The translations under genes were made by a program, and so were the position numbers. From Melampsora larici-populina 98AG31 (Eukaryota; Basidiomycota; Pucciniomycetes; Pucciniales; Melampsoraceae), in NCBI RefSeq assembly GCF_000204055.1, contig NW_006768826.1, positions 80,398 to 144,397 of the forward strand: a stretch of DNA of 64,000 nucleotides, given 5' to 3'. The notes beneath the pieces are model-generated. The model had not been told where the DNA came from. It worked only from the letters and a program-made list of their open reading frames with translations, and searched no databases. Each line of letters opens with the position of its first letter. Position 1 is the stretch's first letter. Of this stretch, positions 1-64,000 are shown one piece after another.

Positions 1-148
1 GAATGAAAATAATAATAATGGCTTTGAAGATTTAGATCTGAAGGAAATTAAAGCAGTATAAAAGCTAAAAATATGGTTAGAGAAGAGTAACATCTTCTTG
101 ACTACCTGAGTTAACAACCTCGATAATGACAAATGTTGCTCATGTGGT

Positions 149-2361
149 CTAATCCTCAGAGTTTTCATGAGCCTCCTCATCATTTGCTAAACTATTTCCA
201 TATGTCACATCGAGATCATTCATCACACCATATACGGAAGTCTCATCAGGTAAAGCAAAATCAGTGGTAACTTTGATCGTGTCAAATGTTTTCTTGCCAT
301 CAAATCGGTCATGGTCCAATTGTAAACAAAGAAGGAAGTACCTGATTGGTAGAACATATAATCTTTTAATAGATTGTTGATTTGAAATTGAAGAGAGGTA
401 ACACTACTTACGCATAACGATATCTTGTTGTTTTACTTTGCAAAAACTCCAGTTTTTTGTCCACAACAGACCAGACGCTTTTGTCATCGTACTCCTGTTC
501 ATGTAAGCCCAAATGACACGCTTGCATTCTCTGAGTAATATAGTATCAGTCAACATAACAAAATAAAATAACAGGGAGGTTTGACTTACAAGAAATGCAT
601 ATCGGGTACTTTGAAGATGGGTGAGTTCCTGTATAATTTCATCACAGGGCTTTATGTTCCCACCAACTTTCCCATGCTCCTTTTTGTAAAGCTATTAATG
701 TTGTGAAAGGTAAGCTTGATGGCCAAAATGAGCAAATATGACCATATGGAATATTGGCTTACCTTGACCCAAATACTTTCCAATATCGGTACCTCCAAGT
801 TTGATGCCACAATATTTTTCCTTGATTTAAGTTGGATATTTGTAAGAAGCTGCAAAAGATACATACAGTATTGTAAGCATAGTGTTGATATAGTCAGAGA
901 AATCGAGTGTTGTAATGAGCAAACTTACAACATCTTTGAACTCTTTCCGTGCTTCTTTTAACACAGTCTTGATCAACTGATGAAAAAGATTCGCATCACT
1001 TGCATCAGGATTTTTTCCATAACCAGCAGGTAGATTTTTTTTCTTCCACGTTTTGGGATAGGCAAGCACATCATTCTAAAACACAAACAAGCATCAATCC
1101 AATATTGCAAGAGAAGAGAGAAAGGAAGAGACCTACCAAGGTCTCTGCATACAAGGAATGCGGAAGTTGATCCTGATTGCCTTCTTTGTCATCAAGTGAT
1201 GTGTAAGCTTGAATGTCCCCTTTCATTATATTCTTTATTGCATTAGACTTGATAGCAAGCTGTGTAATTTCCCATCAGGATGGTCAGTGAAGATACATCA
1301 ATAGGTTTGTGGAAGTAATAAGAGTTACTTGCCCTGAGTGTTTTATTGGTATCATCAAAATTCCCACCTTTATGGCGAGATGAGAGCAGCTTGACCGAAT
1401 CTTTCACTTCAGATATTTCCTTACGTAATTCAGCCATTTCTTGATGAGCTGAAATGTTAGAAACCACAATTGCCATAAATTGGTCTCGAGGAGTTTCTTC
1501 CTATGAAGATGGAGATCGAGTCAGTTTGCTGAAAGAAATGAAAATATTGTTGATAAGCTTACATTGCAAAGTTTACGTCCCATTACCTTATGATCCTCAT
1601 CAAGTTGTGTGCGAGTTGATAGTCGATTGAACGTCCTTAATGCTGGTCCAGTCAAGTGAGACAAACTTGAGGATGATCCAGAAGGGAGGATCCTGTTGGA
1701 AGACTTTGGTTGAGCTGCAGGTCTCTTGATGCGTGGAATTCTGTTTAGTTCTTCATCGTCTTCATCGTCTTCATCGTCTTCATTGTCTTTGTCGTCTTCC
1801 TTGTCTTCATTGTTCTCGTCGTCTCTGTTGTATTCATCATCCTCATTGTCTTCATCAGTTTTTTTGTTACCTTTGTCATCGAATTCATCCTCTTGAAAAC
1901 CACTGCCATCTTCAAATTTATCATCATCATTGTCTCTCACTATCCAAAGATAGGAAGGTTGATCAGGACATCAACAAATGAGTGAGTATGACACAGGGGA
2001 CAAGTACTTACAGTCATCTGGTCTGTTGGAGTTTCTGAGACCTTTTGGTTGATGATCTTCTGAGGACGGATGATCAGCTGGTAAACAAGATTGTGGAGGA
2101 TCAGTGCTGATTGTTATGATGACAATTCAAATACTTACACTCATCTTGATTAAACTTTTCAAGGTCTTGTGGTTGAATAGCCTCTGGCGATTGATGATCA
2201 GTGGATTTATTGGACACACGAGATTTCTTTCGGTGTTCAACCAACTCCTCCAAACGTTTACGGTTTTGGCTGTGTTCTTTTGATGGTCCTTCACGAGTGA
2301 CCTTCTTACTTGGAGGTTGGTCAGATTTCTGGGGAAACGGATGATAACGTTGTCGACGCAT
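149..2361 (-). CDS. Companion gene of the adjacent CACTA-like transposon (unknown function)
   Basis: Multi-exon gene read on the minus strand; I do not recognise a named domain. Exon pieces in order are about 2361-2139, 2077-2012, 1939-1563, 1500-1138, 1075-929, about 850-763, about 690-590, about 540-415 and about 340-149, each bounded by GT..AG. The N-terminus (MRRQRYHPFPQKSD) is basic. The middle has a strongly acidic run rich in D, E and N (exon 3), then a short coiled-coil-like stretch (MAELRKEISEVKDSVKLL). A more conserved-looking part (YPKTWKKKNLPAGYGKNPDA, then LFHQLIKTVLKEARKEF) follows, and a hydrophilic tail ends in TAG at 149. It lies 1.2 kb downstream of, and in the same direction as, the transposase-like gene 3586-7564, which suggests a second gene of the same element. 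That role is inferred from position only. It could also be a captured host gene. Confidence 0.5.
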
Positions 2362-2884
2362 TGAAAATTGACTTAGGGATAATTGGAGTGGTGGAAGGTG
2401 AAGTAAATCGAATTAAAGACAGTTGACTCACTTTGGACAGTAAAGAGGTCTTTAAATGTCATCTTATTGACATGTGTCTTGTGACACTCATTGTTTATCT
2501 GCGAAATAATAACTCTTTATCATCTGATTATGAAATTTCCAAGAAGAGGGACATGCCAAAGAAAGCAGGTTTATTTGAAGACATCAAACGAGAACTTGTT
2601 TTCATATCCATGAGGACTTCATCATTAAATCTACTTACTTTTTTTCTCAAAGTCCAAAACATATTCTTACCCAGAGCAGAATAATTTAATGATAATTCAT
2701 GTGTCAAACAATTTTTGAAATCTCTGATGATGTTCTTGAATCATTTTTCAATGCTTTGTGTTGAAAGCATTTGCCATTCGCTGAAGGCCATTCAAAAAAG
2801 TGCCAGAATGCGCTGACTCCAAACAAAATTCCTCACTGCTTATTCATTTTGCTACTTACAATCAACAGGCTCTACTTTTCGTGT

Positions 2885-3110
2885 GGGTTCATTTTAGATT
2901 CTCAAGAGCATTGTCTTGCAATTTCTTTGAAAAGTTTTCAACCAAAAGGAAAAGTTTTTGCGCAGGCTCAATTTAGATTGTCAAGAGCATCGGCTTGCAA
3001 TCGCTTTCAAAAGTTTTCAACCAAAAGCAAAACTTTTTGCGCAGGTTCAATTTGTATTGTCAAGAGCATTGTGAAAAGTTTTCAACCAGAAGCAAAAGCC
3101 ATAAGCAATA
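2885..3110. repeat. Three direct repeats of about 84 bp
   Basis: The block containing TCAAGAGCAT, then TTGCAAT, then AAAAGTTTTCAACCA and GCGCAGG recurs three times with small differences. The copies lie in the spacer between the two minus-strand transposon genes. This could be subterminal repeat structure of the element. No gene is seen here. Confidence 0.6.
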
Positions 3111-3279
3111 GCTTGAAAATGATATGGAGAGCTTTTAGTCAAAATCGATAGCATTCCCTGGACTTTTGAGTGCTACAAAGGCTTTTGAAACTGGGCTGAT
3201 CCAATTTTTTCTATATAAACACTGGTCTGATGAGGTTGTTTTCGCCATCAACAACATCATCTTTATTGCATCTCTTCTT

Positions 3280-3495
3280 GAGTAATTCTTTTTGTTGGAA
3301 GGCAGTGAGCCAACAGCAATAAATTGAATTCTCTAATCTTCATCGCATACTTTTATTGAGTAATTCTTTTTGTTGGAAGGCAGTGAGCCAACAGCAATAA
3401 ATTGAATATTCTCTAATCTTCATTGCAACCTTTTATTGAGTAATTCTTTTTGTTGGAAGGCAGTGAGCCAAAGGCAATAAATTGAATATTCTTAA
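3280..3495. repeat. Three tandem copies of a 78-80 bp unit
   Basis: GAGTAATTCTTTTTGTTGG followed by AAGGCAGTGAGCCAA and GCAATAAATTGAAT begins at 3280, 3358 and 3438. The units are nearly identical, so the array is young. It lies about 90 bp beyond the 3' end of the transposase-like gene and may belong to its 3' flank. Confidence 0.8.
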
Positions 3496-3585
3496 TTCAA
3501 GGTTACCAATACTTATTTCAATAAGCTACAACAATCATCGAGAATATAAGTGATTGCAAACTTAATCAACACATCAAATTTCAGG

Positions 3586-6500
3586 TCAAGCAAACCCCGT
3601 CGATGGGCCAGCGACCGGTTCATCAAGCTGCGTACCAGGTCGAGTCGGATTCCTTTTTCTCTTCTTGACCAGAGATCGCCCTTCGTGTCTTGCTAAAGCT
3701 CTCTCTTGTATATTCTTATCTTTTTTCTCCTTCTGGTTCTGCTTTGCTTTCAATGCATCTTCCCAATTCTTAATGCCAACTTTGAATGCTTTCATCCAAT
3801 CTTCTGCACGCACTTCCAAGAAAGATAATCCTCCCCATTTGCGATTGAGTTCTGCTGAATAGAAAGCTCCAGCGTTGAGGACAAAACTATTGGTTTCATA
3901 TGTGCCACCACATGCTCTAGGGCTTTTGAAACCTGGCGTTCTATCATCACAGGTTTATTCTTTTGTACCGTACATCCACTTTTATGACAGCCGTGTTGGA
4001 TATTCAACACCCCCTCAATATCCTGTTTGGAAGTTTTTGGAATTAGTCTTTGATACATAAGAAAGATTAAATATAATGAAATGATCAAAAATTCTCACAC
4101 GCGGAGTGACCCATACAATATCCTGAGTTTGCTTTATCTCGCGCATACCGTAGAATACACTCACATCACCTGTCTTACATTTAATCAGCTCAATCTTGCA
4201 CTTTTCAGGGTCGCTTTTACTGACGCTCCAGACCCTTCGCACCCTTCCAATTATCTTTCCGGTAGAAGAAGGTGTAAATTTGGCCTACAAAGCCGGATAA
4301 GTCAATTTCTCATAAATTATGTATACCATTAAATATTTTAAACTTACAGAAACAAAATTGTTTTCTCTTATTGTTTGGTCATTTGTCAAGGTTATTGACG
4401 TCAGGACCTTCCATGTTTGAGACCGGTAAGCATTATAGATAACATCTGGAATGCAACTCCTTGGGTTAGAAGGTTGTATGTCATGAATTTCTGGAATTTT
4501 GAATAGTCTCAGCCTGATATCGAACAAATATTGTGAATAATGACTTACTTCCAGTCTTCAATTGACCAGGCTGATTCCATGAATAATTGTAGCCCAATGC
4601 TTTCTGAAATAAGGTGTTGGTCTTAAATATATCTGTGACGTTTTTACTTGCTCGGACATAGGATTTCAATACTTTGTCATACATCAGAGATCCAGAGGTT
4701 ATACTTCGGGTAAGCCTATGAGTATTAGATGAATTTGCTATGTCACGTCCGGGGCTACCGTGATTGGAGTGAATAGAATGGTTCCTGGTGTTGCCATTAT
4801 ACCCTTCGAAATTCTCAGTTGCAAAAAGACATGGTGGTCCAAAACGGAAAATAGCATCGGATAAGTGAACCAACATGTGGAACTTTGGTTTATTGCACCA
4901 TTGAGCCGAAAGTTGCAAGATTGCTTTGAGGAACATGTCGATATGTAGTTTCAGATCCTTGATGTATTTTTCTATGTTTGTGATTTCGGTCTGAAAGATA
5001 TAAGGTGCCAAATGAGTAAGAGTCATCCAGGCTTCACGTTCTTCGGGAGACATTTCACACTGAAAGAAGATGAATGGTGCGGCTTGTAGTACCACACGAA
5101 AGTCCTTTCCAGTGAGACTGAGAAAATGATTGATCATGGTTTTGGGTTGTATTGGGGGTACCTTCAACCCTGAAGTGTTGAAAGATCTCCAACGGCCCCA
5201 AATTTCGTTCTTTTCTTTTGCTGAACAGCGTTGCATTCTGTTCCGTAATAGGTATTTTGCCACACCTAACAAGATAACATGCAATATCTCCACAGGAGTG
5301 TCACGATGTCCGTCAAATCCTGTTGAACACAAGTCAATTAATTTTTTCACAATAAATATTAGAACAAACTCCTACCTTTCAACCGGATAAAAGGATTGAA
5401 TAAGCGGTCTTTAAAAACATCATTCAGGTCTTTGCAGAGCTTTGCAACATCTTCTTTTGTAATTTTTGGATCTCGGTGTAAGTCTTGAACCTTCTTGACA
5501 AAGAACATATTTAGTGCGTCCCGGATTCCCAGTAAAGCTGATTCACTCTTGAATGCACCAATTGTACCGGGGCGCTGTGCTAGGTCCCAAAGATCACGTG
5601 TACCCTTTTTCGTGTCAGACCAATTTCTGAACGGTAAAGACAACTAATATGGTTCCATAATCCATTGTATGTCAGCGTTTTCAGAGGGAACACAAAGGAT
5701 CAGACAAGACACAATCACCTTGGTTCCGTCTTCACCAACTGCAACAAAATTGCTCACATACTTTGGTGACCTTTTATCCACCAGCTTTTTGACTTTAAGG
5801 TCACAAATACGGCATGGGGTGAGAGAAACCGTTGGATTCATTGTGTTTGTGACTTCGGCGTGCATAGGCGAATCACCTAGATGGCATAGCACAAATGGTA
5901 CTACCAATACCTCTTTGTCCGCAACATGATCATAGGCCGTGAATCCATTTGAACCAAGTTCACTAAAGATCAAAACATTTTAGCCTGAATTCACAATGGT
6001 ACGTTGACAAAATAAATCACTTTATTTCGTCAATCACGGGACCTGCGAGCTCTAAAGCGCCTGCTGTGTTTGAGGTTGTCAAGAAATGACAGTTATACTC
6101 TTGATTAGATAATTTTGGAGGTAATCCGGCCAACGTGAAGTAGAACGCTATGTGTTTATTCCACTTTTTCGAGATATTTCCAGAGAGATCATCACAATAC
6201 AACACCAGAGGTATGTGGCGAATAATCTTACCCCCTGATTTCTTTCTCCATGGATTTTGTAACGGAACTGAAATAAAATCCCCCCCCACATCCTCTGAGA
6301 TACAGGATAAGTTTGATGACAATAGTTACCAGAGGTATGATGTGCTTACCGTACATGTGATCACCACAATTGTCCTTCAAAAATCTATCCTTGCGTACTT
6401 CAATTTTTTCAAAAGAATTCACAAAAGATTTTACATTGATCAAAGTCAACAGCTGAGAATTAAAATCAGAAGTTGATTGAAACTGCACACGTATTTGTGG

Positions 6501-7564
6501 ACCATCATTGGAATCCACACTTTGATAAATTAGACGTGCGGGGGTACACTTTGCAAAGATCTGATTATCCTGTTGATAAAAGAATACAGGGATTACAAGC
6601 TTTCCAGAAATGAGTTCCACTGGTTCAAATAAATAAAAATGTCCTCTTGGTGCATCAACCATCTGTACACGCAAGTCTTTATCTAGCTCCTCCCGCCACT
6701 TTCTACTTTGCGACAGACGATTCACTTTGTCTGTTGGACCAGGTAATTCGGGAATTGATTGTAGATGCTCCATGACATAAGGATTCGCAACTTCCTAATG
6801 AATTGCCATGTGAGTGATTTGAAAAATAAAATATTAATATCAAAAGTGAGTAGATCATTACTTGTGTTAATATCTGCTTTACTTGAAGTCCAAAGCACGG
6901 GTTTTCTAACGGACTCAGACTTTCAGAGACATCAAAACTGTAGCGTTTCTTGAGTCTTGAACGGCCATCCTGAAGACTTTTGTAACCGGGAATCTTTATG
7001 TGCAATAGACCAATATAGGACCTCACTTTTTCAAATTGATCCACCAACATCGTGGTCCTTCCTGAGCCTAGTATCAGTAAAGCGACCATTTGCTTGAAAA
7101 ATCAAAAGTGAAGATAAAAGTAAAAGAAATAATCAAAATAAAGACATTGCAGCTCTAGCCGAGAAACTTTGTTTCTATCATACAAGGCTACATTTACGAA
7201 CCTCCAAGCTTGAGAAGGGAGCCCATGACGAAGAATCTGTATCAATAGGCCTTTGATTGGGACCAGATGAAATGTCTGAACATGATTCACTGTTTGGAAC
7301 CTCAGAAGACTCATCATCATTCATTGAATCATCATCTTTGCTGTCATCTGCAATCTTGTCAGCAGGAAGATCAAAAATATGAGAATGATCACGAGTCCAC
7401 AGATCAATGATTGCCCGCCGTCGATATTCCTCGATGTCGTTGCCTGAATCTGAGTCTCTATCAGCAGTCGCCATGGTTGTATTGATTAGGATACTATGAT
7501 CATCAGATGCCTCAGTCTGTGAATTCAAGCTGTGTGTTGTTTCATCATCTTCAAACAACGGCAA
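3586..7564 (-). CDS. Tnp2/CACTA-like transposase gene, about 10 exons, probable frameshift near the C-terminus
   Basis: Minus-strand gene. Exons, roughly: 7564-7195, 7092-6865, 6794-6349, 6266-6017, 5973-5644, 5641-5380, 5322-4549, 4515-4350, 4288-4102, then 4055-3586. The domain order is that of a large basidiomycete transposase-like family. It runs FYLFEPVEL, then CDDLSGNISKKWNKH with AFYFTLAGLPP and the NCHFLTTSN block, then GDSPMHAE with the CRICDL cysteines. Next come FNPFIRLK joined by splicing to GFDGHRDTPVEILHV, and the C-terminal CHKSGC block. Relation to Tnp2 (EnSpm/CACTA) is an inference from this pattern; a DDE nuclease fold is expected. The N-terminus is acidic and serine-rich. 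The C-terminal reading appears to change frame near 3905-3920 (ALEHVVAH continues as FVLNAGAFYSAELNRKW in another frame). Unless an intron is hidden there, this copy is damaged. Confidence 0.7.
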
Positions 7565-8220
7565 GGTTACATCTGTGATGTGATTAGCTGTCCACTTTTC
7601 AGCATTCTTAGGATGTTTTTTTCCTTTACAGTGTCAAGAGATTGATTCAATCTTCATGGTCCTGTTTCCAGGGCAAGCCATGCAGTTATAGACAACATCG
7701 TCTGGTCCATGAACAATCTCTTCAAAGCCTTGAGAATGGATTCATAGGAATTAATTTGATGTCAACTTCGATAAAAGATTGAACGGGTCTTGGTAAGATG
7801 AACCATTTACATTCTGGTACGCCTTGAGATCGAGATGACGTCATTTCCAACTCGCGGTGATCAAAATATATCTAGCCAGAGGGGGTTTGTGAAAGAAATC
7901 AATATTATCGGTGATATTTCATCGAAGGGTAAGACCTCCTTTTGCAAAGGTTGGTTGATAGTTGAATAACTTTTCAACCGTTGAGCTTTTGCTTTAGCTC
8001 CAATCTAGACCCGTTTTTCATCCGCTCATAAATGAACCCGCGGGAAGGTTGACCAACACCATGGTTTTCCAATGGTTTGACCAAATACAGTTGATCAACC
8101 GCTGAGCAAGTAGTTGATCAACCGCATTTAGTCAAACCATTAGAAAACCGGGGCCCGGGCAGTAAGCCCACAGAGTTTGAACCGGATCTCACCCGTTCAA
8201 AACTGAACTCCTCACCGCCG
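7565..8220. other. Spacer between CACTA-like gene and gypsy remnant
   Basis: No gene is supported. It is the 5' side of the minus-strand transposase gene, so any promoter for it would be here. From about 7930 the sequence becomes rich in GGTTGA/TCAACC motifs and ends in a foldback (8063-8149). Confidence 0.5.
8063..8149. repeat. Long inverted repeat (foldback) built on TTGATCAAC motifs
   Basis: The left arm starts GGTTTTCCAATGGTTTGACC at 8063. The right arm, read in reverse complement from 8149, is GGTTTTCTAATGGTTTGACT. Both continue into a GTTGATCAAC palindrome, giving arms of about 36-40 bp around a short loop. It abuts the breakpoint of the truncated gypsy element. Confidence 0.75.
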
Positions 8221-8559
8221 GTTGGTCAACAAAAAATGACCTGGTGGTGTAGTGGATAGCTCCGATAGACAACAAGTCGTAGGAGGCCGGTCGCGTGGGA
8301 CAGGGAAACTCCGAGCTCGTTATGATGGACCATACCCTGTAGAAATTCTCAACTCAGGACGTGATTTCAAACTTCAACTCAGTCCCAACGATCATTCTCA
8401 TCCGGTGTTTCATACCTCCAAACTTAAGAGGTATCACGAAATATCTGATCAACCAGAAAGAACAAGCATTGCGACCCTAAACGTGGTCTGGCCGCAACCG
8501 AAAACAACCCCAGAAGCCGCTCGAGAGGAGCCCTTGGGGCACGCTAGGAAATGTGGCGA

Positions 8560-8595
8560 GGGGGTGTGCATCACAGTCGATGCAGTAACACCCCC
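8560..8595 (+). repeat. Hairpin module, copy 1 (36 nt)
   Basis: The outer stem is GGGGGTGT with ACACCCCC and the inner stem is GCATC with GATGC, separated by a 6-nt loop and a 4-nt bulge (AGTA). It lies in the coding frame of the pol tail. It is followed by GCAATGTGAGT and preceded by an AGGA...GAG context shared with the other three copies. Confidence 0.85.
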
Positions 8596-8814
8596 GCAAT
8601 GTGAGTGCGATACCCTTTCTCAGAATTTTAGTAACGACGCAGTTGGCAAGCTTTGTCTCCTCCTAAAACACAGTGAATCAACTCGAACCTATGACGACGC
8701 ACAGGACAAACCGAGCGTACTGATTGCAGCCACGAAATTGGCTTTGCCCGTTCCGAAAACACTCCCTACAGGTCCTGGACCGGAACCATTGGGAAAAGCT
8801 AGGACAAGTGGCAA

Positions 8815-8850
8815 GGGGGTGTGCATCACAGTTGATGCAGTAACACCCCC
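8815..8850 (+). repeat. Hairpin module, copy 2 (36 nt)
   Basis: Same stems as copy 1 (GGGGGTGT/ACACCCCC and GCATC/GATGC), with one loop change. It starts 255 nt after copy 1, so both are read in the same frame as GVCITVDAVTPP. Confidence 0.85.
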
Positions 8851-8893
8851 GCAATGTGAGTTCAATAGCGCACACTCATCCATACCTTGTTGA

Positions 8894-9361
8894 AACAGCT
8901 AGCAAGCAATTTTGCCTTCTACATAACAGGTTTTAGCAAATAATTTTCAACGGCGCAACGAACATACAAAGCACATCATTCAATTATCGCAAAAACAACA
9001 TACAACATCATTAGCGTTCAATGCGACGACTTCAAGAGCAAGAAAAATTAAATTACAAATTCAGTAACGCCTCAAGACCAATCAAAACGCTTCAAACAAT
9101 TCAGCTTATGCATTTTATTCACTACAAAAGTTTCATTCAACACCTCATACCTTCCGGCCTTATTCAGTTTTGCTTTTTTTTCTCTTTCTCTATACTTTCT
9201 ATTCTTTTTTTTTCATTTCTTGGGACGAGTTATGGTCAGTTATTGGGGCGAGTTATGCCGATTTTTTTTCCAAATTTTGTTACGACAATTTCCTTTTTTT
9301 TATCAAAAGCTTCACGATAGTATAGCGCGACAATTAATCATTCATTTTAAGGAAGGGAGGG
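8894..9361 (+). other. Gypsy 3' untranslated segment and polypurine tract
   Basis: T-rich spacer (runs of T around 9174-9210 and 9262-9300) matching in character the 33,912-34,339 spacer of the complete element, including a shared GGGGCGAGTTATGCC motif. It ends with AAGGAAGGGAGGG directly before the LTR, the expected plus-strand primer. No gene is seen. Confidence 0.7.
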
Positions 9362-9698
9362 TGTAAGGATACACATAGACATGTAGAGTCATCACAGTAT
9401 GGGTTTAGCTAATGGGTTTAGATAGACACATTGTATACATTCCTCTTCCACGCTGGCTCCGGATGATCCTTACTCTTCTGAGAGCCACTCCTGGGATCAT
9501 TTGGAGCTAGGTGAGTTTCTTTATCTTTTACGGGTTTTCTTCTTTGATGGTTGGCTGACTCTTCTGAGAGCCACTCCTGGGATCATTTGGAGCTAGGCCT
9601 AGTTCGTAATACAAACCGAAGTCCTAACTTAGCGCTCTCAAAAGAGTCTTGTCAGAGAGAATCCACCACCTTGGTGAAGGTCTTCAAAGGACCTTACA
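9362..9698 (+). repeat. 3' LTR of the gypsy remnant (337 bp)
   Basis: Begins TGTAAGGATA and ends ACCTTACA (TG..CA), preceded by the polypurine tract. It contains a direct repeat of about 40 bp (CTCTTCTGAGAGCCACTCC then TGGGATCATTTGGAGCTAG) at about 9472 and about 9558. The same internal arrangement is found in the 353-bp LTRs of the complete element, so the two belong to one lineage. Confidence 0.85.
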
Positions 9699-9714
9699 GT
9701 TGGCCGCGAGCTTC

Positions 9715-9765
9715 GAGTCCGTTTTAAACCTACATGTGTAGGTCACAAGTTGAATAACGCACGAT
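9715..9765 (-). other. Candidate Helitron 3' terminal hairpin
   Basis: ACCTACATGTGTAGGT (9731-9746) is a perfect palindrome. The surrounding pattern (AGTC, GTTTTA, ACCTA, TGTAGGTC, then an ACGCA motif) recurs at about 17,695-17,755 in the same orientation. It lies about 540 bp beyond the 3' end of the minus-strand Helitron gene, where the hairpin before a CTRR end is expected. A clean CTRR end was not identified, so the exact boundary is unknown. Confidence 0.35.
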
Positions 9766-10283
9766 CAGATGTATGATCCTAAGTATGAATCTTTCCCAAG
9801 TCACAGCCAATCCGTGATAAAATTTGCATATCTGTGTGGATCTGATTAGCGTGCCTGTGAAGATGTTTAGCAATCTTTAGGATCGACAACTTCTTCACAC
9901 TGTGCCGCCAGTGGTTGTAAGCGAATCACAAGGCAATACGTGCAGGCCACTTGCTCTTCATGCATAGAGACAATGCTTAAGAACTTCGCGAGCTGCATAT
10001 CGGGCGCGCTAAGTGCCCGTAAAATAGAAGAATGAACTGGCAAGCTCAAATGTGTCATTTGTTCCAGAAATTGGGCAAAGATTTTACCAAGCTAAATCAA
10101 TGACTTTGAATTGATCAACTCGCTATTTAACTCTTTTAGCTTGACAAACGAGTGCTCAGCTTTCTTCAGGAGTAAGGCTAGTCTCGCGGGATGCAGTATA
10201 TTATCTTAAAATAACTCATGTTTTCGTAAACTCCAGCAAAAATACTCCCCAAGCCGAGTTTTGTGTGAAAAACATGTATAAAT

Positions 10284-13200
10284 TTAATCTATCAAGACCG
10301 GGTGATACACGATGTTCTGGGTCACTAAGTCTTCCGACATTGAGGTTATGCACACGTGAACGTTGGACGCATTGGTACATCTAGACAAAGCGACATATAG
10401 TTGACCATGTGCAAAGACTGGTTTGGGTAATAATACTGTTACCTTTTCGAGGCTCTGACCTTGACTTTTGTTGATTGTCATGCAAAAAGCTGGCACAACA
10501 GGGAATTGATATTGATTAAAAGGTATTGGGCAATCGTCATCCCCTCTATGCGAAAGCAATATTTTTGGTAGACTGACTGCCTTCCCCTTGTGTTCTCCTG
10601 TCAAGATTCTGCATTGAAGTGCATGTTCTTGCCAATCTGTAATTAAAAGCCGCGTTCCATTGCAAAGTCCGTCGCCCAAATTTAAGTTACGCAGTACCAT
10701 TACCGTTGCACCAACTTTTAGGTTGAGGACGTGAGTTGGGAAGCCCGGGAAGTTGAAAGAGTTCAATACGTCGGCGGAGACACCTTTGTACAAGCTATCA
10801 TCCATAGTGTCGGTTGAAATTGAAGTGCGCAGTCTCCCAGGTAGTAAGTTCATAACGTGATTGTTCACGGATCGCACTGTAACATTGAGCGGGGTTATCA
10901 AGCAACGAGATGCGTACAGATTCGTCAAAGCATGCCAGTCGCTAGCGTCGACGAGATCATTAACTCCATTATACTCTTCTTCGACTATTTCGGGTTGGAA
11001 TATTGTTGGGGGACGCAAGATTGATACGTTGCAGTACATGATGGAGGCTGCACAAACATAATCCTCTTGTAACGTGCCTGAACCTAAGTCGAGTAGCCAT
11101 TTGGCAAAGTTCACATTCATAGGGTTTTGACGGTATTCTAGTCCCCCGAGCCAAATATTGACCGTTAGTTTGAATTTTTGTATGTCTGACCATAGGTAGG
11201 AAGCTTTGAGGGTAGCATTAGCTTGACTAAAAAGGTTGCCTCTTCGAACTATAGGCAATGTTTGACGGAAATCGCCTTCAAACAGTCGGACAATATCAGT
11301 ACGACTCTAAACAAACGGTCTTTCTCATGACCAGTATAATCGTCACTTACCTGCAAATAAGATCACCTTTCCGCCAAACGGGAGGTCTATCCCGGTTAAG
11401 TCACGTAGAGTCCTATCTACGCTTTCGACCGCGTGGCGATGTTGCATCGCCACTTCATCCCAGACAATGAAAGAAACGGCCCGGAGCATACGTCCTAACT
11501 TTGTATTAGGCGATATTGGACAAACAGAATCCGCGAAGATTGGGATCGGAATTTTAAATGTACTGTGTGCGGTGCCCCCATTTAGCAAAAGCAAGGATGC
11601 GATTCCCGCGGCTGACACAGCCTCAAAAGGGATTTCGTTACCATTACAAAAGTGGAGTATGGTATTGAGTACAAAAGTTTTTCCTGTGCCCCCAGGCCCG
11701 TCTAGGAAAACCATATGCGCCTCATTGGCTTGTATAGCATCAATCACGCTGTCGACTACTTGTCGTTGTTCATTTGTCAGCTGACAAGACATGGTTTCGT
11801 ACTTAGTTCTGCTTCCGCTGGGTTGAACAGCAAACGTGGTGTTGATGCCTTCCCCGTCCGGTAAACCAAGTTCAAGAATTAGTTGTCTATCTACAGGCAT
11901 GAGTCCTACAGATTCTAGATCACTATCCATGCGAAAAAGTGTTTTTTTGAGCAAATGAAGAGCGTAGTTTTGAATATGTTTGCGACTCGGCATAGCTCGA
12001 GGATTCAATCTTAAAATCTTATACTCGCAGTCGTCTGAAAGAGCTTCGATATGTTCGGACCATAGGTGCACCGGGTCTGATGGCGCGCTATGGCAGAGGA
12101 TGATAGCTACCATTTGCCTGAGTTGATGTCCCGTCTTCCAAACCGCGGCCTCGATAATTGATTCGTGATAATGTCTGTCGTTTAGAAGAAGGCCATGTTG
12201 ATCTGCAGCCTCACGAAAGGTATTGTACACTATTCCATTGACAGTCCTAAGAGATGCAAATGAGGTCGGTCCTGCGATGTGCTGTAGCAAAAGGCGTAGG
12301 TAATAAACGTCCCCACGTCTGACCCCAGCATAGTAAATTTGGCCTATAGATTCTAGTTTGTTTTTTCTTGCTTGTAATATTTTTGTTTCTTTAACCCATC
12401 TAAAATGTTTAGGCATATCCTGATATTTAATTGATCTTATTGTTTCTTGCAATCTTGGGAGTCTGCAATTTTCCCGGAATAACCTGAAGTATTCAGTTAA
12501 AGTCGTTCGTTGGGCGCGGCCTGTGTCCATTGCCCTACAAAGCCCAGCCTCATTGAGATAATAAACAGTCTGGGCATCTTCCAAATGTAAATTAAGCCTT
12601 TGAATTGCTGGGTATCAACCAGAGATCTCGTACTGCAGAAGCCTCCACACAGCTGGTAAAAAACAAATTAGTCAAATCGTCACATGAAGACATTACGGCG
12701 CTTACCTTCCGGTGCACTCAAAAAACGTGCGTTGAGAAAAGCCAATACTTCATCCCTATTTGTCTGTTCCTCGACCCTTGCCATGGTCCGATCGTGCCCT
12801 TTCAAGATGTATTTGAACAAATATTTCACTGCTTGGATGCTTGCTGCGACTTCGACGTTCATATGGCATTGGTATTTGAGCATTAAAAATCGATTATAAG
12901 GAACCACACTGCCGTTGTCAAAGCGATGGCCCGCATTGACGCAGTATCTTCCATTGTTAGGGCGCTTGTAAGTTGGATATTGATTATCTGGCAGAGAGGT
13001 TGATTCGCAGAAAGGCTTGGGATAGCCAATTTTGCATTCTCTTCCGTTCCAACACTTGTAGTTTTGGCAAGGTCCATGCATCATGTGATGTCCCACAAGA
13101 CGAAATAAGTCTGGCTCCATCTCAGGGTCTGGGAGTTGAGCGGAAATTAAACAATCCACCATTTCTGGCGTGGTTGGTCGCGAGGCTGGGTCCAAAAACA

Positions 13201-14836
13201 GGATCAAATGAGCGTGGGGAAGACCCCTCTTTTGAAACTCAATTGAATAGACATAAGCTTTGAATTTTCCAAGTTGGCCCCATTTTGTAACGTCACTGAG
13301 TAAAGCGTGAAAGCGTAAATGAAATGCCCGGGCAACGAGATCAGGCCGATCGTCTGGAATTTGATTGTCTTCCAAGGCTTTGGTGATTTCATTCCATTGC
13401 TGATTAGCTGTCATCGTGATAAATAAGCTAGGATGACCATACTCTGCCACCAGGCTCATGGCGTCTTGGTGAAGGGCTTGCATATTCCAGGGCCCACCTG
13501 CGAAGCTGGAAGGTAAAGCAATCCTTCGGCCGACGATCTCATCGTCTACCTCGTTACCCAGAGTTTCAACTATACCATTATATAGCTCAGCCCTAAGTTC
13601 CTTCTGATGGAAGCGAATAAAGTTTAATCGAGCATGTTCAACGCAAACATAAATGTCCACGGCAAATTCTTGGAACAGGAAGCCTGATGCTAGAATGACG
13701 GAATACGTTGGCCGCTTGAACAAGAGATACGCGAACCATTTGAGGCAAGTGACCGATCCCTCTGGGTCTAATCGTCAAAAACATAGGTTACGATTTGTAT
13801 ACATTGTTATGAAGCAGGGATTTACTTACTCTCTTCCGTTGGGTTTGTGTATGAATCGTGCCATAGCTGAGACCCATAGAGGAATAACAGCGGATATCAA
13901 AGTGCGAAGTAAGCTGTATGTAATTCCGAAATTGGTTCGATCAACCCGGATTGTCTTCGAAGGATGATGTCACGACCATGACGCCCAATTTCGCCATCCC
14001 CTTCAATTATTGTGGCAACTTCATTTGCGGTCGGTCGATTGTACCTCCTATGATCAGTTCCGGGGACAGTCACTGTGTTAATGCGAAGCGTGCGCACGGG
14101 TCCAGTCGAATTACAAACCGCTGCGGCTGATCGGAAGGTTTGAGCCTAGGGATTGTTCTCGTACATGAAGTCCTGGAATTGAAGCATAATGTCATGCTGA
14201 AGCCGAGTCACCCGCGCACGCTCAACACGCAACGAGGCTTCGTGTTCGCCTCCGCCTCCGTAGATGTAGATTTGTGCAAATCCTGGGTGGTTTTCAGGCA
14301 TGGGCATCAATGAGCCAATGAGGTGGAACATTTGACCATTAATCCAAACGATGGAGTGGCCACGTTTGCCCAAAACTGAGCCGTCAACTTTTGCCCCGAG
14401 AGACGTGAAAGAGAGAGCACTGTTGTATTTCTGGATGTCCTCGCGAAAGTCTCGGCATCCTACAAAAGTCTCTTCAGTTTAGGACTACCAAGTCAAAGAA
14501 TTAAAAGGAAGACTTACTCTGGTCATCACCTCTTAGAAGTTCCTTGTAAAATTCTGGGATTTCTTCACCAACATCATCGGGAAAATACTTCAAAGGCAAA
14601 TCAACCTGCCCATGGTTGCAACAATTGCGGAAAGTAGCCGTTAACGCATTGGTATCCTTGACCCTACGTTCAGCTTTCCATCTAAATGCACCACATTCAT
14701 TGCATTGATCATTCATAGGACCAAGGCGGAATGGAATTTCGCCGCGAAAGTGGTGGAGTAAATTGGCCTCCGATCCGAACTCCTCTGCACGAATTGCAGG
14801 GCCATTGTTTTGCCGGCGCATAGCCCCCCGAGGCAT
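10284..14836 (-). CDS. Helitron Rep/helicase (RepHel), about 6 exons, one or two nonsense codons
   Basis: Rolling-circle transposase of an autonomous-type Helitron. Exons, roughly: 14836-14520, 14460-about 13835 with two in-frame stops, 13770-12708, 12650-11350, 11268-10284. The N-terminal zinc region has CNECG and a later CCNH, then FHLIGSLMP. The Helitron-like N domain contains YNGIVE, GRRIALPSSF, YGHPSLFITMTANQQW, and the Rep motif EFQKRGLPHAHLILFLD with its HxH. The Rep tyrosine motif is KYLFKYILKG. The PIF1-type helicase has Walker A (GPGGTGKT), Walker B (VWDE), the GDFRQTLP motif completed by splicing, MTINKSQGQSL and a C-terminal LYVALSRC. TGA at 13897-13899 lies just before a YPLLF block that continues in frame. 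A TAG lies at 14146-14148 and could be bypassed by splicing. Otherwise the gene is well preserved, so decay is recent. Confidence 0.9.
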
Positions 14837-16540
14837 ATTATCTGTAGTATGCTAAAAAGGGTTATAGTTTAAGGGCGAAACTGAAATTTGTATTAGGTGT
14901 AGTGAAGGTATTGGAGCAGGTTACTTAAAAGTGTTTTGAAACCTCTGGGTTGTGCGTGTTTGAAGATGCGAGTAGTGACACTCAAACGCATACAAAATGT
15001 AATGATTTCTTGGTTCCTAGGTAATCGTTGGTTAGTGGGTGCCCTAATGAAACACATCATTTCGGCTTATGATTCGTTGCGAGTGACTCTGACATCCCAA
15101 GGTTTGATCAGGATCGCATGCGGATTGTAAGGATCTTTTGGGTACGTACCTGGTTTGGTGGATGGTTCAAGTAGAGTGAGTATTGAGCCTAAACCCTGGG
15201 CATCGTGCCCAGGAATTCGGAGCCAAGTTGCAGTCGCAGTGCCAAACAATTCCCCTTCTGCTAGTCACTCAGCACCGCCTATCGATTGAGCTTCAGATTG
15301 TGATTCCATCGCATGAAAATTCAAGTTTATATGTAGGTTGATCAATGAGCCATAACCTATTTAGGTCTGTGTCTATATAAGTTCCATGTCTGGTTTGGGG
15401 ATACTGTTGGAGCCAAGCAGATGTTAATATTAAGCGTTTTCAAGTTTGATAATGCGTCAAAGTAGTGTGATGTCGATTGTTATGGAGGATGGTCTTACAT
15501 TCGGGTGTATTTTTGGAAAGGTTATTGCCCCACAAGGCCGCGAATTGTCAAATTCATATTTTCCGAACTCTTTACAATAAGCGTGTCGGAAGCTTAAGAA
15601 AAGTCCTTGTGGGTGGCAGCAAGGAGGTAATCATTTTCTCCCTGATGCTGCTACGCTTGATTCGAGCGACATCATTGCTTTCTGACAGAAATGTGGCAAG
15701 ATATGCATGTGTCTGCGTTAATGGGTTCGTATTGATCATGAAGTGATTTGTGTAACTTTGTTATCGGGGATTCAAAATGACTCACCAAGTCAATGAAATC
15801 ACAAGTTTCGTGTATGAAGGAATCCGAATTTGACTTAGATTGGCAGGCAGTTGGTATTGATTTTGCACCGATAAGCTTGTGAAGATTTGTGATTTGTCAC
15901 CGACGACGGCTAGATGAATGCCACGGATCTTATTGCGTATTGCTGTGAAATTCCCTGATGTTGTAGCGAATTGCCATGTGTTGAGCCTCAGAGATTGATT
16001 TTATCCCATATACGGGTTCAAGGATATGGTAGTCTCGCTGAGCTCATATAAAACCAGCACTTAACCACGATACTCCCCACTTGTGCCCCAAAGTCATTCA
16101 GCCTGCCTCCCAAAACGTAGAAATCATGCCTTCTCAGTCCAAATATGTTTTAACATTAAGCAGCGTCCACGATCATAGTATCCATAACAGTTCTGCTGAA
16201 CAATCCGCAAGATCAATGTATTTTGCTACGACACAAATCATTGCGAGATTTTCGAATATCCAAGAAAAACACGGTGGCTTACCACTCCAATATACAATTC
16301 ACTTTGTCGACCAAGAGATGCCATATCTACGCATCAAACTTATCATTATCCCACGTATATTACGATCAATAACGACTGCCATAGCTTCTATGGCGTTGTT
16401 GGACTGTGTAGTTGAACCTGAGAGTGGGATTTTGAGGTAAGATACTTGTTTGTTTCCTGCTGTTTCGAGTTAGAACTAATGAGGCCCTTGTAAACCGCGG
16501 TGCATGACTAATTTGATGGAAATTGAAGCAGACCACCAAT
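14837..16540. other. Helitron 5' flank and intergenic sequence
   Basis: No convincing gene. Short open frames do not look like protein families I know. The Helitron 5' end (TC on the minus strand) must lie in or beyond this region but is not recognisable by eye. Confidence 0.4.
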
Positions 16541-16544
16541 GAAA

Positions 16545-16781
16545 ACAATTTCTGAAACAAAGTTTCCAGGATTTCCCGTTCAAGAGCAGGGCCTAACATC
16601 GGTTATACAGTCCCCCAGATTGAGACGTTACTCAAGTATTACTAAGGGCGAAATACCCTTGCATTTTCAATCTTTCTCTGTCGAGTATCAGAAACGGGGC
16701 GTTCCTCACGTTCATTTGTTTATGTGCTCTCATTGTTGCAGGAAGAACATCGGTACACGGGCTCCATATTACAAATTGTGA
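16545..16781 (+). pseudogene. Helitron Rep fragment
   Basis: The frame reads IPLHFQSFSVEYQKRGVPHV followed by HLFMC. This is the Rep catalytic motif region (xxxYQKRGxPHxHLF) seen in the full Helitron at 10.3-14.8 kb, but on the opposite strand and isolated from any other Helitron domain. It is a scrap of a second, inverted and diverged copy. Confidence 0.7.
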
Positions 16782-18040
16782 AGTTTTGCCTTAATGTTGT
16801 GTCTCGAGTTTGGAGATTGTGTTGAAGCTTGTTGAAGACGTGTGGTATTGTATTTGTTATCGAGAGGGTGTTACAAAACATTTTGAGTCTTTCGGTAGTA
16901 ACTTGTTAAATAGAAAGTTGGCTTCGTGGTTTGTTAAGCATTATCGTAGATATTCATGTTAGCTTATGTTATTGGGACTGCCCACGTCCCGGGTGCTTTT
17001 GGCCTCGTATCTAATACAACAACTGTGACGTTGTGTCCGCTGCTCCTTTCCATCATCCCTCATGGGCCAATGCGGAAGTCCCCGGTTGACAAAAAGCGCC
17101 ACCGAACGCCATTGCATTCGTAATATGGGCTCAATTGAAGAAGTTGCTGGTCCCTGTGATGTTTGTCTGTCCCCCTGGTGACTTCATCAGCGCGGGGGTT
17201 GGGCCTTCAAACCCGCCCTTAAGAGTGAACGTTGATTGCATTAGGGTTCAAGACACTGTACAATTTCCATCGACTTCGTTATCAGGCTGTGGTCTTTAGG
17301 CTCCGATATAATCTTTTGGTTGTTTCGAGCGTCAAGTAGTACGGCAAACAAGACCTGGAGTGGCAAAACAAAGACCATTGCCACGTGGCATGTGTTAATC
17401 TTAGGTTAGCTTTGTTGTTGGGCCCCAGTTTAGTCTATGAGCCACGTCTCATAGTTAAACATTGGTACTGGGAAATAATCAAACAGAGACATGAGGATTG
17501 TATACAAGTTATCATTGAAGTAAGACAAATAGACCATTGGCACCAAAATTGTATTATTAAAATGCGTTGACGTGGGAAAAAGTACATTTCCGGGACCGGA
17601 ATCGTGATCTTTGATCTTCACACCCCAAATAACTATAGCTGTCTGGTGACTCGATATAGATGGTGATGAATGGGTAAGTGACACTCAAACAAGGTCCCAG
17701 TCGCGTTTTACACCTAATTTTGTAGGTCGAGAACAAATTTTAATTACGCAACGAATGTTACAACAATTAGGATTATTTGGGCTTAATCAATGTGAAAAAT
17801 GGGCAAAGCGGCTACAATTGAATCACGAGACATATCAATATATGAGGAACAAAAGAAGCCTTTTAAAATGAAGTCAAGAGCATGTTGGTTTTGATCATTG
17901 CTGATCAATTTAGATACCAAAAACCCTGGAGTTCCAAAGAGAAAAGTTAAATTGTGCTTGTTAGTGACTTCTCGCTAAATTTATAGGCTTTGATGGTGAA
18001 TGGACCCAACGTACATCAATGTTAGTCTGTGAACAGGTGT
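16782..18040. other. Intergenic sequence with a second candidate Helitron terminus
   Basis: No gene seen. At about 17,695-17,755 the pattern AGTC, CGTTTTAC, ACCTAATTTTGTAGGT, CG...ACGCAACGA resembles the candidate Helitron end at 9715-9765, in the same orientation. It may mark the 3' end of a Helitron unit that includes the gene at 18,041-19,285. Confidence 0.35.
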
Positions 18041-19285
18041 TTATTCTTGAGTAGTCAAGTCAAGGGTTGAGGTACTCGATGTCCTTCGTGCAGGGCGTGC
18101 TCGGACCCTTGGTTTGGCGGCAGCTGTATTAGGCCTCTTTTTGCTCACTGGGGCTTGTCCAGGCGGACCGACATAGTCACTACCAGTAGGGGAAGGTGGA
18201 GCTTGTGGAAAGTCCGCAGGCTCAGCCTCTATGGTAGAGGCAAGCCCCGCTGGAACGATTGGCGACTTGAATGGCGCAGTTACAGATTTTGGTACAAACC
18301 TAATTGATGTAAGCCAGTGGGGCGTCAGATGATCATACTTATATGTTCTAATCTACATTGTCATACTTCTTTGGCTTCGGACGGCCGGACGCTTCACCGC
18401 TTCCTTCGATTTTGATCCTCTTCTCAGCAAACTCGCTGGGGTCTTGATGCCCCAAGGTAGTTGAAGCTCTGTTCACCTGTGAACGTTGAAGCATGAATGT
18501 AGAATGTGACATACAATGACCACGTAGCAACGCGTTTCTTCATTGTAGTCTTTGAGATAACCATGAAATTGGCACTCGCGGCCTTGTTTGAGGATTCGAG
18601 GGATGCCGGATAAGTATTTGTAGGGTCGAATTTGGTACTCGACGTAAAAGACGGGCGCGGGCTTTACCTGTGGATATAAGACGAAAATTAGGCTATTGTG
18701 ATCTTGATTTTGTTAATGTGAACTCACCGAGGGGTGGTAATCCGTGTGTTTTACAGTAGCTACAATGGTCTTGACAGCTTCTCCACTGTCCGTTTGAAGG
18801 TTTTGAACACAGTCCTCAATAACATGGCCGAGTTTGATGACAATGCCCATTCCAGTTACGCCAATGTTGTCTACCAAATCACCTTTAAAATCGTCGGCTG
18901 GTCCAACCGCCGCGTAGTCCGAGCCTTCGAAATAGAAGGCATCTTTGAGGGTTTCTGTAGTGTTGCTAGGAAAGAAGTAGCCTCTGAGGAAGTAAATGAA
19001 TCGTTCCTTCAGAGCTAAAGACTCTGGGCCATATCCAAGTGCCCTGATTTCGTATCGTGTGGGTTCGCCTCCATCGGCACCACCACAATTTATAGAGATG
19101 GCATAGGTCCTGTATTCAGCCTTTTGTTTCAAATCAGTTGAAACCTAGATCCAATGAGTATGTCAGATAATTGCACGATGTATGTTTGATTTGGTAAGGA
19201 GAGAGTGACTGACCTGTTCCTCAATTTCAAAGTTGCCAGAAAAGTAAACTCCATGACCGGTAGTTTTGTTTAAATCTCCAGACAT
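18041..19285 (-). CDS. Five-exon gene of unknown function, possibly Helitron-borne
   Basis: I do not recognise a named family. Exons on the minus strand: about 19285-19214, 19145-about 18727, 18669-18535, 18481-about 18386, and about 18303-18041, each with GT..AG ends. The start is the ATG of MSGDLNKTTGHGVYFSG. The core has SINCGGADGGEPTRYEIRAL, FLRGYFFPSN, VDNIGVTGMGIVIKLG and YVEYQIRPYKYLSG, then CQFHGYLKDYNEETRC. The beta-rich, glycine-punctuated pattern could be an OB-fold-like DNA-binding protein, but that is a guess. The C-terminal exon is proline-rich and basic (SKKRPNTAAAKPRVRARPAR), as in a nuclear tail. The frame is open throughout, so the gene may be functional. Nearness to Helitron sequences, and the matching candidate terminus downstream, suggest it travels with a Helitron. 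Confidence 0.65.
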
Positions 19286-21279
19286 TGTTGACCTTCGGAG
19301 TCCTAAACAAAATCAAATAGAAGCATGAATTGTACATTAATGCGGGCCTTGTCTGAAAAGGAGGGATAATGCCAGATGTTCGAACACAGAATCTAATGAT
19401 TGGGCGGCAAGGTTGATGTATGCATGTAGGATATCAATACCGGCGCCTTACGATTGAGGAACCGACAAACCGCTGGAATGTGGACTGGATGACAGATGCT
19501 TTGTCTTGGAATTCGACCTTGAACGGGTTACTATTTATATGGTGAGCCATGTTTCATTCGTTGGAGAGGCCTGACCCCAGTTAGGGCACCCATGTGGCGT
19601 TTGCATGTACGTGACGCTGTGACTCTATGATGGGGTATTTCTTGCAGGTGAAAAAAATCAAGCGTCAGCTACGCGAAGTGTTCGCGGTTATTTAGGCAAT
19701 CAGGGTATGTTCAGAGTCCAAGTCCAGGTAATTACACCGCATCGTTCAGTGGTCACCCATGTTGTCGGGTAGGTGTCGTTGCGCATAGGTTGGAGAGTCC
19801 CAGCCATGGGGTCGTTCGTTGTACATAGAGATCTAAGCAAAGTTTGAATTACAAATTCGCAAGCGAAGTTGTATTTTCTTTGATGTGATGCAAGGATGAG
19901 AAACAAAGACAAGACATATGTTGTTAGCGATTGGCATGTAGTGAACTTGCGGGAAATAAGAATGTGTTGAATTTTCAGCTTGACTATAGTTGGTTGAGTG
20001 CTAAATCAACTTGATAAGAAGGAAACTGAGGAAGCAGTCATTGAAAATAATATCCGGATTGATTGCCGATTCGATCGTATTGTGCGATACGTGGGTGTAG
20101 TGGCCGCCGTGTCCGTTTGTTTGCGGATATTCGACAGCGGCTTATTCCATTCGGAAAGCGAAGCGATGTAGGGAAGTGCTCGCATCGATTACAAGGGAGA
20201 GTAGTGATACGCGCAATGCCGGCAATTGAAGGTTGAAACTACACAAGAAGTCACAATCGATCCGGGAAAGCTCGAACTCGGGGATGCACGGTATCACTTT
20301 TGGTGCTATGTTGGGGGACCTCGGGATCCGGTACCAATTCGACAACTCTTCCTCTACACTTTGAAATTTAAGTGTGTTCTTGTGTGGCTCGGGGTCAAAC
20401 TTTCCCTCAGTCAGTGTAGGTGAGCTTTGATGTGTGCCTGCCGGTGGCCATGGTTGGATCAATCGCTTGGGGACAAGAACTATGGAACAGCTTTCGCCCG
20501 AAGCGTTCTGGAAATGGGTTTAGCTAAAAATGTCATACAGTCTTTTGAATTGACTGGCAAACATGCTCTTCATGGTGTCTTCAAAAAATGCACACTGAGA
20601 GAGCTATTTTCATTGTCGAGGCGCCTCCCTTGACATCGGGTTGTGGGGTTTTGCGCTATAGCATGCCAACCGCACAGGCGTAGCAGTAATCAGCCTTGCC
20701 CCCGTTGCTCTGGTAAGTTGGGCTTACGGACAAAATTCAAGTTTCGGTTCAAATAATAACAATCTAACGATAATGTAGATGATGCAGGGCTTTGTGGATT
20801 GTAGGAGTGGGAAATAAAGTGTAGAACACAACATGAAAAATAGAATTGAGAAACTTGATCACAGAGACCCATTTCACGTCAGCTTGGGATTGGTGTCGGG
20901 AACAACTCGGTATCTAGGGTGAAGTACTCGTATTTTGCATTGTGTAATAGCTGAGTGGACGCATACTAACGATGTCAATGTCCAATGGCATGGTTAGGTG
21001 AATTTACAAAGGTGGATTCATCGGGGTTGCACATGTTAACTTGTGGCTGGTCACGATACTCTAGTAAGCCAGGTCTCTTAGAAGTATGCGTTGAGCAATA
21101 CCACCGTACAAAAAAGATTCACTCGGCCTGGACGGAGATATTAAGTTTGACTTTGATCAAGATCAGGATCGTTTGGTACAAGAGGGATGTCTCACCTTCA
21201 AAGTTCCATTTACAAACATCAACCTGTGGTGGTTTTTAATCTTGCAGTAAGCCTGCTAGATCCTGACATAGTGGTACTG
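19286..21279. other. Intergenic region without a supported gene
   Basis: About 2 kb with only short, unconvincing open frames on either strand. It contains the 5' flanks of the gene ending at 19,285. I see no RNA gene or repeat here. Confidence 0.5.
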
Positions 21280-22566
21280 TCAGACTTTGACCTCAAAATC
21301 TGTTTGAGACAAAAATTGACATACCTGTAAATCTGCCTCGGTTGGCTGAAATATAAAATGACATTCAACTTTGATTTTTTGGAAGGCTACCACTAAGTCA
21401 AGATCATTTACGGCCGTCCCTTCAAGTATTGTAAAGACCATGTGCTTAAGTTTCTCAGGCCATTTATAAGTCAAAAGGGTGGCCGAGTATAGTGCGCTTC
21501 GCCAGTAAACACTGCCATTCCAATTACTCGTGACAAAGACTTCGATAGTACTTAATAGGGGCCATTCTAACCATGCAAGATTCCCATGAACCGGGTGACA
21601 ATACTCACTGCGCAATATGCGGAGCTTGGGAAAAGTGACATTTTGGAGAGGCGCCGGAACTCGGTCAGGAATGGAGACTATGAAGAGAACTTCGAGGCAT
21701 GCCGTGAGTTTTAAGGCAATGAGACTGGCAGGGTCGCATTCTTCATGGGTGAACAATTCCAAAAAAGTGATGGGCCTAACATTTGGACAGCAGATATCGA
21801 TGCCAGCGTCGATGTTACTGGGGTCGCACTCCAACCACAAATGTCGCAGATGCGGCAAAGAATCGGGCCGTAAGGTCATTGACGGTAATGGTGAAAGTTT
21901 GAGAGATAAGGACTTGAGTGAGGGCGTAGTCTCAAGCATCAGCTTGATAGATTGTAAATCGTGTATAGTGTCTGGGGAGCAAGAACCCTTGATGCTGAGA
22001 GCGTCAAGACCAGTTAGAAGTTCAAGAGCGTCTCTCAATACAGGGGCAAATCCAACGTGTCCTGTAAACCGTAATTTCAATCGGATCAAAGTTACGTGGC
22101 ACAAGGATATGATAGAAGCGGCATTTTCTGGTGATATAGAGAACGGGTGTGGTGTAATCCCGAAGGTCATGGCCTCGTTGATAGAGGATCGTGAGGCAAG
22201 TTGTGAATGGTGAAGCCCATCCAGATAGAGGTATTGTAATCGAGGGAAGCCGGGAGTAATGTAAAAGTCGTTCCAAGTGCGTGTAAGACTTCGAGTCATT
22301 TCATTACGAGTCAAGCGAACTTGATTGAAAACGAAGGAAAGGATTGCACTATCCCATGATCTAGCGACCAAGCGCAACTGAAGTAATCGAGTGGTGCAAG
22401 AATGATGCAAAAATACTACATCGGCGCAATTAGTGCGGTCAGGGCCTATGACAGGCGTACAGGATATGATTTCCCGGATGATATGTTCAACTACCTCAAC
22501 TGGAATGTGTGGATTCGTGATGGCGTAGGAACCAGTGGAAGGCAAAGTCAACCAATTTGTTAGCAT
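21280..22566 (-). CDS. F-box/LRR-like protein
   Basis: Single-exon protein of 428 residues starting MLTNWLTLPSTG. Residues about 20-90 resemble a divergent F-box: IPVEVVEHIIREI, then LLQLRLVARSWDSAILSFVF. The rest carries irregular leucine-rich strands (FPRLQYLYLDGL, LIRLKLRF, LTGLDALSIKG, SLKSLSLKL, LPHLRHLWLECD, FPKLRILRSEYC), the usual make-up of basidiomycete F-box proteins that recruit substrates to SCF ubiquitin ligases. Domain calls are by eye; the family role is established, the substrate unknown. The frame is intact and there is no repeat similarity in the window, so this is the best candidate for a resident host gene. It uses TGA as its normal stop. Confidence 0.7.
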   Translation of the reverse strand: MLTNWLTLPSTGSYAITNPHIPVEVVEHIIREIISCTPVIGPDRTNCADVVFLHHSCTTRLLQLRLVARSWDSAILSFVFNQVRLTRNEMTRSLTRTWNDFYITPGFPRLQYLYLDGLHHSQLASRSSINEAMTFGITPHPFSISPENAASIISLCHVTLIRLKLRFTGHVGFAPVLRDALELLTGLDALSIKGSCSPDTIHDLQSIKLMLETTPSLKSLSLKLSPLPSMTLRPDSLPHLRHLWLECDPSNIDAGIDICCPNVRPITFLELFTHEECDPASLIALKLTACLEVLFIVSIPDRVPAPLQNVTFPKLRILRSEYCHPVHGNLAWLEWPLLSTIEVFVTSNWNGSVYWRSALYSATLLTYKWPEKLKHMVFTILEGTAVNDLDLVVAFQKIKVECHFIFQPTEADLQVCQFLSQTDFEVKV

Positions 22567-23522
22567 GATTCTATATGGGTATTAAAAAAACGAATGGTTA
22601 GCGGCAGCGGCGGATGGTTATATGCTTTGATGAAGTGATTCAGGCTGTGTAACCTCAATCGCCATGGTCCAATGCTTGATGATGAGAAGCGCGATGGACA
22701 CTGCGAATAGATAACACAAGCGAGGTCCAGAGGTGTGAAAAAGAGACCTTGACGGGAATCCAGGATATTTGGGGGCGCTTGGCGTGAGGGACGGGAAGCA
22801 TGGAGATGAGTATGCGGAAATAAGCGAAAAATTGAAATCCATCAGTCCGCGCGGTTCAGGGTGATTCATCTTGATAACCTGGGATCGGTGGGGATAGGAT
22901 CGAGAGACCATCACCATGTTTGTAAGTCGTATGAGGTATGGCTTGGTTGTTGGTGAGAGGGGCTACAAGCTTGAGGTACAGGGTAAGTAAACGGTGTGGA
23001 AAGGGTGTCTCAGGTGAGACGGGTGAGAAGGTTGAGGGCAAACGAATCGCCAAGTGAAATCGAGACGAGGTGCCATGTCATGGCGGCGTGACACGAGACG
23101 ATAACAGTAAGAGATCATCGATGGGGATGAAAACGAAACGGCGGAGGAGGAAGCTGCGGGGCAAATGCTGTGTGGCTTGATAGTTTGAGTATTGGGCAAG
23201 CGGTGTTAGAGTTAAATCAAGAGATGAAATCAGGGAGAAGGCTTGGGCAAGGGGCAGCTTAAGGGCTAAGGGGTTTAATCCAGTTTCGCCGAGAAACTGG
23301 GTTGTGCCTTTAGTGTTATGATGTTGTGTATCTAGGGTTAGGGTTTGGGCTGCGTACCCTAACCATGATATTGAGGTTTCCTGGTTCCAAAACAAATTGC
23401 AAGTTACAATCTTGGATAACTAACAAAAACAAGGTATTTGGTAGGGTGTTAGCATTACAAACGTGTGCTACAAGAATTTGTCACGTTGACAAAATTTTTC
23501 ACAAGGTACAATCAATATTTGA
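22567..23522. other. Intergenic region without a supported gene
   Basis: Several overlapping short frames on the minus strand (22,618-23,395) are proline/serine-rich and lack recognisable features. They include sequence resembling 5' flank of the F-box gene. Nothing else is seen. Confidence 0.4.
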
Positions 23523-26500
23523 CTATTCAAGAACATCTTGAGAGGGCATTGTTTGATTAGCTGTTGTAACAGAATGGAATGGTAAGTCATAAGGGTTATC
23601 AGGGTAAGGACCACCTATCAATTCAGACCTTATTTGACAAAAGGAGGCCAAGTCATTTTGAATTGCTTCAGCAAGCTGAATTTTGGAGCACTCCTTGGGA
23701 TGCCATTCATCTTGACTAGTTGTGTCATCTACGGAATCACTTGCTTGATCAAAACCTTGTGGTAAAAGAGCCTCACGAATTAGCCCAAGTAAAAAGCTCT
23801 GTGTGTGCTTCCAAAAGGGTTCAACAATGGGACGTTCTTCTTGAAGCTTGCTGACAAGGACCAGGAAATGGGCTAGTTTGCAGACTCCAAAACGTTTGGG
23901 ATCGCGGGGGAAAATCAAAAGGCCCTTGACTCCGGAGGTGAGAAAGGCTACTAAAAGGCCAAATGAGACTGTCGGAATTTGACCTGCACCGACTGATTTC
24001 GTTAATTTTTCATACTCCTTGTCCAGTTCTTGGTGATGCTGTTCAGGAGTTTGGGATAGATTCTGTACATGCCAGAATCTAGCACAAACGCTAGCAATAG
24101 CCTTGAGCATTGCGTAGATTTTGCTGACCAGTTCCCATATGGCAATAACAGATTCACACACAATTGCATTGCCCGTGCGACCTTGAAGCTTGTTATAATG
24201 ATGCGCCGCAGTGAGGCCATTTAAAATCGAAACGTTGGCACACGTAGTTGGGGTGATTGCAGGTGAAGGTTAGACATCAACATTTTCCATACTGCAGAAC
24301 GCCACAGCAGCTAGCACGTATCGGACACCCTGATCGATCTTTTGGGTGGAGCTATGAGAGAATATTGCCAAGATCTCACGCACATACTGCGTACGTGCAT
24401 CCTCGTTGGACGGACCCTTCTTCATCAGCTCAGCATTGTCAAGTTGGAAGATGTCCGGTTGGTGCCATGGAGCCTCTTCCTCGCTCTTAAATAGGCGGAG
24501 GTCTACGAAGGAGACATCTATAGTTAGTATGGGGCACACCCAAATGCCATTCATGTGAAGACTCACTGGGTTGCTTATCAAGCCAAGTATGTACCCAAAG
24601 TTTACTTTTTGGTAGGATTTCGAAAGGTGGGGTGGGAGGAGCGTCTGCCGCAATTGCCGCGTGGTCGGTCCCTTGAGACCTCAACCGCAATACATTCAGC
24701 ATTGCGCGATAGATGTCTGGGACATCTTCATTTACAATAACTTTCTTATCGACCGTCTTCTTCGTTACCTCGAAAATCGTGTTATCGCTGACTGCCCAAA
24801 TGGTCGGATGGTGTACCACCGTGCGTACGTCTGCACTGGCAGGAATAGGGATTCCACCGAGTGGAACCCCCTCTTTGGGATTGATGAGGACAGTCTGTGA
24901 GTCCGTGGAGGGGGGCTGGCGAGAGTCCTTGCTTGGCGAGGCTTGAGCAGGTTGAACGCTCAGTGGCAAAGGTGAAGTAGGATGTCTTGACTGGAACAGC
25001 GGGCCTGCAAGATCCTCGGGAGGTGGCGGCAAAGGCGGTTGCACTGATGCGGAGCCCAAAGCTGGCTCGGCAGGGAGAACTTCCTCACTGGCGTCTGCAA
25101 CAGCGGGCAGTGACGCAGTGAGGGAAGGGATTTCCACGATGCGTTGCAAAAGTGCTTCGCCACGAGAGGGCTCGGAGGCTGAGACCGGATTGCTATCTGC
25201 CTCCTTGGCGGGTGATGGAGCAGGGGACTTCCGTGGTGGGCTGGTCTTGCGAAGTATCAAGGGGACAGAGGGCTGACTGGGTAGAATGACTTGAGGAGGT
25301 GAAGGCGGGATTTGCTGTACTTGTTGGGACTCAACATACTCCACGATGGAGTCAAACTTGGTTTGGAGTATAATGTCCGAGTTGGGGATATTCCAGAATT
25401 CCTTCTCTTGTGATGAGGCCACCCATTGGTGGAAGAGGCCTTCAAAGCCATGTGGACCGCGGAGAAAAGTTCGGGGAATAACATCCTTCCCGAGGTTTGC
25501 GTCCATGGCGTGGATGAAGTCCCGCCAACTGCCTTCGTCCTCCTCAGGTGAGGGTAGCCACATTGGATGGTTGAAGTACATTGCAAACGCGTCAGTCGGT
25601 AGGCCAAGTGGAATGTTGGTTGGTGACTTCAGGAGGTGCTCTATCTTGTCGATTGAATCGATGATATGGCGTGGGAGCTTGTCAGGGGCTTCTTCAGGAG
25701 AAGGCGCCATGGGAGGCTGCGGCTGAATTGTTGCTGGTTGGCTGGGAACCAAGGATGGGAGGGGATTGGAGGGTGACGGAGGTGGGCCGGTCAAAGGGAG
25801 GGCTCGCCTGCCCAATCTTCTTCTCCCCTTTCTTCAAGGCCGCAAGCAGGGGATTTAGGCGGTTGTATAGGTCAAGAGTATCTCCAGGATTCCATCCTGG
25901 CGTACTCCGGACCCCTCAAAGCCAGGAAAACATCAGCTGATAGGTGTCCACTCCCCGGCGCAAGTTTTGAAATAGCATCGATTGATGTAAATATTTATCC
26001 CACACAGCCTTGAAATGAGTGGATAGAGGGAGAAGCAGGTTGCGGTTGGGTCGAAGTTTGAAAGGAGTAGAAAACAAAACAAAAAATGGGTCCGTAGGGG
26101 TGCGGGACATAAGTGGGTACCAAGAGGCCCGCTGGGCGTAATCCAGGATCTCGTCGCTGATTTTGCGGAAACCAGCATTGGCACGGTGCAATTTGGGATT
26201 CTTTGGTGGAGGTGGAGGTGATGGCAGCCGCACAGGTGGTTCACGGGGTTGAGAAACCTTTGGTTTCTTTGGAGGACGGTCGTTCATCTTGGCCGCAGAT
26301 GCATAGGTATCGGCGGTATGCTGGGCAACTTTCAGCTTTGCATTTCTTGGGGGATTAGACCGTGGTTGAGATTGAGGTGCCTTCGGGGCCTTGTCACTGG
26401 AGGAGCGCCGTGGTTTGGGCGTGGTGGGGGCTGAGCGCTGGGGTGTGTTGGAGGAAGAGTGAGCAGGGAGCCTCACCGGCGTTGGATTTGAAACCTTCAC

Positions 26501-27334
26501 TTTGGCGGTGATGTTCACCAAAGCGATGCGCTGAGACGCTCGTCGTTTTGGCTGGATCTTGTCGGTGTCTTGAGGGTCAGGTTTGCCAGGAATGAAATTG
26601 GCGTCATTGGCGGATGTAGCAGGCCTAAAAAGCGGCCTGGCGGGAGTCTCAACCGTGGGCTCATCCTCAAATGGGACTCCGTGGACAAGCACCAGTGAGC
26701 CCCGCTGGTTTTGGAAAGTGCCATTCTTGATACCTGTAAAAGAAAACCAACCGCAGGTGAGCAATTTGTGTAATATGCCCTTGAACCTGATGACTCACTT
26801 TCGATGGTTGCTTCAATTTGATACCCAGTGGCTCGGAGCAACTCAAAGATGTCGTTGGTCATCTGTTGTTTGGCCAATTGCAACGCTATCCAATCCCTTT
26901 GCTGGAGCAACGTGGATTGGAATGATGGTGCCATTGAGGAGTGAGGCCTGGGAGCTTGCGAGGATTGCTGATATAGAGCATCAGCCGTCTATTCAGCAGA
27001 ACAAGTAGATGGAGAAAAGAAACTTACGTTTTTTGTCCCCCTTGTTGGTCTCTTGGCCCTCATCATCATCATCATCAGCGTCATTGTTGGTGCCTTCCTT
27101 GTCCTTGTCATCTTCGACTTCTTTGCCAACCTCGTCAACCTCGTCAACCTTGCCTTTCCCATTCTCCTTGGTCTCTTCCTCATCGTCATCGTCGTTCTTG
27201 TCATCCTTGTCTTCTGAGGTGAGAGAGCTCGCGGGCGCGAGGTCTATTTTGGTGGAAGCACAGTAACTGACATGAGGTAGAGAGGTGATTCTCTTACCTC
27301 CATGTTGGGGGTGCCCACCGAGTATGCCCGCCAT
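23523..27334 (-). pseudogene. Gene A: rust-type multi-exon gene of unknown function, degraded
   Basis: Unknown family. Minus strand, ATG at 27,334 (MAGILGGHPQHG). The first coding part is extremely acidic (repeats of DDD and EEE). It is followed by SFQSTLLQQRDWIALQLAKQ, then GIKNGTFQNQRGSLVLVHG, a long proline/serine/lysine region, and a folded-looking block (ISDEILDYAQRASWYPLM, FKAVWDKYLHQSMLFQNLRR). After TGA at 25,916-25,918 the same frame continues as GVRSTPGWNPGDTLDLYNRL, and a frame change near 25,800 leads to a proline-rich region and the LPRHIIDSIDKIEHLL segment. The C-terminal part (VSFGLLVAFLTSGVKGLL, then FWKHTQSFLLGLI) resembles the C-terminus of gene B at 38.6-42.4 kb. Interruptions suggest decay, although some could be introns. 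The complete gypsy element is inserted about 350 bp upstream of the start. Confidence 0.55.
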
Positions 27335-27344
27335 CTCTATGGTA

Positions 27345-27685
27345 AATCGTCATGAAACAGGAAGGTCGGTACATGTTTGACTGAAATTCTTTGAAGAGAT
27401 ACATCTCTGTACATACCGGAGGCCAAAAGAGCCTGATGAAACCGTGGGACGCCGGCCGATCTCAGCCGTAATGCCATAGGAGGGCTTTCAGAGGCGTGTG
27501 GGATACCACCAAGCGAGAGGTGGTATGGGAGGGTAGGGGAATTTGATCAGCAGGGAGGTGGTATGGGAAAAAAAGAGGAAAAAGATGTCAGTACGTCTTT
27601 TACTGAAATTCTGAGATGAAATTCATTTCTGTACATACCAGAGGCCAAAAGTGCCCGATGAAACCGTGGGAAGCCAGCGGATCTT
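27345..27685. repeat. Tandem duplication of about 236 bp, second unit split by the gypsy element
   Basis: Unit 1 (about 27,345-27,580) and unit 2 (27,581-27,685 continuing at 34,698-34,812) share ACTGAAATTCT, CTCTGTACATACC, GAGGCCAAAAG, GATGAAACCGTGGGA, GCCGTAATG or ACCGTAATG, CAGAGGCGTGTGGGATACC and GGGAGGTGGTATGGG. The gypsy target duplication ATCTT falls in unit 2. The array lies directly upstream of gene A and could hold its promoter. Confidence 0.8.
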
Positions 27686-28038
27686 TGTAAGGGATATGCA
27701 CATAACATTAGGACATGGGATTAGGAGTATGGGATTAGATAGACTGCACATATGTTTCTCCTCTCAACCCAGCTCCAAAGAATCTTCACTCTTCGAGAGC
27801 CATACTTGGGATTCTTTGGAGCTAGGTGAGCATCTCTCTCTCTTTGGTTGTTTTCTCTTGTTCTTATATCTGTTAGGAGGATCACTGACTCTTCGAGAGC
27901 CATACTTGGGATTCTTTGGAGCTAGCTCGTAATCAAAATATAACGAAGTTCTAAGTTTAAAATCCCGCTCTAGCGCTCTCCCTGAGTCATCCTCCGGAAA
28001 GATTCCGGATCTCTAGTGAAGGCTACCAGAGCCTTACA
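27686..28038 (+). repeat. 5' LTR (353 bp)
   Basis: TG..CA ends. An internal direct repeat of 38 bp (ACTCTTCGAGAGCCATACTT then GGGATTCTTTGGAGCTAG) occurs at about 27,789 and about 27,892. The first copy is preceded by AGCTCCAAAGAATC, the reverse complement of its GATTCTTTGGAGCT end, so a hairpin can form. TCGA sites inside the LTR are intact. Confidence 0.95.
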
Positions 28039-28246
28039 CTTTTTTAAACTTATCACTTCAAATATATCAACAAAAATTTCTCGGATTCTCTTTTTAGTCA
28101 TCATTTTTTTTCTCTTTTCGGTATTCTGTCATCTGTCATCTGCCATCTACTTCTCGATCTCGGATCGTGAACATCCTGCTACCTGTCAAACTCAGTTAAT
28201 CTGCCACGGTATCGAACTCTGTGAATTTGGAACTCACTCTTATCGA

Positions 28247-30019
28247 ATGAGTGGGAATCTCTCTTTGAAGCCGGACAACTATCTCGACGACCCTGATTCC
28301 TTAATTAGAAAGGCTAGAAAAGAAAAACAAAAAGAAACTCAGCGCTCAGAACCGGTAGACTCCCCACCGGCACCTCCACCGACGAAATTTTCTTGGCGTC
28401 CGGAAGCAACGGTATCGGGATCGCCGGCAGAGACAGATCGCATCCTCTACGCGTCAAGCTATCAGGGGAGCAGTAATACCCAACAAGGCGCTAGGGTTAC
28501 ATTCTCACCCCCAGAACTCTCACCATCAGCTTCTGAAGGAACTGTGGTAGATCGGCATTTTACAAAACTATTGAGTCGGATAGGTAATAACCCAATCAAC
28601 CAGACCCCACATCCTCCTGGGCATTTCTTTATCGACACACCAGTAGGAAAGCTACCGGATACCACTTTCGCATCTACCACTCTCACCAATACGCCGACGA
28701 ACACTATGTCGAACGAGACGGAAGTCATCGATAACCTACGTCAGGAGGTGGAACGACTTCGGCTTCAAAACGAAGCTCTGAACCACACCAATCAGGAGGT
28801 GTTGGAGTTGAAGCAACTGGTCCAGAGCCTGCTAGCATCAAAATCGGCAGGGTCACCAACCGCCCAAGGTTCAACGAGGTTAATGAACCCAAACCTAGGT
28901 CAGGGAGAAAGTCCTCACCTTCTTGGACGATACGCACCGATTTCGCCTCAGACTCCTACACCTCTGCCTCGGGATCAAGAGAACCCTTCGACGGAACGGC
29001 CTGGGATGGAGTCCACCCCAGCTGACGTTGTCACAGCTTCAGGGGGCACTCAGCATCAACCCGCACCAGCCTCACAAGGGCAGAGAGTCAGCTGGGCCAA
29101 CAAATCTATGGGAGCTGCAGGCTTGCAAGTGCCGGCTGCTGCGGCAGAGGCGGCTGACTCACGACATCCTGCCCAATCTCCTATGCACTCTCCTCGGTAT
29201 CAGGCGATGCCGACGTCCTCGCCGGTGAATCCAAATACCGACTACAACAACCTGAACGACAGGTCTTTTCTCTCGTACCGACCTGTTTTACCGGACCTAC
29301 CAGAAACTCCTGTGACGACTTCAACAACGGCTGACAAGATCAAACTCAGTGACTTGCCGAAATTCAGCGGCAAGTTCGGTAAACCGGCGGATTTGTTTCA
29401 TTGGCAATCAATGATTGAAGAAACTTTCGAAGTGAAGAATCTTACAGACGATCGTGAGAAGATGAAACTGCTAGGGTCACTGTTGAATGATGAGGAAATG
29501 TCGGGGTGGTATCAATCGAACAAAGATGAGCTACGACACAATTCTTGGGACGGAGCGATGAAATTAATGGCTATTGGAACCTTACCGCATGCGTGGTTGA
29601 TGGACACCAGGAACGCACTACGTCGTCTAGAAATGAAGCCTTCCGAAACTCTGGACCAATACATCTCAAGAGCTCAAGCATTGCATCGACTGGTCAAGCG
29701 AATGGGCCACGAAACAGACCAAGACCTGGCACGTTACATTACCTGGGGGTGTCCACAGTTATTCCAGGATGTCATCGATCGGGAAAAACATCTCGTGGCA
29801 GAACCGTTTTCCTTTCCTGTATTCAAAGACGCCGCCGCTGGTATATGGCGCTTCTTGTCGAACGCAAAACTCTTGCCGGAACCGTCATCAAGATCCAAAA
29901 CGACTTCATCACTTGGAGCGAGCTATTCTTCGACTGCGACTCGCCCAACTGGACCTGCTAGACAACGAACCGATGAGGAGCGCGCGGATAACGCTTGGCG
30001 TTACCACGAATACCTTTGA
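28247..30019 (+). CDS. gag: Gypsy gag (capsid) polyprotein segment
   Basis: Gag of about 590 residues from the first ATG after the LTR (MSGNLSLKPDNYLDD). The frame is open further upstream into the LTR. Order: charged N-terminus, a coiled coil (VIDNLRQEVERLRLQNEALN), a long proline/serine/glutamine linker, then the retrotransposon capsid domain (KLSDLPKFSGKF, LFHWQSMIEETFEV, KLLGSLLNDEEMSGWY, LRRLEMKPSETLDQYISRA). It ends at TGA 30,017-30,019. The same frame continues directly into a cysteine cluster (CAMCKEKCNNPTC), an atypical nucleocapsid knuckle, and on into pol. Hence gag and pol are one frame separated by a single TGA. Confidence 0.9.
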   Translation: MSGNLSLKPDNYLDDPDSLIRKARKEKQKETQRSEPVDSPPAPPPTKFSWRPEATVSGSPAETDRILYASSYQGSSNTQQGARVTFSPPELSPSASEGTVVDRHFTKLLSRIGNNPINQTPHPPGHFFIDTPVGKLPDTTFASTTLTNTPTNTMSNETEVIDNLRQEVERLRLQNEALNHTNQEVLELKQLVQSLLASKSAGSPTAQGSTRLMNPNLGQGESPHLLGRYAPISPQTPTPLPRDQENPSTERPGMESTPADVVTASGGTQHQPAPASQGQRVSWANKSMGAAGLQVPAAAAEAADSRHPAQSPMHSPRYQAMPTSSPVNPNTDYNNLNDRSFLSYRPVLPDLPETPVTTSTTADKIKLSDLPKFSGKFGKPADLFHWQSMIEETFEVKNLTDDREKMKLLGSLLNDEEMSGWYQSNKDELRHNSWDGAMKLMAIGTLPHAWLMDTRNALRRLEMKPSETLDQYISRAQALHRLVKRMGHETDQDLARYITWGCPQLFQDVIDREKHLVAEPFSFPVFKDAAAGIWRFLSNAKLLPEPSSRSKTTSSLGASYSSTATRPTGPARQRTDEERADNAWRYHEYL

Positions 30020-30037
30020 CGATCGGGCATTTGTGCC

Positions 30038-33000
30038 ATGTGCAAAGAAAAGTGCAACAATCCTACCTGTACCAAACGCAACAATCGTTTCTTATCGGTC
30101 CCTTCGACTTTCGACGCGGGACCGAGACCTCTCAGAGCATCAGCTCGACCTAATCAACCAGTGGCTGGAGCAGCAACTCAGCGGCCTGCAGGAAGACCAG
30201 CCATCACAACGCAACCTACAAGAATCGCGGCAATCGAATCCATTCCTGATATGTTAACCGAAGACATAGCGGCGTATGAGGAAGCGGACCGGTTCAGAGA
30301 GAGTCAGATTCAAGAGATGCAAGGGGAGGAGGCGAGGTGCGCACCTTCTACCTCAGTATTGCCTATCATCTTGGAGCTAATGTGCAACGGAAAACTTATT
30401 CGTGCGCTCATTGATTCAGGAGCGGGAACCAATCTTCTGTCCAATCAACTGGCATCTGAATTACGTGTACCACGAAGGCCTTTGGTTTCCCCAGTTGAGG
30501 TGCGCTTAGCCATACCAACAGAGGGCGAACCTTTAGTTTTGAAAGAGTTCGCGTTGGCTAATTTGCAATCTGACTGCCCCAGCCTTTGTTTCGGTGCGGT
30601 GTTCTTCAAGTTAGCACCGCTGAGTCCAAATTACGATATCATTCTGGGATCACCATTTCTCTCTAAATTCAAATTGGATGTCTCCCTACATCGACGCTGT
30701 GTAATTCATACACCTACTGGAAAGATTTTGTATGAAATGAAAATGAAACATGAATTGAATCGAATACTCTGTGCAATTGATAATCTTCAGAAAGTAAATG
30801 AAATTCAAACCTTTATTGATAAGGAAGAGATGATGTTCAAAGAATTTGAGGACTTGTTCCCGCAAGAACTACCACCAGTTGAAGATGGTGATGAGGGGGC
30901 CGCGGAGATGGTTCCTGAAGGGATGCCGGACCCAGGTCGTCATACCAGACACAAGATAGTGTTGACTGATCCGAATGTGGTGATCAACGAAAAGCAGTAT
31001 GCATATCCGCATAGATACTTACCCGCATGGCGAAAGCTTCTTGACCAACACCTAAAAGCTGGAAGACTGCGACACTCTACCAGTCAGTATGGATCACCTT
31101 CGATGATTATCCCAAAGAAGGATCCATCGGAGCTTCCGCGTTGGGTGTGTGATTACCGCAAGCTGAACAAATACACGGTTAAAGACCGTGCGCCTCTGCC
31201 CAATGTTGATGAAGCTGTGCGGTTGGTAGCCACGGGCAAGGTTTGGTCTGTTATTGATCAGACTAACTCCTTTTTTCAAGATCGAATGAGAGAGGAGGAT
31301 ATTCCTCTGACAGCGGTAAAGACACCATGGGGGTTATATGAGTGGGTCGTGATGCCTATGGGGCTCACGAATGGACCAGCCACACATCAAGCGCGTAATG
31401 AGGAGATTTTGGGGGATTTGGTAGGCAAGATTTGTGTGGTTTATATAGATGATATTGTCATTTTTTCACAGACGGTGGAGGAACATGAAGAACATTTGCG
31501 TATGGTTTTGGAGCGCCTCAGACGCGCCAAGCTTTATTGTTCAATTAAGAAAAGTAAGCTTTTTCGAAAACATATTCATTTTTTGGGTCATGATATTAGT
31601 GAATTGGGTATTTGTCCGGATGAAGAAAAGGTAGAAAAGATTTCAAAATGGAGATCACCAAGAAGTTCAAAGGAGTTGTTGAAATTTTTAGGAACGGTAC
31701 AGTGGATGAAGAAATTTATTGATGGTCTCTCACAGTACGTAGGTACGCTATCACCGCTAACAAGTACATCACTGAAAGGAAAACCGTTCAAGTGGGGCAA
31801 GCTAGAAGAGGATGCTTTTGAGAACATCAAGCGACTTATTACAACACTTCCGGTACTTCGAAACTTGGACTACGAATCAGGAGAACCCATTTGGCTATTC
31901 ACCGACGCCAGTGGGAACGGCCTAGGAGCCGCGTTGTTCCAAGGAGCTCAATGGGACACAGCATCACCAGTAGCCTACGAGAGTCGTACCATGAACCCCG
32001 CTGAGAAGAACTGTCCAGTTCATGAACAGGAACTGCTAGCAGTCATCAACGCTCTTAATAAATGGAGGCTGCTATTGTTAGGTATGCGAGTGAATGTCAT
32101 GTCTGATCACCATTCACTTACTACTCTCTTGACTCAACGAAACCTCAGCCGCCGACAAGCCAGATGGCTTGAAACTCTGTCACAATTTGATCTGGATTTT
32201 CGCTATCTCAAAGGTCAGGATAATTCGGTGGCAGATGCTCTATCTCGTCGGGACGATGTGGCATTCTGCGAGGTTCGGGCAGGACTGACTCCAGACGACG
32301 TGCACGCCATTCGCAAAGGGTACGACGATGATCCTTTCTGTGTCAAGTTACGTAAAGTCTTACCACTACGCGATGATTGTGTCATGAAAGACGATTTCAT
32401 GTACCTTGATGAGCGTCTGGTTATTCCACATGACGGACAACTGCGTCACGAGCTAATTGACCAAGCTCATACAGCATTAGGACATTTGGGCACTTTCAAG
32501 ACACTAACCCGACTTCGAAGTACATTTTTTTGGCCAGGAATGGCGAAGGCGGTGGAAAATCAATTGAAAGTGTGTGATTCCTGTCAACGGAACAAGGCTA
32601 GGACAACGTCGACGTCGGGCAAACTGCAAAGCACGCCGGTACCAGCGGAGCCAATGGAAAGTATAGCCATCAATTTCATTGGCCCATTCCCAAAAGTGTC
32701 TGGATATGATATGATCCTTTCGGTGACTTGCAGATTAACAGGCTTCGTCAGACTGATCCCAACTTCGCAACGAGACACGGCGGAACGGTCGGCGTCACGT
32801 TTGTTTCAGGCCTGGTCATCAATCTTTGGGTTGCCAAAATCAATGGTTGGGGACCGTGATAAAGCCTGGACGTCGAGATTCTGGGGACGTCTGCACGAAC
32901 TCTTAGGCGTAAAAGTCAATCTGTCAACTTCTTACCACCCGCAAGCGGACGGACGGAGTGAGCGGTCGAACAAGACCATTGGTCAAATCTTGCGGCACTT

Positions 33001-33220
33001 AGCAGGTGAGAAGCACGGTAAATGGCTTCATTCATTACCATCAGCGGAGTTTGCTATCAATTCAGCTACAAACAGTTCGACGGGAATTAGCCCTTTTCAC
33101 TTCGTCTATGGGCGGGTTCCACGCTTATTTCCGGTAGAATCTCCTCTGCAAAACGAAGAAGAAGATGTCAAGCACTGGATAGAGCGACGACAAACTGAAT
33201 GGGCCACCTGGCGAGACTGA
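30038..33220 (+). CDS. pol: Gypsy pol: protease, reverse transcriptase, RNase H, integrase
   Basis: Follows the TGA at 30,017 in the same frame as gag. Aspartic protease: ALIDSGAGTNLL. Reverse transcriptase: GSPSMIIPKKD, RWVCDYRKLNKYT, PMGLTNGPATHQ, active site VVYIDDIVIFS. RNase H: FTDASGNGLGA, HEQELLAVINAL, MSDHHSLTTLL. Integrase zinc region has H, H, CDSC; the core has GDRDKAW and DGRSERSNKT. The first catalytic aspartate, normally in a (S/M)DFIGP-type motif, reads INFIGP here (codon 32,672-32,674, Asn), so this integrase should be catalytically dead. The reading stops at TGA 33,218-33,220, beyond which the same frame resumes with the rest of the integrase. Probably synthesised as a polyprotein in active relatives. 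Confidence 0.95.
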   Translation: MCKEKCNNPTCTKRNNRFLSVPSTFDAGPRPLRASARPNQPVAGAATQRPAGRPAITTQPTRIAAIESIPDMLTEDIAAYEEADRFRESQIQEMQGEEARCAPSTSVLPIILELMCNGKLIRALIDSGAGTNLLSNQLASELRVPRRPLVSPVEVRLAIPTEGEPLVLKEFALANLQSDCPSLCFGAVFFKLAPLSPNYDIILGSPFLSKFKLDVSLHRRCVIHTPTGKILYEMKMKHELNRILCAIDNLQKVNEIQTFIDKEEMMFKEFEDLFPQELPPVEDGDEGAAEMVPEGMPDPGRHTRHKIVLTDPNVVINEKQYAYPHRYLPAWRKLLDQHLKAGRLRHSTSQYGSPSMIIPKKDPSELPRWVCDYRKLNKYTVKDRAPLPNVDEAVRLVATGKVWSVIDQTNSFFQDRMREEDIPLTAVKTPWGLYEWVVMPMGLTNGPATHQARNEEILGDLVGKICVVYIDDIVIFSQTVEEHEEHLRMVLERLRRAKLYCSIKKSKLFRKHIHFLGHDISELGICPDEEKVEKISKWRSPRSSKELLKFLGTVQWMKKFIDGLSQYVGTLSPLTSTSLKGKPFKWGKLEEDAFENIKRLITTLPVLRNLDYESGEPIWLFTDASGNGLGAALFQGAQWDTASPVAYESRTMNPAEKNCPVHEQELLAVINALNKWRLLLLGMRVNVMSDHHSLTTLLTQRNLSRRQARWLETLSQFDLDFRYLKGQDNSVADALSRRDDVAFCEVRAGLTPDDVHAIRKGYDDDPFCVKLRKVLPLRDDCVMKDDFMYLDERLVIPHDGQLRHELIDQAHTALGHLGTFKTLTRLRSTFFWPGMAKAVENQLKVCDSCQRNKARTTSTSGKLQSTPVPAEPMESIAINFIGPFPKVSGYDMILSVTCRLTGFVRLIPTSQRDTAERSASRLFQAWSSIFGLPKSMVGDRDKAWTSRFWGRLHELLGVKVNLSTSYHPQADGRSERSNKTIGQILRHLAGEKHGKWLHSLPSAEFAINSATNSSTGISPFHFVYGRVPRLFPVESPLQNEEEDVKHWIERRQTEWATWRD

Positions 33221-33709
33221 TTATGGTGTAGTCGAGTAAATCAAGCATCGCAGTATAACCTACGACGTCGAGAAGGTCAACCTTTTCAAATAGGTGATCA
33301 GGTGATGATTGATAGCGCAGATAGGCAGCAGGTAGTTGCAGGAGAGTTCAAGGGAGTTGGTAAACTTCGTGCGAGGTATGATGGTCCGTACGATGTGCTG
33401 GAAGTACTAAATGGCGGACGGGATTACCGGCTCCAACTCCACCCCGACGATCACTCCTTCCCAGTGTTCCACATCTCAAAGCTGAAACTATACCACTTGG
33501 AACCGGACGACACACTGGATCGCATTGCAACCATGACTTTGGTTTCGTCACAACCGGACTCAACCCCAGGAGTGACTCGAGAGGAGCCCATGGGGCATGC
33601 TAGGACTTGTGACGAGGGGGTGTGCATTAATTTAGATGCGTTAGCACCCCCGCAATGTGAGTGTGATATTTCCTTCTCATCATGTAGTAAAGAAACAGTC
33701 GACAAGTGA
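33221..33709 (+). CDS. pol: Gypsy pol C-terminal segment (GPY/F module and hairpin-coded tail)
   Basis: Same frame as pol after the TGA at 33,218. Shows RRREGQPFQIGDQVMIDSAD, KLRARYDGPYDVLEVL and PVFHISKLKLYH, the GPY/F module that ends gypsy integrases, then the peptide repeat EPMGHAR...GVCINLDALAPPQCE encoded by the third hairpin. A TGA at 33,707-33,709 ends it. In the older copy at 8.2 kb the matching frame continues through a second repeat, and here too the frame after the TGA resumes with EPLGHARTSDKGVC before failing in hairpin 4. The last TGA may thus be a third nonsense change or the true end. Confidence 0.85.
   Translation, partial: LWCSRVNQASQYNLRRREGQPFQIGDQVMIDSADRQQVVAGEFKGVGKLRARYDGPYDVLEVLNGGRDYRLQLHPDDHSFPVFHISKLKLYHLEPDDTLDRIATMTLVSSQPDSTPGVTREEPMGHARTCDEGVCINLDALAPPQCECDISFSSCSKETVDK
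33616..33651 (+). repeat. Hairpin module, copy 3 (36 nt)
   Basis: Outer stem GGGGGTG with CACCCCC. Inner stem GCAT with ATGC, loop TAATTTAG, and a short asymmetric bulge. The loop and bulge differ from copies 1 and 2 while both stems are kept. Confidence 0.85.
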
Positions 33710-33876
33710 TGTATCTCTCTAAATAACAGTGCACAGTTGAAAAACACACCGATGGACGAAAAGAAATCCGTGGAACCCTCACTAATTGCGGTCACAGAGC
33801 TGACTTTGTTACTTCCGAAAACATCCCCATCCGGTTTTGAATTGGAGCCCTTGGGGCACGCTAGGACAAGTGACAA

Positions 33877-33911
33877 GGGGGTGTGCGTCGAGTTGACGCG
33901 CTAGCACCCCC
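33877..33911 (+). repeat. Hairpin module, copy 4 (35 nt)
   Basis: Outer stem GGGGGTG with CACCCCC. Inner stem GCGTC with GACGC, loop GAGTT. Both sides of the inner stem have changed together relative to copies 1 and 2 (GCATC/GATGC). It is one base shorter than copy 3, which breaks the protein frame but keeps the stem. Confidence 0.85.
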
Positions 33912-34339
33912 GCAATGTGAGTTTGTTATTGTTTTCAATCAATGCGTATTTGGGAAAAGGCTCGCAAGCACAATTCTTTTTGAATTAACAGGATTATCAA
34001 ATCTACGGCATTAATTGACTTCAAGATTTTCATCAAGAACATCAAATGAGAAATGACATCAAGACATCAAGACAATCAAGCAACAATTATACTTCAAGAA
34101 AAATTAGCATAAGCGCAAGAATAATCACGACATCAAATGATCACATTTTATTCCTTTTTTTTCCTTTCTTTACAATTTTAGTTTCTATTTTTAATTTTCT
34201 CTATTTCAGTTTCTCTAATTAAAAATTTTTTGGGGCGAGTTATGCCATTTTTTTTTCCTTTTTTCAATTTTTAATTTTACTCAAATTACTCAAGACCATT
34301 TCATTTCATTCAGTATCATTTTTTTTAAGGAAGGGAGGG

Positions 34340-34692
34340 TGTAAGGGATATGCACATAACATTAGGACATGGGATTAGGAGTATGGGATTAGATAGACTG
34401 CACATATGTTTCTCCTCTCAACCCAGCTCCAAAGAATCTTCACTCTTCGAGAGCCATACTTGGGATTCTTTGGAGCTAGGTGAGCATCTCTCTCTCTTTG
34501 GTTGTTTTCTCTTGTTCTTATATCTGTTAGGAGGATCACTGACTCTTCGAGAGCCATACTTGGGATTCTTTGGAGCTAGCTCGTAATCAAAATATAACGA
34601 AGTTCTAAGTTTAAAATCCCGCTCTAGCGCTCTCCCTGAGTCATCCTCCGGAAAGATTCCGGATCTCTAGTGAAGGCTACCAGAGCCTTACA
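34340..34692 (+). repeat. 3' LTR (353 bp)
   Basis: Matches the 5' LTR along its whole length as far as I can compare by eye. It is preceded by the polypurine tract and followed by the target duplication ATCTT. Confidence 0.95.
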
Positions 34693-34812
34693 ATCTTGAC
34701 CGTAATGACGTAGGAGGCCTGTCAGAGGCGTGTGGGATACCACCAAGCGAGAGGTGGTATTGGAGGGTATGGGAGTTCGATCGGCAGGGAGGTGGTATGG
34801 GAAAAAAACTGG
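34693..34812. repeat. Second half of the split tandem unit
   Basis: Begins with the right ATCTT duplication and continues GACCGTAATGACG, CAGAGGCGTGTGGGATACC, GGGAGGTGGTATGGG, matching 27,465-27,575 of the intact unit. Confidence 0.8.
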
Positions 34813-34938
34813 ATCGGCGCTCTGATTCGATATGGTTGGAGATGGGGAAATGTTTCATTGAGGAGTGGGAGGAGACTTGAGATAACCCCGGGGACGTTAC
34901 CCTGATACATGCCCGGCCCACGGGCCTTGACCCCATAC

Positions 34939-35357
34939 GGGGTCGCCAAGTCGCAACTTGGCGGCCCCGGAGTCAAAACCGGATACTCTTGAGATGTGTG
35001 AAAACCTCGGGTAATTCTGAGTTTTCAAGATGGGGTCGCCAAGTCGTGACTTGGCGGCCCCGGGTGTTCCGCGATATCCGAGCACTACCCGACTACGACA
35101 CGCTACGGGGCCGCCAAGTCACGACTTGGCGACCCGGGATGCCCCTTCAATTGGGGATCCCGACAAAAGACGGGGCCGCCAGGTCGCGACTTGGCGGCTC
35201 CTTTAGGTCATCCCAATCAAAAAGGGTCGCCAAGTCGTGACTTGGAGGCCCCGTCTATTTCACATCCTCACACGCCAGGGCCGCCAAGTCACGACTTGGC
35301 AACTCCTTTGGGTCATCACAATCCAAAAGGGTCGCCAAGTCGTGACTTGGCGGCCCC
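34939..35357. repeat. Array of seven spaced 30-bp palindromes
   Basis: Copies at 34,939-34,968, 35,032-35,061, 35,107-35,135, 35,172-35,201, 35,224-35,252, 35,278-35,306 and 35,329-35,357. Consensus halves are GGGGTCGCCAAGTCG and TGACTTGGCGGCCCC, each copy able to form a hairpin of about 13 bp. Spacers are unrelated in sequence and shrink from about 63 bp to about 22 bp. Some copies are present in inverted form (GGCCGCC..GGCGACC). Confidence 0.9.
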
Positions 35358-36120
35358 GTTAATTTTTGGGACGCTAGAATCTACCCGGCCATATTTGGGG
35401 ACACCGCTGTTTTGTGGAACAAACCCCTCTCATTATATTCACTCCACCTGGAATCACCCTCAAGATATATATTTGAGGGTGTTTCCAAACCATCTTTCCC
35501 GGTATGATTAACCTGTGACAACAAGTTAATCATACCAGGTAGCAAAATTTAAAAAGAAAATTGGGGTTAGTAATGTTTATTTTTGGTTTTCTTCCTTTTC
35601 ATGGTCCAGTGGGGTCTTGCAACCATCAATCATCAATTGATGATTGTGAAATTTCAAGCACTCTCATTTTACTCGGTACTCTATAAATGCCCAAAAATAA
35701 ATGTAGTTTGTGTGTTCAAATATTTCCATTAGAATAATGCAATACATTGTATATTGATCCCTGCCTACCCAAGATAAATATTCTTCATTAAAACCATAAT
35801 TTGTTGATCAAATTCCCCAAAAGGAGACCACACAATAAAAAACTCAAGTTTTCACTTCCAAAGGATGACTTGACCCATGATACCATCATGACTTGACATC
35901 AGAAGGTCACCATGGAGCAAGTCATCCTGTTGTATATATATATATTTGTTCAGTCCACACTCCCCAACCTCCCCCTCAATCCAAACTTCTCAAATCAAAT
36001 CACCTCCCTCTGGGCTTATATTGTCTTCACTTCAAATTTTTCTTTCACCAAAGCATCCTCAATCAAATATCTTCAGGCCCTCACAATTTATTCAGCGCTT
36101 TTTCACATCATCTCATTACA
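35358..36120. other. AT-rich spacer
   Basis: No gene supported. It holds a short inverted pair (GGTATGATTAACCTGTGAC... and GTTAATCATACC, about 35,500-35,540) and a TATATATATA tract near 35,933 about 190 bp before the next possible start codon. Confidence 0.4.
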
Positions 36121-36360
36121 ATGGACCCAAGAGAAGCACAACAAATTGGGAGAACTATTCAAAGAAACTATATTCTTTACGCACATGCACAAAATATTAG
36201 ATTGGTCAAAGATATGTGGGAGTGTAGAATGCGGCTTGTTCAGCTTCAAGACAAGGCTCAAGGAAAACCTGAACCCTTCAGTGTTATTTTGTTGATTGAA
36301 ATGACTTGTCATTTCAAACAAGTTGTACAGGAGGCTAGAGACTTTCTTTTTGACATCTGA
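36121..36360 (+). CDS. Possible small ORF, 79 residues, unknown
   Basis: ATG at 36,121 (MDPREAQQIGRTIQRNYIL), then alpha-helical, charged sequence (AQNIRLVKDMWECRMRLVQL, LLIEMTCHFKQVVQEARDFL) to TGA. A TATA-like tract lies about 190 bp upstream. No family recognised. It could be the first exon of a decayed gene or chance. It sits about 850 bp upstream of gene C in the same direction. Confidence 0.3.
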   Translation: MDPREAQQIGRTIQRNYILYAHAQNIRLVKDMWECRMRLVQLQDKAQGKPEPFSVILLIEMTCHFKQVVQEARDFLFDI

Positions 36361-37212
36361 TCCATTTCAGTGCATCAGTCAATTCATCCAATGGCATCCA
36401 ATGTAAGTCTAACCCTAACCCCAACAATAATCTGAGAGGATTGTTACTAAATATATCCAATGCTTCTTGTCTCCTTTGCTTTCACAGCAATTTTGATGCC
36501 AGTGTGAATACAAGGTGGCCAGAGTATGGGAAAAATTAGGTCTATATACATCATATGCTTGTTTGCTGCTTTGGAATTTTGGCAAGATCAATGCTCACAA
36601 AACGGAAGATTAGCATAGATGAAAGAAAATAATGGCAACATGGGTCATATTGGACATGAGATCAAGTGTCAAATAATTGACTTCTCCTCAACATTTATTT
36701 ATCAAAACAATTTTTTTTCCTTGTGTCATTTTGACACCCTTCCTACTCTGAACCAACTTGTTCATTATGCTGAAGAAATTGTCTTGATGTCAAGTGTCTG
36801 TTGGGTTTCCATTGAATTACTTCAAGAAATATATGCCTGCTTGCAACTTGTTCTCTAGCATGCCCTACATGCAGCCAGTGCCTACCATGAGCCACACACT
36901 GGCCTCCTCCAGTTTTTTGCCACTATTCATCATTTGGCCAATTAGGGGTGAGACCCACTTGGATTTGCAAACAATCTGCCCACAGTTTTGAAGACAAAGG
37001 GATCAGTTTTAACCCATAATAAAACCAATCCCTCTGCTCCCAAATCATTCCTCCCACTAACCATCCACTTTCAACTGCTTCATCTAGTCTGAAATTCATT
37101 ATAACCTCATTCTCCACTCAAATCGTATCAACAAACATTCAAATCCTTTTTTTAATATATCATTTAATCTACAAATCTTCAATCAAACTTTACCAAAACC
37201 CAGGTTCCAGCA
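36361..37212. other. AT-rich spacer upstream of gene C
   Basis: No gene supported. A run of T/A-rich sequence at 37,090-37,200 precedes the gene C start and would include its promoter. Confidence 0.4.
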
Positions 37213-37387
37213 ATGGAAGGAAACTCAGGTATTTTCATACATCCTAACCTTGTGCATCCCAGTCACCTTGTGCATCAACTAATTTCAAGCATTCCATCTC
37301 TATCACATTCAGGAGATACTAGCACTGGGTCAGGCACTGCATCTGGATCTGGCCCTGCAGCCATGGAAATTGATCCCATCATGGATC
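37213..37387 (+). pseudogene. Gene C, first exon (interrupted by the 10.9-kb element)
   Basis: Frame from ATG 37,213 (MEGNSGIFIHPNLVHPSHL), a low-complexity TGSGTASGSGPAA linker, then AMEIDPIMD. It is cut at 37,387 inside the codon after GAT, where the inverted-repeat element starts. The direct repeat TGGATC (37,382-37,387) recurs at 48,324-48,329. Gene C belongs to a rust family I know only as hypothetical proteins. The reading frame at the left break matches the phase needed at the right break. Confidence 0.7.
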
Positions 37388-37620
37388 TACGGAATGCGAG
37401 ACGTTCCAAAGTGACAATGCGAAATTTCAAAAATCACAATCCCCGGGTGCAAAATTCAAAAATCAAAGACAAAACTACAGAAAATACTCAAATACAGGGA
37501 TAAAACCCCTGTACCAGAGTAAAAATCATGGCAGAAACACATTTTTGCCCAAATTTCCAGTGGTCGGCACCGTTTTCATTGCATTGTCACCTTTCAACAA
37601 AAAGTACCAGCAACACCAAA
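37388..37620 (+). repeat. Left terminal inverted repeat
   Basis: Pairs with 48,090-48,323 in reverse complement. The longest shared stretch without differences covers about 70 bp from 37,432 (AATCACAATCCCCGGG onward). It also contains an internal inverted pair GTGACAATGC (37,411) and GCATTGTCAC (37,581). Confidence 0.9.
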
Positions 37621-37859
37621 AATCAAAAAATCAAAAACATAAAATCAAAAAACATAAAATACAGTTCTCAAACTGTACAACTCAAACACCAATGTTAGAT
37701 TCTACCGCAGCCAAAAACCACATGTTGGCCAACTAGCTACAAGCTCAGTCTCACAGGTATCAACACCTCCGACCGGAGACATTCTACCATCTGTCTCAAG
37801 AGCTTCAAAGACCTGCTTCCTGTCTCGCTCTCCTCCAAAACCCTCTTCCACCATCATCA

Positions 37860-38100
37860 ATCCTCTTTGATTGCCCTTGATCTTCTCCAATCTTTGTCAA
37901 CCGTTCTTGATCTTCCTCAATCTTCATTATCCGTCCTCGATCTTCATCTTTCTTCGTCAACCGTCTTTGATCTTCCTCAATCTTCGTCAACTGGCCTCGA
38001 TCATCATCAATCTTTGTCAACTGTCCTTGATCTTCTTCTTTCTTCGTCATCCGTCCTCAATCTTCATCTTTCTTCGTCAACCGTCCTCAATCTTCCTTAT
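37860..38100. repeat. Left subterminal tandem array (CTTGATCTTC / CAATCTTCGTCAACCGTC)
   Basis: Imperfect repeats of about 27-30 bp built on GATCTTCCTCAATCTTCGTC. The array resembles, in reverse complement, the GAAGATTGAAG/GATCAAAG array at 47,340-47,810 near the other end of the element. Confidence 0.75.
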
Positions 38101-38375
38101 TGACCACCTAGCTGCTAGGTGACCTTAAAAGTAAGGCCACCTAGCAGGTAGGTGGCCAGCCCATCGCACGATCACTAGGTGATAGTGCGATGGAGCAACC
38201 CAGGGCCGAGACCGCGTCTCGGCCCCGGACCGGGATCCTGTGCCATTGCACAATCATCGAGTGATCGTGCGATGGCACAGGCACCTAACCGCTAGGTAGG
38301 TGTATTTGATTTAACCACCTAGAGATTAGGTGGTTAAATCACTATTAAACCACCTAATCTGTAGGTGGTTAAAGA
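38101..38375. repeat. Cluster of five or more nested hairpins
   Basis: Consecutive palindromes: CCACCTAGC/GCTAGGTGG forms, CCATCGCAC..GTGCGATGG around 38,160-38,193, GGGCCGAGACC..GTCTCGGCCC around 38,206-38,227, CTGTGCCATTGCAC..GTGCGATGGCACAG around 38,238-38,281, and GGTTTAAT/TTTAACCACC types to 38,372. Motif CACCTAG recurs throughout. No gene. This could be recombination-prone satellite or replication-origin-like sequence of the element. Confidence 0.8.
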
Positions 38376-38607
38376 CATAGCCTTGGACTGGGAGTCAAGA
38401 TTCGAATTCGATTCCATCCTGTCTAATCAAGTGTCCCAACTTTCAATCCAACCCGATTATTGATCATCAAACAACTCATCGACTCAACTCACTTTCCCAA
38501 TAAACGAATTGCTTGTTATTTGAGTAAGCGCTTTCAAGATACGATCAACTCCATTTAAATCATGACATCCTTCACTGACTTATGTATTCTTTCACCTTTT
38601 AGTAAGC

Positions 38608-41600
38608 ATGTCTTACGAAACGCGTGCTTCGCCACCTCAACTCAACTTCGATGAGTTGAAATCCCAGGCCTCCTCCGTTTCGGAAACGGATTCCGAAGGA
38701 TCAAGACCAAAAACGAACAACATCATCGGGACTCAGCCGAAGTTCACCGCCCCTTTGTTCCAAACGTTTTCGCAAGCTCCTTCCGCCCCGGGCCCTTTTG
38801 ATGTGGTTCGAAAAGTCGGCTTATCCAATAATGAAGTCCAAGAGATAACTAAGGAGGAGTATTATCGCAATGTCCATTCGACTTCCCGGATTCTCAAAGA
38901 ACAGCTGAGTGTGGCTGGTCTTCCACCACAAGTATACGACCTAATTGAGCAGGCTGGACAGGCATGTGATGATGCTTTCCAAGGTGAAACATTTCCCATT
39001 TGGTAATGGGAAAGGTCAAGAACTGATCATTTCTACCTCATTCCAGATATCGAGCGTGGAAAACAACCTCCTACTCACCCGAATGTCAAAGTGATCTGGA
39101 TCACAGATGATTCTCCGCCTCCGCCCAACGGAAGACGGTCTGAACGGACTCGTGATGCAGTTCCGAGCTACTCCGGAAACCAGTTACGATCGAAGCGAAA
39201 CCGATTGAACCTCACTTCGAAACCCAAAGCCCCTGTTACAAACGAAGATCACGATTCAAACGAAGATGCCCCAGGTGAAGATGATGATGAGGACCAGGAG
39301 GAAGAGGATGTCCAAGTTGATGGATTAGGACCTATTGAAGGAAAAAAACAAATTACAGAAGATGAAGAAAACAAAGATGATGATGAGGACCAGGAGGAAG
39401 AGGATGTCCAAGTTGATGGATTAGGACCTATTGAAGGAAAAAAACAAATTACAGAAGATGAACAAATCGATGTGAATATTGATGATGATGATGGCACTCA
39501 AGATGAACACGCAAACAACCCACCTCACTTGAGTCAACGTAAGGTAAACAAACTGGTCATTCAAACCTCTTCAGATTTAGATGGTGAACCGCTTTTGTCA
39601 TCTAAATCTTCTCCTCCTCCCGAATCGACGAGTGCGCCTTCTCCATCTCCTCAAACCGAACCTCCTCCTGAGGAAAACGCTTCAGATACTGAACTCGCTC
39701 TTCTGCGATTGAGAGAACCGCGATCTTCACCGGTTTCGGAAGTGTCACCTGAACATATTACTCATCACGACGATAGCCAAACGGCCGAAAGAGGAGTGCT
39801 AGATCATTCAGGACAACATGGTCCTGAATCATTACCTGCAGACGTTGATTCAAGACTTGCGGAAGCTTGACTTAACACGGTGAATTTGAATTCACAACAA
39901 TCCACTATGGTTCTCCCATCTGAGACCATTCCATCTGATGGAATCCCGAAGACACCCAATGTCATATCGCCTGGAAATGCTCATGACAGCACGGTTCAAC
40001 CTCTCACTGACACTACAAGAAAGATAATATTTTCTGGGCAGAAAATTAAATTATTGATACACAAAAATATTGAGAGGCCAGGAGGAGAGCAAAAAATGAA
40101 TAAAAATATGCATCTTGTTCCCTGCGTTGAGAACTTCACTCTGCATATTTTTCCGTATTTTTACAGTCCATATTGATAAGTGTACTAACAATAAACCTTC
40201 ACAATCATCCAATTACAACCTGTAACAAGCACTGAAATTTGGCTCATTAGTGTTTAGAGAAACTTTTGATTTCTGAAAATACTCATAACTTTTTCAATTC
40301 CGGTCCAAAACGCTCGATTTTGGGTGCATTGGTAAGCTGGAATTGTCCTCCAAATAGTTCATAATAGGACCACACAGCATGCTGGTCTGCTAAAAAAGAT
40401 ATCATCTTTTTTATACATTTGTACATACAGATCCATAGAATGATTGTCATACTAGCTACATAGTTCTTGATCTTATGAAAGTTCGAGAGGAAGAGTTCAG
40501 CATTCTAATGCACTTAAAATCGAGTGTTTTGAGGCAGATTTGACAAAGTTATAGGTGTTTTCAGAAATCAAAAGTTTCTCTAAACACTAATGAGGCAAAT
40601 TTCAGTGCTTGTTACAGGTTGTAATTGGATGATTATGAAGGTTTATTGTTAGTACACTTATCAATACGGACTGTAAAAATATGGAATAATATGGAGAGTG
40701 AAGCTCTCACCGCAGGGAACAAGATGCATAATTTTATTTATTTTTTGCCCTTCTCCTGGCCTCTCAATATTTTTGTGTATCAATAATTTAATTTTCTGCA
40801 CAGAAAATATTATATTTAGTGTAGTGTGAACTCATCAAGAATCATATTGGTGAGTTTGTATTTTACACTCAGCCAGGAACTTCTCAGAGTAAGACCTCCA
40901 TAGCTAAATCCTTTATGCTTTCAATTATCCTCATTGTGACCTTTGGCTTTCTGACATAGATTCCGAAGTTCAAATCACACCTTGTGAAGATCCCATGGAT
41001 TTAGACATCCCTGTCTTTGACTCGACTGACCTTGGTACCATTCCAACCACAACTGACTCCGATACTTTGGAGATTGGATTTATACTCAAACACCACAAAA
41101 TCTTCAGCGCAAGCTTTACAGAATTTCCACCCAAGAAACTTCCTTCAGCCACCTTTGCAAAAGGAAGAGATAGTGCTTTCTCTCTGATCTCCATGAGGCT
41201 TGATCACATTCCACTCCTCGAGAAGCCATCCTTTCAATTGCCTCTGGGGACTCATTTTTCAGGCAGCAAGATGACTAATTCTGCTTGGCTCCAATTTGTG
41301 AATGAGCAGGGTGAGTACACATGAATGAATAATGAGTCCAGCAAACTCTTATGCTTTTTTTTTGTCACAGGGCTACAATTCTTCACTCCTGCTGAAGGTG
41401 AATTGCTGTTTAGCTCTGAAATATGGAGCCCTTCTTTGTTTCAAGAATCTTTCAATCTGGACCTGGATTCAAATTTATGGCCTTTTCAATTATGGCGGAC
41501 TGTGCGGCCTACTGGATGTCCTTCCCAAAAGAAACGTCGAGAGGTTGCTAATTTATTTCAAGATGCTATTGCAGTTGCTGGGGATCAAGTTATTCACAAG

Positions 41601-42380
41601 AATACCTTTGAAGAAAACCCGGATGCTACTCCTTATGAAAATAGTTATAGATTTGTTTCTCATTTATTATTAACTCGTCCAACCTTAGGCTCCAGTGGTG
41701 GCGGAGAAAATCAACTTACTTCAGGCTTGTCAGGATCTCAATTAATTGCACATGAATCAGCAGTGGTCAAAGCTGGTACATTAAATAATCTTCAAAACTT
41801 TTCAGTCAGTGTTCACGATGTATTAATGGGGCTAGCTGTACTTGATTTACATTCACAAATTCCTGAAAAAGCAACTGATACTGAACAAAAACAAATCAAA
41901 AAAGATATCAATAAGAAGATTGACGAATTGAAGGAGGTTGGGTTTGGTTGGGGTTCCTTGGCCGGTTTCATAACTAGTGGTGTTAGAGGGTTAATGTTGG
42001 CTTCAAGAGATAAGCATGTGCCAGTGGGCAATTCTATGGCAATCATCAAGGCTGCGGAGGAAATTCAAAAGTTGGAGAAGATTCAGATCAAGGAGAAGAT
42101 TTGGTGCCGGACTCATGATTACATTATGGGACTTTTGGTCAAAGGCTATTTCCCTCACAAGCGGTCAGTTCATCCTGGGAAATCAGTGTTTGGTGAAGTC
42201 AAGGTTCAAAAGATTCAGCTGGCCATATGCCTGGCCTACGACATTGGATACTATTGGTCGGTGCAGGTACCAGGTATGACTTGTGCTATTCTTCCTAAAG
42301 CTTATATCCCAACGGTGAAGATCAACAACACCAAAATGACAGTTGTAGGGGAAGAGGAAGATGCAATGGATCTTGAGTGA
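38608..42380 (+). CDS. Gene B: unknown rust-type protein, interrupted by one TGA and a MITE
   Basis: Unknown family. Exons 38,608-38,983, 39,047-40,888 (including a 816-bp MITE), 40,960-41,310 and 41,371-42,380, with good GT..AG ends. N-terminus MSYETRASPPQLNFDEL, then a charged region with a 32-residue duplication (EDQEEEDVQVDGLGPIEGKK twice) and an S/P-rich linker. After TGA 39,868-39,870 the frame continues LNTVNLNSQQST. Exon 3 (MDLDIPVFDST, FAKGRDSAFSLISMRL) and exon 4 (FNLDLDSNLWPFQLWRTV, helical VHDVLMGLAVLDLHSQ) look folded. The C-terminal GWGSLAGFITSGVRGLMLAS then HDYIMGLLVKGYFP resembles gene A. It lies inside the TIR element and reads away from the left end. It could be the element's own mobilisation protein, but no catalytic motif is recognised. 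Confidence 0.6.
39280..39471 (+). repeat. 96-bp in-frame tandem duplication in gene B
   Basis: Two nearly identical 96-bp copies starting at 39,280 and 39,376, encoding 32 residues each in the acidic linker. Being a multiple of three, the duplication keeps the frame. Confidence 0.85.
40011..40826. mobile_element. CACTA-type MITE (816 bp) in an exon of gene B
   Basis: Terminal inverted repeats of about 260 bp: the left end starts CACTACAAGAAAGATAATAT and the right end, reverse complemented, CACTACACTAAATATAATAT. Target duplication TGA on both sides (40,008-40,010 and 40,827-40,829). The arms also share AAATTTGCCTCATTAGTG-type and TGTAACAAGCACTGAAATTT sequences. No coding capacity. Removing it with one TGA copy leaves the gene B frame open (LTE then LIKNHIGEFVFYTQPG). 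Confidence 0.9.
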
Positions 42381-43367
42381 TTGTTTTGTATTTTCTATGT
42401 TTTGTTTTCTGCTTTCGTCACCAAAATACTCTTATGTAAGCAATGTCAACTATCATTGGTTCTTGAGTAATGAAACTTTCCGTGCTACGACCTCTGTGTG
42501 AACCATATGATGACATGTGAGATATGTAAACATATCAACTGTAAGGTGTAAGGCTAAGTGTAATGCTACATGTGTATACATCGTGTAATGGCTGACCACA
42601 ACTCAGCCACCATTCGAGTGGAAGCATTTAACCAGTCCTTTGTTCCCAGATTCTTCTGATCTTATTATTATTGAAATCTGTTCTGTCCGCTTCCTTCAAT
42701 TTGTCGAATCAACCAAGGTAATCCATGTTCTTCCTTTGTCTTCCTGTCTGTTCTTTACTTCACCGAGATGAAGACAGATCATATAAGAAGAAGTATCATA
42801 TCCTCAAGAAGAAATGGAAAGTTGAAGAATCCACAAGAAGCTGAATCTAATTGAATGTAGATGAATAAATCAATCAACATTTCTCAAACATCTGTTCAAT
42901 TCATCGCAAAAGAAGACTCATATAATTCAAAACATTTACCTCTCATGATTTACTCACGAACAATTATTGAAGACAGTGGCACTTGAGATACATGCAGAGA
43001 TGTTTATGTCTTGTGAAGGGCAGGGCAAGTGACTGAGGGGTCCCCCAACTACCAGCCTAACCCTTTGCTAAATGTATCTCGGTGCTTCCGCATTTCATTC
43101 CTCAAAAAATTACTCAATACTCAACTTCAAACAATGAATCATAGATGCAAATTAACTTATATCAAATGATTTACAGCTCACCGTTATTCATTCCTCAAGA
43201 AATTACTCAATACTTATTCATTCAATTATTCATTCATAAGATCTCACATTGAATCATTTCATACAACCAAAATTTTATTCACTTATTTCTTTGCATCCCC
43301 ACACACATTCCAAAATATTCAAGTGTTGAACATACCATTAATCAAAGCAATGTTTTTTTCCCTGTAG
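42381..43367. other. Spacer between gene B and the Tet-like gene
   Basis: No gene seen. AT-rich; contains repeats of ATTCATTCCTCAA(A/G)AAATTACTCAATAC at about 43,098 and 43,189, just upstream of the oxygenase gene. Confidence 0.5.
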
Positions 43368-45002
43368 ATGCCCAAACCAGTATCTGAACTCCGAAAGCAA
43401 AAGATGGTCGAGTACCAAAAACGGAAGAAGGCTCAACAACACAATGCCCAACGGGATCCAGTCCGGGATGTTGGAAGAGAACATGTCAGTCAAAGAATCA
43501 AAGCAGGAATCAAAGACCGGTTTGGCTTGCCAGAGGACTGTGATGTATTCCGAGTTCCTCAATTTGGGAACAGGAAAGAGCGAGTAGTGACCTATGGAAC
43601 TGTGGTACTTGTGAATCTGGCTGGAAATAAGCTTATATGTGTTGCTAGGTTCAACAAAGAGGTCAACTCCCTCAAACTTTCTGTTGTTTCCACATGGCTG
43701 ACGTTTCTTGCTGCAGGACCCCGCCAGCATTGACCCTGCCCAAGTGCAACTTTGGAAAGACTTTCGAAGGGCTATCAAGATCATGCATCAACATTCTGAA
43801 GCACGGGGAGTGATCAAGGAAAATCATGCAGTCAAGATGCTACCGCCCCACGAGCGGCAAGGTACTATGAAAGCATTTGGTCACAGATCATCTAAGCGTG
43901 CTGGACAATATCAAAGAGGAACAGTTATTGGTTTGTTTATCTTCACCTTTCCACAGGAGGAAATTTCAGAAACTTAATTTGTTCAATGTCTTAACACCAG
44001 CAACCTATGCCCAAAATTCATCTACCAGCGAGGACCCAGCCAAACTAGACGAGGACGAAGCCCGCCAAGATGAACTTCCTTGGGTAGTGGACTTTCATGC
44101 TGAAAGGACATGTTCATTATCTCTATTTGTGTATGATTCCAACAAGAAGCTGGCCGAAGACACTGATGCCCCGTTGTGGGGATCAAAAGAGCCAGTGCCT
44201 GGTAGCAAAGAGTGGGAGAAATTACCCAATGCCCAAGTCTTTGGGGACAAGGCTTTTGTGGGATCCAATGTGATTGCTACCACTGGAGGATTCCGCAACG
44301 GAGTTCATTGTGACTTTGATGCCACTGGATTTGCTTCTGGTTTCTTCTGCTTAATTGATGCGAACACATGTTGAGTATTTAATATTCACAGCCTTATGAC
44401 CAATCTGCTGACATATGTAATTTATTACAGCTGAAATTATTACTCCGGCAAGAAGACTCGAACTTTTGGCCGAGAGGAAGGAAGAAATTGAACTAGAGAA
44501 GAAGACTGGACACCGCATTGATAAGAAGCATCTCCAAGTTGGTGCCAAGTTTGTAATTCACATCAGTCACTATTTCAAGTTTATTGTAGACATCAATGCA
44601 GCTGATGTGGTAGAATTACTGTGGGCAACAGATGTTCGCCACAACAAGGAACATTTTTTATTTTCTGAAGGAGAGAAAAAAAAGACAACATACTTGCAGG
44701 GTGCTGTAACAAGGGAAAAAACCAAGGCAAGAAAAGGGATTGGAAAGAGTAAAGGGGCGGTAGACCATGTACTTGCTTATGCTTGTAGCACTCAGATCAG
44801 TACCACTGTGGTGGCAGCCATGAAGGAGATTATGGAACAGCGGGTTGGTTTGGATGATGAGAGCTGGGAAAAATTGCACAGCGGCCTTGCAGAGACCTAC
44901 GATAAGCAGATGCAACGGAAACGGGCCAATTTGGACCATCTTCAGAATAAGATTACTTCTTATAAGGAAACAAAAGGTTCAGCACTCAGATTTTTAAAAT
45001 GA
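43368..45002 (+). CDS. Tet-like 2OG-Fe(II) dioxygenase (TET/JBP-type family)
   Basis: Predicted iron/2-oxoglutarate oxygenase; family members are thought to oxidise methylated bases, and TET/JBP genes are expanded in basidiomycetes and linked to transposons (established). Starts MPKPVSELRKQKM. Pieces: 43,368-about 43,656, about 43,719-43,930, about 43,975-44,370, about 44,432-45,002. Seen: EDCDVFRVPQFGNRKERVV with TYGTVVLVNLAG, RQGTMKAFGHRSSKRAGQY, then the core GSNVIATTGGFRNGVHCDF (HxD iron ligands, H and D) with FASGFFCLID, and KFIVDINAADVVELLWATD. A basic helical tail follows (KRANLDHLQNKITSYKE). The join near 43,930-43,990 does not resolve cleanly by splicing, so a frameshift is possible. 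The stop lies 138 bp from the stop of the convergent alpha-kinase. Confidence 0.7.
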
Positions 45003-45140
45003 TATATACATTTTTTTTTGTTTTTAAGATGAAAATTTTGTGAGCAAAGGGTTTTTGTAAATTTTTGAATTTTTTAAGAGCAACAAATTTTGGAATACAG
45101 ATTGAAAGGAAAGAATTTACTCCTGAATTTCCGCCTTGTG

Positions 45141-47304
45141 CTAATCTCTTGCTGGAATATGAGTCTGTTCCCCAGACTTACCTCCATACAACAGCTCCAT
45201 CTCCTCCCGTAGACTTAATTTTGCTACCTTTGGCAGTAGCAACCCCAGGTGCTTGCATATCTTGTTGCATTTGTGCTGGGTAGAGAAGTTCTCCAAGCCT
45301 TTCCTTCCAGTATTTCCATCGCACCAAGCCATACTGGGGCCAAAACAAACTGTCAGGCAAAATGTTGGAATGCAAGCAGAAAAGTACTTACTTGCTCGTA
45401 TCCACAATCAAAGGGTCTGTCAATACCAAACCTACCCCCTGAAGATCTGCAACCATTCTTCTTCCCCCATAGTGTTTATGAGACCAATGACTGAGAGCTT
45501 GCATTACTTCATTGACTAAAGGACTGTCTGAAGGCCGGAGTTCAAAGTTGTGATTGCTGGTATACTTGCGGTATTGTGTAACATCAAGTACTTCTTCAAA
45601 GAAATAAGCACATTCTGTCGTAGCACTGCTTCCTGCATAGACCGGAAAGTTTTGAACCATCTGGAAAATAAAAACATGTTATCGAGAAAGCTTGAATAAA
45701 ATGAGATCCATATATTTGACTCACACGAATGTTTTGGATAGCTTCAACCGTTGCAGGGAAAAGTTGAATTTCATTCAGTCCCAAAGCGGCTTTCTTAAAC
45801 TTTTCAATCACCATGGAAACAGCAGCATACACTCCACCGGATTCTTTATGGACAGCCAGATGAGTCATATTGGGAGGCAGCTCCCTCCGCTTCTTGGCAA
45901 CCATTGGAGTGACCTCTCCACCAGGTGTTCTTCCAAAGGCATTGTAACATGTCCTGAAAGAACCTTTTCCAATCACCACACTTTCATCAACTTTGAAATG
46001 ATACGGTGTTACCACCCATTCAGGTTTACCTTCTGCATTTCCTGTCAAAATGCATTTTTTCCCTACGGTGAAACCGTCTGTAGTCTCAGCAGGTGGAACA
46101 GGGCAAGCCATGGGAAGCTTTCGTCCAAATACGGAGATATCAATAGCCTCTCTGAAATCAAAGGCCGGTACTAAGGAGGGCATGTCAGCCAGACCAAAAA
46201 TGAGTAGTGAACAAGAGTGGTGAGCTTACCTGTCTGGTGAGGTGGTATCACATGAGTCATAGCTACAGGAGCCACATCACTCTGAGCACGGTGGGGAGAT
46301 TTTCGTGGGGTGATGGGTGGCGGGAGTGTGTATGTACTATTCTTGGTTTTAAAATTAGAAGCCTTCTTTTGAGTGACTCGTGGTGAGGTGACTTTTGTTG
46401 AAGTTGAAGGTGTACACCTGGCTTTCTTGCTTGGCTGGAATATTTCGACACTCAAAGGCAGATCACCATCACTATCACTATCACTATCACCATAATTCGC
46501 TTCTTCATCTCCATCATCTAATAACATCTCCTCATAAGTCAAATGTTGAGATGCCTTTCTTTTAGCTTGTCGTTGAGGTTGTACCGGCTTACTGGTGGAA
46601 GGTCGAAGCCAAGGATTATTTTTGACATATTTGTCAGCCAGAAAAATTAGCTCGAGGCTAGGTTCTCCTTTAGTGTCGTCAAGATATCTGGCAAAAACTT
46701 CATTGTTATGTAAGACCACAGGTGATTTCCGGCCACAGCCGGTTTTGGCCAGGTTGAAATACTCAGAGTTGTAAACTTTGGGTGCCTGAGGGTAAAGAGG
46801 AGAGTCAACAGAGTGGTCCCACAGGTTGAAGATGCCTTCCTTAGTGTCGTCCAAGAGTGTCAACGATGACCTATCCACAGTGAAAGTTCCCCAAAGTAGA
46901 CCATGAGCGAAAGAGCCTGCCTCGTATATCACCATCCATCCTACAGAGCATACTCGGCCAGTGTGAGTAGTGAAAGGTGGAGGTTTAGGTGCTGCTGGGT
47001 GACCATTAAACATGCGGTTGCTGCTAGCTTGTTTCTTGGCAGCAGCTCGCTTTGACTTGTCGCTTTGAAGTTGGTGGACATGAGTACCAGTGGAAGTCGA
47101 GGTACGGGCTGCAACAGCTGCTTTGGCATTGATGACCTTGAGATTGGCAGGGCGGGGTTGAGAAGCTTGGGTGGGTGCCTGCTGGGGGGGAGAAGGAACC
47201 TTTTTGTTTTGGTCCGCATTGATGTGTTCAAGGCAGGGTCCACATATTTTGTGCTCGCCTTGACGGAGAGTACTTTGACATAAGGGCCGAGTAGGTCGGT
47301 TCAT
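45141..47304 (-). CDS. Alpha-kinase (MHCK/EF2K-type) with long disordered N-terminus
   Basis: Atypical serine/threonine kinase. Exons 47,304-46,230, 46,170-45,725, 45,660-45,392 and 45,333-45,141, all GT..AG and in phase, giving one open frame. The start chosen is the ATG of MNRPTRPLCQSTL because the upstream in-frame codons are repeat-coded. The N-terminal half is basic and low in structure (KRKASQ, a DSDSDSDGD acidic patch, PPPITPRKSPHR), with a small folded part (HTGRVCSVGWMVIYEAGSFA). Kinase domain: VIGKGSFRTCYNAF (glycine-rich start), MVAKKRRE (ATP-binding lysine), VNEVMQALSHWSHKHYGG, catalytic MVADLQGVGLVLTDPLIVDT, DGNTGRKGLENF, and the zinc-binding STQHKCNKICKHLGL. All hallmark motifs are present, so it is likely active. 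Alpha-kinases are expanded in rusts. Its presence inside a TIR element suggests cargo. Confidence 0.9.
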
Positions 47305-47339
47305 GATAGTGAAATATGAGTATCCGAGAGAAACCAAAG

Positions 47340-47810
47340 TCAAAGAAGAAGCTGATTGAAGAAGATTGAGGTCGATCAAAGAAGATTGAAGTCGATCGGA
47401 GAAGATTGAAGTCGATCAAAGAAGATTGAAGAAGATTGAAGAAGATTGAAACTGATTCAAGAAGATTGAAGAAGATTGAAGAAGATTGAAACCGATTCAA
47501 GAAGATTGAAGAAGATTGAAGAGAATTGAAGAATACTAGGGAACAATGAAGCTGATACAAGAATATTGAAGAAGGGTGAAGCCGATCCAAGAATATCAAA
47601 GAAGATTGAAGACAATCAAAGAAGGATGAAGAAGAGTGGAGACGATCAAAGAGGTTCAGTGTAGTGTAGAAGAGTGAAGACGATCAAATAAGGATGAAGA
47701 AGAGTGGAGACGATCAAAGAGGTTCAGTGTAGTGTAGAAGAGTGAAGACAATCAAATAAGGATGAAGAAGAGTGGAGACAATCAAAGAGGTTCAGTGTAG
47801 TGTAGGTTTG
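47340..47810. repeat. Right subterminal tandem array (GAAGATTGAAG / GATCAAAGAG)
   Basis: First part (47,365-47,600): GAAGATTGAA repeats with period 10-30. Second part (47,600-47,810): three copies of a block of about 65 bp containing GTGGAGACGATCAAAGAGG and TTCAGTGTAGTGTA. It lies just upstream of the alpha-kinase start and mirrors the left array. Confidence 0.8.
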
Positions 47811-48089
47811 GTTGAACAAGTGGATGGGTGGAGACTATGACAAAAGTTGGAGGAATGACTAAGATGATTGGTGATGGTGTGTGGGTTGTGTGATTGGTTG
47901 AGAGGTAGAGGTAGAGAGGTACACTTTTCATCATCTAATGTGAAGTTTTCATTTTTGGGGTCTTTGTTTATGGTTTGTTAATTGTCGTTTTTTGATTATC
48001 GACATTTGTTTTTTGATTTTCGACTTTTGATTTTTTGATTTTGTGATTTTTGAATTTTGATGTCCTCTTTTGTGGTTTCCTGGTACTTT
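47811..48089. other. Inner flank of the right inverted repeat
   Basis: No gene. From about 47,970 simple TTTTTGATTTTCGACTTTTG-like sequence corresponds in reverse complement to the AAATCAAAAA stretch at 37,615-37,670. Confidence 0.5.
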
Positions 48090-48323
48090 GCGACAATGGG
48101 GTGACAAATGTTGAGTTTCAAGTTGTAAATCTACTGAAATTTGGGCCGTAACCTGGTCTGAAAGGGGTTTCTGCCATGACTTTTACTCCGGTACAGGGGT
48201 TTTTGCCCTGTATTTGAGTATTTTCTGTAGTTTTGTCTTTGATTTTTGAATTTTGCACCCGGGGATTGTGATTTTCGTTTTTTGATTTTTGCATTGTCAC
48301 CTTGACACCTCTCGCATTCCGTA
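48090..48323 (-). repeat. Right terminal inverted repeat
   Basis: Reverse complement of 37,388-37,620 with scattered differences. It ends TCTCGCATTCCGTA at 48,323, followed by the target repeat TGGATC. Confidence 0.9.
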
Positions 48324-49829
48324 TGGATCAAATAGATGGTAAGTCCATGCATGTCTTCATGTGGTTTTGTTATTCCAACATTGAACTGACATCTCACATA
48401 ACCCTTTATTCAGATCATGTAGAGGAGGAACCTGGACTTACTTTTGAGCAACGTGTTGCACTTCAGATTGCCAAGGAGCGGGAGGCCCAGAAGAGACAGC
48501 AACAGCGGAAACTTGAAGCTGACAAACAACGTGCTAGGAAAGAGCCCACGGACAGCATCAATCTAGTAGGCCTTACCTCTGCTGTACAAGAGTGGGCTAG
48601 GGCCTTAATGGGACTTCCTCAACAAGCCAGCCATCGCTCCTCTCCTAAGATCACTGCTGCTGCTCTACTTCAACGTCATCTTCCTGCTGAACCGACTGCT
48701 GAGGAGGTTGAACACTGGGCTTCATATGCTGCCAAACAAACTCAGTATTTAGATGTCAATATTCAGGCAAAGATGGATGAGATCTTTGCTAAGAACCCCT
48801 CTGCGACTGAATTGGAGATGTGAATCAAATTGTCAAAGGAAGCTGTTCTCATGTTCATCAAAACCAATCCACCTCCCAAATTTGTTTCTTGAGTAGCCCA
48901 CGCCACTGCCTCTGTCACCACTTACGATGCTACTTGCTTATCCAACGCTGAAGGCAAATTTCAACAATGTGGCTTTTCCTCTATCACTTTCCAATGGACC
49001 AGTCCAACTGCAACTCCTTGGAACATGGCTATGTTGGACACCTTAGTTACTAGCTGGTTAGATATTTATAATGCTTGAGCTGTATCTGCTGGATTTCCAA
49101 TTGACGCTGGTCTCGATGTTCCCCTGGAAGCAAGGGACATCCTTTCTCGCTGGATTATCAATAAGCGCAGAGTTTTTCGAGATGAAGAGAAGGAAAAGAA
49201 GTTGGTGTCCACACCAGGAGGAGGTGAAAAACTGGTTATGAAAAAACATACTGAGAGGGAGAAACTAGCTTTGAAAAACATCAAGAAAAAGGTAACATGC
49301 TCAACTATTCCCCCTTTGCACAGGGACTCATACTGACAGGTGCATTTGTCAGCTGTGTGATAAACGGGCTGCGGCAGTTGAGCCCTACTTTCGTAACTTC
49401 TCTGGCCCAATCAAAGTCCTCCTCAAGTCTCAAGAGGTTCATTCTGATACCGAAATGGACCCAGAGAAGCCTGGCAAGTTTAGGAAAATCAAGCTCAACT
49501 GGCGGACACCTCAGCTTGATGAATTGATTCAACTGGCTGATAAAGCAGCTCCCAACTGGGAGGGCACCAAAAAACAAAATGACAAGTTGATGGAATTTTT
49601 CCAATCTAGAGGACCATATTCACCAAATGTGCCTGATCCTGAGGATCAGCTTCCTCCTAAGACTCTTCCCAAGTGCCTCATCAAGCCAGAAATACTTGCC
49701 AAAGGGATTGATGCGATTACGATTGATAGTCTGGAGTTGTCCAACACCCAAGTTGATCTCCAGTCTGCTATTGACATTTTGAAACAAAAGCTGGGGAAAG
49801 GCAATGCAATGACAATTTCTTCCTCCTGA
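48324..49829 (+). pseudogene. Gene C, continuation after the element; three in-frame TGA codons
   Basis: Resumes gene C after the insertion. Pieces: 48,324-48,338, intron to 48,413, exon 48,414-49,291, intron, exon 49,353-49,829 (TGA). Seen: EEEPGLTFEQRVALQIAKER (coiled), KITAAALLQRHLPAEPTAEE, VEHWASYAAKQTQYLDVNIQ, FVS then VAHATASVTTYDATCLSNAE, ILSRWIINKRRVFRDEEKEK, KLNWRTPQLDELIQLADKAA and LPPKTLPKCLIKPEILAKG. This is a rust-restricted family of unknown function, many copies per genome in my recollection. TGA codons at 48,821, 48,890 and 49,076 all lie in one frame; each could come from CGA. With the upstream split, this copy is dead. Confidence 0.7.
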
Positions 49830-50504
49830 TTTCTTTTTACACTCATGTCACGTGTGTGGCTATTTTTTTTACTTATAAAAATTAGAATAGTGTTTCTCTA
49901 CAATTTTCATCTCAGTTCCAATTCCCAAAATGTGATCCAATTTCATGTCAACACACATGTAAATCACCACAGGATACATACATCAAATACATGTGACAAA
50001 TGACCAACTTTGCTACATGTGACACACACGTTTCACAATGTGTGACACCCATGTATGAAGTTTCTGCAATTGAGCAGGTTACCCTGAGTGAACTTGACCC
50101 CAGTTCACATAGCTTGAACTTTCAAGCTCTCCCGCATTCCGCCAAACCCATTATCAACATACTTTGGAATTTACTCATCCCACCAGAGTTTTGCTCACTT
50201 TAGCTCCACAATTGTGACAGCTGAAATTGAACCATGGGTATGATTATGCCTCCCTGCATTTCCTTACCCACTCAAATTGACACGGTTATATTCTACCCAG
50301 CATCCACGTCAGAAAAGGCTGCGCCTGATTGGCCCAATGGTGGTAAACCCAAAAGTCGAAAAGCCAAAAAATTGTGCTTATTACAAATTCCTACCAAATT
50401 CCAATGCCCCAACCTGCAAATCTTTTGCAGAGTTTACACGATTCCTCCTGGGCCACACCAAGGATCATCGACATTTTCCTGACCCCCCAACCAATAACCA
50501 CATA
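49830..50504. other. Spacer between genes C and D
   Basis: No gene. Contains several ACATGTGACA/TGTGACAC motifs (49,970-50,050). Confidence 0.45.
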
Positions 50505-51382
50505 ATGTCACTTCCACCTCTAACTGAGCAAGACATCATCAACGACCACTCAGTCTTCGTTGACTACAGCTCTGCAACTTACCCTAATCCTTTGGACTGG
50601 AGTGTTTTCAAGGCCCTTCTTCACATTGATATGGTCAACAAACAAATTGAAGGACCTTTTACTTTTGATTGGGAAGCTCAGGAAGGTGAAGACTCTGCTT
50701 GGAATCAAGTCATGATATTCTTTACGGTAAAGCATTGGATGTTTGCCAGAAGGGCTTCTGCGTTTCAAATGGATGGGAGACGGAAGTTATTTTTATTGGT
50801 ATTGTCACTCGATGGGTCATTGGGCGGATTGAAGATTGGAAGAATGAGTTTGACACACCAGAGAAGATTGCACAGCGGGAGCGGAGTAGGAAGCGACGAG
50901 ATGTAAGTATTTGATTCTTTTGACCACTTGGCGAGTTTCCAAAAAAGTACTGAAACATTTCACAGCTGCGTGAATACCGTCAAGCTACCATCAATGAATA
51001 CCTCAAGGATTTCATTGACCTCCTTCCTGGTGCAACCTGTTGTTCAGATACAGAGGATGATGCTCATGGTCAGCAACGCTCAATCCGACCAGAGTGGCAC
51101 AGCGTCAGGTATGGAGAGTGGCTTCATAAGATTGATGAGCTTTCGTATAATCATCAAGCCAATGTGAAGTTGAGAACTCTAGCAGCTAGGAGGTTTGATA
51201 CTCGACGTGAGGTGGGCAACAAGATCAATCCTTTGGCCAGAGTATGTGGTAATCTGCCTGAAAACTGTTATGATAGTGAGTTCTTGGGGCAATGTGGTAG
51301 CCTGGAAAAATTGAGCTTGGGGATCACAAACAATGCTGCATGTCTTGATGATGCATTGCGGGCTATTTCTGAGCTATTATAA
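50505..51382 (+). pseudogene. Gene D: rust-type protein of unknown function, one frameshift
   Basis: ATG 50,505 (MSLPPLTEQDIINDHSVFVD). Exon 1 to 50,902, intron 50,903-50,965 (GTAAGT..CAG), exon 2 to TAA at 51,382. The reading runs FDWEAQEGEDSAWNQVMIFF, VKHWMFARRASAFQMDG and then shifts frame near 50,775-50,785 to WETEVIFIGIVTRWVIGRIE. It continues with a basic KIAQRERSRKRRD joined to LREYRQATINEYLKDFIDLL, and ends KLSLGITNNAACLDDALRAI. The shift suggests a one-base change in this copy. I know similar sequences only as rust hypothetical proteins. It is collinear with gene C. Confidence 0.55.
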
Positions 51383-54300
51383 TAAATTAATATTCCTATT
51401 TCAAAATACACTGTTTACTGTTGTTGTATAATAGTTGCTCTGAAAAAAATCTACAACAGGGCCCAAGGGTTGTTTGATCTTTTTTTTCACTTTAAACCAA
51501 CTGTTTCTTTGAAAAGTGGTGAATTTATCAATCCTTTCCAAAATGTCAATGAGCTTGGGCCAAATGTCTCAAGACGTTTTTGAAAATGAAATTTAAGATG
51601 AAATGAAAATGTCAACCTTAGCTTTGCCATCCCTGAAAAAGAAGCACAATAGAATGTTTGTGTGGTTGATAATGTTCCTTTTGAGCTCTGCAATTAGTCA
51701 TGGTGGCTGATGCAGTATACATTTGTTTAGTACTTTCAAAGTGCTCCCAAATCAATATAAGCACAGGATATCAAAGTGTTGATGCAGTTGCATCATGGCA
51801 TACTTGTTTTGTGCATCACAAAGAGTCAGAAAAGGCAGCATAAATGCCTTGTCCCAAAGGTTGAAATGTTGATCACATTTGATCATAAAAAATCAGCCAT
51901 CGGCAGCACTTGAACTGCACTGGCCAAGCCACCTTTAATCAAAACAACTGCCCACCAGGCATGAACCTTCATCCGGAGGGTATTTGAAAAGCACAGTACT
52001 TCACAGCTCATAATGTTTCATTCAGCTTATGTTTTTGAAATTGCAAAGCTCAGCTTGAAATTCCAGATTAAGCTTAATCGTCTTCAATTTTTTAATCAAA
52101 GCCTTGAGACCTTCTGCTCAGTCTCAAAAACATGTTGAAATCAATTGATCCAAATTTTGAAAAAAACAGTTTGTTCAAAAGAAGAAAATGAAATAAAAAA
52201 GCTTTTTAACCAACAGATTAACTATTCTCAGCATGAGAGTGAGTTGAGCAGGTTTGTTCACGGATACTTCTGCAACACTCAACACCAATTTACTCATGAG
52301 ATCATTACTGATTTATGGTTCAGGAAACTCTCAAGTTGGTCAATGAGCCCAAGAGCTCTGAATATCTGCTTTGCAGGTGCTTTTGGAAGGGTCTGAGAAG
52401 GATATTTGGTAATGGAAGTTGAGTGGTATCTCACAATTACTCAAACCTTCCAATGGTTCCGACAAATTCATGTGTGGATATGCAGCTAAAGTTTATTTGA
52501 GTTGAGTCTGGAAGGATGTTTGGCTGTTCTTCCAGGCCAACCATTGATATTGGCTTGTAATTGTTTTGAAATCATTTTAATATAGTTTCTGTATTGTTTT
52601 GAGAGTGTTTTGAAATCAAATTGAGGTGACGTTACTCACTGGCCTGCCAGTGCCTAGTAAAATGTCACTGTGGATGGTACTATCACCAATCCTAAAACTG
52701 CTAAAGTCACTCAAATTGGCTCTTTGATTCAAGTGAACAAAAAATTAGCAGACCAGATGTCTGATTTTTATGTCCCAAGAAACGATAAGGATTTTGCGGC
52801 AATATCACCTAGATACTCTTCATCACAGGAGGAGTATAGTAGGAAGCAAGCCGGAGCAAGAAAGTAGTGATGTCTTGTGTATGATTTTCAATGTCAAGTT
52901 GATTTGTTTTCTGTTTATCTTGTCTTGTTTTCTTTTATTTCTTCACATCATACATGTCCAATTACTCTTTATCTCATCTTGTTTTCCTTTCACACCATAC
53001 ACATCCAATTTGTTTACTTTTTATTGCTGGTCTGCTATCTTGTTGTCTTGTTTTCTTTTGTTTCTTGTTACCTCAACCTATGCAAGCCCAAAGGAACCCC
53101 CTTGTATTAAACTTTCACAACAAAGATGAATCCTTGTGCTTGAGCCTGTTAATCCAAATATACGAGAGAACTTTGAAAAAAGTTGAATTGTACAACTTTA
53201 TTGGAAAATGAAGAAGAAGAAGAAACAGCGAATTGTGAGAGTGAGAGGAAATTGGAATTTAAATGAAGGTTCTTCTTCTTCTTCTTCGCCACCAACTCAA
53301 GAATGTTGTTAAGGATTTGTTTTTCATATTTTTGTTAAAAAAATTGTTTTGTTCATAGCATTTTTGTTTCTTGATTGGTTTACAAAATGGATAGATCAAT
53401 CAATATTACATTCTTTTTTATTCATAAGTAATCTCTCATGAGTACATCATATACATATTAATGGAGAACTATCAATTTGAACAAAACCTAAAAAAACTCC
53501 TTGCCCTGCTTGAAAATTTGGTAGTTTTGAACAGCCAAAGTTTTGGATTTAATTTTGACAATAACTTTCTGTTTGTACTTGGATGCTGATTTCACATCCA
53601 ACGTCTCTAACTCTCTTCTCACCATCTACATTGAATTTGAATCAACTATCAAATGGATACAATGGAAAATAAGACAAGATTGATATCAACTTTCTAGCCC
53701 AATCTGCTTTAAGACAAGCCTTGGAACTTAGCTGATTGTTGAAAGATGCAAAAACTTCACTTTTACCCAAATCAATTGGTAACTATGATCAAATTAACGA
53801 TGAAGAAGAGGAAATCTGAGGCCCCCAACAATTTCGGAAACAAAACGACGGTCAGTAAATTTGTGGAATCATTTTGCCATTCTATCCACTTTCCTCGACA
53901 ATCAAGCTGAAAATTCTTGGTGATTCTGATTCTACATCAGAAAGCACTTGGATATGCAATATTAATAATACACATCTTTGAACCTCCAAAGGTAACTCAT
54001 CAAACAATATTCAATTACGGCTTTGACTAATTGTTCTATCTATTGAATATGCACACGTCATCTTTTGGAGGTACTTTACTTCTATCACTCTCATTGTATC
54101 ATCACGATTCAGTATGTAATGATTTTGATATCCATTTCAGGGTTTAAATTTCAAAGGTCCTACAGTGGATTAATCAAAATCTACAAATGAAGAAACCACG
54201 AAAAAACAATCTGATCATGTCCGGCAACTCCAGTGGAGTCTCAGACCCAGATCTGCTTCAGAGGAGCAAAAAGAACTATCACAAGCAAATGAATGTTGCT

Positions 54301-57300
54301 ACAATCAATCTTGGAATTCACAGTGGGGTCCCAAGTCACGATGGGGCCTTTTACTTGAAATCTTCACGTGTTCTCTGAATCTCATCAATCTTGATGTAGA
54401 TCTGGTTCCAAACATTCAATGCATACCAAAACGTTGGAAGAAATGGATGCAAGAGACTTCCAATACTCCTGATCAAGATCATCGTCTCGCAATTGAATAC
54501 CATTATCATTGATAGATTGTGATTCAGTCTCAGTCTCAGGTTTACACGGTTTCATCAAAAAATTTGTATCAAGTTTAATGATATTTATATCGGTCAAGGT
54601 TCCTGAACACCTGAAATCTGGTCCAGATCCTACAACTCCATTCAAATTATCTAGACTCACCAATTTGGAACTTTCAACATAGTCTCTGATCAGTCAATTC
54701 TCAAGAGCTTTGAAACATTCAAAGAACCTGTTGCGGCTCTTTTTAGGCAACAACAGGCTATCCCGACCTCAGGCTTACAAGGTTCAATTCAAGATGAATT
54801 TTGGCCTAAGCTTGATACATTCGACATCGCCAGTTGCAAGTACAGCCCACATGACGAGGTTTGGTCTTGCTGCACCTGAAATCCACAACCAATCAGGTGA
54901 GATGTGTTTCTATCAGCTCTTTTCATCATCTGCAATTCAAGCACCTAATAAATTCAAAGACAATGCAAAAGAATTGTTTTAAAAAGATTATTGGCTTGCC
55001 TTTATGAAATTCTTTGCAAGTTACCATCATTGCAATCAACTGCAACGAGCTTAGAAGTAATAAGTACAAATGAAACAATTAGCACAACAGTAGCAAGCAT
55101 TGCTGTGGTCACTGGTACATCATTTCTCTTCACCCTTGTGATTCAAAAAGATCCCAAAGCTGAGAATTGGCAAGAACCTCTTAAATATCAAATTTAATCT
55201 TGATTTGTACACCTATCTTCAATCAAGAAGATTGATCCAAAACCACACAAATGCTGTTTATCAATATCTTAATCCACAAATCTCCTTCACAATCACTTGG
55301 ATATATCCAGTAAATCAAGCCATCATTGACTGATGTCCTTGATCCAAAAATTCAACAGTCCCCACCACTTAATTACATTGAATTGGGTTCTCAGGTACAA
55401 TTATTATATCTGGTGTAATTTGTTTGTTCCTTCAATAATTTGAAAGTACCAAGTGTTGGATTGAGAGATTGAGGAAAAATGTTTAAGTCATCTGTCCTTT
55501 CAATATAATTTGGCATTTCCAGATCAAGGATCAAATGTAGATCAGCTACCCAAGATTGATTTCATTTTAACTTGGACTTTCCCAATATCATCATCATTGA
55601 AATTCAAGTATGATATTTGTTCAAAAATTGATTTCAATGTAATCATTTAATTGCAAGTCACTATTTGTTCTCATTATTCTCATCATCCCACTAACAGCAG
55701 TCAGACATCTCAATTAATATCATATCCCATAGCAAATCATCATACAAGAACTGAAGCAAACTACCCAGAAAACAAGGCGCTTGGACCACAACTGGCCATG
55801 AGAAATCTATCATCACTGGATCAGTGGCTCGTCTATTGTTTTGCCATACTAAATTTACTCCTTTACCTTGTTGAATCTCACAAGTTGTTTCATATCCATC
55901 AGAACTGGTATCAACATCTGCAACAGAATATTTGAATCAGCACTAACCACAATCAAAGCTATGGAACACAACCAAAATCTCATCTACTGGACCTACAACT
56001 GCAAAATATGATATCCACCACATTCCTTTCCCTCCCTAATTCAATCTGTAACTAAAATATACCATCCAAAATTCAATATCAACAATTTCAAACTTATACC
56101 ACTTTGCCAAGCTATACACCACTTCAACCAGCATTGATTTCATGACCAAATGAGATCAACAAGACAAGGTCATCAAGCTTTTGAAGACCTTTGATCATCA
56201 TTGATCCAATCAGATAAACCAAAGTCTATTACATCACATATCTCATTATCACAATTGATACCATTTCACCTTCATCTCTATGATCATGAGTAAGTCTTGA
56301 GGACCACATCTGATTCAACTTCCTCCAATGTGGAGATCAGAAGTTGACCCCCAAATAATATTCTTGAAAAATTTCTGGAAATTGATTTACAATTGGTCTT
56401 GAAACTGAAGCTTTTTGTTTTAAAGAGGTTTTAAAGAGCTCCTCACCTTAATGGCTTGGTTTTTTCAGTGTTTTTGCACATGAGATTAACAGGTATGAAT
56501 GGCATGTCAAGGCAGAGCTTTATAGTGGTGAAACTATTTAAGGAGACGGATTCTAAGCCAAGGATCATCCAAAAATGGATTGACTTTTGATATATGTTGA
56601 ACTTGCAGTTTTACAAGAAGTGGTTTTATTCGGTTTCCTTTCCCTTCAATTTTCCATGAACTTTTGCTTTTTGGAACATAGAAATATAGTATTTTCATAC
56701 GGTGGATTGTGTAAACTGTTATTGAACCTCATCAACAACAACAAGGGTGTGAAAACCATTTAGCGCATGATCTGGTGCATGATCTTACTCAAAGAAGACA
56801 TCTATAAAAGCAAGAAAAAGAGCATATTGGGGAGTTTGTAATTGATGCTAAAGAGAACCAAATTAGGTTTGTTGGGTCAAGTCTGAATCCCTTGGTATCA
56901 TGATTGAGATTGGGTTGACAGTTAATTCAAAAGGGGTGATTTGATACAAATGATTGAGTGGATTTTCTTCACAACAATCAAGATGGTGTAATTCCAAGTG
57001 CAGTTGATTCATCTTGGATTCATTGAGAACACACTGTATGTGTGCTGAATTCCTTGCCCTAATTATCTTATCAATTGAGGTTAAGTTGGGAATATTAATA
57101 TTGTTTGGCTTTTCTGTAGCCATATGAATTTCTGTAACACAGGTGGTTGAAGAGGATGAAAATTCAATCTTTGATTGGTATACTGTAAAATGTTTTTTGA
57201 AGTTTTTCCAACTTGTGATCTCAATAGGTCAAGTTTTGGCTTTAATATCGCAGAATGCTTATTGAATTTAACCTTCCAATCCAGGATATTGTTGTCATCA

Positions 57301-57521
57301 TTTTTCTTCAGCAGAATCAACTTAGCTCATGCAAAAATAAATAGTGTCAGCAAATAGATTACCTTCTGCATCTTTTTGTCTCTGGTGGTTCCTTCATCAA
57401 ACAATTTTTGCTTTTATTGAAATGTTCAAGAGTAGGTTCTTTGATCAATTTTCATGGGTCATTTTTACAGTTATAAAGACCAAGAGGTAAACAAAATGCA
57501 GTGTTATACGTTGTGGCATTA
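51383..57521. other. 6.1 kb AT-rich region with no convincing gene
   Basis: Short open frames occur on both strands (for example 52,145-52,396, 54,187-54,378, 54,385-54,663 on minus, 56,863-57,123 on minus) but none shows a recognisable motif, exon linking or codon pattern that would support it. A GAAGAAGAAGAA/TTCTTCTTCTTC inverted pair lies at 53,210-53,290, and a C/T-rich tract at 52,905-53,070. It may be old, eroded element sequence. Confidence 0.5.
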
Positions 57522-57704
57522 CACTGCAAATATAATGTATTTTTCCCAGGTGAAAAATGATTACATTTATTTCACAAAATGATTAAAAATGCATTAATTC
57601 TGCATTAATTCTGCATTTTTCTGCATTAATTCTGCATTATTAATCATTTTGTGCATTAATGTCAATCATTTTTCACCTTGGAAAAATACATTATTTTTGC
57701 AGTG
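57522..57704. mobile_element. Small foldback MITE (183 bp) with CACTG ends
   Basis: Arms of about 65 bp: left CACTGCAAATATAATGTATT, right reverse complement CACTGCAAAAATAATGTATT, both continuing TTTCCxAGGTGAAAAATGAT. Loop of ATTCTGCATTA repeats. Flanked by TTA on both sides (57,519-57,521 and 57,705-57,707), a 3-bp target duplication typical of CACTA-group elements. Confidence 0.85.
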
Positions 57705-57817
57705 TTAGGAGAATGCAATATGATAGCTACAAACTTACAATATTGACAAAAGTATGGTAAAAGTATGAGAATACTATATATACTTTGAGGGTTACAAGGG
57801 TGGCCCGGGCTGGGGTT

Positions 57818-58020
57818 GAGGGTGCATGCACTTCGAAAGGGCATGCACCTTGGTGTGCATGCACATGTGCGTAGGTGCAAAGGTGCACATGTGCATGGGT
57901 GCATAGGTGCATAGGTGCATAGGTGCACATGTGCCTGGGTGCAGGGACATAAGGGCATAGGTGCATGGGTGCATGGGTGCATAGGTGCATAGGTGCATGG
58001 GTGCATATGTATTATGGGTT
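57818..58020. repeat. GGTGCATA minisatellite
   Basis: Period mostly 8 (GGTGCATA, GGTGCATG, GGTGCACATGTGC variants). Open frames here on the minus strand (HPCTYAPMHPCTHAPM) are repeat artefacts. Confidence 0.9.
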
Positions 58021-58049
58021 ATGGGGTATGGGTGACTAGGCACTTACAG

Positions 58050-58790
58050 GCTACATACAGAGATGTTCGGTATATCATCGGGATCGGAGAAAGCTGGCGA
58101 ATACAGCCGTATGATAAACAAAGTTTGAAAAAAATTTTGAACATTTTATTTTGGCTGTATGGTCTAGTTGCAATGTAAATGCACCGGGACAAAAAGGTTT
58201 GGTGCAAGAATCTCCGCAGATCGCGAAGTTAGTTTCTTGGGCTATATCTTAGCCACCTGGAATGCTACAAGTATGGTCAGTACATCAACGGGATCGGAGA
58301 AAGCTGACAAATACAGCCGTATGATAAACAAAGTTTGGAAAACAATTTGAACATTTTTTTTGGCCGTATGGCCTTGTTGTAATGTAATTGCACTGGGAAA
58401 ATAGGTTCGGTGCAAAAATCTTTGCAGATTGCAAAGTTAGTTTCTCGGGCTATATTGTAGCCACCTGGAATGCTACAGGTGTGGTCAGTACATCATTTTG
58501 ATTGCACAACTGCAAAGGGTTCAGCCGTAGGATAAACAAAGTTTGAAAAAAAAATTCAAACAATTTTTTTTGGCTGTATGGCCTAGTTGTACTGTAAATG
58601 CACCGGGAAAAAAGGTTTGGTGTGGACATCTCCGCAGATTGCAAAGTTATTTTCAGGCTACAACTCAGTCCCAAGTCATGCCACAGAGATCTTCAGTATA
58701 TCATTGGGATTGGCCAAAGCTGATGGATACAACTATATGGTAATCAAGGTTTGAGAAAAAAAAGTACAACAATTTTCTAGCTACCAGACC
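58050..58790. repeat. Four tandem units of about 209 bp
   Basis: Marker motifs recur at about 58,078, 58,287, 58,495 and 58,704: GGGATCGGAGAAAGCTG, ACAGCCGTATGATAAACAAA, TTTTGGCTGTATGGCCTAG, AATGTAAATGCACCGGGA, TCTCCGCAGATTGCAAAGTT. Units become more divergent towards the right. CATACGGC/GCCGTATG halves within a unit are inverted, so each unit can fold. Confidence 0.85.
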
Positions 58791-58909
58791 CCAGCCCCAA
58801 GCCCTCGAGGCCGGGATGCCTGGGACGCCTTTTAGGGGGAGGGCGTCCCGCCGGCGTGCCCGGAGCCCGGAGCCTATAGTTCCGGGATGCCCAATATTCA
58901 AACTCTGCG

Positions 58910-59665
58910 CAAAAGAACGCTATGGCGGAGTTTTAGTCAAGTGGAACTAAAAACTCCGCCCACACTAGGACTATAGCGGAGTTTCAGTGATGTGGAATCA
59001 AAAACTCTGCCAAAATGCCAATCTGGCTGAGTTTTGAATGAGCCTCAAGCAGATTGCACAGTGTAGCCAATTGGATAACTGATTGCCAAAAGTCCGCCAA
59101 AATGGCAATCCGGTGGAGTTTTTAATGAGCCTCAAGCAGATTGCAGACTGTAGCCAAGTAGATAATGGTTTGCAAAAAACTCCGCCAAAATGGTCATACT
59201 GTGGAGTTTTTAATGAGCCTGATGCGGATTGCAGCCTGTAGACAAGTAGATAACGGATTGCAGTAAACTCCGCCAAAATGGCAATTTGGCTGAGTTTTTA
59301 ATGAGCCTCAAGCAGATTGCAGGATGTAACCAAGTCAATAAAGCATTCCAAAAAACTCCGCCAAAATGGCAATCTGGCTGAGTTTTTGATGAAGCATATG
59401 TCAGACTGTAGCTAACTAGAGAATGGATTGCCAAAAGTCTGCCAAAATGGAGATTTGGCTGACTTTTTCATTTGCCAGAAAGAGAAGTCAGCCAACCATG
59501 ACCAACAGGACTATAGCACATCAAAAGTCCGTCAAAATGGATATCCGGACTGACTTTCTGATGTGCCTGAAAACGCAGTCAGCCAACTATGCCCAGCTAG
59601 ACAATGAAATGAGAAAAGCCCGCCAAAATTGAAGCCCGGGCGGACTTTTTGTTGTTACCCACAGA
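58910..59665. repeat. About eight tandem units of 85-95 bp
   Basis: Each unit holds a CTCCGCCAAAATGGCAAT block, then CTGAGTTTTTAATGAGCCT, CAAGCAGATTGCAG and TGTAGCCAAGTAGATAA. Variation is mostly substitution. The first unit also has an inverted GGCGGAGTTTTAGT/ACTAAAAACTCCGCC pair (58,924-58,961). Confidence 0.85.
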
Positions 59666-60220
59666 GGAGTCAGGACACTACAGACAAGTGGATCATAGCA
59701 TGTGGCAAAATGAAGGTATGGTTGTTATGTTATAGAATGCCAAGTTGTAAGCCTGAGGGGTAGATCTTACAAGCATATTGGGTAACAAGTATGAGTTTTT
59801 GACACATTATAAGCATGTATGCTTATATCAAGGGTTACACAAACATATGATATCACATACATAATGGTTTGCCAGGCTGGTGCTTGGGTTATAGCTCAAC
59901 AGTGATTCAATCTATGAAGTGACAATTTAATATGGATCCCACTATTTAGAGCCCTCGGAACAGGATCCGAAGCCCCCTATCGGGTCGGACCCAAGGCTTC
60001 AAATAAATCAGGAGCCCCTTTTTCAAAAAGGGGGTCCTCAAGGGGCTCCCGTAATTTTTTTCCCACACCTGGTTTCCATGCAACCCAACCTTTTATGTAC
60101 TTGAACAAACTATCTTGAGCTCTGGAACAGTCAGAGAAAGAGACAAAGGAAAGGTATGTAAATTTCACGGACTAAATCAGACAAAAAACAGAGAAACAGA
60201 AAACAGAGAGAAATCCTACC
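59666..60220. other. Spacer before the copia element
   Basis: No gene. Contains an AGCCCCTTTTTCAAAAAGGG hairpin near 60,012-60,034 with an outer GGAGCCCC/GGGGCTCC pair, and at 60,123 a 32-bp block identical to the end of the candidate LTR that follows. Confidence 0.5.
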
Positions 60221-60429
60221 TGGAACAGTCAGAGAAAGAGACAAAGGAAAGGTGAAGAAGAAGCACCTTTCCTTGACTGCTCCAGTAGGATTTATATAGT
60301 GAAACTTTTACATAACGGTTTTCACATGATGTAATATGTTTGTTGAGCACACACTTAGATTCTACGTATCATGGGTTAGTCTCACAGGACTTTTACATAA
60401 AGAATTAAAAGTCATGCAGGACTATCCCA
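60221..60429 (-). repeat. Candidate 3' LTR of the copia element
   Basis: On the minus strand it starts TGGGATAGTCC and ends GACTGTTCCA, directly after a G-rich tract (AAGGGGGGCTCT) suitable as polypurine primer. A TATA-like ACTATATAAATCC occurs about 80 bp before its end, as expected for an LTR promoter. The second LTR is outside the window, so this cannot be confirmed. The end block recurs at 60,123-60,154, so the true end may be at 60,123. Confidence 0.5.
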
Positions 60430-60532
60430 AGAGCCCCCCTTGCGTACAACATGTACATCAATAATGTTTGAAGGAGGAAAGAGAGAAAAAAAAATTTAAG
60501 ATAAAGAAAGAAAGAGAGAAAAAGAAAAAAAA

Positions 60533-63500
60533 TCAACATAATGTTAAATAAGAAAAGAGAAAGAAAGAAAAACACACAATGCCAAATAATGTTCGATGAG
60601 ACTGTAGCATTACACGTCCTAAAGGTTTTGTCAGCATATCAGCTAACATGTCCTTTGAAGCTACATGCTTCACTTGAATTGACCCGTTTTGAACACATTC
60701 TCTAACATAGTGATACCTTGTGTGTATATGTTTTGTTCTTGAATGATGCTGAGGGTTCTTTGCCAGTGCTTCCGCTCCTTCATTGTCCACATGAAGAGGG
60801 ATAGCTGACGGCGCATTGATGTGGAGTTCAGACAATAGGTTCTTTAGCCAGATACCCTCACGACTTGAATCTGATAGCGCTTTATATTCGGCCTCTGTAC
60901 TTGAGAGAGAGACCGTCGATTGCTTGCGAGACTTCCACGAGACCGCTCCTTGGCCCCAACGATAGGTGTAGCCAGATGTTGATTTACGATCGTGCCTGTC
61001 CTCGGCCCAGTCCGAGTCAGAGTAACCAGAGATAGTTGGTGTACCTCCGAGAGTGAGCCTGAGATGAGATGTTGTTAGAAGATAATTTAACACTCGTACT
61101 GCTGCAAGCCAGTGAGACTCCGAAGGATCACGCAGGAACTGTGATAGTCGACTGATAGCGAATGAAATGTCGGCTCTTGTGCATTGAGCCACCCATAGAA
61201 GGGCGCCAATCAGACTTTGGTAGTGGCCACTCGACTTTGGCTCATCTTCCCGTCGAGGCATGAGATCTTTGAAATTGGAGTCGGTAGGTGTGTGAATCGA
61301 GACATGAGTTGATGGCAAGAACTTTTCACCTAACTCTTTGATGTAATGTGCTTGATTTAGAAACACCAGTTTCTTATCCACATCTCGTCGTATGTCGAGA
61401 GATAAGAAATGATGAAGTTCTTCGTTTGATGAGATTTCGAAACGAGAGGAGAGATCGGTGATGAAGGAGTTGACAAAGTCATCGGGACCTAAAACCGAAA
61501 GGTCATCGACGTGAACGGTGACCATTCCAACCAGTTTCTTGTCCTTGAGACGAAAGTAGAGAGTGGGGTCATAGGATGATTGTTGAAGACCCAACGTGAT
61601 GAGAACAGCATGCAACTCCCGATTCCACTGCCTCGGAGATTGCTTCAAACCGTAGATTGATCGGATAACTTCACAAACCCAATCCGGATTATTGGGATCT
61701 TCGTAACCTGGCGGTTGAGACATATAAACGGGTTCATCAAGATGCCCGTTCAGAAAAGCTGTCTTGATGTCAACTTGTCGTCCAGACCACCTCTTCGATG
61801 CCATGAGGGAGAGAGCTAGGCGGAGAGTCTCCAACTTAGTGGTCGGAGCAAAGACTTCTGTATAGTCAATTCCTTCGACTTGAGCATACCCCATTGCCAC
61901 CAGACGAGCTTTCAATTTGATGATGGTATTATCGACCCGACGTTTCACCTTAAATACCCATTTGGATTTGATGATTTTACGTTTTTCCGGACGAGGAACT
62001 AAACGCCACGTACCCATTCCAATTAGTGAGGAGTACTCCGTGTCAGCTGCCTTGAGCCATCGGTCTTTGTTTGGCGAACGCAGTAGCTGTTTCCACGTCT
62101 TCGGTGTATCGCATGCGTCTTCAGTCAAGGATGCTAGGTTCACAAAGTTGCCAAGTCGTTGAGGTTGGTTGCGAGCGCGAATGGACCTTCTCGGTGGTAA
62201 TGGGGCAGCCTCACTCAGCACTTTGATGACTTCTTGTGGTTGAGGTTTTGAATGGCCTGGGACCGTAGATGATGGAGGTTTGGCTTGCGGAGACGGAGAT
62301 TCATTTCGAGGAGAGGAGGATGGTTGAGGAGCATGATCAGGAGACAGTTGAGGTGGTGAGGTAACATTGCAGATCTTCTTCGAGCGAGAGGGGTTTCTTC
62401 GTGGGGGAGTAGATGGACGCCTAGTAGGGATTACACTGTTTGGTGGCGATGGCCTCGTACGAGTAGGTATGTCAATTGAAGGAGTGCGCACCACAACAGA
62501 GGGAGACAAGGAAGAAGACACAATAGGAGGAGAAATGGTAGAGGTATTAAGATCTGTGTTTTGAGTTTGACAAGGAGGAGTCTTTGGTAAGACTGAGAAC
62601 GAGGATGGGCTGAGTGGTTTACGAGATGGATTATGGATGGATGTTGACAGACGTCTATGTCTCTGAGACGGAGGATGCTTTTCAGATGAAGGCCACGGTA
62701 TTTCTACTTGTGGATTACAGGACGGAGAGGGAGGAGATTTTTCGAGCGATGGAAAGACATCATCATTAAAGATGACATCTCTAGATTTGACCACCTTCTT
62801 ATTGGTGATGTCCCATAAGTTGTAACCATTTCCATCAGGAAGGTATGACAGAAGAACAGCACGCCTGGCTTTGGGATCGAGTTTGAGACGATTTGCTTCA
62901 GGGACTTTAAAGTAGACCTCACAACCAAAAGCATGAAGTTTGGACAGGTCAACTGGGGAAGTAGAGACGAGAGAACAAGGAGACTTAAAACCCAAAGGAG
63001 TGAAACAGGGGATAGAGTTGAGAGAATGAGCAAGAAAGCGTAAGGCATCAACCCAAAAGCTTTTGGGAAGACCTGAACTGAGAAGGGAGCATCGGATGTG
63101 ATTGTTGATAGTGCGATTTGCCCTTTCAGACACGCCATTTAGTTGAGGAGAATGAGGAGGACCGGGAAAATGCTCAATGCCACAGTCCGTTAAGTAGGAT
63201 GAAAACTCCTTTGATAGATACTCCCCTCCATTATCTGTTCGCAGTTTCTTGATGGAGGCGGATAGGTGTAGCTCAAACTTGGATCGAAAAGCTTTGAAGC
63301 AAGAAAAGACATCACTCTTAGATTTCATGGGATACATGATAGTAAACTTTGAGTAATCGTCGATGAAAGTTACAAAATATTTATATCCTTCTCGCGATGA
63401 CACCTCAAAACTACACACATCGGAGTGAATTAGAGCACCTACAGACGTGGATCTGTGGTCTGAGCGAGATTTAAAGGAGCTTCTTGCCATCTTGGACTTG

Positions 63501-64000
63501 ACACACACAGGACACCTTTGAACATCTATCTCATTCATGATATCAGGCTTGATCCCGGATGTTGATAGAAGTTTCTTCAGCGATTTGAGTCCTATATGAC
63601 CTAGTTTTCGATGCCAGTGAAGAAGAGTGGAATCAGAAAATTTATCCAAAGCCAAATTTGAACATGGTTCATCTACCTTAGCAGCCAAGTAGTACAAGTT
63701 GCCTCTTCGGTAACCAGTGCTGACCGGTGCTGAGGTGATGGATACATCGTCAGCTCGATAGAATGAGCAAGAGGATTTGTTGAACACGAGTATGAAACCA
63801 TCATCGCAGATTGAAGAAACTGAGAGAAGCGGTTCTTGAAGCGCTGGAACAAGTAGAGTACGGTGATGGTGATCATTTCCATTCATAGGTAAGACAGTTG
63901 TTCCAGAGTGAGTAGCTTTAATAGATGATGAGTCGGCTAATTGGATACTTTCTTCGAGTTTCCTGGGCCGGCTAGCTCTCCCTTTTCTCTCCTTCTTTTT
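60533..64000 (-). CDS. pol: Ty1/copia pol polyprotein (integrase, reverse transcriptase, RNase H), 5' end outside window
   Basis: The minus-strand frame is open from the window edge (64,000) to a stop at 60,533, over 1,150 residues. The gag-protease part lies beyond the edge. Order: GAG-pre-integrase LHWHRKLGHIGLKSLKKL with CPVCVKSK; integrase core IHSDVCSFE, KLRTDNGGEYLS, SPQLNGVSERANRTI (D, D, E all present); a proline/serine-rich linker; reverse transcriptase ARLVAMGYAQVEGIDYTEVF, VDIKTAFLNGHLDEPVYM, YGLKQSPRQW, active site VHVDDLSVLG; RNase H SGYSDSDWAEDRHDRKSTSG, SSTEAEYKALSDSSREG, DNEGAEALAKNPQHHSRTKH, HVASKDMLADMLTK. All key residues are in place and there is no internal stop, so it may be active. 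It is the best preserved retroelement gene here. Confidence 0.95.
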   Translation of the reverse strand, partial: KKKERKGRASRPRKLEESIQLADSSSIKATHSGTTVLPMNGNDHHHRTLLVPALQEPLLSVSSICDDGFILVFNKSSCSFYRADDVSITSAPVSTGYRRGNLYYLAAKVDEPCSNLALDKFSDSTLLHWHRKLGHIGLKSLKKLLSTSGIKPDIMNEIDVQRCPVCVKSKMARSSFKSRSDHRSTSVGALIHSDVCSFEVSSREGYKYFVTFIDDYSKFTIMYPMKSKSDVFSCFKAFRSKFELHLSASIKKLRTDNGGEYLSKEFSSYLTDCGIEHFPGPPHSPQLNGVSERANRTINNHIRCSLLSSGLPKSFWVDALRFLAHSLNSIPCFTPLGFKSPCSLVSTSPVDLSKLHAFGCEVYFKVPEANRLKLDPKARRAVLLSYLPDGNGYNLWDITNKKVVKSRDVIFNDDVFPSLEKSPPSPSCNPQVEIPWPSSEKHPPSQRHRRLSTSIHNPSRKPLSPSSFSVLPKTPPCQTQNTDLNTSTISPPIVSSSLSPSVVVRTPSIDIPTRTRPSPPNSVIPTRRPSTPPRRNPSRSKKICNVTSPPQLSPDHAPQPSSSPRNESPSPQAKPPSSTVPGHSKPQPQEVIKVLSEAAPLPPRRSIRARNQPQRLGNFVNLASLTEDACDTPKTWKQLLRSPNKDRWLKAADTEYSSLIGMGTWRLVPRPEKRKIIKSKWVFKVKRRVDNTIIKLKARLVAMGYAQVEGIDYTEVFAPTTKLETLRLALSLMASKRWSGRQVDIKTAFLNGHLDEPVYMSQPPGYEDPNNPDWVCEVIRSIYGLKQSPRQWNRELHAVLITLGLQQSSYDPTLYFRLKDKKLVGMVTVHVDDLSVLGPDDFVNSFITDLSSRFEISSNEELHHFLSLDIRRDVDKKLVFLNQAHYIKELGEKFLPSTHVSIHTPTDSNFKDLMPRREDEPKSSGHYQSLIGALLWVAQCTRADISFAISRLSQFLRDPSESHWLAAVRVLNYLLTTSHLRLTLGGTPTISGYSDSDWAEDRHDRKSTSGYTYRWGQGAVSWKSRKQSTVSLSSTEAEYKALSDSSREGIWLKNLLSELHINAPSAIPLHVDNEGAEALAKNPQHHSRTKHIHTRYHYVRECVQNGSIQVKHVASKDMLADMLTKPLGRVMLQSHRTLFGIVCFSFFLFSYLTLC

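What the first reader, a model, noticed from the sequence alone, without database searches (positions are those of the whole stretch)
37382..48329. 10.9-kb inverted-repeat element carrying a Tet-like oxygenase, an alpha-kinase and an unknown protein, with no known transposase
Seen: inverted ends starting TACGGAATGCGAGA, similar for about 200 bp, flanked by TGGATC on both sides. Inside are gene B, a TET/JBP-type oxygenase and a complete alpha-kinase. Known: TET/JBP genes are associated with KDZ transposons in basidiomycetes, and alpha-kinases are expanded in rusts. Inferred: the two expansions may spread together on a TIR element of an undescribed type, with gene B (or an outside enzyme) doing the moving. 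This is the best candidate here for a new system.
Basis: partly seen in the sequence, partly recalled or inferred. Interest (0 to 1): 0.92.

Follow-up and report, generated by a model that had tools for sequence, protein, structure and literature searches.

The report
Deleted IS3EU transposon carrying epigenetic genes
This is a shortened copy of a known kind of fungal jumping gene, from what appears to be the poplar rust genome; it has lost its transposase but kept a DNA-demethylase-like gene and a kinase, and its longer relatives also carry a chromatin-remodelling gene that I did not find described for this family.

Summary
Window 37,388-48,323 (10,936 bp) has inverted ends (TACGGAATGC..GCATTCCGTA) and a 6-bp duplication, TGGATC. 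It carries an open TET/JBP-type oxygenase, a complete alpha-kinase and gene B. Four paralogous empty sites carry one TGGATC. It is not an undescribed type: TAYGG..CCRTA ends, 6-bp duplications and the order transposase-TET-alpha-kinase are those of IS3EU, already reported in rusts including Melampsora larici-populina (PMC12730594). The genome here is probably that species (an MELLADRAFT protein matches at 100%). Of 24 end-paired copies, 21 have exact 6-bp duplications; 9 hold a DDE-transposase core, which this copy lacks. So the window copy is a non-autonomous, internally deleted, mosaic member, presumably moved in trans. Apparently new: one IS3EU clade also carries a Rad5-like SNF2 ATPase and gene B between transposase and TET. 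The SNF2 gene lies near 18 of 24 transposase loci of that clade against 1 of 66 others. The five-gene order recurs in a second subfamily (36-66% protein identity), and 41 of 41 computable exon comparisons give dN/dS below 1. Gene B shows no recognised fold and no sign of being a transposase. What the cargo does (relief of silencing) is inferred, not shown.

The parts
37382..37387 (.). left copy of the 6-bp target site duplication TGGATC
   Evidence: single copy at paralogous empty sites
37388..37550 (+). left terminal inverted repeat, TACGGAATGC..., about 160 bp
   Evidence: 40 scored matches in the genome
38608..42380 (+). gene B, unknown protein; exon pieces about 38608-38985, 39046-39870, 40959-41309, 41370-42380; frame stops at 39,870 and a repeat is inserted, so probably broken here
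   Evidence: relatives with an open main exon; purifying selection
40010..40827 (.). MITE-like inverted repeat (two 355-bp arms, 88% complementary) inserted in gene B; another copy of it is the target of an IS3EU insertion (L027)
41400..41440 (.). approximate mosaic junction: left of it 64-81% identical to three long copies, right of it 90-100% (one window at 79-80% in two copies, over an 18-bp gap)
43368..45002 (+). TET/JBP-type 2OG-Fe(II) oxygenase, exons 43368-43661, 43717-43930, 44001-44369, 44431-45002; 482 aa open; HxD motif in VHCDFD
45141..47304 (-). alpha-kinase, exons 47304-46230, 46170-45725, 45660-45392, 45333-45141; 660 aa open
48161..48323 (-). right terminal inverted repeat, ending GCATTCCGTA
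   Evidence: 40 scored matches
48324..48329 (.). right copy of the target site duplication TGGATC

Best explanation
The feature is a non-autonomous member of an IS3EU DNA-transposon family in what is probably Melampsora larici-populina. A long ancestor, like today's 16.7-18.2-kb copies, carried in order: left inverted repeat, DDE (D58D40E) integrase-like transposase, Rad5-like SNF2 ATPase on the other strand, gene B, a TET/JBP-type oxygenase, and an alpha-kinase on the other strand, right inverted repeat. The window copy lost the transposase and SNF2 part, took the 5' half of gene B from a diverged sister lineage, and later received a MITE-like repeat in gene B. It was inserted at a TGGATC site by a transposase supplied in trans from a longer copy, presumably by cut-and-paste (inferred). 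TET oxygenase, SNF2 ATPase, alpha-kinase and gene B are kept by selection; the likeliest use is to open or un-silence element chromatin and DNA (inferred).
For: Ends and duplication. 21 of 24 paired copies have exact 6-bp duplications. Empty sites: 4 of 12 right-flank matches reach the junction (L038, L039, L040, L044) and show one TGGATC; L027's insertion likewise has an uninserted counterpart in the window's repeat. Transposase: PF24764 E=7.9e-11, D58D40E in two subfamilies, inside 9 of 24 paired copies. Seven of 24 (C86, C12, C19, C28, C75, C71, C13) hold transposase, SNF2, gene B and alpha-kinase matches, and all seven have exact duplications. The window copy aligns to three of them at 94-96% (longest blocks) over the TET and kinase part. 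Second subfamily C34: the same five-gene order. dN/dS 0.00-0.86 in 41 computable of 49 rows, below 1 in all 41. IS3EU features in print: 6-bp duplications, TAYGG..CCRTA, TET between transposase and oppositely oriented alpha-kinase, TA..TA ends.
Against: No Repbase consensus or IS3EU tree was available, so superfamily assignment rests on ends, duplication length, gene order and Pfam. Three of 24 pairs lack the duplication. Transposition was not observed; the empty sites are paralogous, not allelic. The C34 pieces contained no TAYGGAATG end. Sampled exons of several long copies contain stops (8 of 49 rows), so which copy supplies transposase is unknown. dN/dS rows share query exons and were not tested for significance; rows at 100% identity were dropped.
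Confidence: 0.92

Rival explanations
1. A new transposon type in which gene B is the recombinase and the element is autonomous.
For: Gene B is conserved (46-96% identity in the best rows) and under purifying selection; the window copy has no other candidate.
Against: Gene B has no transposase match in Pfam, NCBIfam or PDB sequences. Copies with the same ends carry a DDE transposase. Gene B was near 0 of 66 other transposase loci (query from one clade only, so diverged forms could be missed). The AlphaFold models are helical but of low confidence (mean pLDDT 44.5 and 42.1), so they neither prove nor exclude a fold.
Confidence: 0.03
2. SNF2 and gene B are only passengers, caught once and duplicated with the element, with no role in its life.
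For: They occur in one IS3EU clade only; 15 of 24 paired copies have no transposase match and many have lost most genes, so the cargo is dispensable in cis.
Against: Same order and orientations in two subfamilies at 36-66% identity and dN/dS 0.11-0.44 for SNF2 and gene B where computable.
Confidence: 0.15
3. A KDZ (Dileera/Kyakuja/Zisupton) element.
For: KDZ elements in rusts carry TET/JBP genes (PMC12730594).
Against: Duplications are 6 bp, not 7 or 8; the linked transposase is PF24764/rve-like.
Confidence: 0.01
4. A Polinton/Maverick-like virus-related element, which also has 6-bp duplications and long inverted repeats.
For: 6-bp duplications and an integrase-like transposase; Polinton's 6 bp is stated in PMC10045372.
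Against: The ten gene pieces of the C28 copy scanned match integrase core, SNF2/helicase and TET-like models and no polymerase or capsid model; not every open frame was scanned.
Confidence: 0.01

Closest known systems
TET+ IS3EU DNA transposons of Pucciniales (Kojima 2025, PMC12730594)
   Same: 6-bp duplications; TAYGG..CCRTA ends; transposase and alpha-kinase in opposite orientations with the TET gene between; reported from M. larici-populina among seven species.
   Different: The window copy lacks transposase. The long copies here add an SNF2 ATPase and gene B; SNF2 is not mentioned in that paper's main text. TET has the transposase's orientation, which the paper reports for three families, all from P. 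striiformis or P. coronata. Its Table S1 was not read.
IS3EU/GingerRoot superfamily in general (PMC10045372, passages)
   Same: TA..TA ends, usually 6-bp duplications, DDE transposase related to IS3/IS481; weak NCBIfam IS3 match, E=0.0017, below cut-off.
   Different: I have seen only passages; none mentions cargo genes of this kind.
KDZ transposons (Dileera, Kyakuja, Zisupton)
   Same: Also carry TET/JBP genes in fungi.
   Different: 7- or 8-bp duplications and another transposase.
Plant VANDAL elements with VANC anti-silencing proteins (seen in a listing and abstract)
   Same: Transposon-encoded proteins that counter silencing, the role inferred here.
   Different: Unrelated elements and proteins; no experiment here.

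Membership tests
IS3EU (TET+ rust lineage) | termini TAYGG..CCRTA, inverted repeats over 30 bp | tested here: met
   TACGG..CCGTA, about 160-bp repeats
IS3EU (TET+ rust lineage) | 6-bp target site duplication | tested here: met
   TGGATC at the window copy; 21 of 24 paired copies; empty sites
IS3EU (TET+ rust lineage) | TET gene between transposase and oppositely oriented alpha-kinase | tested here: met
   met in the long copy C28 and in C34; in the window copy TET and kinase are present, transposase absent
IS3EU (TET+ rust lineage) | transposase gene in this very copy | tested here: not met
   no core match inside 37388-48323; hence non-autonomous
IS3EU (TET+ rust lineage) | DDE integrase-like transposase in the family | tested here: met
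   PF24764 E=7.9e-11 (C28) and 1.9e-10 (C34), D58D40E
IS3EU (TET+ rust lineage) | transposase clusters with Repbase IS3EU in a tree | not testable with these tools
   no Repbase sequences at hand
KDZ | 7- or 8-bp target duplications and KDZ transposase | tested here: not met
   6 bp; PF24764-type core
Polinton/Maverick | protein-primed DNA polymerase B, capsid genes | tested here: inconclusive
   none among ten pieces scanned of the C28 copy; not all frames scanned

The most novel reading that the evidence does not exclude
One clade of rust IS3EU transposons carries a heritable chromatin-opening kit: a TET-type DNA oxygenase, a Rad5-like SNF2 remodeller, an alpha-kinase and a new helical protein (gene B), kept together by selection across diverged subfamilies to lift silencing from the element's own DNA. 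Much of the apparent expansion of SNF2 and alpha-kinase genes in this rust genome is then transposon cargo rather than host gene-family growth: 21 of 41 SNF2 loci lie within 16 kb of element parts, and 78 of 144 alpha-kinase loci lie within 10 kb of them.
Probability: 0.45. Interest if true: 0.72.

Novelty: new variant of a known kind. Interest (0 to 1): 0.5.

Why it matters
Transposons that carry their own DNA-demethylase candidates were known; a clade that also keeps an SNF2-type ATPase would let a single mobile element act on both DNA marks and nucleosomes. It would give a natural case for asking which layer of silencing restrains transposons in rusts. It also bears on annotation: part of the SNF2 and alpha-kinase gene counts reported as large in rust genomes (both appear in a domain table of PMC5295586, rows seen in passages only) may be transposon genes.

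Tried and rejected
Gene B as transposase: rejected (no transposase match). Its best PDB sequence match, a viral fusion protein at E=0.012, and the others up to E=0.98 were taken as noise. Its homologues are few: four, six, one from Melampsora americana, the rest unnamed or metagenomic. Two AlphaFold jobs gave mean pLDDT 44.5 and 42.1, so no fold search was run.

KDZ membership: rejected on duplication length and transposase type. Polinton: not favoured, not fully tested.

A first thought that the genome was a Puccinia, and that the 78% match to a Melampsora larici-populina SNF2 protein meant horizontal transfer, was dropped when that protein matched contig C100 at 100% over residues 3-407 of 408, with one TGA inside the match.

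Inverted ends of the C34 subfamily were looked for in the fetched pieces and not found; the pieces (76,500-82,000 and 83,800-89,500) may not reach its ends, and 82,001-83,799 was not fetched.

The TET family search scored 150 of 263 candidates and its list does not include the window's weakly matching TET, so TET loci were left out of the linkage counts; linkage of TET in long copies rests on the C12, C19 and C28 copies and on C22 and C34.
Full report
What is there. The window lies at G000:C62:80398-144397 of a 98.3-Mb, 243-contig genome. Between 37,388 and 48,323 (10,936 bp) an element is bounded by inverted repeats starting TACGGAATGC, with TGGATC immediately outside each end. The repeats align at 144 of 164 columns. 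Inside are, from the left: gene B (+), a TET/JBP-type 2OG-Fe(II) oxygenase (+; PF20515, E=1.4e-11, 482 aa open over four exons) and an alpha-kinase (-; PF02816, E=1.7e-34, whole profile, 660 aa open over four exons). Gene B is probably broken in this copy: its frame stops at 39,870 and a 0.8-kb inverted repeat lies at 40,010-40,827.

It is a mobile element. The left end has 156 candidate matches in the genome and the right end 146; 40 of each were scored, and all 80 matched at 92% identity or more, so copy numbers are lower bounds. 24 of the 40 left ends pair with a right end on the same strand within 40 kb. All 24 pairs were read at their ends: 21 have an exact 6-bp duplication, being the window, 13 of 16 (L020, L021 and L026 fail) and 7 of 7 (the C10 duplication is poly-T). 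The right flank of the window element occurs at 12 places. Four of these (L038, L039, L040, L044) reach the junction and show uninserted sequence with one TGGATC; the other eight matches begin 88 bases or more into the flank and say nothing. An independent case: the short copy L027 sits in a copy of the same MITE-like repeat that interrupts gene B here, and the window's copy of that repeat is the uninserted form with one CTTATC. All of these empty sites are paralogous, not allelic.

It belongs to a described superfamily. PMC12730594 (parts 1-4 of 7 of the text, its figure-legend and supplement sections and passages read; supplementary table not read) describes TET-carrying IS3EU transposons from seven rust species, M. 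larici-populina among them, with 6-bp duplications and ends TAYGG..CCRTA, and states that all TET+ IS3EU families have the TET gene between transposase and alpha-kinase, which are in opposite orientations. PMC10045372 (passages) gives TA..TA ends and usually 6-bp duplications for IS3EU. That matches what is found here.

The missing transposase is in longer copies. Nine of the 24 paired copies contain a match to the transposase core and 15 do not. In the C28 copy the core matches PF24764 (E=7.9e-11) and more weakly rve, with a D58D40E spacing also found in the C34 subfamily. Seven of 24 paired copies (C86, C12, C19, C28, C75 at 16.7-18.2 kb; C71 and C13 at 29.4 and 34.9 kb) contain matches to transposase, SNF2, gene B and alpha-kinase, and all seven have exact duplications. 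The window copy aligns to three of these at 94-96% over the TET and kinase part in the longest blocks. The economical reading is an internally deleted derivative moved in trans. Excision and insertion by cut-and-paste are inferred from the superfamily, not shown.

The window copy is also a mosaic. To the left of about 41,430 gene B is 64-81% identical to three long copies; to the right it is 90-100%, apart from one window at 79-80% in two copies where an 18-bp gap lies. Synonymous divergence is 1.3-1.5 in gene B exon 3 against 0.08-0.17 in exon 4, leaving out the distant C34 copy. The left half is closest to copy C100 (83% and 81%); the other matches in the list are 68-73%.

What is new. The long copies carry a gene on the opposite strand to the transposase that matches SNF2-related domain and helicase C-terminal models (PF00176 E=3.8e-28 and 6.5e-27; PF00271 E=8.5e-9). 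One exon's best solved-structure match by sequence is RAD5 (E=1.6e-12); for the other exon an archaeal SNF2/RAD54 helicase comes first and RAD5 second, so 'Rad5-like' is a moderate claim. The SNF2 family search found 79 matches in 41 loci (90 of 90 candidates scored), and 21 of these 41 loci lie within 16 kb of a transposase core, gene B, alpha-kinase or left end of this family (no shift control was run for SNF2). Sorting 90 transposase-core loci by identity to the C28 core, an SNF2 locus lies within 13 kb in 18 of 24 loci at 63% or more and in 1 of 66 below that; gene B in 8 of 24 and 0 of 66; an alpha-kinase in 9 of 24 and 39 of 66. The low kinase figure in the first group reflects the length of its copies, in which the kinase lies at the far end. 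The gene B query came from one clade, so diverged forms elsewhere could be missed. So SNF2 and gene B mark one IS3EU clade, while the kinase is shared more widely.

The five-gene order is old. The C34 locus has transposase (-), SNF2 (+), gene B (-), TET (-) and alpha-kinase (+), the same relative order and orientations as C28, at 36-66% amino-acid identity by exon. Of 49 pairwise exon rows, 41 gave a dN/dS value and all 41 were below 1: transposase 0.00-0.34, SNF2 0.23-0.33, gene B 0.11-0.44, TET 0.12-0.86, kinase 0.06-0.50; eight rows had no computable value, rows at 100% identity were dropped, the rows share query exons and were not tested for significance. Eight of the 49 rows contain a stop, so many copies are damaged. 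SNF2 is not mentioned in the main text of PMC12730594, and literature searches for SNF2 with rust or transposon terms gave no such report; PMC12210899 on rust transposons mentions neither IS3EU nor SNF2 (term search). The paper's three families with TET in transposase orientation are from P. striiformis and P. coronata, so this clade may not be among its M. larici-populina families; its Table S1 would settle that.

Alpha-kinase expansion. 147 alpha-kinase matches (150 of 243 candidates scored) form 144 loci. 37 lie within 10 kb of a transposase core and 78 within 10 kb of any part of these elements (core, ends, gene B, SNF2). In eight rigid shifts the same counts were 0-7 and 1-9 (shifted points can fall off contigs, which lowers them). 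By single matches, 39 of 147 lie within 10 kb of a core; 36 have one in the opposite orientation and 6 in the same.

Which organism. A protein of Melampsora larici-populina 98AG31 (MELLADRAFT_84097, P0007) matches contig C100 at 100% over residues 3-407 of 408, with one TGA in the match. The genome is probably that species or very close to it; this rests on one transposon protein.

How it most likely works. Shown by sequence: ends, duplications, empty sites, gene content, conservation. Inferred: the DDE transposase of long copies cuts and pastes both long and deleted copies; the TET-like oxygenase and SNF2 ATPase make element DNA and chromatin accessible; the kinase and gene B regulate or assist. 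The catalytic HxD of the TET-like protein is present (VHCDFD), and its likely third ligand histidine is recalled from the family pattern, not tested. Gene B remains unknown: no family, few homologues, low-confidence helical models.

Verdict. The element is real and correctly bounded; the type is known; the copy is a non-autonomous derivative; the SNF2-plus-gene-B clade is a new variant as far as the searches show.

Noticed in passing
window 10287-13774 (-): Helitron-like replication and PIF1 helicase gene in pieces (PF14214 E=3.7e-53, PF05970 E=1.1e-39).
   Followed up: partly
window 27986-33217 (+): LTR-retrotransposon-like pol frame with reverse transcriptase, RNase H and integrase zinc-binding matches; its upstream 677-aa frame has no Pfam match.
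   Followed up: partly
window 40010-40827: MITE-like 355-bp inverted repeat; a 98.5% copy lies in L023 and another is the insertion target in L027.
   Followed up: partly
window 37000-37387 and 48324-48823: The element's target belongs to a repeated sequence with 12 scored matches (73-100% identity), four of which reach the junction.
   Followed up: partly
G000 C41, C68, C71, C105, C15, C49, C18, C34, C42 (two), C28, C69 (L017-L028): Twelve paired copies of 6.0-9.7 kb with no transposase-core match; most keep kinase fragments, so deleted derivatives outnumber the seven four-gene copies among the 24 pairs.
   Followed up: partly
G000 C13:1460199-1495076 and C71:302230-331584: Two very long paired copies (34.9 and 29.4 kb) with exact 6-bp duplications; in C13 the transposase core is 94% but SNF2 and gene B only 53% and 52% identical to the queries, suggesting another mosaic or nested insertions.
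   Followed up: no
window 21283-22581 (-) and 24490-25833 (-): Two open frames of 433 and 448 aa without Pfam matches.
   Followed up: no
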